Made by a program: the position numbers and the translations under genes. Below the pieces are notes generated by a model, which was not told where the DNA came from, searched no databases, and saw nothing but the letters and a program-made list of their open reading frames with translations. A stretch of 64,000 nt of DNA from Chaenocephalus aceratus (lineage: Eukaryota > Chordata > Actinopteri > Perciformes > Channichthyidae). The first letter of the stretch is position 1. Each line of letters opens with the position of its first letter. Of the stretch, positions 1-64,000 are shown in pieces. The DNA lies in contig JAMFTG010000709.1 in assembly GCA_023974075.1 (NCBI GenBank), forward strand, positions 1 through 64,000, in the 5' to 3' direction.

Positions 1-315
1 TCCCTCTCTCACTTTTTTAAAATTCAGTTGAGAATTGAGCTGGAGCTTATTGTCCTGCCAGGAGTTTGTAAATCTGGGCTGAAATGGTGTCAGGGCCATT
101 CTCACACACATGCAGGTGCTCATTGGTTACAGTGATGCAAACACAGGTATGGTGAAAAAAGAGAGAACTATTCGAAGCAGAAAAAAAAACAGCGTAATAT
201 ACCCACCTGACAAAGGCCTGTGCTATAATGCTTCAATTAACTGGCTATTCTACTCAGATCAATAGGAGACAGAGATGTTAAGTTAAAAATCAAGGGTTTT
301 TATTATTATTTACAG
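1..315. other. unassigned AT-rich DNA
   Basis: No coding or RNA feature could be supported here. The stretch ends at the 5' end of a hAT-like element. Confidence 0.5.
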
Positions 316-1523
316 CAGGGGTGGGGAACCTTTTTCCTTTACATTATTTTACAAACATCCTCCGAGGGTCGTACAAATTATTGAACTCAACCTCTGCTTA
401 AAAAAACTAAAATCACAGCCCATTCATTTGGCCTTTCTTTCATGCTGTGCAAAGAAAAAGCAACCTCTGAATCCAGATATCTCACCATGACTCTCGTATG
501 CATGCATGTGCACGGTGTGGCGTGACCACCAACACAGAAGATATGGACACAAGATGTGTGCAAATGTATTTAGTATCCTATCCATGTGAACATGATTTAA
601 GTGGGAGGGGGGACCTAACCTCCTCTGGGGGGGTCCGGGGGCCTGCTCCCCCGGGAAGATTTTTTTTTTAAATATTGAAGTTAAATGCATCAATCTGGTA
701 CACTTTGAGAGCAACATTAAGAGATCTATGGATACATCTCTCAACACCCATATGAAACAGAACTGTAAGCAGATTTTCTTTTTGGATATTTTACAAATCA
801 CTCCCTTTTTAAACTCTATTCTTGTTATTTTTAACAACTTTTTTGTTACTGTCATATAGTATTTTATACCTGTTTTTCATTTAGTCTCATTAATAACTAT
901 AATAATCATATCAAGGTGTGCCTTAACCTCACTGAGCTGAGGTTATTTGAGCCTCTCAGGAGAGAGCTCTCTTCCACCTGGTTGTAGAAAAGCTCTTTAA
1001 GTTCGTTAGCATAGCTAGCTAACCAGATGCTAATAACAACAGATCGCCACTGTACTTACAACTAAAGACACAGCCACGAAAACACTGCGGCATGTGTACG
1101 GCTCCTTAAGAGTATTGCAATATTTAAGGGCTGAAAGCTGCGTTCCGGTGCTCTCTGTCAGCACTCCTTTCAGACGAGACATATACCACGCGAAGACACG
1201 TTACGCTCGTGTTGTGTTCAAGGAACCTGTCCTTGGCCAGGAAAAACAGGTACTTCGCTTGTTTAATTATTTTTGCAGTCTAGATTTCTTCTTCTTTTTT
1301 GAAGTGAGAAGTTGTCCGTCAGTCGGACTGACGGACGGACTCCCCCCACCCCAAAACGAAAACTCTTCGGTTCTCCACGAATTACACAAGTCACCCATAT
1401 CAGCGTTAAAAAGTGGGAGGCTTCGAAAAATCCCCTATTAATGTATTGATTATAGCTCCGGGTCCGTATAGGTCGGCGTCTGGGTCCGGATCCGGACCGC
1501 GGTCCGCCTCTTGCCGACCCCTG
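316..1523. mobile_element. nonautonomous hAT-like element, copy 1
   Basis: The left end reads CAGGGGTGGGGAACC and the right end ...CGACCCCTG, forming imperfect terminal inverted repeats. The flanks atttacag (308-315) and ctctacag (1524-1531) agree at 6 of 8 positions, as expected of a decayed 8-bp hAT target duplication. Internal sequence matches, in inverted orientation, the element at 23226-24246; for example the gctagctaaccagatgctaa motif is shared. No transposase frame is seen, so the copy would depend on a transposase in trans. Short open frames inside it are not credible genes. Confidence 0.8.
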
Positions 1524-1764
1524 CTCTACAGTGTATAATTGCTAGGTCAGTCACAACATTTGCAGAAGCATGCAGGAACCAGCAGGTGGCAGCAGAAGCA
1601 AACAGTTGTTGGGGGGGTTCTCTGTGAACTGCTTTAACTGCACAAGCCTCCACCAGAAGGCTTTAGTGCAGGGTTAAAGCATTACCAACAAAATGGACCA
1701 TCACTGAGTTGTTGGTAGAAGCAGGTTCACTGAGGTTTGATCTTTTTTCTAGATACCTTTGATG
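1524..1764. repeat. 241-bp local duplication, copy 1
   Basis: Almost identical to 2936-3176, starting ctctacagtgtataattg and ending before ...tttgatg. The two copies are about 1.4 kb apart in direct orientation. No coding content is evident. Confidence 0.9.
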
Positions 1765-1935
1765 GCCAAAAGGTAGCAAAATAGTTTGAAGTGTGCACAC
1801 AAGAATGTGTGTGTGGGGGAGGTGGGGGGTACTGTGGGTGTGGTGTAATACATACAGTACAGTGTTCACATGTTGCAAGATATCAAGATAAACATGGACG
1901 CCTGGTGAAATAACCATGATTTCGTGTTTTACTTG

Positions 1936-1938
1936 TGT

Positions 1939-1969
<31 letters not shown>

Positions 1970-1999
1970 AGTGTGTGAATGTGTGTGTGTGTGTGTGTT
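1936..1999. repeat. (TG)n microsatellite
   Basis: Interrupted TG dinucleotide repeat with GA interruptions. The open frame crossing it on the other strand (His-Thr repeats) is a by-product of the repeat. Confidence 0.95.
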
Positions 2000-2722
2000 A
2001 CAGGGTAACATATGGTGTAATAGGCATAGCTATGCAGATTACCTACCATTAAGAGCCTTGTTTTCATGCTGTGTAATGCTTAATGCGTGGTGTATTTGAA
2101 GATCTCGTTCTTCTACCTTTGTGAGGACCATGTTACATTTTGGACCGACTGCAGAGACATTTTTGTAAATCGAGGATATTTTGGCCGGCCTATATTTTTA
2201 AGTTATGCTGCTGATCAGACCTGCTCCAGTTGGAGTTTTGTAGCCTATCATGTATTTATTTTGTACTGAAAAAAGGGAACCTTGGTAGAAGTAACTAACT
2301 ATACTCAATTACTGAACTAAAGTACATGTTAGGTACTTAACTTGAGTATATCCCTTTATTATTTCATATCTGTATTTACTTGACTATTCAGCAGAGTAAA
2401 AAAAAAAGAGAAAAAAAGCCATTAAAGCAAAAATAATTAAAATAACATTATACAATATTATTCCTGAATGGGTCATTGTCCAGTATAAGTAGTTTTAAAC
2501 TTAAGTTAAACTGACATGCAAGACTTTGCACGAGGGACATTGTAAAATTGAAAACACACACAAATCCTGGATAAGCAGAAATCTAAGTTTTTAATTTTGA
2601 TTTATTTTGTGTTCATTTCATACAAAATTCCATAATCTTTTTTATTTGACTAGTTATTTAAAATAATTGGCACGATGAGATGAGAAGGTAATCATTGTTC
2701 GAAAATAAAAATGTTGACCCAA

Positions 2723-2851
2723 GACCACAAGAAAAACGGTCAAGTTTAGTCCTAAAAGTGAATGTCAGCTCTCAGGTTTCAGGGCCTCTTTGTGTGATAT
2801 TATATTTGGTTATTTAGTGTTGATTCTACTTCTATCATAGATACATTACAA
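2723..2851. repeat. 129-bp local duplication, copy 1
   Basis: Repeated almost exactly at 3327-3455, beginning gaccacaagaaaaacggtc. Together with the 241-bp pair it shows that 1.5-3.5 kb was built by repeated local duplication. No gene is supported in the DNA between the pairs. Confidence 0.85.
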
Positions 2852-2935
2852 TTGTACATGCAAAACTCTTTCTTTTAAAAACAGCACATTCACACTAAAC
2901 CTGTATGAAAGGAAATCAGTGCTGCGATAGATTAC

Positions 2936-3176
2936 CTCTACAGTGTATAATTGCTAGGTCAGTCACAACATTTGCAGAAGCATGCAGGAACCAGCAGGTG
3001 GCAGCAGAAGCAAACAGTTGTTGGGGGGGTTCTCTGTGAACTGCTTTAACTGCACAAGCCTCCACCAGAAGGCTTTAGTGCAGGGTTAAAGCATTACCAA
3101 CAAAATGGACCATCACTGAGTTGTTGGTAGAAGCAGGTTCACTGAGGTTTGATCTTTTTTCTAGATACCTTTGATG
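2936..3176. repeat. 241-bp local duplication, copy 2
   Basis: Direct copy of 1524-1764. The join ...tttgatg|aaaaacgatg differs from copy 1, so the duplicated block ends here. A third, partial copy of its agaagcaaacagttgttggg part lies at 3455-3510. Confidence 0.9.
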
Positions 3177-3326
3177 AAAAACGATGTAAAGCTTTACCAA
3201 GGGGGCAACAGTCCTAAAAGGCTCCAGCTTGTGTCACCTAATTTAATAATTAATAACAAGAGTGGAGAACAGAGGCAGAGACGGTCCCCCCTCTGCCTCT
3301 GTTAGAGCACTATAGTTGTACATCAG

Positions 3327-3455
3327 GACCACAAGAAAAACGGTCAAGTTTAGTCCTAAAAGTGAATGTCAGCTCTCAGGTTTCAGGCCCTCTTTTTGTG
3401 ATATTATATTTGGTTATTTAGTGTTGATTCTACTTCTATCATAGATACATTACAA
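3327..3455. repeat. 129-bp local duplication, copy 2
   Basis: Direct copy of 2723-2851. It is followed at once by a fragment of the 241-bp unit, so the two duplicated blocks are rearranged relative to each other. Confidence 0.85.
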
Positions 3456-3519
3456 GAAGCAAACAGTTGTTGGGGGGGGGGGGGATCTCTGTGAACTGCT
3501 TTAACTGCACACGCCTAAT

Positions 3520-4105
3520 TTTTTATTTACTTTTATTTGGCAGGGACAGTACACATTGATTGGCATTTCTGTAAATGCGCCAGAGTTAGCCAACAGGCTA
3601 TTTTTCATCTGCAGTCCCTGGACAGATGTTGAAAGTCATCCTGAAAATAAAAAATTCACTTCAAATAACAGGTAACTACAATCTGTAAAACAACATTCAA
3701 CAGAGATGCTTATATTAAGATAAAAGCATATATAAAAACATAAAAACATAAAAACAAAACTAAAATACATATTCCCAAAGCAGCCGGAGAGCAACAGGTC
3801 AAGGCACACGTGCAGACAGAGCGTTGTAAAGTGTAGATTGTGTCAGTGTTGACAGAGCTGACTTTCCACTAACCATGTTTTTAAGTTAGATTTAAATAAA
3901 CTGCAGGTGTTTTGTTCTCTAACCTTTACTGGGATTGAGTTCCACTGTTGTGCAGCTTTAAAAGAAAAAGAAGATTGGCTGAATGAACTCTTCCTTAATG
4001 GAACAATGCAGTCTCCTCTTGTTGCAGCTCTTGTTGACCTATTACAGGCGTGCGTATGGTGATAAAATGTCTGAACGGAGGTGAGGTAAGGCCGTGTTCT
4101 ATTTC
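3520..4105. other. dispersed-repeat-like DNA, unassigned
   Basis: No gene is evident. The stretch around ggcagggacagtacacattg looks like a dispersed fish repeat to me, but I cannot name the family from the sequence alone. Confidence 0.35.
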
Positions 4106-5825
4106 ATCCTTACTGACCGCCAGAGGCGGTGCTTTAGCACTGGATATCTTCCGTCTCGCGCATGCGTAGGTCGAATATTTCTATCAACAAAGTCACGTGT
4201 GACCTCGTATGACCCCGGAAGGCATAAGTTCAGGTGTTGTCAATGAGTTCAGTCCTTTTTCATCTTCTCGCTGCGCAGGTTACTACCTTTTGAGTAGAAG
4301 ACAAGCTAGCTTACTGAAAATTAAGAGTCTAGCTCATCGCTACCTGTAGCCGTGTGATCGTCTCGATCGGAGCTGCGGGCTAGGAAAACGCTCGCCCTCC
4401 AAAGGCTGCGACGAGCTAGCTGTCCGCCCTCCCAAGGGAGGGGACCGCAGTGTTCACCGCTCAGACCCTAGGAGCTCCGGACCGGTAAAGAGCGGACGCT
4501 CCTGCACGTCAGCCGGTGAGATCGCTACCCATTTATCGCTGATTGTGCTATATATTCTAAAGCTAATGAGATAACTGTGTACAAGTTAGCCGAGGGCTCT
4601 CGCTAATTTGTTACTGCGCTAGTGAAGGGAGCGTCTCCGCCCCCCTCTCACTACATACATTTGGTTCCTTGCCTGTTCTAATCGTCCAGTTAGCTGATTG
4701 TTCTCGCTCAAGCTAACTGTTACGGCGCTAATGAGGAGAGTGTTTTCCGCTCCCCTCTCCCTGCTCACAGTTGGTTTAATGCCCGTTCCATCCTTCAGTT
4801 AGCTGAGTGCTCTCGCTTAGGCTAACTGGCTACGGCGCTAGTGGAGAGAGTATTCTCGCTCTCCTTTCACGGCATAAAACCATTAACTGACTTCATTGTT
4901 CTCACCCCAGTTAGCAGAGTTAACTACACGCTCAAGCTAACTACTATTGTGCTCACTCCCCTCCACTGCATACTTGTTTCCTGGCCCAGTTATTTACAGT
5001 CAGCTGAGTGCTCTAGCTATCGCTAGGTCTAACGGCTCTAACACCTGTATGGCTCCTCTTTAACCAGAGGATGGCCATGAACTTTGATGGCCCTCTTGTC
5101 TTGGCCCAATTGCACCATCATGCCTCGTGTGGTAGGAGCTGCTAGACTAGCCGAGGTTGAACTACTGACTGAGGGTGGCCTTCCCCCTGCACAGTCGACT
5201 CTGCACAGCCCAACCTACCCGTCCTAGGCATCGGGCAGCAGAGGCTGCGGGTGCACCGCCCAAGAAGAGGACTAAGCCTGATAGGCTGTCCTCCAGGGTG
5301 GACCTACTCACTACTGAGCTTGCCCAGATGAAGTCACTCCTCTTGGCTCTCCATTCTGGTGTCCGTTTAGAGCACGCCGCTGCCCACCCGTGGCTGAGTT
5401 GGTTCTAGATGACGATGTGGTCTCGATGGCAGCTTCAGCCACTCAATTTGATGAGTATGACGGGGAGAGCCCATCCCATGCTTCTGGGCCTGGCTCCTGT
5501 ACCTCAGCTCATGTTCCCTCGGAGGAGGCAGATGACGGCTCCATGGGTACCGTCATTCGCATGGCACTGGCTCACCAGCAGCTGGATGCGCAGCAGCCCG
5601 AAACAGCACCTGCCAGTGTGTTCTTTAGGCACACTCTTCGCAACCTTTACTGTTCCTCCCTCTTGTGAGTATCTGAGGAGTTACATGCATGCTGGAGGGA
5701 CACGAAGGCTCTTTACAGTCTTACGTCCGATGGCCGAGCCCTGGCAGCCATGCAGGATGCGGCAAGAGTTGGCCTTGACCACACGCCGGTTGTTACCATT
5801 ACTGTTAATGGCAAAAAAATAATGA
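4106..5825 (+). mobile_element. DIRS-type retrotransposon, 5' fragment
   Basis: A GC-rich leader (from about 4110) is followed by three to four imperfect ~110-bp direct repeats (4605-5045, each with a (a)cggcgctag motif), then gag-like coding sequence that stops abruptly near 5825. DIRS elements are tyrosine-recombinase retrotransposons. Only the leader and gag part are here; no reverse transcriptase, RNase H or recombinase follows. Assignment rests on resemblance of the gag frames to fish DIRS gag as I know it. Other retroelement gag families are possible. Confidence 0.6.
5175..5822 (+). pseudogene. DIRS gag-like fragment, frameshifted
   Basis: Three overlapping forward frames carry consecutive pieces of one protein. 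A basic stretch with PPKKRTKPDRL followed by a leucine-rich helix lies near 5253-5375. An acidic stretch with LDDDVVSMAAS and ALAHQQLDAQQPETAPASVFFR lies at 5402-5630. A third frame runs EYLR...GRALAAMQDAARVGLD to about 5820. Passing from one to the next needs frameshifts near 5385 and 5650-5690, so this is a dead copy. Gag would package element RNA. No second gene of the element follows. Confidence 0.55.
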
Positions 5826-6239
5826 CCATAGGGGCACTGAGCTGCCATCCCCACCATACATCATCTCACATAATTCGGAGCTGATTGGCTGGAAGTACGT
5901 GTGCCGCGAAAAGTGTGGTGTGTGAAGAGGAGACGAGAGACGCGTCCTAAAATCAGGAAGTAAGCTGCGCATGGCTTCCCTCGACAAAAAAGCAATGAGA
6001 TTTCTCCATAGGATTTTAGAAAATAGCTCAAAATAAGATCTGTGGGAAACGTAGCTGTTAGATAAATGCATGTTTTGTTCTGTTACGATGTGTGTTTTTT
6101 CCAAAAGGTGGAGATTTTTGAAAGTGACCAAAAACGCGATATTCACATTTTCCAGCTCTAAGACCGTGTAATATCTTTTCTGTACTTGGGAGAAAAAGAA
6201 AAAAAAAGTGTATTATGACGAAACACGCTTAAAAACGGG
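5826..6239. other. unassigned intergenic DNA
   Basis: No coding, RNA or clear repeat feature was recognised. A purine-rich A tract lies near 6192-6209. Confidence 0.4.
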
Positions 6240-6432
6240 TAAACAAGTGTGCCTGGCCCCCCAAACTTTGTGGGTCACAGAGCCCCAAAGGACGGACTAA
6301 TGACCTCCAGCATGTCTCCCTCACATGCGCACTTCCATAACCTTGCACACCGTGAGTCCCCGGGACTCCGGACTTAAGCACTCCCCCATGTACTAAACCC
6401 AGATGTTCACACCCTCCAGAACCTCATGCCCC
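6240..6432 (-). repeat. inverted fragment of YR-satellite element 3' region
   Basis: Read on the minus strand, this matches the conserved block seen at 12010-12110 and 16430-16600: ggcatgaggttctgg, tctgggtttagt, gggggagtgcttaag, then the ...ccggggactcacggtg motif. It is a small inverted outlier of the repeat family that dominates from 11.4 kb onward. Confidence 0.8.
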
Positions 6433-7109
6433 ATGTAATCTTAAAGGTCGTTGTCATTGTCATCTCCGGGTATCCTGTGTGCCTGTTCTGTTGCTGATAG
6501 CTTATTATCTTAACTTAATCGATCGTTTTAAAACTCTTGATCACGGCAACTGCCTGACGTTGTAATCACACTTTACTACAGCTTAAGCACTCACAACTCT
6601 CCTTCTCTTAGCGATCAGAGTTGAACCCGCAGTTCGGAGGAACCGACAGCCAGAGCACCGGCACGAGGCCGGGCCGGCAGAGGCCCTCCGATGGCGGGTC
6701 GCGTTTGCCATTCGATCAGTGAGGTGAGAGGAACGCAGCAAAAAAAGGACAATATCTGTTAATGTACGGTCGAGTTGGGGGGGGGAACGGCTGGACAAAG
6801 GCCCTCCGATGGCAGGTCGCGTTTGCTATTCGATCAGTGAGGTCAGAGGAGAAGAACCCGCAGTTCGGAAGAACCGACCGCCAGAGCACCGGCACGGGGC
6901 ACGGGTCGCGTTTGCCATTCGATCAGTGAGAGGAACGCAGCAAAAAAAGGACAAAATCCGTTAATGTACGGTCGAGTTGGGGTTAGGGAATGTTCCGGTA
7001 TTGGGACAAAATTAACATGGGATCACTCCGGTCATTGTACGTACTTCGTCTCACTGGAATATTAACGGTCAGATTGAATACAACATCGACCCAATTTTTC
7101 CGGGCAATG
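6433..7109. repeat. duplicated ~230-bp unit upstream of gypsy element
   Basis: The sequence around 6618-6780 (gaacccgcagttcgga ... gtacggtcgagttgggg) recurs at 6854-6985 in shorter form. Both copies carry ggtcgcgtttgcYattcgat and cgcagcaaaaaaaggac. No gene is supported. The DNA is cut by the LTR element at 7115. Confidence 0.75.
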
Positions 7110-7114
7110 ACGGG

Positions 7115-7481
7115 TGTCACAATGCACATGTTATGTCACGTTTGTAGTTTTGTCTGTGTTGGTGTGTTTCCTGTCTTATTGTGTTAAGTGTTCACCCCCG
7201 TTTCCTGCCTGTCTGCTTTCTGTCTGTTTCCCTCCCTGATTACCCGATTGTGTTCACCTGTTGTCCTTGTGTTTCTCCTCCCCTGCCCGGCTGTTTCTCG
7301 TTGTCATGATTACCCCTCCCTGTATTTAGTCTTGTCTCTGTCTGTGTTCAGTGTTGGGTCATTGTTTGTTGGTGACGGAGTTCACCGGTGAGTGTTCCGT
7401 ATCTCTGCATATCTTTATAATAAAGGGTTTCTCTTAAAGTTATCTGCATTTGGGTCCTGCTTCCTTCACTCGACCGTGACA
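7115..7481 (+). repeat. 5' LTR
   Basis: Bounded by TGTCAC/GTGACA. An AATAAAG motif near 7420 is a likely polyadenylation signal. I could not recognise a primer-binding site: the coding ATG follows only two bases after the LTR. Confidence 0.93.
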
Positions 7482-7483
7482 GA

Positions 7484-10400
7484 ATGACCCAACCACAAAT
7501 GGACCCAGCAGATGACCCTTTTGAGGTGGAGCTGCAACAGCTTTCTATTCCTTTGGAGTGTTGCCGCGATTGGTGGAGGGAGGCGTCCAGTGTTCGGCTG
7601 AGGGAGGCCGCCCTGGTTGAGGCGCACCGGTTGGCGATGGAGAAGCCCGACTTGGTGGAATTCTTGCCTGACTGGTTGTTGGACTTCCTCTGGAGGTGTG
7701 AGTTCCAGCCTGCGGACTACAGACGTCTCGGAGTGTTCCGTCTGGAGTCAACCTCTGCTTCTTCCCCAGTTCCTGCTCCTGTTCATGAGTCTTATGCTGG
7801 AACTCGTCAGGCTTATGGAGGCCCACGGAGCATTCAGGCGGCTGCTAAGAGGAGTCGTCGCAAGGCCAGACAAGGAGCCCGGGCCCCAGCAGCCATGGTC
7901 CCAGTACAGGCGCCAGCAGCCATGGTTCCAGCCTCAGTCCTGGCCCCAGCAGCCACGGTTCCGGCCCCAGCAGCCACGGTTTCGGCCCCAGCAGCCATGG
8001 TTCCTGCCCCAGTGCAGGCTCCCGCAGCCATGTTTCCGGCTCCAGGGCCGGCCCCAGCGGCTATGGTCCAGGCTCCGGGAGCGCCCTATACGGCCGTGTT
8101 TCCGGCGTCGGAGCTGGAGCTTATAGACAGGATTCTGGCTTCAGCAGCCATGTTTCTGGCTGCTATTCCGGTCCCTGCAGTCAGGGTTTCGGCCCCGGTT
8201 CTGGGCCCAGCAGCCATGGTCCCGACCCCAGCTGCCTTGGTTCCAGACCCGGATCTGGTCCCGGCTGCCACGGTCCCATCTCGGGTTCCCTCCTCTGGTT
8301 CCCCTTCGAGTCCCCTCTCTAGTTCCCCTCTCGAGTTCTCTTCTCTAGTTACTCCTCTAGTCCCTCCTCTAGTTCCCTCTTTAGTCCCTGTTCGAGTCCC
8401 CTCTCTGTTTCCATCTCAAGTTCCCTCTCCAGTTCCCTCTCGAGTTCCCTCCTTTAGGCCCTCCTCGAGTCCCCTCTCTAGTTCCCCTCTCGAGTTCCCT
8501 TCTTTAGTTACTCCTCTAGTCCCTCCTCTAGTTTCTCCTCTAGTCCCCTCTGTAGTCCCTTCTCGAGTCCCCTCTCTGTTTCCATCTCAAGTTCCCTCTC
8601 CAGTTCCCCCTCGAGTCCCCTCTCCAGTTCCCTCCTTTAGTCCCTCCTTTAGGCCCTCCTTTAGTCCCTCCTCTAGTCCCTCCTCGAGTCCCCTCTCTAG
8701 TTCCCCTCTCGAGTTCCCTTCGTTAGTTACTCCTCTAGTCCCCTCTTTAGTCTCTGTTCGAGTCCCCTCTCTGTTCCCATCTCAAGTTCCCTCTCCAGTT
8801 CCCCCTCGAGTCCCCTCTGTAGTCCCTTCTCAACTTCCCTCTCTGTTTCCATCCCAAGTTCCCTCTCCAGTTCCCCCTCGAGTCCCCTCTCGAGTTCCCT
8901 CTCGAGTTCCCTCCTCTGGTCCCTCCTCTGGTCCCTCCTCGAGTCCCCTCTTTAGTTCCCCTCTCAAATCCCCTCTCGTGTTCCCTTCTCTAGTCCCCTC
9001 TGGAGTCCCCTCTCCAGTCTCCTCTCGAGTCCCCTCTCGGGTCTCCGCTCGAGTTCCCTCTCCATTCCCTGTTCGGGCCCCTGCGCAGGTGTCGTTGGAG
9101 GTCCCGCCGTCTACTCCCCTGCCGGGGGTCCTGCCAACCCTGTGTCCTTTGTCGTTGGAGGTCCCGCCGTCTACTCCCCTGCCGGGGGTCCTGCCAACCC
9201 TGTGTCCTGTGTCGTTGGAGGTCCCGCCGTCTACTCCCCTGCCGGGGGCCCTGCCAACCCGGTGTCCTGTGCCGTGGAGGTCCCGCCGTCTACTCCCCAG
9301 CCGCGGGTCCTGCCAACCCGGTGTCCTGTGTCGTTGGAGGTCCCGCCGAATACTCTTCTGCCGGGGGTCCTGCCAACCCTTTCTCCTGTCCCGTTGGAGG
9401 TCCCGCCGTCTACTCCCCTGCCGGGGGTCCTGCCAGCTCTGTGTCCTGTGCCGTTGGAGGTCCCGCCGTCTACTCCCCTGCCGGGGGTCCTGCCAACCCT
9501 GTGTCCTGTCCCGTTGGAGGTCCCGCCGTCTACTCCCTGCCGGGGGTCCTGCCAGCTCTGTGTCCAGTGCCGTTGGAGGTCCCGCCGTCTACTCCCCTGC
9601 CGGGGGTCCTGCCAACCCTGTGTCCTGTCCCGTTGGAGGTCCCGCCGTCTACTCCCCTGCCGGGGGTCCTGCCAGCTCTGTGTCCTGTGCCGTGGGAGGT
9701 CCCGCCGTCTACTCCCCTGCCGGGGGTCCTGCCAGCTCTGTGTCCTGTCCCGTTGGAGGTCCCGCCGTCTACGCCCCTGCCGGGGGTCCTGCCAGCTCTG
9801 TGTCCTGTGCCGTTGGAGGTCCCGCCGTCTACTCCCCTGCCGGGGGTCCTGCCAACCCTGTGTCCTGTGTCGTTGGAGGTCCCGCCGTCTACTCCCCTGC
9901 CGGGGGCCCTGCCAACCCGGTGTCCTGTGCCGTTGGAGGTCCCGCCGTCTACTCCCCAGCCGCGGGTCCTGCCAACCCGGTGTCCTGTGTCGTTGGAGGT
10001 CCCGCCGAATACTCTTCTGCCGGGGGTCCTGCCAATCCTTTCTCCTGTGCCGTTGGAGGTCCCGCCGTCTACTCCCCTGCCGGGGGTCCTGCCAACCCTG
10101 TGTCCTGTCCCGTTGGAGGTCCCGCCGTTCTACTCCCCTGCCGGGGGTCCTGCCAGCTCTGTGTCCTGTGCCGTGGGAGGTCCCGCCGTCTACTCCCCTG
10201 CCGGGGGTCCTGCCAACCCTGTGTCCTGTGCCGTTGGAGGTCCCGCAGAATACTCCCCTGCCGGGGGTCCTGCCAACCCTGTGTCCTGTGTCGTTGGAGG
10301 TCCCGCCGTCTACTCCCCTGCCGGGGGTCCTGCCAACCCTTTATCCCGTGCCGTTGGAGGTTCTACCGGGGGCCCTGCCAGCCCCATGTCCATCACCGGT

Positions 10401-10795
10401 CTCGCTGGGGTTCCTGCCAACTCCTGGTCCTTTTCCGTGGGGGATCTTGCCGAAGCCGGTCCGACCGGCTCCGGTTTCTGTCCGGCCGACACCGGGTCCT
10501 GCCCGATCTCCGGAACTGGCCCATCAGCGCTTTCCTGCCCGGCCTCCTGATCCTGTCTGGTCGACACCGGCTCGAGCCCGGCCCCCAGAGAGCCGCGGTC
10601 TTCGCCCTCGAGCCCGGCCCCCTGAGAGCCGCGGTCTTCGCCCTCGTGCCCGACCCCCTGAGAGCTGCGGTCTTCTCCCTCGGGCCCGACCCCCTGACTC
10701 TTCCTGCCGTTGCCTTCGCCCTCGGACCCGGGTCCCTGACTCTTCCTACCGCTGCCTTCGGTCCTCCATGGTCCCCACCTTGGACTCTGTTTTGA
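7484..10795 (+). CDS. gag-like N-terminus fused to giant proline-rich repeats
   Basis: The 1103-residue frame starts two bases after the 5' LTR. Residues 1-120 look like a compact, gag-like helical domain (MDPADDPFEVELQQLS..., Trp-rich WLLDFLW). A basic RSRRKARQGAR stretch follows near residue 125. After that the protein is low complexity: APAAMVP units (8-8.27 kb), then VPS/PSLVPS units (8.28-9.09 kb), then repeats encoded by an exact 60-bp tandem array. Small indels in the array move the reading between frames. Whether any of this is translated usefully is unknown; the N-terminal domain is the only part resembling a functional protein. No nucleic-acid-binding zinc knuckle was seen. Confidence 0.6.
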   Translation: MTQPQMDPADDPFEVELQQLSIPLECCRDWWREASSVRLREAALVEAHRLAMEKPDLVEFLPDWLLDFLWRCEFQPADYRRLGVFRLESTSASSPVPAPVHESYAGTRQAYGGPRSIQAAAKRSRRKARQGARAPAAMVPVQAPAAMVPASVLAPAATVPAPAATVSAPAAMVPAPVQAPAAMFPAPGPAPAAMVQAPGAPYTAVFPASELELIDRILASAAMFLAAIPVPAVRVSAPVLGPAAMVPTPAALVPDPDLVPAATVPSRVPSSGSPSSPLSSSPLEFSSLVTPLVPPLVPSLVPVRVPSLFPSQVPSPVPSRVPSFRPSSSPLSSSPLEFPSLVTPLVPPLVSPLVPSVVPSRVPSLFPSQVPSPVPPRVPSPVPSFSPSFRPSFSPSSSPSSSPLSSSPLEFPSLVTPLVPSLVSVRVPSLFPSQVPSPVPPRVPSVVPSQLPSLFPSQVPSPVPPRVPSRVPSRVPSSGPSSGPSSSPLFSSPLKSPLVFPSLVPSGVPSPVSSRVPSRVSARVPSPFPVRAPAQVSLEVPPSTPLPGVLPTLCPLSLEVPPSTPLPGVLPTLCPVSLEVPPSTPLPGALPTRCPVPWRSRRLLPSRGSCQPGVLCRWRSRRILFCRGSCQPFLLSRWRSRRLLPCRGSCQLCVLCRWRSRRLLPCRGSCQPCVLSRWRSRRLLPAGGPASSVSSAVGGPAVYSPAGGPANPVSCPVGGPAVYSPAGGPASSVSCAVGGPAVYSPAGGPASSVSCPVGGPAVYAPAGGPASSVSCAVGGPAVYSPAGGPANPVSCVVGGPAVYSPAGGPANPVSCAVGGPAVYSPAAGPANPVSCVVGGPAEYSSAGGPANPFSCAVGGPAVYSPAGGPANPVSCPVGGPAVLLPCRGSCQLCVLCRGRSRRLLPCRGSCQPCVLCRWRSRRILPCRGSCQPCVLCRWRSRRLLPCRGSCQPFIPCRWRFYRGPCQPHVHHRSRWGSCQLLVLFRGGSCRSRSDRLRFLSGRHRVLPDLRNWPISAFLPGLLILSGRHRLEPGPQRAAVFALEPGPLRAAVFALVPDPLRAAVFSLGPDPLTLPAVAFALGPGSLTLPTAAFGPPWSPPWTLF
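8281..9085 (+). repeat. irregular short-period Ser/Pro-coding repeats
   Basis: Pyrimidine-rich units of roughly 15-30 bp (variants of gagttccctctc and agtccctcctc) are repeated dozens of times within the long frame. They encode alternating VPS and SP motifs. Confidence 0.85.
9090..10370 (+). repeat. 60-bp tandem array (~21 copies)
   Basis: The unit contains cgttggaggtcccgccgtct and cctgccgggggtcctgcca and repeats with a period of exactly 60 bp over most of the array. Single-base indels lie near 9280, 9535 and 10129. Sixty is divisible by three and the unit lacks stops in all three forward frames, so all three frames stay open. Confidence 0.95.
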
Positions 10796-10991
10796 CCCCG
10801 GGCCGTCCGCCCGAGACCCCTTCCTGGTTCTCTGCCTTGTCCCCGGGCAGTCCGCCCGTGACCCCTTCCTGGTCCTCCGCTGTGTTCCTGGGCTGTCAGC
10901 CCAAGACCCGTCCTCCGGACCCCCTCCGCCCACCCTGCTTGGGGTTTTGGACTTTTTTTGTTTTTTTTTTAGGTCTGAAGGGGGGGGGTTC

Positions 10992-11358
10992 TGTCACAAT
11001 GCACATGTTATGTCACGTTTGTAGTTTTGTCTGTGTTGGTGTGTTTCCTGTCTTATTGTGTTAAGTGTTCACCCCCGTTTCCTGCCTGTCTGCTTTCTGT
11101 CTGTTTCCCTCCCTGATTACCCGATTGTGTTCACCTGTTGTCCTTGTGTTTCTCCTCCCCTGCCCGGCTGTTTCTCGTTGTCATGATTACCCCTCCCTGT
11201 ATTTAGTCTTGTCTCTGTCTGTGTTCAGTGTTGGGTCATTGTTTGTTGGTGACGGAGTTCACCGGTGAGTGTTCCGTATCTCTGCATATCTTTATAATAA
11301 AGGGTTTCTCTTAAAGTTATCTGCATTTGGGTCCTGCTTCCTTCACTCGACCGTGACA
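10992..11358 (+). repeat. 3' LTR
   Basis: Apparently identical to the 5' LTR. It is followed directly by the second acggg target copy. Confidence 0.93.
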
Positions 11359-11363
11359 ACGGG

Positions 11364-12120
11364 AGAGTTTTGAAAGTGACAAAACACTGTTTTCACACAT
11401 TTAAACACAATTAAACAATTAAAAAATGTTTACCCAGGATTCAGGCACCTTCCCTGGCTTGTAAAATGTGGTGATGCGCCCTGGAGGTATCAGACTATTT
11501 AAAACATGTATACCCAGGATTCAATTACTTTTCCTGGCTTGCAAAGTGCTGTGAAGCAGCCTGTTCTCTGGGTGCAGTCTGGGTGTGCATGGAGGGGTTT
11601 AGTCCGAGTGAGGAGTGCTCAAGTGTGGGAATATGTGTAAGACAGAGGAGGTTAAAAAAAAAAGTTAAAGTGTGAACCTCCAGCAGGGCAGGTGGTGCTG
11701 TGAATAAGGCTGAATATTGATGCTGGTGTGCGGACAGTAAAGCACCACAAAATCCACCTCCTTTAAGTGTTACCAGGGCCATGAGAACATCCTCCACAGG
11801 AGGGTGGGTGGTGCTGCTGTGAATAAGGCCGAATATTGATGCTGGTGTGCGGACAGTAAAGCACCACAAAATCCACCTCCTTTAAGTGTTACCAGGGCCA
11901 TGAGAACATCCTCCACAGAAGGGTGGGTGGTGCTGCTGTGAATAAGGCCGAATATGGATGCTGGTGGGCGAACAGTAAAGCACCGCAAAATCCACCACCT
12001 TTAAGTGTCACCAGGGGCATGAGGTTCTGGAGGGTGTGAACATCTGGGTTTAGTCCGTTGGGGAGTGCTTAAGTCCGGGGGTCCGGGGTCTCACGGTGTG
12101 CGAGGTTATGGAAGTATGCA
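11364..12120 (+). repeat. YR-satellite 3'-type segment with 119-bp repeats
   Basis: It contains the conserved tttagtccgagtgaggagtg block, then three 119-bp tandem units (anchors near 11702, 11821 and 11940: gaataaggcYgaatat, gcggacagtaaagcacc). It ends with the tctgggtttagtccg...gagtgcttaag block. The same succession occurs at 25560-26000, 29760-30013, 41040-42060 and 62400-62680. Reverse-strand open frames here are shadows of the repeat. Confidence 0.85.
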
Positions 12121-12480
12121 TGATTTTCGAAATTCTCGAAAAAACGGCTAAGTGCCAACGGAGGAGGGGCTACAAAAAGCTCAAGTCTTCGGTGCTTCCG
12201 GCGGAAGCCCCGGAGACATTTGCACTCCCCCGTTGCATTTTACAATGGAGAGGGGAATCGAGACCTCCCTTCCTCCGTCGGAAAAATGCATTAATCTTTT
12301 CCAAGCTACCATCTGCACGAAATCGGAAACCCGGTTTTTTGAGAGCACTTAGAAAAAAACGGGCTATTTTCCATCATGGAGAAATCATGGAGGAATGCAT
12401 CCGCTACATGAGCACTTTGGATCGGATACAATTGTTGCCTGGAGAACCCCAATCATGGTTCTTACCAAACTTTACGTTTT
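12121..12480 (+). repeat. conserved YR-satellite segment (tgcacgaaatcgg block)
   Basis: The block runs from attctcgaaaaaacggc through agccccggag, a tgcacgaaatcggaaaccc motif and atcatggaggaatg. It recurs at 26008-26330, 33717-34000, 36600-36940 and 57770-58100, and inverted near 17050-17330. No stable coding signal: different copies carry indels in all frames. Confidence 0.85.
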
Positions 12481-12870
12481 TGAACTGGTCTCTGGATGAA
12501 TTCAAGGGGAGTTGGCACGGAATAATGAGACACTATTTTCGGATACATTTTATCCATTTTCACCCCTTCCTCTGGTTCTTCCAAAAGTTAACTTAGACTT
12601 TTTCTGACTCTGGAGGAATGTAACGGGAGTTGTCAGGGGACTCTATCCGCCTGAAGAGACACTATTTACGGATACATTTTATCCATTTTCACCCTTTTCT
12701 CTGGTTCTTCCAAAAGTTAACTTAGACTTTTTCTGACTCTGGAGGAATGTGATGGGAGTTGTCAGGGGACTCTATCCGCCTTAAGAGACACTATTTTGGG
12801 ATACAATTTCTCCATTTTCACCCCTTTTCTCTGGTTCTTCCAAAAGTTAACTTAGACTTTTTCTGACCCA
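12481..12870 (+). repeat. ~129-bp tandem repeat, 3 copies
   Basis: Units carry ttttctgactctggagga, gttgtcaggggactctaYc, cattttcaccc and ccaaaagttaacttagac, with spacings near 129-130 bp. The same monomer forms three-copy arrays at 34000-34400 and 36940-37340 and starts again at 63876. Confidence 0.9.
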
Positions 12871-13449
12871 TGTGCATCACCCTGGATCTCTGCCTATGTG
12901 CCTGTGAAATGCCTGTGAAATGCTGCTTTCTCCCTCTGTTCACATCACTTTTACCCAGCTTTCACACACTTATTCCCCCCGCTGCGGCGAATGTCGGAGC
13001 GGGATGGAGCGCCCGGAGGTACTGTTGTCCCCACGTTACCATGTTGTCTGGAGGATAGGACCGAGAGATGACATACTCTCTACCCGGGTTACAAGTCACT
13101 ATTTTCGGACCCTTTCTTTGCTTTACCCCTGTTCTATCACTCTTTCCTCCTTTGACCATAAAACGTGTTTCCTGCTGGGGTACTTTCTGGTTCCGGGGCA
13201 CCCCAAACCCTCTCATGGTCGGGGCACCATGAATTGATGCATCGGACCCAATGTTGCCATCACCAGCCCCACGTTGGTGTGGAGGTGGGACCATTTAGCC
13301 AAGTGGTAACCCAAGTCCTCCCTTGGTCCGTGTACCAGGCATTGAAGCATCAAACCCATTGTTGCAATCACCGTTACGCTAACGCATATAAACGGAGAAA
13401 CACAAAAGACTTTGAAAGAATTGAAATACAATTCTCTGTTTCAGTAAGG
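12871..13449 (+). other. 5' region of YR gene copy A
   Basis: Short matches to the segment upstream of YR copies B and D (gggatggagcgcccggagg, accgagagatgaca, tacccgggttacaag) place this as the diverged leader of copy A. No intact frame. Confidence 0.6.
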
Positions 13450-15806
13450 ATGTCTCCGAATGCCCGGTGTGCAGACTCTTCTATCTGGCTTTGAACAAGC
13501 ACCTTAAGCACAAACATGCAGTGCGGAACTTGGAGGAAAGAGGTATCATTCTTAAAATGGCTAGTGGCAGCATAAATGTTCGGACCAAACCCTGTCCCAT
13601 CACAGGGTGTTCGTATGCTGGGAATAAACTGGACCGTCATATGACTCATGGCCACCCTGAGTTATCCTGAGATGAGGCACATCAGGTCCTGGCCAGGCTG
13701 AAGCATAGTGTGGCCCTGCAGTTGCTCCATGACCTCCGAGAGACTAATCTCATCATTGGAATGGCTACATCATTGGACATAGACAATGAGGAGGAATACC
13801 CGGTGCACCCTCCACACTTCTCCCCACATACTGAGTGTGACGAGGAGGCAGGCAGGTGATGCTTGAAAATGTGGCATTGAGGGCTCAGAAGGATTCCCTC
13901 ATTGATGAGGTGAAGACCCTGCGCTCCAGGATGAACAAGGGGCTAAAACCCAGGAAGCAGAGTGCCACTGCTGCTGTGCTTGAGGAAGAGGAAGAATGTA
14001 TACGATTTAAGGGCCTGGCAATCTCAAGTACCTCCGGCACAAACACAGCAGCCTCTGGTAGTCAGAACCCTCTCAAGACCTCGGTCAAGACTGTCATGCG
14101 GTCTCCAGCAGCCTCTGGTAGTCAGACCCCTCTCAAGACCCCGGTCAAGACTCTCATGCGGTCCCCAGCAGCCTCCGGTAGTGAGACCCCTGTATGCCAG
14201 AAGACCTGTGCGTCCGTCTACAATAAGCTGAAAGCTAATCTGGCTAAGGACTGGCCCTCTCCTCACTGGTCCACTGGAAGGGACGGGGGAATACCATGCG
14301 TGAAATCACGTTGCCTCAAAGCATGGAGACGTACATTCAGACATACAGCTATCATTGTGAGGGTGTCGCACTGTGATGCCCCTGTGGGTCCATCAGTAGA
14401 GAGGGTGTGGCTGTTCTGTCTGTGCTGCATTGGCTCCAGTGATTGCATTGATTACAGTAACTCAGGGCACCTGGGTCTGGTGTCCTGCAGCTATTTGAAG
14501 CCTCTCTGCTCCTCTCTGTTCTCTCTCTGCTTTTCCCTACAGGCCCCTGGTTTGTTGAGTATATGTGTTGTTACTTTAGTTGCTTTACTTTGTGCACCTC
14601 AACACTCTCACACATACACATTCATGCAACCCTCACCCTGCATTTACACTACTGATACCACCGACGTCCACACCTCATAACATATTTTGATAACCGTTGA
14701 CATGGTGTGTCTCCGTTTTGTTGTGGCCTTTTGAGCCAGGTCATAACACGCACCGACAGTAAAACAGAAAGAAAAATTGTCTGTCCAAGGTGAGCCGGAT
14801 AAAGAACTTCCTCGTATTCATGGCCCATGGTGTTAACTGGCTGTCAGATTGGCTGTTCCTAAAAGACACAGAGAGGGTCCGTGGCTGTAGCGAGTATATT
14901 GTAAAGTCGGGCCGAGCAATCACAACATGGCTGTTGTTGCTGAAGAATGTGAACCATTTCCTGAGGTACTTGTCTGAGTCAAAGCTCCGGGGGTGCAGGC
15001 TCACCCAGTCTGATATGACCCACATCATCAGAGAGGTGAAAGCCAACATGAACGACTTGAAAAAGTCTGTCACTGTCCACCAGTTTAAGGTGTAGAGGAA
15101 CAAGCTGGATCGTCTGCCGAGCCAGACGGAGCTTCTCGCCGCCATGGCGGCCGATGAGAAGTGCATTCCTGATCTCCTTGACCTGATGGCTTGCAATCCG
15201 ACCTCAATCACCCAGTACCTGCTATATGGCTATCTAATCCTCCATTGAAGCCTCCTGTATGGCCACCGTCCGGGTGTGTACGCAAACATGACCAACACTG
15301 AGGTCTTGGAGGTGGACAGAAGGGGCACTGCTGAGGGCTACATCATCCATGTGCAGGATCACAAGACTGCCAAGACATTTGGCGAAGCACAGCTGGTGCT
15401 TACAGTGAAGGAGTTTAGCTGGGTCATGCGGTGGATGGGGATAAAAGAGGGCTTGTCGGGTCCTCAGAATGAATTCTTCCTTTTCACAACGGGGAAGCAT
15501 GTCTCCCAGAACCTGAACGCTCACTTGAAGAGGGATTGGGCTGATGCTGGGCTAGAAACAGCTGTCACCTTCACAATCCTGCGCACTGCCCTGGCTGACA
15601 ATATCAAGCATCACCAAGATCCAGAAAGCAGGTCGATTCTCGCCAGGTTTATGTGGCACGACGTAAGCACTGCAGACCGGTTCTACGCTCAAGGGCTGAG
15701 AGCAGCGATACCTCTTCTTCAGGGCCGGTTGATACTCCTGAGGAGGGGGCAGTGGTCATGGACTCAACCTGTATTCCCCGGTGCACCGTACAAGTTAGAC
15801 GGCTAA
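13450..15806 (+). pseudogene. tyrosine recombinase with zinc fingers, copy A (decayed)
   Basis: Diverged relative of the YR genes at 27.8, 38.6 and 59.9 kb. The N-terminal zinc finger is visible (CPVCRLFYLALNKHLKHKH, 13460-13520), with the second CPITGC...LDRH pair at 13590-13640. A stop follows at about 13668 and the frame shifts. The recombinase half is spread over 14790-15806 with in-frame stops at about 15093 and 15246. The signature residues can still be read: GHRPGVY, DHKTA (no intron at this point, unlike copies C and D), ILRTALAD and MWHDVSTADRFYA. In life it would cut and rejoin DNA through a tyrosine. This copy cannot make a full protein. A triplicated ~60-bp unit at 14045-14200 encodes PLKT-type repeats. 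Confidence 0.8.
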
Positions 15807-16499
15807 TATGGCCCCCGGGCCCCCGCTAATCATGTTTTTATTATGTATATTATGTATAATATGTATATTGTGTATACTGTTTTTGTAAAAGTCATGTGAT
15901 AATTAAATAAATAATAAAACATTAATATAACCTTGAAGGTTCCCAGGGGCAGATACAGTGCCAGGTATCAGACTATTTAAACAATGTTTACCCAGGATTC
16001 AGACACCTTCACTGCCTTGTAAAATGCGGTGATGCGCCCTGGAGGTATCAGACTATTTTAAACAACTTTTCCCCGGGTTTTAGCCTGTCATTATTCACAA
16101 TATATTTTAACATTGAACCCTCTCCTGAAAATGCACATATTCTGTGCATTTCCAGGAGAGGTTCAATGTCAAATGATATCGTGCAAAATGACGGGCTAAA
16201 ACTCTCTACCAGACATTTAAAAACACTTTTCACGACCATTTAAACATTATTTCTGGCTTGTAAAGTGCAGTGTTGAGCCCTGGTAGTATCAGACTATTTA
16301 AAGCATTACCAGGAGCATGAGAATATCCTCCACAGAAGGGGTGGTGATGTTGTCAATAAGGCCAAATATGGATGCCGATGGGCGGACGGTAAAGCACCGC
16401 AAAATCCACCCCCGTTTTATGGTTACCAGGGGAATGAGGTTCTGTAGGGTGTGATCATCTGGGTTTAGTCCGTGGGGGAGTGCTTAAGTCCGGGGGCCC
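15807..16499 (+). other. 3' region of YR copy A
   Basis: AATAAA-like signals near 15905-15915 follow the gene. Two copies of a ggtatcagactatttaaa block (15965 and 16045) precede the usual gtaaagcaccgcaaaat and tttagtccg blocks. A perfect-looking hairpin (listed separately) interrupts it. Confidence 0.7.
16077..16202. repeat. 126-bp palindrome
   Basis: The arms start gttttagcctgtcatt and end aaatgacgggctaaaac. The inner arms tctcctgaaaatgcaca and tgtgcatttccaggaga face each other across a loop of about 5 bases. Only scattered mismatches are visible. It could be a small foldback element or a structured site in copy A's 3' region. Confidence 0.9.
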
Positions 16500-17930
16500 G
16501 GGGACTCACGGTGTGCAAGGTCATGGAGGTGTCCATGTCAGGGACACATGCTGGAGGTCATTAGTCCGTCCTTCGGGGTTCTGTGAGCCGTCCTCTCTCC
16601 TGGAAGTGTGAAATAACCTGAATCCCCATTTCAGGGACACATGCTGGAGGTCTCTCTCCTGAGAGTGGACGTCCATTGCCACTAAATAGAGGTAAAATTA
16701 GGTCTGTCACTTTGGGTAACCACACTACTGTCGGACGTCTCCCGAGAGTGGACGCCCATTGTCTCTAAATAGGGAAAGGGGTGAAAATGGATCAATTGTA
16801 TCCCAAAATAGTGTCTCTCAAGGCGGGTAGAGTCCCCTGACAACTCTCCTTACATTCCTCCAGAGTCAGGAAAAAACTCCTGACTCTTTTGGGAGAACCA
16901 TGAAACCGGGCTAAATGTATCCGAAAATAGTGCATCATAATGCAGGTAGAGTCCCATCAAAACTCCCCTTGCATTCCTCCAGAGTCCAGTTCAAAAACTT
17001 AAAGTTTGGTAAGAACCATAATTAGGGGTCTCCAGGCAACAATCCGAGCCAAAGCACTCATGTAGCGGACACATTCCTCCATGATATGAAACAGCCGTTT
17101 TTTTCTGAGTCCTCTCAAAAACCGGGTTTCCGATTTCGTGCAGATGGTAGCTTGAAAAATGTTGACGGAGGAAGGGAGGCCTCGATTCCCCTCTCCGTTG
17201 TAAAATGTAACGGGGGAGTGGAAAAGTGTCCGGGACTTCCGCCCGAAGCGCCGAAGACTAGACCTTTTTGGAGCCCCCCTCCGTTGGCACTCACGGAGGG
17301 GGGGAGAAACAATTTTTTAAAACTTCATATTTGATTATTTTAAGATATAATTGACCATTTTCTTTACTTTTTTCGGCTTTCCACGGGTGGGGGCGCATGG
17401 CAGGCCGCCTATGAAAAATATATAATACAAATACATTTAAATAGTAAAAGGTACAATTGTGCTCCTAATTACCTGGAATTTGATTTATATAACCCCATGG
17501 TAGTGAACACAAATCATTTTCATGGAAAAAAGTGTTAAAACGCCTGATTAATATGTTTGTAATGCTGGCAGCAGGGGTAAAGCAAAGAAAGTGTCCGGAA
17601 ATAGTGAATTGTGAGGCGGCCAGAGAGTCTGTCATCTCTCGGTCCTATCCTCCAGGCAATGGGGTCCCAGAACTGGGTCTAATTGACCAAAATGTAAAAA
17701 AAATAAGTTTCAATTCATCCATGGAAAATGGCTGAAAATGAAAAAAAGTATCTGAAAATAGTGCATCATGAGCCTGCAAGAGTCCCCTGTCAACTCACCT
17801 TGCATTCCTCCAGAGTCAGAAAAAGTCTGAGTTAACTTTTTGGAGAACCATGAAAACGGGCCAAAGTATCCGAAAATAGTGCATCATAATGCGGGTAAGC
17901 CCTCTAGTGCCGGCATGGACATTTGTCCCA
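16500..17930 (-). repeat. YR-satellite segments in inverted orientation
   Basis: From about 16.75 kb the conserved blocks appear reverse-complemented. Examples are the tgcacgaaatcgg block (17100-17160), the actctaccYgc motif (16815-16840), and the segment matching the gcctgccatgcgcccccac block (17370-17410). The succession is the mirror image of that after the satellites at 57.6 kb, so two YR-satellite blocks sit head to head here. Confidence 0.75.
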
Positions 17931-18089
17931 TTTGGATATAACAGCCGTGGGCAATATATTAGGGCCATGGGATGGACTTGGCCGTTTACCGTCACTTGGC
18001 AGTCTAAATAGTACACGAACAGCATATGAGTATCTATGCATGCATTGGACAATAGATGGCGCTCTTCTCATTAGTGTGTACTTATACTG

Positions 18090-18465
18090 CATGGGGGGGT
18101 GGCCCAAAGGCAATATGAGGGCCCACTTTCCATATATTACACAGTAACACGAGTATTCACTTACTGTGTCCTTATACTTATGGGGGGGTGTCCGTCAACC
18201 CAATATGGGGTCCCACTTTCCACATATTACACAGTAACACATGTATTCACTTACTGTGTACTTGCACTTAGGGGGGGGGTGTCCGTCAACCCAATATGGG
18301 GTCCCACTTACCAAATATTTGTCATGTCGGGGGGTGTCCGTCAACCCAATATGGGGTCCCACTTTCTACATATTACACAGTAACACGAGTATTCATTTAC
18401 TGTGTACTTGTACTTATGGGGGGGGGGTGTCCGTCAACCTAATATGGGGTCCTAATTTTTTATTC
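18090..18465 (+). repeat. ~90-bp tandem repeat, ~4 copies
   Basis: Units carry gggggtgtccgtcaacccaa, tatggggtcccac and tattacacagtaacac. The third copy is shortened. G-runs vary in length between copies. Confidence 0.85.
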
Positions 18466-18895
18466 AGGGTCTTCTAAATAGGGCCCAGATCAGGAATCTA
18501 AAATATGGGAACCCTTACCCACCCAGAAATGTTTATTCAATTAAATGTCAAACTTTCTCACAAAATCCTCTCATAAGCTCAGGGTCTGACAGGCTTGTGG
18601 TGAAGAGGGGTAGAAAATGAAAAAAATGGAAATAATGTGTTTGGCGCTCCGAAACCTTGAGAGTGTGTTGGTTAACGTGTGTGGAACCCACTTGCAACAT
18701 GTGGGGACCCTGCGACCTTCGACAAGGTCAAAACCGAGGTCAGAGGTCACATTCGCAATGCCGACAGTACCCTCGACGGCGCAAAGGAAGGTCCGACCGC
18801 TTTGAACTTGCTCTCATTAGAACCGGCTCGAAAAGTACATGCAGATTGATGCCTCTGCTGCTCCTAATGTCAAAGGTTACGGCTTGAAATGTAAC
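18466..18895 (+). repeat. dispersed repeat R, copy 1
   Basis: Begins ctaaatagggcccagatcag and contains ttggcgctccgaaacc, ggaacccacttgcaa and aaggaaggtccgaccgcttt. Parts recur at 22287-22600 and 22960-23217. The L2 element sits between the copies. Confidence 0.8.
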
Positions 18896-18959
18896 AAAGC
18901 TCGAGAGGTCGAAGCTCACGCTTCCATGCCGTACGGTGCCCTTTACAGGGGCTCTCACT

Positions 18960-21900
18960 GTGGATTAGGTCTTGAGAGTTGAACACCAGCTGACTGGTTT
19001 CTCTGAGTGTTAGAGCAAGATGGCCGCGCCTATGTTGGCTGCTAGTCGTCTTCACTCGCTACCGCTCCTGTTTGTCGCTTATCTGTTTTTTTCGTTGTGC
19101 GTACGCAATGTCAAACCGGCAGTTTCCTACGATCGCCAAACTCTGCTGGGTATAGGTGTTTTGGTGGCACAATCACTGTCGGATCGATCGGCACAGTGGA
19201 GTTGTCACCGTACCCTGCGCCCCCAAGTACCAGAGGTAATCTGGTCTACAACCTGTTGCTGCCCCCGAACCTGGAGAGCAAGACGGAGGGGAAGGCGGTA
19301 AAGTTCCGCAAGCTGACAGAAGGCCGCCCCTCGCCGCCCTTCGTCGTCTCAAGAGAGCTGGATTTTATGCTTGTTTCGGAGTCCTGGCAGAGAGCCGGGG
19401 AGTTTTCCTCCTTGAACGAACTTTGTCCTCCGGGCTACAGCTACTCCTGTGCTCCAAGGCGCACCGGCCGAGGAGGAGGACTTGCCGCGTTCTACAGAGA
19501 CTGTTTCTCCACCAACATGGTGAGCACTGGATCCTTTCCAACATTTGAAGTGCTAATAACAAAAGTGGGTCGCTCAAACCCGTTTTATTGTATTTTAATA
19601 TATCGCCCTCCAGGCAAGAATGGCTCTTTTTTATCCGATCTTGGTGACTTACTAACCTCCATCATCCGCTATGAAAGAGTTATTCTGTGCGGGGATTTTA
19701 ACATTCATGTAAATGACTGCTCAGACAAATTTGCCAGTGATTTCCTTAATGTCACCGAATCTTTTAATTTCTGTCAACATGTGTCTGGCCCAACGCATAA
19801 CAAAGGTAACACATTGGATCTCGTGTTCACAATTGGTCTAAATATTAGCAACGTTTGTTTTGATGAGCTATCTGTTTCCGACCATAAAGCTGTACTATTT
19901 GTCATGTCGTTGGATAACACTTATGTTCAGGGGAAGCGAGTAAAAACCTCGCGTATTTTAAATGGCGCTGCGGTTGAGAAATTTGTAACAGCTTTTGACA
20001 GCAATGTTTTGGTGTCGCATGTTGATGATGTTGATTGTCTAATCAACGCTTTCAATACACACTGCTCCGCCATTTTAGATGACGTCGCTCCCATGGTGAC
20101 ACGCAGCTCTCTAGCTGTAAACACATCCCCCTGGTTAACAGAGGACACCCGTATACTGAAACGGCTTTGTCGCAAAGTTGAGCGGCTGTGGAAAACCACA
20201 AATCTCCAGGTACACCGCCTCCATCTGAAGGACCTTTACTGTGATTACAACAATTTGGTCAAAAATGCCCGGGCTACCTATTTTTCTAATCTCATCTCCT
20301 CTAGTAAGCACAACCCCAGAGTATTATTTAAAACCATAAATACCATTGTAAACCCGTCCACCCCCTCAGTTCCTATTTATTCAAACGACGACTGCGACCG
20401 TTTTCTCACCTTTTTTATAAACAAGGTAGCTGATGTGAGGTCGAGCATCACCCCCTCACACTCCCCCCTCCCTATCTGTCCAGTTAGGCAGGCCACGCTG
20501 AGTAATTTCTCCTGCATCACCATAGCCGACCTGACCTCTGTAGTGAGCACTATGAAATCTTCCTCAAGCCCTCTGGATGCTTTACCAACGTCCATGCTAA
20601 AAGAAGTTTTTTCATGTGTCGCTCCACCCCTGCTCCACATTATAAACATCTCCATTGTCTCTGGCTCCATCCCATCATTTTTTAAGCAGGCGGTTGTTCA
20701 GCCCCTTCTCAAAAAACCCAATCTAGATCCCTCCCTCCCAAATAATTACAGGCCCATCTCAAAGCTCCCATTTGTGTCAAAAGTTTTAGAAAAAGTTGTT
20801 GCTAATCAACTCAATACATTTCTGAATGACAATAAAATCCATGACAAATTCCAATCAGGTTTCAGAAAACACCACTCCACAGAATCAGCTCTCCTCCGGG
20901 TCTCCAATGACCTCATGATGGCATCGGATAAAGGCGATTGCGTGGTTCTGGTGTTGTTGGACCTGAGTGCAGCGTTTGACACAGTGGACCACGCCATCAT
21001 GCTAGATAGACTAAGGGAGTGGGTAGGCATCTCAGGGTCTGCCCTCCAGTGGTTTGCCTCGTATCTCAGTGGGAGAAGTTTCTCTGTGGCGGTGGGCCCG
21101 TTCTCATCAGATAGCACTCCCCTATCCTGCGGCCTGCCCCAGGGTTCTGTTTTAGCCCCCCTTCTCTTTGCCCTGTACATGCTCCCATTGGGCCACTTAA
21201 TTAGCCAATTTGAAGGTGTCTCGTATCACTGTTACGCAGATGATATCCAGATATACTTCTCCTTCAAACCTGTCAAAATGGAAAAAGTAAACACCCTCAT
21301 CACATGTCTGTCTGCAATTGAGGAGTGGATGTCAAGCAACTTCCTACAGCTTAATGCATCAAAAACGGAAGTCTTGATCTTGGCGGCTGATAACATCGCC
21401 TCTAAGGTAGCAAGCCACCTGGGTTCATTCAGTGGTAACATAAGGGCAAACATAAAAAACCTTGGTGTTACCTTCGATCAGTCAATGCTACTAGACAAAC
21501 ACATAACACTTCTGACCCGTACCTGTTTTTTCCATCTCAGGAACATTGCCAAGCTCAGGGGGGTTCTATCCAACGCAGAAATGGAGATGGCTATCCATGC
21601 CTTTATTTCATCCCGGCTTGATTACTGTAATGCTCTGTTCTCCTGCCTCAACAAAACATCAATACACCGGTTACAACAGGTCCAAAACGCTGCAGCCAGA
21701 TTACTGACTCGGTCCAAAAAAACATGCCACATCACTCCGATCCTTTCTGCCCTGCACTGGCTCCCTGTCCATCTCAGAACCCAATTCAAAGTACTGGTCT
21801 TCACATATAGAGCTGTCCATGGCCAAGCCCCAGCCTACATCAATGACCTTATCCACCCGCACATCACAACCCGGGCCCTGAGGTCCTCTGAGCAAGGCCT

Positions 21901-22286
21901 CCTAAGGGTGCCCCGAACCAGGCTAAAGACTAAGGGTGACCGTGCCTTTGAGGCGGTGGCCCCAAGGCTTTGGAACAAACTCCCCCAAATAATAAAAACC
22001 TCGGCCTCAATAGAGATTTTTAAGGGGCGGTTAAAGACCCACCTCTTCCGACAGGCCTTTGGGTCGTCGGAGGAGGTGAGTTAGTGGCTGTCTTCTTTTT
22101 TCTTTTTTTATTATGGGTGTTTTGTCGTATGTTTTATCCTATGTATTACCTGCTGCCGTTTTATGCCTTTTATTCTACATTTTATAGTTGTACTGTGAAT
22201 TGTGTCCTGTGTACTGTACTGTAAAGCACTTTGTACATCCGTGTTGAGAAGGGTGCTATATAAATAAAGTTTTACTTACTTACTTA
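18960..22286 (+). mobile_element. L2-type LINE retrotransposon
   Basis: A short leader (with aagatggccgcgcc at 19017) precedes an endonuclease/reverse-transcriptase frame. After the stop there is a short 3' UTR with the L2-like ending gcactttgtac ... gtgctatataaataaag and an (actt)n tail at about 22270-22286. The flanks are parts of repeat R (aaggaaggtccgaccgcttt on both sides at 18786 and 22296), so the insertion lies in or between repeat R units. I could not define a clean target duplication. Confidence 0.88.
19097..22084 (+). CDS. L2-type endonuclease/reverse transcriptase
   Basis: The 995-residue frame encodes the element's replication protein: an AP-like endonuclease nicks target DNA and the reverse transcriptase copies element RNA onto it. 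Visible marks are SESW near residue 94 (the endonuclease Glu), IYRPPG, CGDFNIHV near 198 and SDHKA near 262, then the RT motifs NNYRPIS near 551, LDLSAAFDTVDH near 620, GLPQGSVLAP near 679 and YADD near 713, and the L2-type C-terminus. No stop or frameshift interrupts EN-to-RT. However, residues 1-85 do not look like the usual L2 start. An upstream frame from 19020 carries a hydrophobic leader followed by SYDRQTLL, which I take to be the original start, so a frameshift or deletion near 19.14-19.35 kb has removed the first endonuclease motif. Likely inactive. Confidence 0.85.
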   Translation: MRTQCQTGSFLRSPNSAGYRCFGGTITVGSIGTVELSPYPAPPSTRGNLVYNLLLPPNLESKTEGKAVKFRKLTEGRPSPPFVVSRELDFMLVSESWQRAGEFSSLNELCPPGYSYSCAPRRTGRGGGLAAFYRDCFSTNMVSTGSFPTFEVLITKVGRSNPFYCILIYRPPGKNGSFLSDLGDLLTSIIRYERVILCGDFNIHVNDCSDKFASDFLNVTESFNFCQHVSGPTHNKGNTLDLVFTIGLNISNVCFDELSVSDHKAVLFVMSLDNTYVQGKRVKTSRILNGAAVEKFVTAFDSNVLVSHVDDVDCLINAFNTHCSAILDDVAPMVTRSSLAVNTSPWLTEDTRILKRLCRKVERLWKTTNLQVHRLHLKDLYCDYNNLVKNARATYFSNLISSSKHNPRVLFKTINTIVNPSTPSVPIYSNDDCDRFLTFFINKVADVRSSITPSHSPLPICPVRQATLSNFSCITIADLTSVVSTMKSSSSPLDALPTSMLKEVFSCVAPPLLHIINISIVSGSIPSFFKQAVVQPLLKKPNLDPSLPNNYRPISKLPFVSKVLEKVVANQLNTFLNDNKIHDKFQSGFRKHHSTESALLRVSNDLMMASDKGDCVVLVLLDLSAAFDTVDHAIMLDRLREWVGISGSALQWFASYLSGRSFSVAVGPFSSDSTPLSCGLPQGSVLAPLLFALYMLPLGHLISQFEGVSYHCYADDIQIYFSFKPVKMEKVNTLITCLSAIEEWMSSNFLQLNASKTEVLILAADNIASKVASHLGSFSGNIRANIKNLGVTFDQSMLLDKHITLLTRTCFFHLRNIAKLRGVLSNAEMEMAIHAFISSRLDYCNALFSCLNKTSIHRLQQVQNAAARLLTRSKKTCHITPILSALHWLPVHLRTQFKVLVFTYRAVHGQAPAYINDLIHPHITTRALRSSEQGLLRVPRTRLKTKGDRAFEAVAPRLWNKLPQIIKTSASIEIFKGRLKTHLFRQAFGSSEEVS

Positions 22287-23217
22287 CAGCACAAAGGAAG
22301 GTCCGACCGCTTTGAGCTTGATGTCATTTTAACCGTCTCGGAGAGGAGATGCAAATGGATGCCTCTGGTGCAACTAAATGTCAAAGGTTACGGCTTAAAA
22401 TGTAACAAAACCTTCCGTTAAGGCCTTTTGAGAAGCCGCAGTGCTCCGTGAGTGTTTAAAGTACTTTGAAAAGGGCTAAAGAGATACTTCTTTCACAGGG
22501 GCCTCTAAATAGGGCCCAGATCAGGAATCTGAAGTATGTAAACTGTAACCCACCCAGAACTTCTTTTCAATCAAATGCCATCATGCATTACTGCCATTGA
22601 CCTTCTGACTGCCCTAGCTCCGCCCCCTGAGGTCCTAGAGACTCACGGAGGGTACCATTGGATGCGGGATACGTTCAAATGTGGGCTCGCCACTGAGCCC
22701 GAACCGATCAGAGGTTTTTATCAAAAGATACGAATTAGTAGCACTTTTAGACAAATTAGCTTTTCATTGGAATAATATTGATATAAAATCAAGCATTTGA
22801 GTGACGCAATTGATATTCACAGCAAATGTTCCCCGCTATATGTAGTACACTGGTGTAGAATTTCAGGGATCCAGCTGCTACCGTTCGCTCCTATAAGATA
22901 TTTTTAATTAAAAAAACGTGAAATCCTAAAAGAGATATAAATAGATAATTTTTTCACAGGGCCCAAAAAGGGCCTAAATAGGGCCAGATCAGGGATCTGA
23001 AGTATGGGAACCCTAGAACACCGAGAACTTTTTTTCAATCAAATGGCAAACTTTCTCACAAAATCCTTATTTACTCGTCGAGTCAGACAGGGTTTTTCTG
23101 GAGAAGAATGAGCAAATTGAAAAAAATTCAAAAAATGTGCTTGGCGCTCCGAGCCTTTGAGAGTGTGTTGTTGCACTTGTGTGGAACCCGCTTGCAAAAT
23201 GTGGGGACCCTGCGACC
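22287..23217 (+). repeat. dispersed repeat R, copies 2 and 3
   Basis: The aaggaaggtccgaccgcttt part is at 22296. A second start (ctaaatagggcccagatcag) lies at 22505 and a third near 22975, followed by ttggcgctccgagcc and ggaacccgcttgcaa up to the hAT element. No gene is supported in this interval. Confidence 0.75.
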
Positions 23218-23225
23218 GTGTACAC

Positions 23226-24246
23226 CAGGGGTGGGGAACCTCCGGCCCCCGGGCCGTATACGGCCCGCGAGACAATTTGGTACGGCCCTCGAGGTAATTT
23301 ATAAACACACGCAAAAAAGAAAAAAAATCTAGACCGCAAAAAAATTAAACAAGCGAGTGCCTGTTTTTCCTGGCCACGGTCAGGGTCCGTGAACACAACA
23401 CGAGCCTAATGTGTTATCACGTGGTATATGTCTCATCTGACAGGGTGTAGTTCTGACGGAGAGCACCAGAACGTGGCTCGGCACTTCAGATAAGGAGCCG
23501 TACACATGCCGCAGTTTTTACGTGGCTGTGTCTTTAGTTGAAAGCCCAGTGGCGATCTGTTCATCTGTCATACTGATCATACAGTCAATAGCTTTGTTGT
23601 TATTAGCATCTGGTTAGCTAGCTATGCTAACGAATATAAGAAGCTTTTTCTCCAACCAGTGAGGTAAAGGCACATCTTTATATGATCATTATAGTTATAA
23701 AAAAATAAGAGAATAAAGTAAACAGGTATAAAATACTATATTACAGTAAAAAAAAGTTGTTATTAATAAACAAGAATACAGTTTGAAAGGAGTGATTTGT
23801 AAAATATCCATAAAGAAAAACTAAATATGCTTACAGTTCTGTTTCATCTGGGTGTTGAGAGATTATCCATAGATCTCTTAATATTGCTCTCAAAGTGCAC
23901 CAGATTGATGCTTTTAACTTCAACATTTAAAAAAAAATCTTCCCAGGAGGAGGTTAGGTCCCCCCCCCCACTTAAATCATGTCCACATGGATAGGAAACT
24001 AAATACATTTGCACATCTTTCTGTTTTGGTGGTCATGCCACAACCGTGCACGTGCATGCATGCGTGAGTCATGGTAAAAATATCTGGATTAAGAGGTTGC
24101 TTTTTCTTTGCACAGCATGAAAGAAAGAAGAAATAAATGGGCTGTGATTTTAGTTTTTTTAAGCAGAGGTCAATAATTTGTACGGCCCTCGGAGGATGTT
24201 GAAAAATGTAAATGGCCCTTGAGAGGAAAAAGGTTCCCCACCCCTG
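23226..24246. mobile_element. nonautonomous hAT-like element, copy 2
   Basis: Ends CAGGGGTGGGGAACC and GGTTCCCCACCCCTG are perfect inverted repeats. Perfect 8-bp target copies gtgtacac lie at 23218-23225 and 24247-24254. The interior matches copy 1 (316-1523) in the opposite orientation. It inserted into repeat R right after ccctgcgacc. No transposase is encoded. Confidence 0.93.
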
Positions 24247-24270
24247 GTGTACACAGTACTAAGAGCCATT

Positions 24271-24923
24271 TCATTTGATTCCCCTCCCCCACCACAGGCG
24301 GGGCCTGGGCTCCTCCAGACCATCCAGATATTGTTTTTGTTTTTTGTTTGTGATTTTGTTAGTGTAAAGTGTTGCTGTAATGTCCCTAACTAGTGTTTGT
24401 GTTTCCAATTGAAGTGGGTGCGTCAGTGATCTGTAGTATGTGTTGTCATTTAACTGCCTATGTGCTTCCAATATATAATTGTCCCTATCTTGTATGACTA
24501 TTTGGCCCCCCTTATCTGCAGGTTTGATGACTATGTGTTGGCTGTTACCTAATGTTTTAATAATTTGTAATTGTTCCTGGCTAATGTTGTGTGTGCTGTG
24601 TGGAAGGGGCGCCAATGTGTGAGTGCTAGTAGATTTTTATTAATTAGTTGTGTTATTTCAGGTGTTGATGTTGCCGTGTGTGGTTCCCAGGTGGACGGTC
24701 CGGTGAACAGAACAGGCTCCCGCCCCTGGCTCCCCAGGAAGTGGTCCATGATCTTAATCCGCCTGTGGAAGGAGTGGAGGTCCGCCCTGATCTCCGGTCG
24801 GGTGGGGAGTTTGGGTGATGGAATGAATGATAAACCTTTTTTCAGTAGCTCCAGCTGTGCGGTCGTGGGGAGAAAACGGCAGAGAGGTTGGTTATATTTG
24901 AGCGGTGGGGAGTTGTGATGCAA
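24271..24923 (-). pseudogene. Penelope-like element, N-terminal fragment
   Basis: Two minus-strand frames, joined by one frameshift near 24550-24615, carry the start of a Penelope-like protein. First comes LLKKGLSFIPSPK with a WEPHTATSTPEI region, then HIVIKPADKGGQIVIQDRD followed by EAHRQLNDNTYYRSL. These precede the reverse-transcriptase core in the family (established knowledge). Here the protein stops after YLDGLEEPRPRL at about 24300, before any catalytic RT motif or GIY-YIG nuclease. The element is thus cut at its 3' side, which is unusual since Penelope-like copies are mostly 5'-truncated. The break is close to the hAT insertion but outside its target duplication. Confidence 0.85.
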
Positions 24924-25404
24924 TTATGATCCCCGTTCAATAGTTTAAATTAGGGTTAGGGATACTTTGCACACGTTTTTCACACGCTAGAAGTCTGTGA
25001 GTACTTCGGTTAGCTTTGTCTTGATCCGTAAATGTCATTCGATGCATCGTTTGTCCATTTTAATGGTGTAAAAGACTACTGTCTGCACGAAATCGGAAAC
25101 CAGAAGTCGGTTTTTGAAAGGACTCAGAAGAAAAAACGGCTGCCTCACTTCATGGAGGAATGTCTCCCCGCTCCATGTGCACTCTGGCCCCGGTACATGT
25201 GTTGCCTGGAGACCCCCAGTATGGTTTCTTCAAAAACTTTAAGTTTTGAACTGGTCTCTGGAGGAATGTGAGGAAAGTGGAGTTGTCAGGGGACTCTACC
25301 CGCATATGAGGCACTATTTTCGGATACATTTCATCAATTTTCACCCCTTCCTCTGGTTCTTCCAAAAGTTAACATACTTTTTCTGACTCTAGAGGAATGT
25401 AAGG
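24924..25404 (+). repeat. YR-satellite segment, truncated monomers
   Basis: Contains a tgcacgaaatcgg block (25084), a ctggtctctggaggaatgtg unit and one ~129-type monomer. It is cut off at ctctagaggaatgtaagg, where the left end of another YR-satellite element begins (25405). Confidence 0.75.
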
Positions 25405-25530
25405 CAAATGTCAGCCTTATGGACAGAGGTACCGTGGGACTTGCCCTTCAAATGTACGCGTGTCCGCTCAATGGAAATGCGATGTCAACTTCCGATGTCA
25501 AGTCCCTGCCAGCGGCTGGACAAATGTTAC
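25398..25530 (+). repeat. left end of a YR-satellite element, with TGTAAGG flank
   Basis: TGTAAGG (25398-25404) is followed by caaatgtcagcctta... for about 115 bp nearly identical to the start of the insertion at 31666. The sequence to the left is a satellite monomer here and a transposase exon there. Similarity begins exactly at TGTAAGG in both, which marks an element boundary. Confidence 0.8.
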
Positions 25531-25554
25531 CAGTGTTTACCAGTGTTACAAGGG

Positions 25555-26007
25555 GCATGAGAATACCCTCCACTGGAGGGTGGGTGCTGCTGCTGTGAAT
25601 AAGGCCGAATATGGAAGCCGATGAGCGGACGATAAAGCACCGCAAAATACACCACCTTTAAGTGTTGCCAGGGGCACGAGAATACCCTCCACTGGAGGGT
25701 GGGTGCTGCTGCTGTGAATAAGGCCGAATATGGAAGCCGATGAGCGGACGATAAAGCACCGCAAAATACACCACCTTTAAGTGTTGCCAGGGGCACGAGA
25801 ATACCCTCCACTGGAGGGTGGATGCTGCTGCTGTGAATAAGGCCGAATATGGAAGCCGATGAGCGGACGATAAAGCACCGCAAAATACACCTCTTTTCTG
25901 AGTCACCAGGGGCATGCAGTTCTGGAGGGTGTGAACATCTGGGTTTAGTCCGTTGGGGAGTGCTTAATTGCGGGGGTCTGGGGTCTCATGTTATGGAAGT
26001 ATGGATG
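25555..26007 (+). repeat. 119-bp tandem repeat (3 copies) and conserved block
   Basis: Anchors gaataaggccgaatatggaa lie near 25597, 25716 and 25835, an exact 119-bp period, followed by the tctgggtttagtccg block. Reverse-strand frames here are repeat shadows. Confidence 0.92.
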
Positions 26008-26295
26008 ATTTTCGAATTCTCGAAAAACGGCTAAGTGCCAACGGAGGAGGGGGTCAAGTCTTCGGCGCTTCGGGACGAAGCCCCGGAGAATTTTGCACTC
26101 CCCCGTTGCAATTTACAACGGAGAGGGGAAACGAGACCTCCCTTCCCCCGTCCAAAAAATTCATTCATCTTTTCCAAGCTACCATCTGCACGAAATCGGA
26201 AACCCGGTTTTTGAGAGCACAAAAACGAGCTATTTTCACATGATGGGGAAATCATGGAGGAATGTATCCGCCTCATGAGCACTTGGATCGGATAC
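26008..26295 (+). repeat. conserved tgcacgaaatcgg block
   Basis: Same block as 12121-12480 and 57770-58070, leading into the 117-bp array. Confidence 0.85.
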
Positions 26296-27049
26296 AATTG
26301 TTGCCTGGAGGACCCCCAATCATGGTTCTCACAAAACTTTAAGTTTTCAAAACTGGTCTCTGGAGGAATCCAAGGGGAGTTGTCACGGAATAACGATACA
26401 CTATTTTCGGCTAAAATGGTTGCCTGGAGGACCCCCAATCATGGTTCTCACAAAACTTTAAGTTTTCAAACTGGTCTCTGGAGGAATTCAAGGGGAGTTG
26501 TCACGGAATAACGATACACTATTTTCGGCTATAATGGTTGCCTGGAGGAACCCCAATCATGGTTCTCACAAAACGTTAAGTTTTCAAACTGGTCTCTGGA
26601 GGAATTCAAGGGGAGTTGTCATGGAATAACGAGACACTATTTTCGGCTAAAATGGTTGCCTGGAGGACCCAGTCATGGTTCTCACAAAACGTTAAGTTTT
26701 CGAACTGGTCTCTGGAGGAATTCAAGGGGAGTTGTCACGGAATAACGATACACTATTTTCGGCTAAAATGGTTGCCTGGAGGACCCCAGTCATGGTTCTC
26801 ACAAAACGTTAAGTTTTCGAACTGGTCTCTGGAGGAATTCAAGGGGAGTTGTCACGGAATAACGAGACACTATTTTCGGCTAAAAATGGTTGCCTGGAAG
26901 ACCCCAGTCATGGTTCTCACAAAACGTTAAGTTTTCGAACTGGTTCTCTGGAGGAATTCAAGGGGAGTTGTCACGGAATAACGAGACACTATTTTTGGCT
27001 AAAATGGTTGCCTGGAGGACCCCAGTCATGGTTCTCACAAAACGTTAAG
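26296..27049 (+). repeat. 117-bp tandem array, ~6.4 copies
   Basis: Unit: tgcctggaggacccc, atggttctcacaaaac, gaactggtctctggagga, gttgtcacggaataacga, cactattttcggct. Period 117 bp (39 codons), which keeps frames open by chance. The array ends at gttaagggcgttctcccc. A longer sister array is at 58071-59163. Confidence 0.93.
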
Positions 27050-27440
27050 GGCGTTCTCCCCGGCAACCCGCCAGCAGATGAAAACACCCACCCCTCCGCC
27101 TCTCCACCTCTTCAGAGGAACGAGGGAACCGCGCGGGGGGGTCTGCTGGAGGCTACTGCCGGGTGCTCCGTCCTGCAGCTTCACCGGGACCCGGCTCGAA
27201 CACTCGGAGCTCTGACTCCAGCGCGGTTGTGGCGGCCTCGCCCTGGTCGTCCACCGTGCGCCCTCCGGGTACCTGACTCCCCTGCCTCCTCCGGGGCAGG
27301 TGCGAGGGGTTCAATGCCTCCGTCCCCCTGGGGGACGGAGCGCCCGGAGGGTTACTGTTATCCCCACGTTGTCGTACCCGAAACTGTCGGGTATCCTTTG
27401 GGAGAACCAGACTCTGGAGGAACGTGAGGGGAGTTGTCAG
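27050..27440 (+). repeat. GC-rich unit upstream of YR copy B
   Basis: One copy of the ~250-bp GC-rich unit (ccagcagatgaaaacaccc, ctggaggctactgccgggtg, actccagcgcgg). It is tandemly amplified before copy C (37339-38290) and single before copy D. Confidence 0.85.
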
Positions 27441-27773
27441 GGGACTCTACCCGCCTTATGGAACACTATTTTCGGATACTTTTTTTTTACTTTCATGCAT
27501 CTTTCCATGGATGAATTATTGTATTTATTTTTAACTTTTTGGTCAATTTCATCCAGTTTTGGCCCCCGCCTTGCCTGGATGATAAGACCAAGAGATGGCA
27601 GGGATCTCTGCCCGCCTAACGAGTGCCTAAATGGGACACCGCACGATGATGCAAATGAAAACAAACACTGATTTGAAAATAAGCTGAGTGCATCTTTCTT
27701 GAGTCTTTTCACGCTTCCTTCTTTTTCACCCACGATTCTATACCTTCTACTGGTGACATTTCCCGGTACCGAA

Positions 27774-29651
27774 ATGCTCAAGAATACAGGTCGGATGGCG
27801 GTCCGTTGTCCGATCTGTAATAGTTCCTACCGCGCCCTGAGCAAGCACCTGCAGAGGCACCATGGTGTGCGTAACTTGGTTGAAAGAAAAATTCTGCTGT
27901 TGTTGGCCAACGGACGGACCAACATTAGGCTCCATCCCTGTACCATTGCAGGATGCGAATACCGTGGCACAAGGCTGGATCGCCACTTGGCCAGAGACCA
28001 TGTTGAGCTGGCCCGGGAGGAACTACATGTGGTTCAAAATAAACTGAAAATGACAGTGGCAAAGAAGGAGCATTATGAACTCCGAATGACAAACCCCACG
28101 ATAGGAATGATTACCGCTTGGGCTGTTGATATGGTGGAAGACGAAGATGTACTGTCACAACCTCCACCCTTGTCCCCGGTGAATGAATGTGACAACCCGG
28201 ACTGTAAGGACTGGAGGATGGAGGCAAACACAGTGAGGGCTCAGCGGGACAGATATACTGCTGAGGTGAAATCCCTGCGCTGCAAGTTGCAGCAGAGGAT
28301 AAAACACAAGCGACAAAGGATGGATCAGCGGGCCGGGGACATGCCCGTGTTCGATGGGGAGGAACGAGAGCGGGTCATTCTAAAGAAACGACCCCGAACA
28401 GAGTCGACACCAACGAGGCTGTCCAAGTCGAAAGGTCCCTCCTGCAGCAAGTCTCCCATTCCCGCCTGCAGCAAGTCCCCACTGGCTCTCACACACATTC
28501 ATCCAGCTCCTCAGAACCTGCATCCATGCATACCGAGGCCTCGTCAACCTCCCCTCCCATACATTCCCCCTGGTTCCGCGGCAGGGGCCGGGGAAATATA
28601 ATGCGGGACATCACATTCCCACGGATCATGGGTAAGTGTGTTGAATATGTAACAAATGCAGTTTCTGTAACACACCATGTGTTGTCATTAAAGTACTGTT
28701 TTATATTTCACAGAGGAGTATCTGCAAGGATACCGGGAGCATTATGTAGGTATCGACCCACCAGTGAGGCTCCAAGAAAACACAGTCTCCAAACTAAGCA
28801 GAGTGAAGTCGTTCCTAAGTTTCATGGCTCACGGTTTCAATCGCCTGTCTGACTGGCTCTTTTTGAGGGATCTCAAGAGGATACGCGGGTGGTCCCGGAG
28901 CCTGATAAAGTCAAGCCTTCAGGTCACGACCTCCGATTTCTATATCAAAAATATCACCGTAGAAGAATTTAGATGGATGAAGAGGTGGCTGGAAATCAAG
29001 GGTACGCTGACCTGCACCCAGAGCCGCTACTTCCTATACACAGCGGGGAAGAACCCGTCCAGGAACCTTGCCTACTCCCTGAGGTTGGCATGGGCTGATG
29101 TGGGGCTACACGGTCCCATTAACTTCACCGACCTCCGCACAGTCCACGCCGATAATGTGAAGAGGTTTCAAGACAAAGGCAACCGCCAAAGAGTGAGTGA
29201 TTTCATGTGTCACAACACTGCAACTGCAGACAAATTTTACGCGAATAATCCTTCTTTGAAGGAGGCTGCGGACATTCGGCTGCTCTTCACAGAGTCACTG
29301 CAAGCAGCAGCGGCGGCATCGACAGCAGCAGCAGTGGGAAATGAAGACACTTTGGCGGGTATTGACATCGACAGTGACAGCTCTGGAGAGGAGCACAGCC
29401 CCGCTCCCTACCAAGACTCCCTACCAAGACTCAGCGATGCCGAGACGTCAGATGAAGAATTCTCCAAAAATGTCAACGCTTGGAGAGCGAAGAGGGACCA
29501 GTCACTGGCCGAACACAGCCCCTCAGACATGGGTGAAGAGAGGGTGCCATACTCTGCACCGACTTCAGCCACTGTTGCCAGTGATCAACTTGTAAATATG
29601 CAATGTTTTGTTGTACTCAGTCCCCTTGTAAATACTTTATATCCTGTGTGA
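27774..29651 (+). pseudogene. zinc-finger tyrosine recombinase, copy B (broken)
   Basis: The start ATG (27774) and exon 1 match copy C: two zinc-finger-like Cys/His clusters, a coiled middle and a basic Ser/Pro tail. A one-base loss in a C-run near 28480 shifts the frame. Intron 1 is kept (GT at 28632, AG before 28714). Exon 2 is fused straight into exon 3 near 28956 (...IKNI|TVEEF...). About 600 bp is lost, including the box I Arg, intron 2 and the catalytic Lys. The remaining C-terminus retains DLRT, MCHNTATADKFYA and the acidic tail. Not functional. Confidence 0.85.
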
Positions 29652-30013
29652 ATGTATTTATTACTGTAAATAAAGTTTGTTAAAATTACTTACTTTGTCT
29701 TCTGTTTTTAAAGCCCAATATGGGTTTTTTCCCTTTAATATCCCCAGGGGCACGATATTCTGGTTCTGGTGGTAGCATGGAGGTGTTTAGTCCGAGTGAG
29801 GAGTGCTCAAGTGTGGGATGATTTTTAAGGTAGAAGAGGGTAAAAAAAGTTAAAGTGTGAACCTCCAGCAGGGCAGGTGGTGCTGTGAAGAAGGCCGAAT
29901 ATGGATGCCGATGGGCGGACGATAGAGCACCGCAAAATACACCCCCCTTTAAGGTTCCCAGGGGCACGAGTTTCTTGAGGGTGTGATCATCTGGGTTTAG
30001 TCCGTGGGGGAGT
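29652..30013 (+). repeat. 3' region of YR unit B, cut by DNA transposon
   Basis: Polyadenylation signal AATAAA near 29669, then the tttagtccgagtgaggagtg and cgccgaat/gcggacgatagagcacc blocks. The host reads ...gtccgtgggggagt and resumes at gtgcttaagttcggg at 56382, which equals the uninterrupted version at 62650-62675. Confidence 0.9.
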
Positions 30014-30225
30014 CCCAGATAGCAAAAGATATTAATTCAACATTGGATTTTGGTTAAATTGGTTATTTTTGGTTGAGGTTGAAAAATCAATGTTGATTCG
30101 ATGTGTTTTTACAGATACCATTTCAACGTTTGAAAAAATGTTGTTGAATCAATTTAATATAGATGCCGGTTTTTCAACGTTGAAATTCCCTACATTGAAT
30201 TGACATTGTTTCAATGTGTGGCGCT
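30014..30225 (+). repeat. 5' terminal inverted and subterminal repeats
   Basis: CCCAGATAGC terminus, then several variants of caacgttgaa, aatcaatgttgattcgatg and acattgtttcaatgtg. Similar motifs fill the 3' end. These are the expected transposase-binding regions (inference). Confidence 0.8.
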
Positions 30226-31617
30226 CCCCTCTCGGGCGAGATCATGATACAGCGTCGGAGGCGGGGTCTGGTTCTTTCCTATGAGAGCTGCTGTGCATGA
30301 AGACAAAATGGCCCAATTTTTGAGAGAGCGAAACGTCACAGATTACCCGTCATGCCTGTTGCACGTTGCACTATGGTTGCACTTAATCTTGAAAGCACGT
30401 TGGTCACGTGAAAGAGCGTACACCTCAGCGTGTGGAGGAAGGCAGGCAGTTCAGTTGCCGCCAAGCCGCCTGAAGAGAAGAGACCGATATCACAAATCGG
30501 TAAGAAATGTAACGTGACCGTTGCACATACCTACTCTATATGTTTACCTCAGTTATACCCTGTTATGTTTGTTTAGGTTATCCAGAGCGCAAAAGAGGGA
30601 ACTAATTACTTATAATATATATCATCAACGAATTTAACGTCGTTCATCGCATGACGCAGTTGATATTTTATTGCCCTGACTAGCACCTAGCTAACGCAGC
30701 GCTAGCTAACACAATCTGACTTTAAACTCTACCATCCTACAGAAATTACATAAAGTGTCCACTATTGCAGTCAAGCTAAAGCATTATTTAGGATATTTGG
30801 GTGAAATTGTGCATATTTTTTGTTATAATATAGCCTATATCATAAATTAATTAAACCGTTCATGACGCAGTTGATATTTTCTTGCCCTGGCTAGCACCTA
30901 GCTAACGCAGCAGATACACTAGCTAACACAATCTGACATTAAACAACTCTACCATCCTACTAAGGATGCCAGCGATTAATGGATTATTCGTTACAGTCTC
31001 CATAATCGAAGATTATTTTTAAAATTCGATTTTATTTGTATATTTTTTTTGTATATTTTTTTTTTTCTGGCTTAGTTTCAACCAAAATATAGACTAATGC
31101 TAATAATAGTAATAGTATTAATAATTGTAAATGGCCATTGGTCACACCACCAGTTTGTTTTACTGTAAACTTGGAGGAAGCCAGCAGCGCAGGCTGCACA
31201 GACTGCAGACTGCTGCTGCAGCTTGCTACACACCGACCCCGCCGATTTTGATCATGGTCAGTTTCTGGCATCCCTACATCCTACAGAAATTACATCAAAG
31301 TTGGTCTGATACAGCTGTCAAGCTAAAGCATCATATAGGATATTTGGGTAAAATGTATGTCCTAGGGGTCCTGGACTCCCGGTTGAAGACCCATGGAATA
31401 AAACATGTAATTCTAGAGAATTTCGTCAGTACAGTTATATTTGCATTGCACCAGGAGGCTGATATATATTTTTACTGTTAGTTTATGCATACTTTTTTTT
31501 AATCTGCTTTGTTTTCCTCCATTTTCAGGATTATACTACAAGACGAGTCGAGGGGATCACTGCAATACACAAGGCCAAGTAAAGTAATTATAGCAGCACC
31601 ACCTCTCTTTACCTAAG
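30226..31617 (+). other. transposon 5' leader: exon 1 and intron
   Basis: A candidate leader exon ends at 30499 with a good donor (tcg|gtaaga), and the acceptor ttttcag at 31521-31528 opens exon 2, whose ATG is at 31618. The intron contains two related copies of a ctagcacctagctaacgcag block (about 30685 and 30890); the second is split by a small hAT element. An open frame from 30281 overlaps exon 1 but no protein family is recognisable in it. Confidence 0.55.
30961..31276. mobile_element. 316-bp nonautonomous hAT element
   Basis: Ends taaggatgccag and ctggcatcccta are inverted repeats, with perfect 8-bp target copies catcctac at 30953-30960 and 31277-31284. It lies in the transposon's first intron. 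No coding capacity. Confidence 0.92.
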
Positions 31618-31665
31618 ATGGCTTCTTATTGGTCTAAAAGACGTAGAGTCATCAGAACTGTAAGG
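31618..31665 (+). pseudogene. transposase first 16 codons, severed
   Basis: ATG at 31618 encodes MASYWSKRRRVIRTVR, then the frame runs into the YR-satellite insertion. Coding resumes at 42967 with GAC ATG GAG. Deleting 31666-42966 rejoins the exon in frame (R-T-V-R-D-M-E), so these codons and the frame at 42967-45057 were one gene. Confidence 0.82.
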
Positions 31666-31779
31666 CAAATGTCAGCCTTAGAGACGGAGGTACCGTGGAA
31701 CTTGCCCTTCAGATGTACGCATGTCCGCTCAATGGAAATGCGATGTCAACCTCCGATGTCAAGTACCTGTCAGCGACTG

Positions 31780-32100
31780 GACCGACTATGGGTGCCGATG
31801 GGCGGACGATAAAGCACCGCAAAATACACCCCCTTCAAGTGTTGCCAGGGGCACGAGAATACCCTCCATGGAGGGTGGGTGCTGCTGCTGTGAAAGAGGC
31901 CGACTATGGGTGCCGATGAGCGGACGATAAAGAACCACAAAATACACCTCTTTTCTGACTCACCAGGGGCATTAAGTTCTGGAGGGTGTGAACATCTGGG
32001 TTTAGTCCGTTGGGGAGTGCTTAATTCCGGGGTTCGGGGGTCTCATGTTATGGAAGTATGGATGATTCTCGAAAAACGGCTAAGTGCCAACGGGGGAGGG
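31780..32100 (+). repeat. 119/120-type unit and conserved block (copy 1)
   Basis: About one and a half 119-type units (gcggacgataaagcaccg) followed by the tctgggtttagtccg block. From acacctcttttctgactcac (31946) onward the sequence is duplicated at 34967. Confidence 0.88.
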
Positions 32101-33716
32101 TGAAAGTCCTGTATACCCTGAGTAATCTTCCCCGGCTTTCAGACACTTATTCCTGGGTAAAAAAGTCACCCTGCTCGGGTCGTCAAATGTGAATGAAATG
32201 GACAGATTCCTGTACATTTCAATCACTTTTGATGGGAGTCGTGAGGTGTGTTTGAAAGGGCCATATCTTCCTTAAATTCACATCAATCATACCCAGCTTT
32301 CACACACACTAATTGCTGGGTAATAAAGCCATGTGTACCCTGCATTTAAAGTAATCTTACCCAGCTTTCAGACACTAATTCCTGGGTAACAAAGTCACCC
32401 TGGACCGGTCATCAAATGTGATTGAAATGGACAGATTCCTGTACATTTCATGCATTTTTAATGGGGTCGTCGAATGTGGATGAAATGGACAGATTCCTGT
32501 ACATTTCATGCATTTTTAATGGGAGTCATCAGGTGTGGATGAAATGGCCATATCTTGCTTAAATTCACATCAAACTTACCCAGCTTTCACACACTAATTG
32601 CTGGGTAATAGAGCCATGTGTACCCTGCATTTAAAGTAATCTTACCCAGCTTTCAGACACTAATTCCTGGGTAACAAAGTCACCCTGGACCGGTCATCAA
32701 ATGTGATTGAAATGGACAGATTCCTGTACATTTCATGCATTTTTAATGGGGTCGTCGAATGTGGATGAAATGGACAGATTCCTGTACATTTCATGCATTT
32801 TTAATGGGAGTCATCAGGTGTGGATGAAATGGCCATATCTTGCATAAATTCACATCAAACTTACCCAGCTTTCACACACTAATTGCTGGGTAATAGAGCC
32901 ATGTGTACCCTGCATTTAAAGTAATCTTACCCAGCTTTCAGACACTAATTCCTGGGTAACAAAGTCACCCTGGACCGGTCATCAAATGTGATTGAAATGG
33001 ACAGATTCCTGTACATTTCATGCATTTTTAATGGGGTCGTCGAATGTGGATGAAATGGACAGATTCCTGTACATTTCATGCATTTTTAATGGGAGTCATC
33101 AGGTGTGGATGAAATGGCCATATCTTGCTTAAATTCACATCAAACTTACCCAGCTTTCACACAGATTCCTGTACATTTCATGCATTTTTAATGGGAGTCA
33201 TCAGGTGTGGATGAAATGGCCATATCTTGCTTAAATTCACATCAAACTTACCCAGCTTTCACACACTAATTGCTGGGTAATAGAGCCATGTGTACCCTGC
33301 ATTTAAAGTAATCTTACCCAGCTTCAGACACTAATTCCTGGGTAACAAAGTCACCCTGGACCGGTCATCAAATGTGATTGAAATGGACAGATTCCTGTAC
33401 ATTTCATGCATTTTTAATGGGAGTCATCAGGTGTGGATGAAATGGCCATATCTTGCTTAAATTCACATCAAACTTACCCAGCTTTCACACACTAATTGCT
33501 GGGTAATAGAGCCATGTGTACCCTGCATTTAAAGTAATCTTACCCAGCTTTCAGACACTAATTCCTGGGTAACAAAGTCACCCTGGACCGGTCATCAAAT
33601 GTGATTGAAATGGACAGATTCCTGTACATTTCATGCATTTTTAATGGGGTCGTCGAATGTGGATGAAATGGACAGATTCCTGTACATTTCATGCATTTTT
33701 AATGGGGGTCATCAGG
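32101..33716 (+). repeat. satellite array 1 (mixed 58/~286-bp units)
   Basis: Built of acccagctttcacacac, taattSctgggtaa, cctggaccggtcatcaaatg and ggacagattcctgtacattt modules. Longer units of about 286 bp repeat (anchors near 32577 and 32863). Inner 58-bp units (ggggtcgtcgaatgtggatg...) appear singly or doubled. The array stops abruptly at catcaggtgtg|acgaagcccc (33716). Confidence 0.95.
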
Positions 33717-34400
33717 TGTGACGAAGCCCCGGAGACTTTTCCACTCCCCCGTTGCAATTTACAACGGAGAGGGGAAACCAGAGCTCCCCTCCTCCGTCCA
33801 AAAAATTCATTCATCTTTTCCAAGCTACCATCTGCACGAAATCGGAAACCCGGTTTTTGAGAGCACTTAGAAAAAAACGAGCTATTTTCACATGATGGGG
33901 AAATCATGGAGGAATGTATCCGCCTCAGGAGCACTTTGGATCGGATGAAATTGTTGCCAAGAGGACCCCCAATCCTGGTTCTCACAAAACTTTAAGTTTT
34001 CAAACTGGTGTCTGGAGGAAGGTAGGGGAGTTGTCAGGGGACTCTACCCGCCTTATGGAACACTATTTTGGGATACATTTTATCCATTTTCACCCTTTTC
34101 TATGGTTCTTCCAAAAAGTTAACTTATACTTTTTCTGACTCTGGAGGAAGGTAGGGGAGTTGTCAGGGGACTCTACCCGCCTTATGGAACACTATTTTCG
34201 GATACAATTTATCCATTTTCACCCTTTTCTATGGTTCTTCCAAAAAGTTAACTTATACTTTTTCTGACTCTGGAGGAAGGTAGGGGAGTTGTCAGGGGAC
34301 TCTACCCGCCTTATGGAACACTATTTTCGGATACAATTTATCCATTTTCACCCTTTTCTATGGTTCTTCCAAAAAGTTAACTTATACTTTTTCTGACTCT
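33717..34400 (+). repeat. tgcacgaaatcgg block plus three ~128-bp repeats
   Basis: Same succession as 36655-37340, without the 200 bp that separates satellite from block there. Repeats carry gttgtcaggggactctaccc and ccaaaaagttaacttatac. Confidence 0.92.
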
Positions 34401-34962
34401 GGCCAGCAGATGAAAACACCCGCCTCTCCACCCCTTCCGAGGGACGAGGGAACCGTGCGGGGGTCTGCTGGAGGCTACTGCCGGGTGCTCCGTCCTGCGC
34501 CTCACCGGGACCCTGACTCCAGCGCGGTATGGCGGCCTCGCCCTGGCCGTCCACCCTCTGGGTACCTGACTCCCCTGCCTCCTCCGGGGGCAGGTGAGAG
34601 GGGTTCAATGCCTCCCCGGAGGATACTGTTCCCCCGGCAACCCGCCAGCAGATGAAAACACCCGCCTCTCCACCCCTTCCGAGGGACGAGGGAACCGCGC
34701 GGGGGTCTGCTGGAGGCTACTGCCGGGTGCTCCGTCCTGCGCCTCACCGGGACCCTGACTCCAGCGCGGTGTGGCGGCCTCGCCCTGGCCGTCCACCGTG
34801 CGCCCTCTGGGTACCTGACTCCCCTGACTCCCCTGCCTCCTCCGGGAGCAGGTGAGAGGGGTTCAATGCCTCCCCGGAGGATGCTGTTACCCCGGCAACC
34901 CGCCAGCAGATGGAAACACCCGCCTCTCCACCTCTTCCGAGGGAACCGCGCGGGGGTCTGCT
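34401..34962 (+). repeat. GC-rich units, ~2.3 copies, truncated
   Basis: ccagcagatgaaaacaccc begins copies near 34404, 34645 and 34903. The last breaks off at gggggtctgct|acatacac, where the second large duplicate starts. Confidence 0.92.
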
Positions 34963-37338
34963 ACATACACCTCTTTTCTGACTCACCAGGGGCATTAAGT
35001 TCTGGAGGGTGTGAACATCTGGGTTTAGTCCGTTGGGGAGTGCTTAATTCCGGGGTTCGGGGGTCTCATGTTATGGAAGTATGGATGATTCTCGAAAAAC
35101 GGCTAAGTGCCAACGGGGGAGGGTGAAAGTCCTGTATACCCTGAGTAATCTTCCCCGGCTTTCAGACACTTATTCCTGGGTAAAAAAGTCACCCTGCTCG
35201 GGTCGTCAAATGTGAATGAAATGGACAGATTCCTGTACATTTCAATCACTTTTGATGGGAGTCGTGAGGTGTGTTTGAAAGGGCCATATCTTCCTTAAAT
35301 TCACATCAATCATACCCAGCTTTCACACACACTAATTGCTGGGTAATAAAGCCATGTGTACCCTGCATTTAAAGTAATCTTACCCAGCTTTCAGACACTA
35401 ATTCCTGGGTAACAAAGTCACCCTGGACCGGTCATCAAATGTGATTGAAATGGACAGATTCCTGTACATTTCATGCATTTTTAATGGGGTCGTCGAATGT
35501 GGATGAAATGGACAGATTCCTGTACATTTCATGCATTTTTAATGGGAGTCATCAGGTGTGGATGAAATGGCCATATCTTGCTTAAATTCACATCAAACTT
35601 ACCCAGCTTTCACACACTAATTGCTGGGTAATAGAGCCATGTGTACCCTGCATTTAAAGTAATCTTACCCAGCTTTCAGACACTAATTCCTGGGTAACAA
35701 AGTCACCCTGGACCGGTCATCAAATGTGATTGAAATGGACAGATTCCTGTACATTTCATGCATTTTTAATGGGAGTCATCAGGTGTGGATGAAATGGCCA
35801 TATCTTGCTTAAATTCACATCAAACTTACCCAGCTTTCACACACTAATTGCTGGGTAATAGAGCCATGTGTACCCTGCATTTAAAGTAATCTTACCCAGC
35901 TTTCAGACACTAATTCCTGGGTAACAAAGTCACCCTGGACCGGTCATCAAATGTGATTGAAATGGACAGATTCCTGTACATTTCATGCATTTTTAATGGG
36001 AGTCATCAGGTGTGGATGAAATGGCCATATCTTGCTTAAATTCACATCAAACTTACCCAGCTTTCACACACTAATTGCTGGGTAATAGAGCCATGTGTAC
36101 CCTGCATTTAAAGTAATCTTACCCAGCTTTCAGACACTAATTCCTGGGTAACAAAATCACCCTGGACCGGTCATCAAATGTGATTGAAATGGACAGATTC
36201 CTGTACATTTCATGCATTTTTAATGGGGTCGTCGAATGTGGATGAAATGGACAGATTCCTGTACATTTCATGCATTTTTAATGGACATATTCCTGTACAT
36301 TTCATGCATTTTTAATGGGGTCGTTGAATGTGATTGAAATGGACAGATTCCTGTACATTTCATGCATTTTTAATGGGGTCGTCGAATGTGATTGAAATGG
36401 ACAGATTCCTGTACATTTCATGCATTTTTAATGGGAGTCGTCAGTATATGGAGCTTAACCCATAATTCCCGGAGGTTCCAGGCCGAATTTGGAAGCTCAT
36501 AGGCGGCCTGCCATGCGTCCCCACCCGTGGAAAGCAAAAAAAAAGTAAAGAAAACGGTCAATTATATGTTAAAATAATCAAAAATGAAGTTTTTGAAAAT
36601 TCTGTAAAAACGGCTAAGTGCCAACGGGGGAGGGGGTCAAGTCTTCGGCGCTTCGGGACGAAGCCCCGGAGACTTTTCCACTCCCCCGTTGCAATTTACA
36701 ACGGAGAGGGGAAACCAGAGCTCCCCTCCTCCGTCCAAAAAATTCATTCATCTTTTCCAAGCTACCATCTGCACGAAATCGGAAACCCGGTTTTTGAGAG
36801 CACTTAGAAAAAAACGAGCTATTTTCACATGATGGGGAAATCATGGAGGAATGTATCCGCCTCAGGAGCACTTTGGATCGGATGAAATTGTTGCCAAGAG
36901 GACCCCCAATCCTGGTTCTCACAAAACTTTAAGTTTTCAAACTGGTGTCTGGAGGAAGGTAGGGGAGTTGTCAGGGGACTCTACCCGCCTTATGGAACAC
37001 TATTTTGGGATACATTTTATCCATTTTCACCCTTTTCTATGGTTCTTCCAAAAAGTTAACTTATACTTTTTCTGACTCTGGAGGAAGGTAGGGGAGTTGT
37101 CAGGGGACTCTACCCGCCTTATGGAACACTATTTTCGGATACAATTTATCCATTTTCACCCTTTTCTATGGTTCTTCCAAAAAGTTAACTTATACTTTTT
37201 CTGACTCTGGAGGAAGGTAGGGGAGTTGTCAGGGGACTCTACCCGCCTTATGGAACACTATTTTCGGATACAATTGATCCATTTTCACCCTTTTCTATGG
37301 TTCTTCCAAAAGTTAACTTATACTTTTTCTGACTCTGG
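34963..37338 (+). repeat. second large duplicate: block, satellite, ~128-bp repeats
   Basis: The conserved block (34967-35125), satellite (35126-36440), the ccataattcccggaggttcc linker and gcctgccatgcgtcccc segment (36440-36600), the tgcacgaaatcgg block and three ~128-bp repeats (36940-37338) follow in order. It matches 31946-34400 almost base for base outside copy-number differences, so element C carries an internal ~3-kb tandem duplication. Confidence 0.92.
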
Positions 37339-38290
37339 CCAGCAGATGAAAACACCCGCCTCTCCACCCCTTCCGAGGGACGAGGGAACCGTGCGGGGGT
37401 CTGCTGGAGGCTACTGCCGGGTGCTCCGTCCTGCGCCTCACCGGGACCCTGACTCCAGCGCGGTGTGGCGGCCTCGCCCTGGCCGTCCACCCTCTGGGTA
37501 CCTGACTCCCCTGCCTCCTCCGGGGCAGGTGAGAGGGGTTCAATGCCTCCCCGGAGGATACTGTTACCCCGGCAACCCGCCAGCAGATGAAAACACCCGC
37601 CTCTCCACCCTTCCGAGGGACGAGGGAACCGCGCGGGGGTCTGCTGGAGGCTACTGCCGGGTGCTCCGTCCTGCGCCTCACCGGGACCCTGACTCCAGCG
37701 CGGTGTGGCGGCCTCGCCCTGGCCGTCCACCGTGCGCCCTCTGGGTACCTGACTCCCCTGACTCCCCTGCCTCCTCCGGGAGCAGGTGAGAGGGGTTCAA
37801 TGCCTCCCCGGAGGATGCTGTTACCCCGGCAACCCGCCAGCAGATGGAAACACCCGCCTCTCCACCTCTTCCGAGGGAACCGCGCGGGGGTCTGCTGGAG
37901 GCTACTGCCGGGTGCTCCGTCCTGCGCCTCACCGGGACCCTGACTCCAGCGCGGTGTGGCGGCCTCGCCCTGGCCGTCCACCGTGCGCCCTCTGGGTACC
38001 TGACTCCCCTGACTCCCCTGCCTCCTCCGGGAGCAGGTGAGAGGGGTTCAATGCCTCCCCGGAGGATGCTGTTACCCCGGCAACCCGCCAGCAGATGGAA
38101 AACACCCGCCTCTCCACCTCTTCCGAGGGAACCGCGCGGGGGTCTGCTGGAGGCTACTGCCGGGTGCTTCGTCCTGCGCCTCACCGGGACCCTGACTCCA
38201 GCGCGGTGTGGCGGCCTCGCCCTGGCCGTCCACCGTGCGCCCTCTGGGTACCTGACTCCCCTGCCTCCTCCGGGGGCAGGTGAGAGGGGT
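37339..38290 (+). repeat. GC-rich tandem array, 4 copies (241-257 bp)
   Basis: Copies start at about 37339, 37580, 37837 and 38088 with ccagcagatgRaaacaccc. Frames are open on both strands because of high GC and unit similarity; no protein family is recognised and indels change the frame between units. Confidence 0.93.
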
Positions 38291-38560
38291 TCAATGCCCT
38301 ACGCCCGGAGGGTACTGTTATCCCCACGTTGTCGTACCCGAAACTGTCGGGTATCCTTTGGGAGAACCAGACTCTGGAGGAACGTGAGGGGAGATTACAG
38401 GGATCTCTGCCCGCCTAACGAGTGCCTAAATGGGACACCGCACCATGATGCAAATGAAAACAAACACCGATTTGAAAATAAGCTGAGTGCATCTTTCGTG
38501 AGTCTTTTCACGCTTCCTTCTTTTTTACCCACGATTCTGGTGACATTTCCCGGTACCGAA

Positions 38561-40935
38561 ATGCTCAAGAATACAGGTCGGATGGCGGTCCGTTGTCCGA
38601 TCTGTAATAGTTCCTACCGTGCCCTGAGCAAGCACCTGCAGAGGCGCCATGGTGTGCGTAACTTGGTTGAAAGAAAAATTCTGCTGTTGTTGGCCAACGG
38701 ACGGACCAACATTAGGCTCCATCCCTGTACCATTCTGGGATGCGAGTACCGGGGCACAAGGCTGGATCGCCACTTGGCCAGAGACCATGTTGAGCTGGCC
38801 CGGGAGGAACTACATGTGGTTCGAAATAAACTGAAAATGACAGTGGCCAAGAAGGAGCTTTATGAACTCTGAATGACAAACCCCACCATAGAAATGATTA
38901 CCGCTTGGGCTGTTGACATGGTGGCAGACGACGATATACTGTCACAACCTCCACCCTTGTCCCCGGTGAATGAATGTGACAACTCGGACTGCAAAGAATG
39001 GAGGCTGGAGGCAAACGCAGTGAGGGCTCAGCGGGACATATATGCTGCTGAGGTGAAATCCCTGCACTGCAAGTTGCAGCAGAGGATAAAGCACAAGCGA
39101 CAGAGGATGGATCAGCGGGCCGGGGACATGCCCGCGTTCGATGGGGAGGAACGAGAGCGGGTCATTCTGAAGAAACGACCCCGAACAGAGTCGACACCAA
39201 CGAGGCTGTCCAAGTCGAAAGGTCCCTCCTGCAGCAAGTCTCCCATTCCCGCCTGCAGCGAGTCCCCCACTGGCTCTCACACACATTCATCCAGCTCCTC
39301 AGAGCCTGCATCCATGCATACCGAGGCCTCGTCAACCTCCCCTCCCATCCATTCCCCCTGGTTCCGGGGCAGGGGCCGGGGAAATATAATGCGGGACATC
39401 ACATTCCCACGGGTCATGGGTAAGTGTGTTGGCTATGTGACACATGCAGTTTCTGTAACACACGATGTGTTGTCATTAAAGTACTGTTTATATTTCACAG
39501 AGGAGTATCTTCAAGGATACCGGGAGCATTATGCAGGTATCGACCCACCAGTGAGGCTCCAGGAAAACACAGTTTCCAAACTGAGCAGAGTGAAGTCGTT
39601 CCTAAGTTTCATGGCTCACGGGTTCAATCGCCTGTCTGACTGGCTCTTTTTGAGGGATCTCAAGAGGATACGTGGGTGGTCCCGGAGCCTGATGAAGTCA
39701 AGCCTTCAGGTCACGACCTCCGACTTCTACATCAAGAATATATCACACTTTCTCAAGTACATGGCCGACACACCATGCAAGGGGAGCAGGCTCAGCCAAA
39801 CCGACATGATTTTAATCAAACGGGAAGTAGTTGCCATCTTGAAGTCCCTGAAGAGAAAAGTACTTATCCACCAGATGCAAGTGAAGCGTGACAAGATGGA
39901 AGGTCTGCCGAGCCACAACGACCTAATGACATGCTTGACTTCGACCACCACTCGCATCCCTCAGCTCCTGGATGTGATGGCCAGCAATCCGACTACCGCA
40001 ACCCGGACCCTGCTCTATGGGTATATGACTCTTCATTGGAGCTGCATTTACGGCCATCGTCCGGGGGTCTACTCCAACATGACCAACTCCGAGGTCCGAA
40101 AGGCGGATACAACTGGCACTGCCTTCGGCTACCTGGTTCATGTGAGTGCTATTAATCAATGCATTTATTCTGGCAGTTATATGCATGATTGACATTGTAT
40201 TGACACTCTCTAACTCTGTCATAACAGGTAAGCAACCACAAGACGGCCAACGCGTTCGGGGAAGCGCAGCTGTACCTCACCGTAGAAGAATTTGGATGGA
40301 TGAAGAGGTGGCTGGAAATCAAGGGTACGCTGACCTGCACCCAGAGCCGTTACTTTCTATACACAGAGGGGAAGAACCCGTTCAGGAAGCTTGCCTACTC
40401 CTTGAGGTTGGCATGGGCTGATGTGGGGCTCCACGGTCCCATTAACTTCACCGACCTCCGCACAGTCCACGCCGATAATGCGAAGAGGTTTCAAGACAAA
40501 GGCAACCGCCAACGAGTGAGTGATTTCATGTGTCACAACACTGCAACTGCGGACAAATTTTACGCGAATAATCCTTCTTTGAAGGAGGCTGCGGACATTC
40601 GGTTGCTCTTCACAGAGTCACTGCAAGCAGCGGCGGCGGCATCGACAGCAGTAGCAGCGGGAAATGAAGACACTTTTGCGGGTATTGACATCGACAGTGA
40701 CATCTCTGGAGAGGAGCACAGCCCGGCTCCCTACCAAGACTCCCTACCAAGACATGTCAACGCTTGGCGAGCGACGAGGGACCAGTCACTGGCCGAACAC
40801 AGCCCCTCAGACATGGGTGAAGAGAGGGTGCCATACTCTGCCCCAACTTCACCCACTTTTGCCAGTGATCAACTTGTAAATATGCAGTGTGTTGTTGTAA
40901 TCAGTCCCCTTGTAAATACTTTATATCCTGTGTGA
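38561..40935 (+). pseudogene. zinc-finger tyrosine recombinase, copy C (one nonsense codon)
   Basis: Best copy of the family; predicted 735 residues from three exons: 38561-39419, 39501-40141, 40228-40935. Introns have GT-AG ends and restore frame. Residues 12-30 form C-x2-C...H-x4-H and 56-76 form C-x4-C...H-x4-H, suggesting two zinc fingers for DNA binding. A charged helix and a basic Ser/Pro region follow. The C-terminal half reads as a tyrosine recombinase: Arg473 in GHRPGVY, Lys505 in NHKTA, Arg578 in TDLRT, His603 in MCHNTATADKFYA and Tyr612 as nucleophile. An acidic tail ends the protein. The only visible break is TGA at 38870-38872 (codon 104), where B and D have CGA. No reverse transcriptase accompanies it, so it resembles Crypton-class recombinases more than DIRS. 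Family name unassigned. Confidence 0.83.
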
Positions 40936-41160
40936 ATGTATTTATTACTGTCAATATTACTGTAAATAAAGTTTGTTAAAATTACTAAGTCTTCTGTTTT
41001 TAAAGCCCACTATGGTTTTTTTTCCTTTAAGATCTCCAGGGGCACGATATTCTGGTTCTGGTGGTAGCATGGAGGTGTTTAGTCCGAGTGAGGAGTGCTC
41101 AAGTGTGGGATGATTTGTAAGGTAGAAGAGGGTAAAAAAAGTTAAAGTGTGAACCTCCAG
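40936..41160 (+). repeat. 3' region of YR copy C
   Basis: AATAAA near 40963, then the tttagtccgagtgaggagtg and cctccagcagggcaggtgg blocks common to units A, B and D. Confidence 0.88.
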
Positions 41161-41955
41161 CAGGGCAGGTGGTGCTGTGAAGAAGGCCGTCTATGGGTGC
41201 CGATGGGCGGACGGTAAAGCACCGCAAAGTAGACCCCCTTTAAGTGTTGCCAGGGGCACGAGAAAAATCCTCCACTGAAGGGTGGGTGGTGCTGCTGTCA
41301 AGAAGGCCGACTATGGGTGCCGATGGGCGGACGGTAAAGCACCGCAAAGTAGACCCCCTTTAAGTGTTGCCAGGGGCACGAGAAAAATCCTCCACTGAAG
41401 GGTGGGTGGTGCTGCTGTCAAGAAGGCCGACTATGGGTGCCGATGGGCGGACGGTAAAGCACCGCAAAGTAGACCCCCTTTAAGTGTTGCCAGGGGCACG
41501 AGAAAAATCCTCCACTGAAGGGTGGGTGGTGCTGCTGTCAAGAAGGCCGACTATGGGTGCCGATGGGCGGACGGTAAAGCACCGCAAAGTAGACCCCCTT
41601 TAAGTGTTGCCAGGGGCACGAGAAAAATCCTCCACTGAAGGGTGGGTGGTGCTGCTGTCAAGAAGGCCGACTATGGGTGCCGATGGGCGGACGGTAAAGC
41701 ACCGCAAAGTAGACCCCCTTTAAGTGTTGCCAGGGGCACGAGAAAAATCCTCCACTGAAGGGTGGGTGGTGCTGCTGTCAAGAAGGCCGACTATGGGTGC
41801 CGATGGGCGGACGGTAAAGCACCGCAAAGTAGACCCCCTTTAAGTGTTGCCAGGGGCACGAGAAAAATCCTCCATGGAGGTTGGGTGCTGCTGCTGTGAA
41901 GAAGGCCGACTATGGGTGCCGATGGGCGGACGATTAAGCACCGCAAAATACACCC
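41161..41955 (+). repeat. 120-bp array, ~6 copies, homogenised
   Basis: Five consecutive copies from 41281 to about 41868 look identical (gctgctgtcaagaaggccga, gcggacggtaaagcaccgc, aagtagaccccctttaagtg). The first and last units differ. Elsewhere the homologous unit is 119 bp and more diverged. Confidence 0.96.
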
Positions 41956-42958
41956 CCCTTTAAGATTCCCAGGGGCACGAGATTCTTGAGGGTGTGATCA
42001 TCTTGGTTTAGTCCGTGGGGGAGTGCTTAAGTTCGGGGGCCCGGGGACCCAAGGTGCGCGAGGTTCTGGAAGTACGCATGTCAGGGAGAGATCCTGGAGC
42101 TCCTTAGTCCGTATTTTGGGGGTCTTGGAGCGGCCACAGAGAGGTGCTTTTCCCCGGGGTATTTCATGGAAGTCTGAAATAACCTGTTTGCTCATGTCAG
42201 GGAGAGATGCTGGGGCTGCTGCGTCCGTGTTTTGGGGGTCTTGGAGCGGCCCCGAATGGACAGAGTCCTGTACATTTCAATCACTTTGTATGGGAGTCGT
42301 GAGGTGTGGATGAAATGGCCATATCTTCCTTAAATTCACATCAAACTTACCCATCTTTCACACACTAATTGCTGGGTAATACAGCCATGTGCACACTGCA
42401 TTTAAAGTAATCTTACCCAGCTTTCAGACACTAATTCCTGGGGAAGAAAGTCACCCTGGACGGGTCATCAAATGTGATTGAAATGGACAGATTCCTGTAC
42501 ATTTCAATCACTTTTGATGGGAGTATTCAGGTGTGGATGAAATGACCATATCTCCCTTAAATTCACATCAAACTTACCCAGCTTTCACACACTAATTCAT
42601 GGGTAATGAAGCCATGTGTACCCTGTGTTTAAAGTAATCTTCCCCGACTTTCAGACACTTATTCCTGGGTAACAAAGTCACCCTGCTCGGGTCGTCAAAT
42701 GTGGATGAAATGTACAGATTCCTGTACATTTCAATCACTTTTGATGGGAGTCGTGAGGTGTGGATGAAATGGCCAGTTGAATCCGATTTTGAGCACTCTT
42801 TTCCCCGCATAAACTAGTCACCGTTAAACACTTATTTTGTTGATGTCTATATAACCGACTTCCCGCTATGCATTGCGGTCGGTTATATGGACCCTGGCAC
42901 TAGGCAGACCGCGGCCGGTAGTAAATGTCCAACCATTGTACCCTCTGGTCCCTAGGGT
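41956..42958 (+). repeat. satellite and right-end region of element C
   Basis: The gcttaagttcgggggcccgg block comes first, then two ggagagatSctgg units. About 550 bp of acccagctttc/ggacagattcc satellite follows (42250-42780). The tail is tgagcactcttttccccgc, a hairpin, gcagaccgcggccggtagt and the junction. Related tails at 56640-56800 and 62930-63090 continue into satellite instead. Confidence 0.85.
42847..42886. promoter_or_regulatory. hairpin near element C right end
   Basis: Arms atataaccgac and gtcggttatat are perfectly complementary around ttcccgctatgcattgcg. The same loop sequence at 56715-56745 and 63000-63030 is flanked by different but still pairing arms (ggactt/aagtcc). It may be a recombinase-binding site (inference). 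Confidence 0.6.
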
Positions 42959-42966
42959 ATGTAAGG

Positions 42967-45057
42967 GACATGGAGAAAGATATCCTTAAGGAATACGAGG
43001 AAACTCTTTATAATAACAAGTCACATTTAGACCCCTGTGTGAATAGAGAACCACCCTTCAGAATCTCACACGTTTCCCAACTAGATACACCACCAGCTTC
43101 CCATGTACACATGGAAAATGATCATACTGATGGTAGTTTAGCTGGAGATGATGAAGTTGAATCAGATCATGTACAAATGGGAAATGATCATACTGATGGT
43201 AGTTTAGCTGGAGATGATGAAGTTGAATCAGATCATGTACAAATGGGAAATGATCATACTGATGGTAGTGTGGCTGGGAATGTTGAATCAGATTCTGACT
43301 CTGACAGCCATGACGAGCATCAGCCTAGTCAGGATCTGCTTATGAGGAGCCTAAGATATTGGGCAACATCCTACTCAATCAGTCTGGTTGCTTTGTCTGC
43401 TCTGCTGTCCATCTTAAAGCTTTTTCACCCTATGCTCCCTAAGGATGGAAGAACTCTGCTTAGAACACAACATGATGTTGCTACCACTCAAATGCAAGGT
43501 GGCGAGTACTACCATTTTGGATTGGTGCAAGGGATACTTTCACGATTGAAATGTTTGAGTTTACCAGTGAGCCTCAGAACTCTTACTTTACAGTTCAACA
43601 TAGATGGTCTCCCTCTCTTTAAGAGTTCAAGACTTCAATTCTGGCCTATACTTGCAATTCTGAAATGTGATTATACTAAGTCCCCATTTATTGTCGGTAT
43701 CTTTTGTGGTTTAAGCAAGCCCAAGTGTGTTGTTGAGTATCTGCAGCAATTTATTAGCGACCTTAAAAATGTACTGGCTAATGGCGTTGTTCATAATGGT
43801 AACCGATTTAAAGTACTGGTTTCCTCATTTGTGTGTGATGCTCCAGCCAGAGCCTACGTTAAGAATATCAAGTCACATAATGGCTATTCAGGGTGCGACA
43901 AGTGTGATCAACATGGTGTGTGGAGGAAGAAAATGACTTATCCTGAAACAAATGTCAGGATCAGGACAGACTCAAGTTATTGTGATATGATTGATGAAGA
44001 ACATCACTTGAAACAGACACTCAGTCCTTTAACAGGGACAGTAAAGATGGTTTCTTCATTCCCAATAGATTATATGCACCTCTGTTGTCTTGGTGTGATG
44101 AGAAAACTGTTGAATATGTGGTTAAAGGGCAATCTAGCCACTAGGCTTCCTTCACAAACTGTTAACAGTATATCAAGCAAACTGCTGGGGTTACATTCCC
44201 ACACTCCTTGTGAATTCAATCGCAAGCCAAGGGGTTTGAATGAGCTAGATCGTTGGAAAGCTACAGAGCTCCGATCCTTCATACTGTACTGGGGCCCTGT
44301 AGTTCTGAAGGATTGCCTTCCCAGTGAGATTTATGACAACTTTATGTTGTTTTCAGTGGCCATGTATTTGTTTTTGTCTCCTGGAATTTCTGGCCAAAAG
44401 GTTGAATTAGCGCATAGATTGATGATTTCCTTCGTGGAACACTTTGGACAGTTGTATGGCAGGGATCAGATTGTGTTCAGTGTACACCAGCTTATACATT
44501 TAGCCAATGAATACAAACAATTTGGACCTTTAGATAATGTTTCAGGATTCCCTTTTGAGAATTATCTTGGCCAAATAAAGCATCTTTTACGCAAGCCACA
44601 CCAACCTCTACAACAGGTGGTCAAAAGGTTGTCAGAACAGCCACGTTTTGAGGTTCCATTACCAACAGATGAACCAGTCTTACAGAAAATCCACACTGAT
44701 GGTCCACTCCCTCAACATTTCGGTGTTGCTGTACAGTACACAAAGGTCTCCAGTAGTCGTTTTACCTTGTCTACAAAGCAGGGGGATAATTGTATTGAGG
44801 TGGGACATAGTATTGCAGTAGTGCAGAATATAGTCCAGGAAGAAGATGAGGTCTATGTGATCTACAAAAGGTTCAGACACCAAGAATCATATTACACTTA
44901 TCCCTGTGAGTCCTCATACATAGGTACATACAAGGTTAGAGAGTTGTGTGACAATATCGGGGTTGGTAAACTTCGATGTATCAAACGTAAATGTGTTCTG
45001 TATCCAGAGTCAGAAGGAAATGGCCTCATAGCTATTCCAATAGCTCATATGCAGTAG
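42967..45057 (+). CDS. TNP2-like transposase, main exon
   Basis: The 697-codon open stretch (an in-frame ATG at 42925 lies in the insertion and is not the native start) encodes a transposase that would cut and paste the element. An acidic region has three copies of a 21-residue repeat with NDHTDGSLAGDDE (43120-43290). After it come FNIDGLPLFKSS, SPFIVGIFCG, SFVCDAPARAYV, a CDKC zinc pair, DYMHLCCLGVMRKL, an HRLMISFVEHFG segment and SVHQLIHLANEYKQFGPL with PFENYLGQIKHL. The last part resembles the DUF4218 region that follows TNP2 in CACTA transposases. Conserved Asp in FNIDG and CDAP and Glu in FENY are candidate catalytic residues. No stop or frameshift is seen after the insertion point; the gene is dead only because its first 16 codons are 11.3 kb away. 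Confidence 0.82.
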   Translation, partial: DMEKDILKEYEETLYNNKSHLDPCVNREPPFRISHVSQLDTPPASHVHMENDHTDGSLAGDDEVESDHVQMGNDHTDGSLAGDDEVESDHVQMGNDHTDGSVAGNVESDSDSDSHDEHQPSQDLLMRSLRYWATSYSISLVALSALLSILKLFHPMLPKDGRTLLRTQHDVATTQMQGGEYYHFGLVQGILSRLKCLSLPVSLRTLTLQFNIDGLPLFKSSRLQFWPILAILKCDYTKSPFIVGIFCGLSKPKCVVEYLQQFISDLKNVLANGVVHNGNRFKVLVSSFVCDAPARAYVKNIKSHNGYSGCDKCDQHGVWRKKMTYPETNVRIRTDSSYCDMIDEEHHLKQTLSPLTGTVKMVSSFPIDYMHLCCLGVMRKLLNMWLKGNLATRLPSQTVNSISSKLLGLHSHTPCEFNRKPRGLNELDRWKATELRSFILYWGPVVLKDCLPSEIYDNFMLFSVAMYLFLSPGISGQKVELAHRLMISFVEHFGQLYGRDQIVFSVHQLIHLANEYKQFGPLDNVSGFPFENYLGQIKHLLRKPHQPLQQVVKRLSEQPRFEVPLPTDEPVLQKIHTDGPLPQHFGVAVQYTKVSSSRFTLSTKQGDNCIEVGHSIAVVQNIVQEEDEVYVIYKRFRHQESYYTYPCESSYIGTYKVRELCDNIGVGKLRCIKRKCVLYPESEGNGLIAIPIAHMQ

Positions 45058-45146
45058 CATACTGCTGGGCAAGTAAATGACATCTTATGATTTATGAGCA
45101 GGTTTTTTTTTTAATCATTTACATTATTTCATTTATTGTATACAGA

Positions 45147-48100
45147 ATGGAAAGGGAGGTGGTGCTTTGGGCCGTTGTACTTTTTCCAAATGGCGGAGCT
45201 GCAACAGTTCTTGCCAGCTGGTTCAGTCTAAAGGAAGGTACATTGTTATGGCCCCCAAAAAACATGTATTTGAAGGCCCTTAAAGAACACATGACGGCCC
45301 ATAAAGGATGGACCACATATGCGAATGTCCGGCTCTTGATTACTTGTGGTAAGTAGTCACTGCATTACTATTGTCTATTTTCAAGTATATAGGTATCCAC
45401 ACCTTTTTATGGATGGCAGTTTGAATGTGTGTGGTGCCATACCACATATGACATATCTGTCACAAGTGAGACTAGTCAGTAAAATGTCATCCTGTTATTT
45501 TATGCTTTTTCTTTAACAGACTCATTGGAAAAGGCCAAACGATATGAAGAAAAGTATGTGAATACTGGATGTCCAACCACTGATCTGAGCTCTGAGGACG
45601 AAGCAGGTGAACGTGGGAAAAGAAGAGTAAGGTACAGTTGAATTCCTGTAGGAGGTCAGGTTCCATGTCTGGCCTGACTTTAACCCTTATCAGACAACGT
45701 CGCATTGATAAGAAACAGTATGCGTGTACTGTATAGGCTGGAACCAAAAGAACCCAACCGCTCATAAGATGCAATGGAAAAGTGGTCACAGCACTCCCAG
45801 TGTGGAGGAAGCAGGCTTAGGATGTTTACTTTGATCGCTCCCTCTTGAAATATATAATCCTTGGTTTCTGTGTAAACAATAAGTAAAAACCCCACCTCCA
45901 GTCCTGTGATAGACTAGTGTCATCTGTATGTGTACCTGTACGTCAAGCTGCCTCATTCTACAGAAATGGGCCAAATTAGTTCAATTAATGGGAATGTTTC
46001 ATTTTTATTTTCCAGGCCAAATCCTGTGTACATGGAGTCAGATGGGGAGTCAGAAACCAGCTGTGTGAAGAGAAGATTTGCCAAGCCACCTGATGTTCAT
46101 TGTCCTACAGTGCTCCTAGAATCTAGCCAGTATCCCTCAGTACCAACCCCAAATGCAAGCAGTGGTATGTCATTACTTATTAAAATGGCAGAAACAATAT
46201 GTAATTGCATGTGAGCTTTAATTTACAAGCATTGTTATGGAAATCTAGGACCCAACACAGCGCTTGAGAGTACAAGTCAAATGATCAAAACAAATAAATG
46301 GTGAATCAAGCAAAGCTGTCTTTTGGTTATTTATTTGAAGCTTCAAATACACGATATAATAATATATTGTCACCGGTCGGGCAGAGTATGGAAAGTCTGC
46401 CCGAGAGTGCGCAGAACAATGGAAAAGCAAAGGTTATATAGAAAAGGAGTGGGAAAGAGAACAATCTGGGTTCACACAGTCAGATTGTTGATGAGACACC
46501 CAGTGGCCTTGAGTAGATAGCATAACGGAACTTTGTGTGACTGTGTATGAGTCTCCCAGTCTGCTGAAACAGCTGTGGCCTTGCAGAGACTGGGAAACTC
46601 ATAAGAGAATATAATAGAATAATAATGGTAAAAGCACAACAAGAGGAAATAAGAAGCATTTGGTTTAAACATATGAAAGATATAATAAGGATAGATATAA
46701 GGATGATAATAATAAAATTTTCCACTACATTCCCCCCTTTTGATCATACTTGATCAATAGAAAAAACAAATGATAGGATAGACTGATATAACACATCAAT
46801 GAATACACTCCATCGCTGGTTTAAGTAAACACATCACAAATATATCATAGAAAACTGGCTGTTTTTGTGGAGGACAGACTCCAATATAATGTAAGCATAA
46901 GAGAGGAGATACACACATGATTATATTGATAAATCGGAATCAGACTCTTCTGATTCTAGCTGATCTATCTCACTGTGGCGCAAAGGATTGTCTTGTAATG
47001 GAATAGTAGTATACTGAACGAAAGCTAACAGGTTGTTAAGATGCAGCACGGTGTCAGTGATGTTCTTGGTGGCGTCGGGAATGTAAGTGCAACAGGAGTC
47101 ACCGATCACATGACACAGGCCACCCTTTGAGGCGAACCAAAGGTCAAGAGCGAATTGGTGCTGCATGAGCATGTTCCTAGAGGCTATTATGAATGGGGTC
47201 AATGCCTGGAAGCCTTGCGTCGTCTCATAAGTCAGATTCTCTAGCCGGACGTGTAAGGTATCTATTTTATGGGCATTGTTTACTCTACCCCACCATGGGA
47301 ACAGGCCACCCATGAATTTAGCTCCAGCGGACGTCAGATCTCTTTTTACCTTGTGGTGGTCGGGGTGTTGGAACTCTGGGTAATGATGTGTCGTGTGCAT
47401 TAAGGACGTGAGTACAGTGACTGCTGGATTCAAATCCACTAGAGTGCATGTCCCTATCCAAAGGGGAGCCAGAACTTGATAGAGCTTGTTGCCGCACAAC
47501 CAAACGTAATCTTCTGGCGCGCTAAACCCAGCATCACTGGGCCAGGCCAGTTGGAGGGAGATATGTTTAACATCAGGGAATGCTACGTTAGAAAGGATTC
47601 TTTCAGGGGCACCAGATATGTGACAATACGAGATTTTGTAAGCACCGTCACCGCATGTGTTCCGTAGGATGCGAGTACAACCAGTAGTAGTGCCTAGGAA
47701 AAAATAAGGTGGTGTAAGAGACGTTTTGTGGTAAACTCTCTGGATGCAGAGGTTGTGTTTCATCCCTCTCAAATGACTGGGGTGCACATGGCTGATGGGT
47801 TGGTACTTTGCGTATGTGGTGTCAAGCGTGGATGCACGCAAAGAGGAGTTAGACCGATTGCTGCATGGTGGGGGAAGCTGCCTAGCATAACGCCACTCGG
47901 TTACGCTGTCTTCAACCTTGATGGGCCTTGTCAGAGCCATAAACGCACAGAGGTGTTCAACCTGGGTCAGAGAGCGCGGACGAACTGGCACGGACATTGA
48001 TGAGTCCTGGTGGAAAAGGGTGCATGCATAACATGACCCATTTTGTCCTGCGGCCTGCAAGAATGATCTCAGAGTGTGCCACCAGACGTTACAGGTGATC

Positions 48101-51100
48101 CCATTACTGGTCTGACCCACATCAATGTTGCTATGGTCGTTATCGCCTATGTATAGATTAAATGTAGATGTACCTATGGATGTCAATAGTGGCGTCAAAG
48201 GTTGCTTACGTTTTTCCGGGTCTGAGTTTTGGGCGCGATGTCTATGTAAAATGTGCCACACGGGTCGGCGCCGGATACATACATACAGACAACAAAATAA
48301 AATAAATGTGGTTCGCCCTGCTTTCCCCATGTACCTCTTAGATACCTCGATTTTGGCTGACATGCTGTGTGCTGAAATGGATACATAAAATATAGGACTA
48401 GTCCTAACACAACTATCATGGCAAGTATGCAGAGGAACCATTCTATGAGTGTCCAGGCTCTCCAGTAGCATTCACATTGCTCACGGTTGCGTTGTCGTCT
48501 CTCCAGGCGAGCCCTCATCACGAGGGGGAAATGTTCCATGGAGTGTGTGAGTGTATTCTCTCGGTCGATTTCGTGACACGGACCGTCAGACTTCGCACAC
48601 TGATAACACAAACGAGGAACCAGAGAGCATATGGAACCGCTCAGCTGGCACTCGCTCGTGACACCTTGTGTGTAGTGTGTTTTGGTGTATGTAGTGCAAG
48701 TGTGGTGCTGGTGGTGACTAGGACACGTCACTTGTTGTCATCTGTTGGTGACTTGGACACGTCACTTGTTGTCATCTGTTGGTGACTTGGACATGTCACT
48801 TGTTGTCATCTGTTGGTGACTTGGACATGTCACTTGTTGTCATCTGTTGGTGACTTGGACACGTCACTTGTTGTCATCTGTTGGTGACTCGGACACGTCA
48901 CTTGTTGTCATCTGTTTCTATCGTTTCTCCTTTCCTGTGACCACGACCTTGCAGTGGCTGGCGTGGACCCATGTAGCTCTCTCGGCGACCTTGACCGCTG
49001 TCTGGGTGACGAGAAGTACCTGGTAGGGACCTTGCCAACAATTGGATTTCCAGCTCTTTCTCCGGAAATCCTTGACCAGCACGAAGTCGCCGGGTTGGAG
49101 ATGGTGAAGTGGACCAGTGGCAGTCGCTAAAGTGGATGATAGGTTAACAGAATATGACAACATAGCATCCTCACACAAAGTTGTGGAGGGAAGAGGACAT
49201 CCTGGAGCCTTGAGTCCAATCTGTGGAGGAGCCCCAAAAAGGATTTCAAATGAGCTGAGTTGACTCCGTGTTCTTTTCCGCATCCTCATGTACATCAGCA
49301 CAATGGGCAGAGCTTGTGTCCATGACAGACCTGTGTCTGCACAGCATTTTGCTAGTTTGTAATTTTGCATAATGCATAATGCAGATTAGCATGCTTCACA
49401 GTGCTTTTGAGCTGTTACTGTGAACCCCCTTGTGAACCACTCCTGATTTATAGACTCTAACATCCCCCCTTTTGACACATGATCCCACCCATGTGTCAAC
49501 TTAGCGAAATGAGGGAAAAAATGTCTGGGAAGACATGGATTGGAATTTGGGCCAACCCAAAAAACAGCCCCAGCAGCCTTCCATTGAGCCTTCTCAACTG
49601 GCGTAGCTAGCTGCTGCATGGAAGTCAGTGATGACATTTTGTCAGTAAAGGAGGAGACAGGGATTTTAACAAATGAGTGTGCGTGAGGTGCGAGAGGATG
49701 CGGAAAAGAACACGGAGTCAACTCAGCTCATTTGAAATCCTTTTTGGGGCTCCTCCCTTAGGAAATCCGAACATTTCCGTCCATATATTTAATTTAGACA
49801 GACTTTCTTCACCATATTTTGCTCGCATGACATCAACTATCGGACCCTCAGGAGGCTGTACATACCCCCTCCCCTGCTTTGCCCCCATAGCAAAGTCTTT
49901 GAAAGTGTCACCAAAACACTCCGTGTCACCAAAACACTATTTTTCATCCGTCGATGCTAGATATGCCAAATATCTCTGTTTTCGAGCAGTCCCTCTCCTG
50001 ATGTCATGGAGTTTTAATTACGTTTAACTTTAAACAATTTAGACTTTGCACATCTCACCGAGTATTGAAAGCCCTTTGAGTTCGTTGGATCTCGTGAAGT
50101 CAATCGGTTCCACCCCTCGCGCTGGTCCCCTCGTCCCGTACGTTTTATGTCGGGGTAGAGGAGGATCCAAGATCCCGGAGCTAGCAGCCACCAGCGTCCA
50201 GAGGTTTCCCCGATAAAACAAACAGAGATCCTGCCGACAACGCCATTTGTTATGGAAATCTAGGACCCAACACAGCGCTTGAGAGTACAAGTCAAATGAT
50301 CAAAACAAATAAATGGTGAATCAAGCAAAGCTGTCTTTTGGTTATTTATTTGAAGCTTCAAATACACGATATAATAATATATTGTCACCGGTCGGGCAGA
50401 GTATGGAAAGTCTGCCCGAGAGTGCGCAGAACAATGGAAAAGCAAAGGTTATATAGAAAAGGAGTGGGAAAGAGAACAATCTGGGTTCACACAGTCAGAT
50501 TGTTGATGAGACACCCAGTGGCCTTGAGTAGATAGCATAACGGAACTTTGTGTGACTGTGTATGAGTCTCCCAGTCTGCTGAAACAGCTGTGGCCTTGCA
50601 GAGACTGGGAAACTCATAAGAGAATATAATAGAATAATAATGGTAAAAGCACAACAAGAGGAAATAAGAAGCATTTGGTTTAAACATATGAAAGATATAA
50701 TAAGGATAGATATAAGGATGATAATAATAAAATGTTCCACTACAGCATTTAGTTCCTCCATCAATACATTCAAACATCAGTCATGTGATATGTGTTCAAA
50801 AGTTACAGCATCCATTATTCCTGTCTTTTGTTCCCTTTTAGCCTCTGGAAGAAGCCACTCGGAGAATGTTCTGTCACTTCACCAGGCTGATAATGGTAAG
50901 TGAACCACTTCACACTAGGGATCGACCGATATGGATTTTTCAAGGCCGATACTGATAATTAGTAATCAAGGAGACCGATAAACGATACTTGGAACCGATA
51001 TACATTTGCAGTAATATCAGAAAATCTTGGTCTCAAAATGTAGAATAACACAAACTCCAACACAACTTCTTTGAAATGCCTTTTTATGTTTGATGAACTT

Positions 51101-54100
51101 TTCAACATCTTAAAACTGGTTTCCTCTCTGTGACCCTGAGTAAAGTAAATGAAATAAAAATAAAAACTACTAAAACTTGTTCTGAACTTCTGATATTTGA
51201 GTCTCACTCATTTAGTAGTCCCAATTCAGCAGCACCAGATTGTGGTGCAGAGTTGCTGCGAGGCTCCACTAGCAGCCCCCCCTCACAGTTTATCCGCTGC
51301 GAGACGCTACCCGCGTCCCTGTGTAACTGGGAAACTGATAGAATTGGATCGGGACATTGCTCGTGAACACAGAGTGGTGACTGCAACCAGAGAAACGGCC
51401 GCATCAGATCCAAAGTTTTATCGGCAATTTGATTTAAAAAAAAAGGCCGATAGCAATAATCTGTAAAATGCGGAATATCGGCCTCGATAATCGGTCGACC
51501 CCTACTTCACACTACTACCTCCGGGCGGACAGTATGTAAATGTGCTTTGTCCGAGTTACAGCATTCATAGTTCATGGTTTGTGTTCTCTCATTGTAGGTT
51601 TTTGTGGAAGCTATTTGGCGGAGTTGGACCAGTCAATGGACCACTGTAATGATGGTAAGTAAACTAATGGTGTAAAAGTTAGGCACATTCATGTGGCTGC
51701 CGATGAGAATTTATTCAGGACACCGGAAATATGATCCAATGTTTCAGTCTGTCCGAAACGTTGGTCATATTTTCTGTATCCTGAATAAATTGTCATCGGC
51801 AGCCACTTGAGTGCACCCCTCGTTATTAAGTAGACTAATAGGCTATTATGTCTTTTTTATCTTTGGATCACAGGAATTATCAGCACCTTAGGTGGGAAAC
51901 TATTCTTTAATTACTTACTCGGTAGTCAAGTGTGTTCATCCCACAGGTCTCCTTTATCTAAAGTTGGAAAGTAACTATATGGGGCTAGCTAGGTGCAATT
52001 GCTATATGGTGCTCATGGATAACAACTTTGATAGTGCTCATTTGCCTTATTTAGTTATTTCTGTCTTTTTCTAGGATTGCCAACATATAACTCCAGCCCC
52101 TACCACGCTATGCCATTACAGAAAGCAAGGAATGTCCCAAATTCATGTTCAATATAAATAATTAATACCAGCTCAATGGCCTTGTGGTTAGTGTCCGCCC
52201 TGAGATTGGGAGGTTGTGAGTTTGATCGCCGACCGAGTCATACCAAAGACTGTTAAAAATGGTACCCGATATCTCCCTGCTTGGCACTCAGTACCAAGGG
52301 TTGGATTGGGTTAAGTCCCTGCGACATACTAGCATCATGTCCAGGGGGCGTACTTGTACATCATGCTGCGGAAACAGGATATCGGCTCCTATGGGCCAAT
52401 GGTTCCCATGGCTTACTTATAAACAATTAATAATGGTGTCTTATCTTTTAGACGGCGGTGCCAGCTATGCACATGGCTCAAGATTAGCTGACTTCAGCGC
52501 ACCGGGCTTGGCTCACCTGACCCCGCAGTACCCATCCCACCCCCCTTCAGCTCCAGAAACACCACGGGGGAGATTATATGGAGGGGAATCAAGCCGAGTG
52601 TTGAAAGGCAAGTATCATTTTCTGAGCAGGTTCTTAACCGTACTGATGCCTTCTGAATTGAGAAACCTATCCCTTGTGACTTTCCCATCTTTTCATGTTT
52701 TTTGTCATGGTGTTAAGGCTTAAAATGTAAGCACTTAAACCTGCACTATGTAACTTTTTTGTGATTACAATGTTATTTTGTCCAATCTGTATGGTAGTGT
52801 TAATACAATATAGCTTACAATTGGGGTGGTTGATTTTGGTCTCCCTGCTCTTCTATTGAGACATTTAGATCCTTTATCTAGGTGAGACATGACCTTGGTT
52901 TGACAAAAATTATGACTTTATGGTCAATTTCTCCCCCGAGCAAGCAGGCAGGCTCTATAAGCTCAGTGGTAAATATTTCAGCAGTTGTGCTGGAGACCTG
53001 TGTTTAGGGTAGAATAGGAAAGTTACATAGTGCAGCTTTAATGGTTACTGTTGGCAAACCCTTATCAGTGAGTTACTTAGTGTCATTCTAAATGATTGGA
53101 AAGTAAAAATCTATCCTTGAAATGTAAATTAAAACCTTTTTTTTTTTTTTTTTCAAGACATTGCTGCCATGAGAACCACGAAAATGCTTACCGAGCTATG
53201 TATGGAGGTGAAGCAGATCTCACGTGACATTATCTTTATAAAGACGGAACTTGCTAAACTGAACATTCATGGAGCTGGACCAGAGTCACAAGAAGACAAC
53301 TTTCCCATAATGGTTCCACTCATCAACGAGGAGAAGTTTGATGAGACTGAAGCTGCTCTGAGGGAGGAAGCAATCCGTCGAAAGATGGTGAACAATTTTT
53401 ACACAAAGCATTTTCTCTATAATCTGTTGAGGCTTCTAATATTTTCTGTATGCATTTGCAGGTATCCTGTGGATCCTTATAAGTTTTAAAAGTCTTACAT
53501 TTCTTGTTTGAAATCTTAAGGGCTTATGTCTGGAATTGTAGGAGTGGATGCATTACATTTATTTTTCACTTGGATGTGTGTTTGACAGAAATATTGTAAA
53601 AATACGCCTCGCGAATCACAATCATATTTTTCTTAATCAATATTTCACAATTTCTTTAGGATTGCCAATTTGGTTGATGGCATTGTTTGTCGATTAGTTT
53701 GGACACAGTAGTGGTCTTATTTCTTCCTTAGAGGTAATACAAATGTGTTCAAATTCATTACATTTGTATTTATTTATAAATGAGAAGATGTCTATTTACA
53801 TAGTACACTGTAGCACACTAACCATTTTCTCTTGTCTGTTAAGATTACCCGCCTGGCATTAGTCAGAGGGACCAACTCGGAAAATATGATCCGGCGAATG
53901 CTATCCGCTGCCATGACAAACAGTCTAGCCTGCATCTTCAACTGGGTGGGAAAGGGAGAGAAGAGGGCCTTCAAGGACACGCTGATAAAGGACTGCATGT
54001 TTGGTGAGCCTGCACCTCAAAATACTAGGTTTACTACTTTACAACAGATTTGGCAAATATTGAATTTAATTCATAAGTCTTTTAAATGTCTTTCTCAAGT

Positions 54101-54721
54101 TGATAAGAATGGATGCAAAATGCATCCATTCTTATCCTTATCTTCATATAAGTGGTCCTCATTAATGCTCATAATAGGATGGCAGCATTTCTGTCTACTC
54201 GCTCTGCATCTCAAAGGTGGGCTGTGGACAGTTCAGAATCCTGCCTACCAGTGACATTATTCCTAGCTATTGGAAATGACCATTGATGATGTCACTGATG
54301 GGCACGTTTCTGAACTGTCCACTACCGTCCTCTGAGACACAGAGCGAGTAGACATAAATGATTAATAATGTGAATCAATTATATGAAGATGGGGTTGATG
54401 GGTGAATTGCTCAATTAAGGCCGCCTGAAAACCTAGTACACTAAACAGTACACACTGGAACGCATCCATTGCAGCTTTCTTCTTCTTATTATTTCAATAA
54501 ACAAACAAAAAAATGTAACTTCTTTTTTTTCAGCTGCTGCTCGTCAATTTGACCGCAGGCTGACGGAATTGACATTCAGGGTTGGAGTGCAGAAGTGGCT
54601 GCGTTACGCACCAGAGAGGAATGGCGGGGGTACCAAGGAAAAAATAGTTAAACAGACATTGTTTAAATTTGAGGTGTTTTCTTTCATGTTGAACTGGGGT
54701 CTTATAGATCTGAGTTTATAG
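45147..54721 (+). CDS. DUF4806-type transposon companion gene, multi-exon
   Basis: Exons, all with in-phase GT-AG junctions unless noted: 45147-45348, 45520-45631, 46016-46164, 50842-50895, 51598-51654, possible 18-nt microexon 51874-51891, 52452-52607 (GC donor), 53158-53387, 53844-54003, 54534-54721. The first exon encodes MEREVVLWAVVLFPNGGA...ASWF...LLWPP...WTTYANVRLL, then SLEKAKRYEEKY and TTDLSSEDE. This is the usual N-terminus of DUF4806 proteins. The last exons carry PIMVPLINEEKFDETEAAL, MIRRMLSAAMTNSLACIFN, WVGKGEKRAFKDTL and a basic tail, matching the DUF4806 domain itself. It is the second gene of the transposon, 90 bp after the transposase stop. Function unknown. Introns host an ERV, a hAT element, a hairpin element, a SINE and a TTAA element, yet no coding exon is visibly broken. 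Splicing was inferred by eye. Confidence 0.75.
46233..46729 (-). repeat. ERV 3' LTR
   Basis: On the minus strand it holds a TATA-like tatataacc (+ 46432-46440) and an AATAAA-type signal (+ near 46327-46334). One difference from the 5' LTR is visible (T at 46720 against G). Confidence 0.93.
46730..46741 (-). promoter_or_regulatory. ERV polypurine tract
   Basis: Minus-strand AAAAGGGGGGAA directly abuts the 3' LTR, the place where plus-strand DNA synthesis is primed. Confidence 0.9.
46921..48471 (-). pseudogene. ERV envelope (SU-TM), damaged
   Basis: The frame covers surface and transmembrane subunits. A CYAC motif in SU, a basic cleavage site HHKVKR, and CHVIGDSCC (the CX6CC motif) preceded by a heptad-like helix identify a gammaretrovirus-type envelope. 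The leader with its hydrophobic segment is in another frame (48195-48731), so at least one frameshift lies near 48.20-48.25 kb. After the CX6CC region only about 60 residues follow, ending in an acidic tail, and no membrane-spanning segment is visible. The membrane anchor thus appears deleted. The first residues of this frame, upstream of the true SU, are out-of-frame sequence. Confidence 0.82.
48195..48731 (-). pseudogene. ERV envelope leader segment
   Basis: The frame encodes a long leader with an Arg-rich stretch (RARLERRQRNRE) followed by one hydrophobic helix (FLCILAMIVVLGLVLYFM), then the start of SU with PCGTFYID before the frame is lost. The 5' part of this open stretch (above about 48640) is probably not coding. 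Confidence 0.7.
48714..48917. repeat. 34-bp minisatellite, ~6 copies
   Basis: Unit cgtcacttgttgtcatctgt plus tggtgacttggaca, between the integrase end and env. Copies differ by c/t at one or two positions. Confidence 0.95.
48918..49370 (-). pseudogene. ERV integrase C-terminal part
   Basis: The frame contains LSSFEILFGAPP, PGDFVLVKDFRRKSW, WQGPYQVLLVTQTAVKV and WVHASHCK, the C-terminal integrase region of gammaretroviral pol. The DDE core upstream is missing: the piece begins a few codons into the region after the last catalytic residue. Confidence 0.88.
49386..49680 (-). pseudogene. ERV integrase N-terminal (zinc) fragment
   Basis: KLTHGWDHVSKGGM with a following HCEAC reads as the integrase HHCC zinc domain, preceded by KAQWKAAGA from the end of the RNase H region. 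The frame ends at 49386, next to the C-terminal piece, so roughly 200 codons of catalytic core were removed. Confidence 0.78.
49697..49757 (+). repeat. inverted 60-bp integrase duplicate inside ERV
   Basis: On the plus strand this stretch encodes RMRKRTRSQLSSFEILFGAP, the same residues the minus strand encodes at about 49226-49285. It joins the integrase zinc piece to the gag start, marking a rearrangement junction. Confidence 0.9.
49757..49888 (-). pseudogene. ERV gag N-terminal fragment
   Basis: Minus-strand ATG at 49886-49888 opens a 44-codon frame starting MGAKQGRGYV, with Gly2 as expected for myristoylated matrix protein, followed by AKYGEESLSKL. It ends at the inverted integrase piece. 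Identity as gag is inferred from its position after the leader and the Met-Gly start. Confidence 0.65.
50228..50245 (-). promoter_or_regulatory. ERV primer-binding site, tRNA-Ser type
   Basis: Two bases inside the 5' LTR, minus-strand TGGCGTTGTCGGCAGGAT differs at one of 18 positions from the complement of the 3' end of vertebrate tRNA-Ser(AGA) as I know it. Confidence 0.75.
50248..50744 (-). repeat. ERV 5' LTR
   Basis: Partner of 46233-46729. The gcat target copy follows at 50745. Confidence 0.93.
50916..51504. mobile_element. 589-bp nonautonomous hAT element
   Basis: Ends tagggatcgaccgata and tcggtcgacccct(a) are inverted repeats. Perfect 8-bp target copies cttcacac lie at 50908-50915 and 51505-51512. 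It sits in an intron of the DUF4806-type gene. Confidence 0.94.
51693..51806. mobile_element. 114-bp hairpin MITE
   Basis: gtggctgccgatga ... tcatcggcagccac with further pairing of atttattcagga and tcctgaataaat. Intronic, noncoding. Confidence 0.85.
52168..52419 (+). mobile_element. tRNA-derived SINE
   Basis: A pol III-type head (tggccttgtggttagtgtcc as box A region, ggttgtgagtttgatc as box B region) is followed by the tRNA-unrelated body with ccctgcttggcactcag and ccaagggttgga, typical of a widespread fish SINE. Flanks taaataattaata (52155) and taaacaattaata (52420) form a 13-bp target duplication with one mismatch. It is not a functional tRNA gene. Confidence 0.88.
52739..53037. mobile_element. 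299-bp TTAA-site MITE
   Basis: acctgcactatgtaac ... gttacatagtgcagct, flanked by TTAA on both sides (52735-52738, 53038-53041). TTAA targets fit piggyBac or Kolobok transposases. Intronic. Confidence 0.88.
54138..54394. mobile_element. foldback element
   Basis: Arms with tctgtctactcgctctgc and gtggacagttcagaa pair with ttctgaactgtccac and agagcgagtagaca, and outer atcttcatata motifs also pair. Intronic, between the last two exons of the DUF4806-type gene. Confidence 0.8.
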
Positions 54722-54861
54722 TTAAGACTGCCTTTCCACCGAGTATGACAACCCCGTTTGCAGTTGCCAGGTTTTTATGTCATCTGGAGTTTCAGAGCAA
54801 ATATAACTTGAACTACAGTTGATGGCCAGATCATTGTCTCTAAGGAGCTCCCTCCACTTAA

Positions 54862-55642
54862 AGGTCCCATGTCATGCTTTCCCGGTTCTGACCCGTCCCC
54901 TTGTGTTATGTAGCTTTTTCTGCATGTAAACGGTCTGCAGAGTCAAAAACCCTCAAAGTACACCCTGTAGGGAGTAAAACTCTAACACAGAAAATGCATG
55001 TCTCTGCTGCCCCAGAACTTCTTCCTGAGTAAAGTGACGTAACGGGCATAGTTGCGTAACACACACTCTCACTCAGCCTTATCTTTTCTCAGCTGCGGCT
55101 CCGTGGATTTACACACACTGAGTGTGTGTCTGTGTCTCGCTGATGTTCAGCTGTAACAGTGGTGAACATCAGTGATTATATGTTACAAGGGCGTTAGCAA
55201 CCAGAAAATGACACCAGTAATGACAAACTGATGAGAATGCTGCGTGGGGTCTGGGTACCGTGTTGGCGGGATGTTGCGGGGCTCGCTGCTCGGCTCGAGG
55301 AGCAGACGTGTGAGCTGGATTACTGGTGTCGTTTCCTGGTTGCTGCGTGGGGTCTGAGAGACAGCGAAACACAGAGGAACTTAGCCTGAGCACACAGACA
55401 CACACTCAGAGCCGCGGATGAGAAAAGATAAGGCTGAGTGAGAGTGTGTGTTACGCCACTATGCCCGTTACGTCACTGAGGAAGAAGTTCTGGGGCAGCA
55501 TAGACAGGTATTTTCTGTGTTAGAGTTTTACTCGCTACAGGGGGTACTTTGAGGGTTTGTGACTCTGCAGACCGTTTACATGCAGAAAAAGCTTCATAAC
55601 ACAAGGGGACGGTAATAACCAGAAAAGCATGACATGGGACCT
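54862..55642. mobile_element. 781-bp TTAA-site element with long inverted repeats
   Basis: aggtcccatgtcatgc ... gcatgacatgggacct with TTAA at 54858-54861 and 55643-55646. Arms are long: blocks such as acacactctcactcagcc and ggctgagtgagagtgtgt pair hundreds of bases apart. It lies downstream of the DUF4806-type gene. No transposase. Confidence 0.9.
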
Positions 55643-55969
55643 TTAAGAGAAACTTTAAATCGATATTTTGACCACAGCTATGAGGACGAGCAGGTTGCCA
55701 GAACTGGCAAGCGCCTTTCTTATTTTATTTGCCAACCTCTGATGTTATCTTGAATTCAGTTTTGTTATTTCCGCCATGGTGCAAGGCTGTTATTAAATGT
55801 TCCACCCCCAGTCAAACATTCCTTCATTAGTTGCGCTGACAAGTGACCTTAAGAGACATTGTTTTTCGTGCTTGTGGACAAAAGATGTTAAAGATGTTCA
55901 TATCATTGAATCTGAATAAATAACTGAATAAGTAATAGGCTCTTTTTTTGTTTGTTCATTTTAGTTTAT

Positions 55970-56381
55970 TTTCAATGTCTGACATCAATTGCAATCTCCA
56001 GCATGACAATATCTCAATGTTGATTCAATGACTTTTTGCAATCTGATAATAACATTGTTTCAATGTATAATGCAATGCATAATATAGTTGAATCAATGTT
56101 GATCCAATTCTACATTCTGTCAATGTTGATCATATCGTAATTGAATCAAGGTTGATTCATTGTTGGGATTGGTTGAACATTCAATGTTGTTTCAATGTTG
56201 ATCATATCGTAATTGAATCAAGGTTGATTCATTGTTGGGATTGGTTGAAAATCCAATGTTGTTTCAATGCTGATCATAGCGAGCACATTCACTGTTGTTT
56301 CAATGTCTGACTTCAATGTTGAACACAATCTTCAGCGTGACCATATCTCAATGTTGATTCAATGACTTTTTGCTATCTGGG
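55970..56381 (+). repeat. 3' subterminal repeats and terminal inverted repeat
   Basis: Many variants of caatgttgattcaatgac and a duplicated ~70-bp unit (gatcatatcgtaattgaatc at about 56127 and 56203), ending TTTTTGCTATCTGGG. Confidence 0.85.
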
Positions 56382-56383
56382 GT

Positions 56384-57640
56384 GCTTAAGTTCGGGGGCC
56401 CGGGGACTCAAGGGGCACGATGTTCTGGAAGTACGCATGTCAGGGAGAGATCCTGGAGCTCCTTAGTCCGTGTTTTGGGGGTCTTGGAGCGGCCCCGAAG
56501 AGGTGGCTTTGTCGGTGTACGTAATGGGTAAGAAAGCCACCCTGGACGGGTCGTCAAATGTGGATGAAATGGACAGATTCCTGTACATTTCATGCACTTT
56601 TAATGGGAGGATGAAATGTAAGTGTGAACTAGCCTGTTTAATCCGATTTTGAGCACTCTTTTCCCCGCATAAACTAGTTTAAATCACCGTTAAACACTTA
56701 TTAAAAATGTCTATTTAATGGACTTCCCGCTATGCATTAAAGTCCGTGATCTGTACACACTAACCTGTACACTTGGCAGACCGCGACGGGTAGTTAATGT
56801 CCACACAGTGAACACGCAAGTCCCGAGAGTATTCACAGTAATCTTACCCAGCTTTCACACACTAATTCCTGGGTAAGAAATCCCTGTACATATCCTTGGA
56901 TGAAATGGCCATGTGCACCCCTGTATTCACAGTAATCTTACCCAGCTTTCACACACTAATTCCTGGATAAGAAAGCCCTGTACATATCCCTGGATGAAAT
57001 GGCCATGTGCACCCCTGTATTCACAGTAATCTTACCCAGCTTTCACACACTAATTCCTGGGTAAGAAAGCCCTGTACATATCCCTGGATGAAATGGCCAT
57101 GTGCACCCCTGTATTCACAGTAATCTTACCCAGCTTTCACACACTAATTCCTGGGTAAGAAAGCCCTGTACATATCCCTGGATGAAATGGCCATGTGCAC
57201 CCCTGTATTCACAGTAATCTTACCCAGCTTTCAAACACTAATTCCTGGGTAAGAAGGCCACCCTGGACGGGTCGTCAAATGTGGATGAAATGGACAGATT
57301 CCTGTACATTTCATGCACTTTTAATGGGGTCGTCGAATGTGGATGAAATGGACAGATTCCTGTACATTTCATGCATTTTTAACGGGGTCGTCGAATGTGG
57401 ATGAAATGGACAGATTCCTGTACATTTCATGCACTTTTAACGGGGTCGTCGAATGTGGATGAAATGGACAGATTCCTGTACATTTCATGCACTTTTAATG
57501 GGGTCGTCGAATGTGGATGAAATGGACAGATTCCTGTACATTTCATGCACTTTTAATGGGGTCGTCGAATGTGGATGAAATGGACAGATTCCTGTACATT
57601 TCATGCATTTTTAATGGAAGTCGTCAGTATATGGAGCTTA
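56384..57640 (+). repeat. satellite following unit B (94-bp and 58-bp arrays)
   Basis: After the gcttaagttcgggggcccgg block and the hairpin region comes a 94-bp array (anchors 56848, 56941, 57035, 57129; cccagctttcacacactaat, ccctggatgaaatggcc). It is followed by about six 58-bp units (ggggtcgtcgaatgtggatg, ggacagattcctgtacattt). Confidence 0.95.
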
Positions 57641-58070
57641 ACCCATAATTCCCGGAGGTTCCAGGCCGAATTTGGAAGCTCATAGGCGGCCTGCCATGCG
57701 CCCCCACCCGTGGAAAGCAAAAAAAAGTAAAGAAAACGGTCAATTATATGTTAAAATAATCAAAAATGAAGTTTTTGAAAATTCTCGAAAAACGGCTAAG
57801 TGCCAACGGGGGAGGGGGTCAAGTCTTCGGCGCTTCGGGACGAAGCCCCGGAAACTTTTGCACTCCCCCGTTGCAATTTACAACGGAGAGGGGAAACGAG
57901 ACCTCCCCTCCTCCGTCCAAAAAATTCATTCATCTTTTCCAAGCTACCATCTGCACGAAATCGGAAACCCGGTTTTTGAGAGCACTTAGAAAAAAACGAG
58001 CTATTTTCACATGATGGGGAAATCATGGAGGAATGTATCCGCCTCATGAGCACTTTGGATCGGATACAAT
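57641..58070 (+). repeat. linker and tgcacgaaatcgg block
   Basis: ccataattcccggaggttcc linker and gcctgccatgcgcccccac segment, then the conserved block; same order as 36440-36940. Confidence 0.9.
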
Positions 58071-59163
58071 TGTTGCCTGGAGGACCCCCAATCATGGTTC
58101 TCACAAAACGTTAAGTTTTCAAACTGTTCTCTGGAGGAATTCAAGGGGAGTTGTCACGGAATAACGAGATACTATCTTCGGCTAAAATGTTGCCTGGAGG
58201 ACCCCAGTCATGGTTCTCACAAAACGTTATGTTTTCGAACTGGTCTCTGGAGGAATTCAAGGGGAGTTGTCACGGAATAACGATACACTATTTTCGGCTA
58301 AAATGTTGCCTGGAGGACCCCCAATCATGGTTCTCACAAAACGTTAAGTTTTCAAACTGTTCTCTGGAGGAATTCAAGGGGAGTTGTCACGGAATAACGA
58401 GATACTATTTTCGGCTAAAATGTTGCCTGGAGGACCCCAGTCATGGTTCTAACAAAACGTTACGTTTTCGAACTGGTCTCTGGAGGAATTCAAGGGGAGT
58501 TGTCACGGAATAACGATACACTATTCTCGGCTAAAATGGTTGCCTGGAGGACCCCAGTCATGGTTCTCACAAAACGTTAAGTTTTTCAAACTGTTCTCTG
58601 GAGGAATTCAAGGGGAGTTGTCACGGAATAACGAGATACTATTTTCGGCTAAAATGTTACCTGGAGGACCCCAGTCATGGTTCTCACAAAACGTTACGTT
58701 TTCGAACTGGTCTCTGGAGGAATACAAGGGGAGTTGTCACGGTATAACGAGCCACTATTTTCGGCTAAAATGTTGCCTGGAGGACCCCAGTCATGGTTCT
58801 AACAAAACGTTACGTTTTCTAACTGGTCTCTGGAGGAATTCAAGGGGAGTTGTCACGGAATAACGATACACTATTTTCGGCTAAAATGGTTGCCTGGAGG
58901 ACCCCAGTCATGGTTCTCACAAAACGTTAAGTTTTCAAACTGTTCTCTGGAGGAATTCAAGGGGAGTTGTCACGGAATAACGAGATACTATTTTCGGCTA
59001 AAATGTTGCCTGGAGGACCCCAGTCATGGTTCTCACAAAACGTTACGTTTTCGAACTGGTCTCTGGAGGAATTCAAGGGGAGTTGTCACGGAATAACGAG
59101 CCACTATTTTCGGCTAAAATGGTTGCCTGGAGGACCCCAGTCATGGTTCTCACAAAACGTTAA
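58071..59163 (+). repeat. 117-bp tandem array, ~9.3 copies
   Basis: Same unit as 26296-27049. Two unit subtypes (ttcaaactgttctctgg and ttcgaactggtctctgg) largely alternate, implying amplification as dimers. Confidence 0.94.
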
Positions 59164-59530
59164 GGGCGTTCTCCCCGGCAACCCGCCAGCAGATGAAAAC
59201 ACCCACCCCTCCGCCTCTCCACCTCTTCCGAGGGACGAGGGAACCGCGCGGGGGGGTCTGCTGGAGGCTAATGCCGGGCGCTCCGTCCTGCGCTTCACCG
59301 GGACACGGCTCAAACACTCGGAACTCTGACTCCAGCGCGGTGTGGCGGCCTCGCCCTGGTTGTCCACCGTGCGCCCTCCGGTACCTGACTCCCCTGCCTC
59401 CTCCGGGGGCAGGTGCGAGGGGTTCAATGCCTCCGTCCCCCTGGGGGACGGAGCGCCCGGAGGGTACTGTTATCCCCACGTTGTCGTACCCGAAACTGTC
59501 GGGTATCCTTTGGGAGAACCAGGCTCTGGA
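59164..59530 (+). repeat. GC-rich unit upstream of YR copy D
   Basis: Near-identical to 27050-27440, ending with the cgaaactgtcgggtatcctt motif. Confidence 0.88.
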
Positions 59531-59861
59531 GGAACGTGAGGGGAGTTGTCAGGGGACTCTACCCGCCTTATGGAACACTATTATCGGATACTTTTTTTGA
59601 CTTTCATGCATCTTTCCATGGATGAATTATTGTATTTATTTTTAACTTTTTGGTCAATTTCATCCAGTTTTGGACCCCGCCTTGCCTGGATGATAAGACC
59701 AAGAGATGACAGGGATCTCTGCCCGCCTAACGAGTGCCTAAATGGGACACCGCACGATGATGCAAATGAAAACAAACACTGATTTGAAAATAAGCTGAGT
59801 GCTTCCTTCTTTTTCACCCACGATTCTATACCATCTACTGGTGACATTTCCCGGTACCGAA

Positions 59862-62302
59862 ATGCTCAAGAATACAGGTCGGATGGCGGTCCGTTGTCCG
59901 ATCTGTAATAGTTCCTACCGCGCCCTGAGCAAACACCTACAGAGGTACCATGGTGTGCGTAACTTGGTTGAAAGAAAAATTCTGCTGTTGTTGGCCAACG
60001 GACGGACCAACATTAGGCTCCATCCCTGTCCCATTGCAGGATGCGAGTACCGCGGCACAAGGCTGGATCGCCACTTGGACAGAGACCATGTTGAGCTGTC
60101 CCGGGAGGAAATACATGTGGTTCAAAATAAACTAAAAATGACAGTGGCAAAGAAGGAGCTTTATGAACTCCGAATGACAAACCCCACGATAGAAATGGTT
60201 ACCTCTTGGGCTGTTGATATGGTGGAAGACGACGATATACTGTCACAACCTCCACCCTTGTCCCCGGTGAATGAATGTGACAACCCGGACTGTAAGGAAT
60301 GGAGGGTAGAGGCTAACAGAGTGAGGGCTCAGCGGGACAGATATGCTGCTGAGGTGAAATCCCTGCGCTGCAAGTTGCAGCAGATGATAAGACATAAGCG
60401 ACAGAGGATGGATCAGCGGGCCGGGGACATGCCCGTGTTCGATGGGGAGGAACGAGAGCGGGTCATTCTTAAGAAACGACCCCGAACAGAGTCGACACCA
60501 ACGAGGCTGTCCAAGTCGAAAGGTCCCTCCTGCAGCAAGTCTCCCATTCCCGCCTGCAGCAAGTCTCCCATTCCCGCCTGCAGCAAGTCCCCCACTGGCT
60601 CTCACACACATTCATCCAGCTCCTCAGAACCTGCATCCATGCATACCGAGGCCTCGTCAACCTCCCCTCCCATACATTCCCCCTGGTTCCGCGGCAGGGG
60701 CAGGGGAAATATAATGCGGGACATCACATTCCCATGGATCATGGGTAAGTGTGTTGAATATGTGACAAATGCAGTTTCTGTAACACACCATGTGTTGTCA
60801 TTAAAGTACTGTTTTATATTTCACAGAGGAGTATCTGCAAGGATACCGGGAGCATTATGTAGGTATCGACCCAACAGTGAGGCTCCAAGAAAACACAGTC
60901 TCCAAACTGAGCAGAGTGAAGTCGTTCCTAAGTTTCATGGCTCACGGTTTCAATCGCCTGTCTGACTGGCTCTTTTTGAGGGATCTCAAGAGGATACGCG
61001 GGTGGTCCCGGAGCCTGATAAAATCAAGCCTTCAGGTCACGACCTCCGACTTCTATATCAAAAATATATCACACTTTCTCAAGTACATGGCCGACACACC
61101 GTGCAAGGGGAGCAGGCTCAGTCAAAACGACATGATTTTAATCAAACGGGAAGTAGTTGCCATCCTGAAGTGAAAGTGAAGAGAAAAGTACTTATCCACC
61201 AGATGCAAGTGAAGCGTGACAAGATGGAAGGTCTGCCGAGCCATAACGACATCATGACATGCTTGACTTCGACCAACACTCGCATCCCTCAGCTCCTGGA
61301 TGTGATGGCCAGCAATCCGACTACCGCAACCCGGATACTCCTCTATGGGTACATGACCCTCCATTGGAGTTGTATTTACGGGCACCGTCCGGGGGTCTAC
61401 TCCAACATGACCAACGCCGAGGTCCGAAAGGCGGATACAACTGGCACTGCCTTCGGCTACCTCATCCATGTGGGTGCTATTAAGCAATGCATTTATTCTG
61501 GCAGTTATATGCATGATTGATATTGTATTGACACTCTCTAACTCTGTCATAACAGGTAAGCAACCACAAGACGGCCAACGCATTCGGGGAAGCGCAGCTG
61601 TACCTCACCGTAGAATAATTTGGATGGATGAAGAGGTGGCTGGAAATCAAGGGTACGCTGACCTGCACCCAGAGCCGCTACTTCCTATACACAGTGGGGA
61701 AGAACCCGTCCAGGAACCTTGCCTACTCCCTGAGGTTGGCATGGGCTGATGTGGGGCTACACGGTCCCATTAACTTCACCGACCTCCGCACCGTCCACGC
61801 TGATAATGCGAAGAGGTTTCAGGACAAATGCAACCGCCAAAGAGTGAGTGATTTCATGTGTCACAACACTGCAACTGCAGACAAATTTTACGCGAATAAT
61901 CCTTCTTTGAAGGAGGCTGCGGAGATACGGCTGCTCTTCACAGAGTCACTGCAAGCAGCAGCGGCGGCATCGACAGCAGCAGCAGCGGGAAATGAAGACA
62001 CTTTGGCGGGTATTGACATCGACAGTGACAGCTCTGGAGAGGAGCACAGCCCCGCTCCCTACCAAGACTCCCTACCAAGACTCAGCGATGCCGAGACGTC
62101 AGATGAAGAATTCTCCAAAAATGTCAACGCTTGGAGAGCGAAGAGGGACCAGTCACTGGCCGAACACAGCCCCTCAGACATGGGTGAAGAGAGGGTGCCA
62201 TACTCGGCACCGACTTCAGCCACTGTTGCCAGTGATCAACTTGTAAATATGCAATGTTTTGTTGTACTCAGTCCCCTTGTAAATACTTTATATCCTGTGT
62301 GA
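59862..62302 (+). pseudogene. zinc-finger tyrosine recombinase, copy D (broken)
   Basis: Exons 59862-60744, 60827-61469 and 61556-62302 match copy C, with CGA (not TGA) at the codon mutated in C. Two lesions are visible. A small insertion near 61170 gives TGA at 61171-61173 and shifts the frame, and GAA to TAA at 61616-61618 follows in exon 3. The Ser/Pro tail has one extra SPIPACSK repeat. All five recombinase signature residues can be found across frames. AATAAA near 62315 ends the gene. Confidence 0.85.
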
Positions 62303-62810
62303 AATGTATTACTGTAAATAAAGTTTGTTAAAATTACTTACTTTGTCTTCTGTTTTTAAAGCCCAATATGGGTTTTTTCCCTTTAATATCCCCAGGGGCA
62401 CGATATTCTGTTTCTGGTGGTAGCATGGAGGTGTTTAATCCGAGTGAGGAGTGCTCAAGTGTGGGATGATTTGAAAGGTAGAAGAGGGTAAAAAAAAGTT
62501 AAAGTGTGAACCTCCAGCAGGGCAGGTGGTGCTGTGAAGAAGGCCGAATATGGATGCCGATGGGCGGACGATAGAGCACCGCAAAATACACCCCCCTTTA
62601 AGGTTCCCAGGGGCACGAGTTTCTTGAGGGTGTGATCATCTGGGTTTAGTCCGTGGGGAAGTGCTTAAGTTCGGGGGCCCGGGGACTCAAGGGGCACGAT
62701 GTTCTGGAAGTACGCATGTCAGGGAGAAATCCTGGAGCTCCTTAGTCCGTGTTTTGGGGGTCTTGGAGCGGCCCCGAAGAGGTGGCTTTGTCGGTGTACC
62801 TAATGGGTAA
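62303..62810 (+). repeat. 3' region of YR unit D
   Basis: Uninterrupted version of the sequence split by the DNA transposon at 30013/56382; reads gtccgtggggaagtgcttaag at 62649. Confidence 0.9.
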
Positions 62811-63875
62811 GAAAGCCACCCTTGACGGGTCGTCAAATGTGGATAAAATGGACAGATTCCTGTACATTTCATGCACTTTTAATGGGAGGATGAAATGTAA
62901 GTGTGAACTAGCCTGTTTAATCCGATTTTGAGCACTCTTTTCCCCGCATAAACTAGTTTAAATCACCGTTAAACACTTATTTAAAATGCCAATTTAATGG
63001 ACTTCCCGCTATGCATTAAAGTCCGTGATCTGTACACACTAACGTGTACATTTGGCAGACCGCGACGGGTAGTTAATGTCCACAGTAATCTTACCCAGCT
63101 TTCACACACTAATTCCTGGGTAAGAAAGCCCTGTACATATCCCTGGATGAAATGGCCATGTGCACCCCTGTATTCAAAGTAATCCTACCCAGCTTTCACA
63201 CACTAATTCCTGGGTAAGAAGGCCACCCTGGACGGGTCGTCAAATGTGGATGAAATGGACAGATTCCTGTACATTTCATGCATTTTTAATGGGGTCGTCG
63301 AATGTGATTGAAATGGACAGAGTCCTGTACATTTCATGCATTTTTAATGGGAGGATGAAATGGCCATATCCTCCCTAAATTCACAGCAAACTTACCCAGC
63401 TTTCACATACTAATTCCTGGGTAAGAAAGCCCCGTACATCTCCCTGGATGAAATGGACATATTCTCCCTATATTCACATCAATGTTACCCAGCTTTCACA
63501 CACTAATTCCTGGGTAAGAAAGCCACCGTGACTGGGTCGTCGAATGTGATTGAAATGGACAGAGTCCTGTACATTTCATGCATTTCTAATGGGGTCGTCG
63601 AATGTGATTGAAATGGACAGAGTCCTGTACATTTCATGCATTTCTAATGGGGTCGTCGAATGTGATTGAAATGGACAGAGTCCTGTACATTTCATGCATT
63701 TCTAATGGGGTCGTCGAATGTGATTGAAATGGACAGAGTCCTGTCCATTTCATGCATTTCTAATGGGGTCGTCGAATCTGATTGAAATGGACAGAGTCCT
63801 GTACATTTCATGCATTTTTAATGGGGTCGTCGAATGTGATTGAAATGGACAGAGTCCTGTACATTTCATGCATTC
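62811..63875 (+). repeat. satellite following unit D
   Basis: Hairpin region (62993-63035), a 94-type unit, then about six 58-bp units of a subtype with ggacagagtcctgtacattt between 63530 and 63870. Confidence 0.95.
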
Positions 63876-64000
63876 CTCTGGAGGAAGGTAGGGGGAGTTG
63901 TCAGGGGACTCTACCCGCCTTATTGAACACTATTTTGGGATACATTTTATCCATTTTCACCCTTTTCTATGGTTCTTCCAAAAAGTTAACTTATACTTTT
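63876..64000 (+). repeat. ~128-bp repeat, first unit, cut by window end
   Basis: Matches 34010-34140 (gttgtcaggggactctaccc, ccaaaaagttaacttatac). The array continues beyond the window. Confidence 0.9.

What the first reader, a model, noticed from the sequence alone, without database searches (positions are those of the whole stretch)
31659..42966. A satellite-carrying, recombinase-encoding element appears to have inserted as a unit into a transposase exon
Seen: transposase codons 1-16 (31618-31665) and the remainder (42967-45057) are separated by 11.3 kb of satellite blocks plus one YR gene. TGTAAGG stands at both junctions and removal restores frame. The left end is shared exactly from TGTAAGG onward with 25398, where the flank is unrelated. 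Known: tyrosine recombinases join DNA at short identical core sites. Inference: TGTAAGG is the core and the satellite arrays are cargo of a mobile element rather than passive repeats.
Basis: partly seen in the sequence, partly recalled or inferred. Interest (0 to 1): 0.92.

Follow-up and report, generated by a model that had tools for sequence, protein, structure and literature searches.

The report
Satellite-carrying tyrosine-recombinase transposon in an icefish
An 11.3-kb stretch in this fish genome is a mobile element that carries its own recombinase gene and large blocks of satellite DNA, joins DNA at a short shared core, and is found both as single copies and as head-to-tail arrays, which suggests one route by which satellite arrays can be spread and built.

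Summary
Window 31666-42959 is one unit with fixed ends between two TGTAAGG cores. Eight complete copies of the interrupted host site, plus one partial, are empty, with a single core-like 7-mer. The left end follows TGTAAGG at 131 exact places and the right end precedes TGTAAG at 53; reversed-pattern controls gave 0. Flanks differ beyond the core. Right end, one core and left end, joined as in a circle, occur at 28 places. The core needs trimming: exchange lies within about GTAAG, and outer bases come from the target. The gene is a tyrosine recombinase by residues and fold. About half of the element is tandem repeats. Right ends join an internal site at 134 places, partly in arrays. By mechanism it is a Crypton-like DNA transposon, in a fish whose named best protein matches are the icefish Pseudochaenichthys. 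Satellite cargo and whole-element arrays look new for this class in what I could search. Free circles, recombinase activity and any function of the satellites are not shown.

The parts
31666..42959 (+). Element B: satellite-carrying tyrosine-recombinase element (11.3 kb)
   Evidence: Ends defined by empty sites and by genomic copies
31659..31665 (+). Left core TGTAAGG
   Evidence: Sequence; 131 exact genomic left junctions
42960..42966 (+). Right core TGTAAGG
   Evidence: Sequence; 53 exact genomic right junctions with TGTAAG
38561..40932 (+). Tyrosine-recombinase gene of element B, apparently spliced (coding matches 38561-40147 and 40225-40932); an in-frame stop stands at 38870-38872
   Evidence: tblastn of P0002, ORFs, alignment and fold
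32177..33721 (+). Satellite array (285-bp period with 58-, 102- and 226-bp sub-periods)
   Evidence: TRF
34011..34402 (+). 129-bp satellite array
   Evidence: TRF
35200..36442 (+). Satellite array (285-, 227- and 58-bp periods)
   Evidence: TRF
36948..37338 (+). 129-bp satellite array, second block
   Evidence: TRF
37501..38325 (+). 251-bp repeat array upstream of the recombinase gene
   Evidence: TRF
41168..41982 (+). 120-bp satellite array
   Evidence: TRF
42255..42775 (+). 227-bp satellite array next to the right end
   Evidence: TRF; same block next to right ends at other loci
42780..42959 (+). Conserved right end, with a hairpin, ending CCCTAGGGTA
   Evidence: 99-100% identity in the 40 matches scored out of 545 candidates; hairpin in the fold
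32055..32061 (+). Internal core-like site AGTATGG, found joined to right ends elsewhere
   Evidence: Sequence; 134 right-end/internal junctions
31618..45057 (+). Interrupted host transposase gene (31618-31665 and 42967-45057)
   Evidence: Open joined frame; weak DUF4218 match, E 0.0072, under its cut-off
25398..30013 (+). Element A, left part, in a satellite monomer; its recombinase lacks about residues 385-532 of P0002
56382..56831 (+). Element A, right part, separated from the left part by the 26.4-kb transposon that carries B
56832..63083 (+). Related copy C: satellites, recombinase 59862-62299, truncated right end; no exact left end found in it

Best explanation
Element B is a DNA transposon mobilised by a tyrosine recombinase of the kind it encodes. 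Inferred cycle: the recombinase pairs the two terminal cores, exchanges strands within about GTAAG and releases a circle whose ends are joined through one core; the circle integrates at a short genomic site resembling (T/A)GTAAG(G)GNA, leaving a core at each end. Repeated integration at the same core, or multimeric circles, gives head-to-tail arrays. Satellite arrays lie inside the unit and move with it. Shown: fixed ends, core at both ends, empty sites, mixed element and target bases at junctions, right-end/core/left-end junctions, recombinase fold and catalytic residues. Inferred: that this protein does the reaction, and that free circles exist.
Confidence: 0.93

Rival explanations
1. The 11.3-kb block is an ordinary intron of the transposase gene that other copies lost.
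For: The core contains GTAAG, a good 5' splice-site motif (recalled consensus), and CCCTAG near the right end could serve as an acceptor. No transcript data were available.
Against: Eight complete host copies lack it, with one core-like 7-mer; the same ends sit in many unrelated flanks, including a LINE and minisatellites.
Confidence: 0.02
2. Assembly artefact: satellite sequence was joined wrongly into the transposase.
For: The window lies on an 83-kb contig (C708), and satellites are prone to misassembly; no reads could be checked.
Against: Same ends and core at 131 and 53 exact places, many on chromosome-scale contigs; a second contig, C1941, has the same left junction.
Confidence: 0.02
3. 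The element is a DIRS/Ngaro-type tyrosine-recombinase retrotransposon, copied through RNA, that lost its reverse transcriptase.
For: DIRS elements also use a tyrosine recombinase (recalled) and are reported in notothenioids (titles and starts of abstracts of PMC6387122 and PMC5941688).
Against: No reverse transcriptase match in the ORFs of B that were scanned; apparent introns kept in genomic copies argue against an RNA intermediate; no split direct repeats between the terminal 220 bases.
Confidence: 0.05
4. The tandem arrays come only from unequal crossing-over and amplification, not from the recombinase.
For: The C2 array has repeating spacings of about 3.4, 2.57, 3.87 and 3.19 kb, as later unequal exchange gives; right-end/internal junctions show only two forms among those listed, which suggests few founding events.
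Against: The right-core-left junction is exact at 28 places, and a 43-kb span with several right ends lies cleanly between the halves of one LINE target on C5.
Confidence: 0.3

Closest known systems
Crypton DNA transposons (CryptonF, S, A, I, V)
   Same: Tyrosine recombinase as the enzyme, no terminal inverted repeats, short direct repeats at the ends proposed as recombination substrates, circle model (passages of PMC3212892 seen). Some CryptonV families are said to insert specifically in microsatellites (passage of PMC8869645).
   Different: PMC3212892 says that no terminal repeats were found in animal Cryptons; here the core and ends are read to the base. About half of the element is tandem repeats, head-to-tail arrays exist, and the recombinase has an N-terminal part with a zinc-finger-like motif (weak Pfam matches) and apparent introns. 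Grouping with a Crypton clade was not tested.
DIRS/Ngaro tyrosine-recombinase retrotransposons
   Same: Tyrosine recombinase (recalled).
   Different: No reverse transcriptase match in the scanned ORFs of B.
Starship giant elements of fungi
   Same: One tyrosine recombinase with large cargo and short direct repeats (partly recalled; listing and starts of abstracts).
   Different: Fungal, gene cargo, DUF3435 captain (recalled); no DUF3435 match in the Pfam scans, though these scans are weak for this protein.
Helitron/Helentron elements with satellite arrays
   Same: Mobile elements with inner arrays of satellite-like repeats that can also form tandem arrays (passages of PMC12628747).
   Different: Different enzyme and ends. 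The main text of that review has 0 occurrences of Crypton, tyrosine or recombinase.
Oyster satellite CgiSat40, labelled DNA/Crypton
   Same: A tandem repeat of 673 bp with a Crypton label (one table row of PMC8268682).
   Different: Only a label in the passage seen; no ends or junctions.

Membership tests
Crypton (class level) | Tyrosine recombinase is the only recognisable mobility enzyme | tested here: met
   Recombinase residues and fold; no other mobility enzyme in the 11 ORFs of B scanned (2, 9; one array ORF gave weak DUF2510 and NfeD matches under the cut-offs). ORFs under 120 aa and two overlapping ones were not scanned
Crypton (class level) | No terminal inverted repeats | tested here: met
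   One 8-bp inverted match, not at the tips, between the terminal 220 bases
Crypton (class level) | Short (4-6 bp) terminal direct repeats used for recombination | tested here: met
   TGTAAG at both ends and empty sites with one core
Crypton (class level) | Extrachromosomal circular intermediate | tested here: inconclusive
   28 chromosomal right-core-left junctions are what a circle would contain; free circles could not be tested
Crypton (class level) | Recombinase groups with Crypton recombinases in a tree | not tested
   No reference Crypton proteins were fetched
Crypton (class level) | Complete R-H-R-Y tetrad | tested here: inconclusive
   R489, R594, H619 and Y628 present where covered; the first H of H-x-x-R is T591 in 8 of 8
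CryptonF | GCR1_C DNA-binding domain | tested here: inconclusive
   Not among the Pfam families listed for 10 members at E up to 5, but Pfam hardly sees the recombinase itself
DIRS/Ngaro | Reverse transcriptase and RNase H | tested here: not met
   None in the 11 ORFs of B scanned
Starship | DUF3435 captain recombinase | tested here: inconclusive
   Not among the Pfam families listed for 10 members at E up to 5, with the same caveat

The most novel reading that the evidence does not exclude
The element is a recombinase-driven satellite builder. Its own ~129-bp satellite contains a site fitting its target (TGTAAGGGGAG, seen after right ends L008, L030 and L065), and it has an internal core-like site. 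Integration into its own arrays, and joining of right ends to the internal site, would create shorter circles without the left part; these seed tandem arrays that become satellite blocks, preferentially near chromosome ends.
Probability: 0.4. Interest if true: 0.9.

Novelty: new variant of a known kind. Interest (0 to 1): 0.78.

Why it matters
In the 2011 survey (passages of PMC3212892) vertebrate Cryptons were found as repeat families only in medaka, otherwise as fragments and domesticated genes, and animal Cryptons had no recognised terminal repeats. Here ends, core, empty sites, a target rule and circle-type junctions can be read in one vertebrate genome, and a recombinase cluster of 71 sequences (clustered at 90% identity) exists in the named relative, so the reaction becomes testable. 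It also offers a concrete route, site-specific recombination, by which satellite DNA could be moved and multiplied.

Tried and rejected
Rejected or empty: the bare 7-mer as evidence (8 seen, 9.4 expected); an ancestral intron; sequence search of the PDB with the window ORF and with profile A1, chance-level hits only; Pfam on the recombinase, weak only. Ten paper searches listed no paper whose title, start of abstract or passages read describe a satellite-carrying Crypton; the oyster label is the nearest. The lists were capped, and subscription journals and Repbase Reports are not held. Not answered, so unknown: how often the internal site has a left partner, and the LINE empty site in the whole genome. 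No left partner was in the loci held.

Limits of the counts. The patterns differ in length and are not strict subsets. The loci behind the flank tables were mostly chosen by queries that hold the core, so its invariance at positions 1-6 there is partly by construction; others (left; right) are the check without the core. One search took the first 20 of the 70 left ends without exact TGTAAGG; one search took 20 right ends picked by hand, not in strict order, from the first part of the list. One search used the 100 listed of 224 right ends and the 15 contigs whose lengths I had.
Full report
Observation. The coordinates and reading frame are as stated. TGTAAGG alone is common in the window (8 against 9.4 expected), so I tested the junctions against the whole genome, held as G000 (1.06 Gb, 3,032 contigs; the window is C708:1-64000). 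The named best protein matches come from Pseudochaenichthys georgianus (88% identity over 97% of the query; up to 99% over 21%; lineage), so the fish is probably that icefish or a relative; the genome itself is unnamed.

Empty sites. The flanks of B joined through one core were searched. Of 12 matches, 8 cover all 207 bases at 96-99%, 1 covers 139 bases across the site, 2 are the junctions of B itself and 1 is C1941. Of the 9 uninterrupted copies, 7 read TGTAAGG, one TGTAACG and one TGTGAGG. So the block is an insertion, not an old intron. On C1941 the left flank shows no difference from the window over the 560 bases compared, the element ends about 11.1 kb later, a second element follows head to tail through one core, and the contig ends in the recombinase gene of that second copy. 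This is most simply the other haplotype, or a recent duplicate, with at least two copies.

Ends and core. TGTAAGG plus the left end has 131 exact matches and the right end plus TGTAAG has 53, with 0 for the reversed patterns. Among the loci held, 26 distinct right flanks and 29 distinct left flanks were read. Right flanks: position 7 is G 21, T 4, C 1; position 8 is G in 24 of 26; position 10 is A in 19 of 26. Positions 1-6 there are partly fixed by how the loci were chosen. Without asking for the core, the left end has 201 matches; of the 70 lacking exact TGTAAGG the first 20 were read: 12 AGTAAGG, 6 TGAATGG in one shared host flank, 1 TGTAAAG, 1 TTTGTGA. The right end has 224 matches; of 20 read that lack TGTAAG, 16 are joined to an internal site of the element, 3 to TGTTAGG and 1 to TGTGATG.

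Paired ends. Of 11 end pairs read on both sides, C20 and C16 have both flanks from the same repeat, C74 has another element's right end on its left, C71 has flanks of different kinds, and in 7 continuity cannot be judged from these letters.

Exchange rule. In two insertions in the same LINE site (C6, 10.7 kb; C5, a 43-kb span with several right ends), left junctions read CAGA|GTAAGG and right junctions TGT|TAGG; a LINE in the window, 63% identical, aligns without gaps when two N stand between the halves. On C16 the left core ends in G and the right in T, as the host minisatellite does. So the exchange lies within about GTAAG; outside it the left junction takes its left bases, and the right junction its right bases, from the target. 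Applied to the internal site AGTATGG the rule gives the observed R-TGTATGG junction. Some right ends deviate at position 3 (TGGAAGG, TGATAGG), so the boundary is not absolute.

Arrays. Right end, core and left end are joined directly at 28 places, five of them on C578. Right end joined to the internal site occurs at 134 places, in two forms among the 100 listed; in 11 of the 30 loci such a junction lies 0.8-1.6 kb before another right end. On C2, 17 right ends lie between 12 and 62 kb with repeating spacings of about 3.4, 2.57, 3.87 and 3.19 kb. Of 46 clusters of right ends on 15 contigs of known length, 10 lie within 500 kb of a contig end, against 2.8% expected, p about 5e-7; only 100 of 224 places were listed, and contig ends may be biased toward repeats.

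Recombinase. Where covered, aligned members keep R489 (9 of 9), K521 (8 of 8), R594, H619 and Y628 (8 of 8 each), with T in place of the first H of H-x-x-R (8 of 8). The model is moderate (mean pLDDT 64; residues 300-650 mostly 60-90). Its best PDB matches are Cre and Tre and, in the second look, topoisomerase IB, Xer, Cre, lambda and Tn1549 integrases. In the window the match to P0002 spans residues 1-747 in B and C and lacks about 385-532 in A; B has an in-frame stop.

Satellites. Hand-merged TRF arrays cover 5,732 of 11,308 bases of B. The same blocks lie beside right and left ends at other loci (8 loci compared), so they travel with the element. Element A sits in a monomer like that of the ~129-bp satellite, and right ends L008, L030 and L065 are followed by TGTAAGGGGAG of that satellite.

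Judgement. The element works like a Crypton: recombinase only, no terminal inverted repeats, a 6-bp core, circle-type junctions. Membership of a Crypton clade was not tested. PMC3212892 says that animal Cryptons showed no terminal repeats (passage), so exact ends in a vertebrate, satellite cargo and whole-element arrays are new to what I could search. What the satellites do is unknown.

Noticed in passing
30014-56381: A 26.4-kb transposon with 14-bp inverted ends (CCCAGATAGCAAAA) and an apparent 2-bp GT duplication is inserted in element A and carries the transposase gene that B interrupts: nested insertions in the order A, transposon, B.
   Followed up: partly
46921-49385: Minus-strand ORFs that look by eye like retrovirus envelope and pol pieces inside the 26.4-kb transposon.
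   Followed up: no
11691-16700: An older, diverged relative of the same element family: recombinase pieces 27-53% identical to P0002 and related satellites.
   Followed up: partly
56382-63083: The right end of A runs directly into a 94-bp satellite and copy C, whose truncated right end runs into that satellite again, as in a tandem array without canonical cores.
   Followed up: partly
L015/L083 and L016/L082: Two insertions on C22 share the same kind of right flank (GGAAACTTCTG...) but have different left flanks; not explained.
   Followed up: no
L038, L048, L051 and L039, L046, L057: Two host repeats each carry the left end at the same position in three places: repeated use of one target, or a composite that moved as a whole.
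   Followed up: no
C22:30660840-30662634 and C3:38883464-38884645: Units of 1.8 and 1.2 kb with both ends and too short for the recombinase gene, so likely non-autonomous forms.
   Followed up: partly
7424-10795: A 1,123-aa open frame, stop to stop, much of it a 60-bp tandem repeat.
   Followed up: no
19046-22084: A long open frame (1,012 aa) that looks like a LINE protein with reverse transcriptase (by eye).
   Followed up: no
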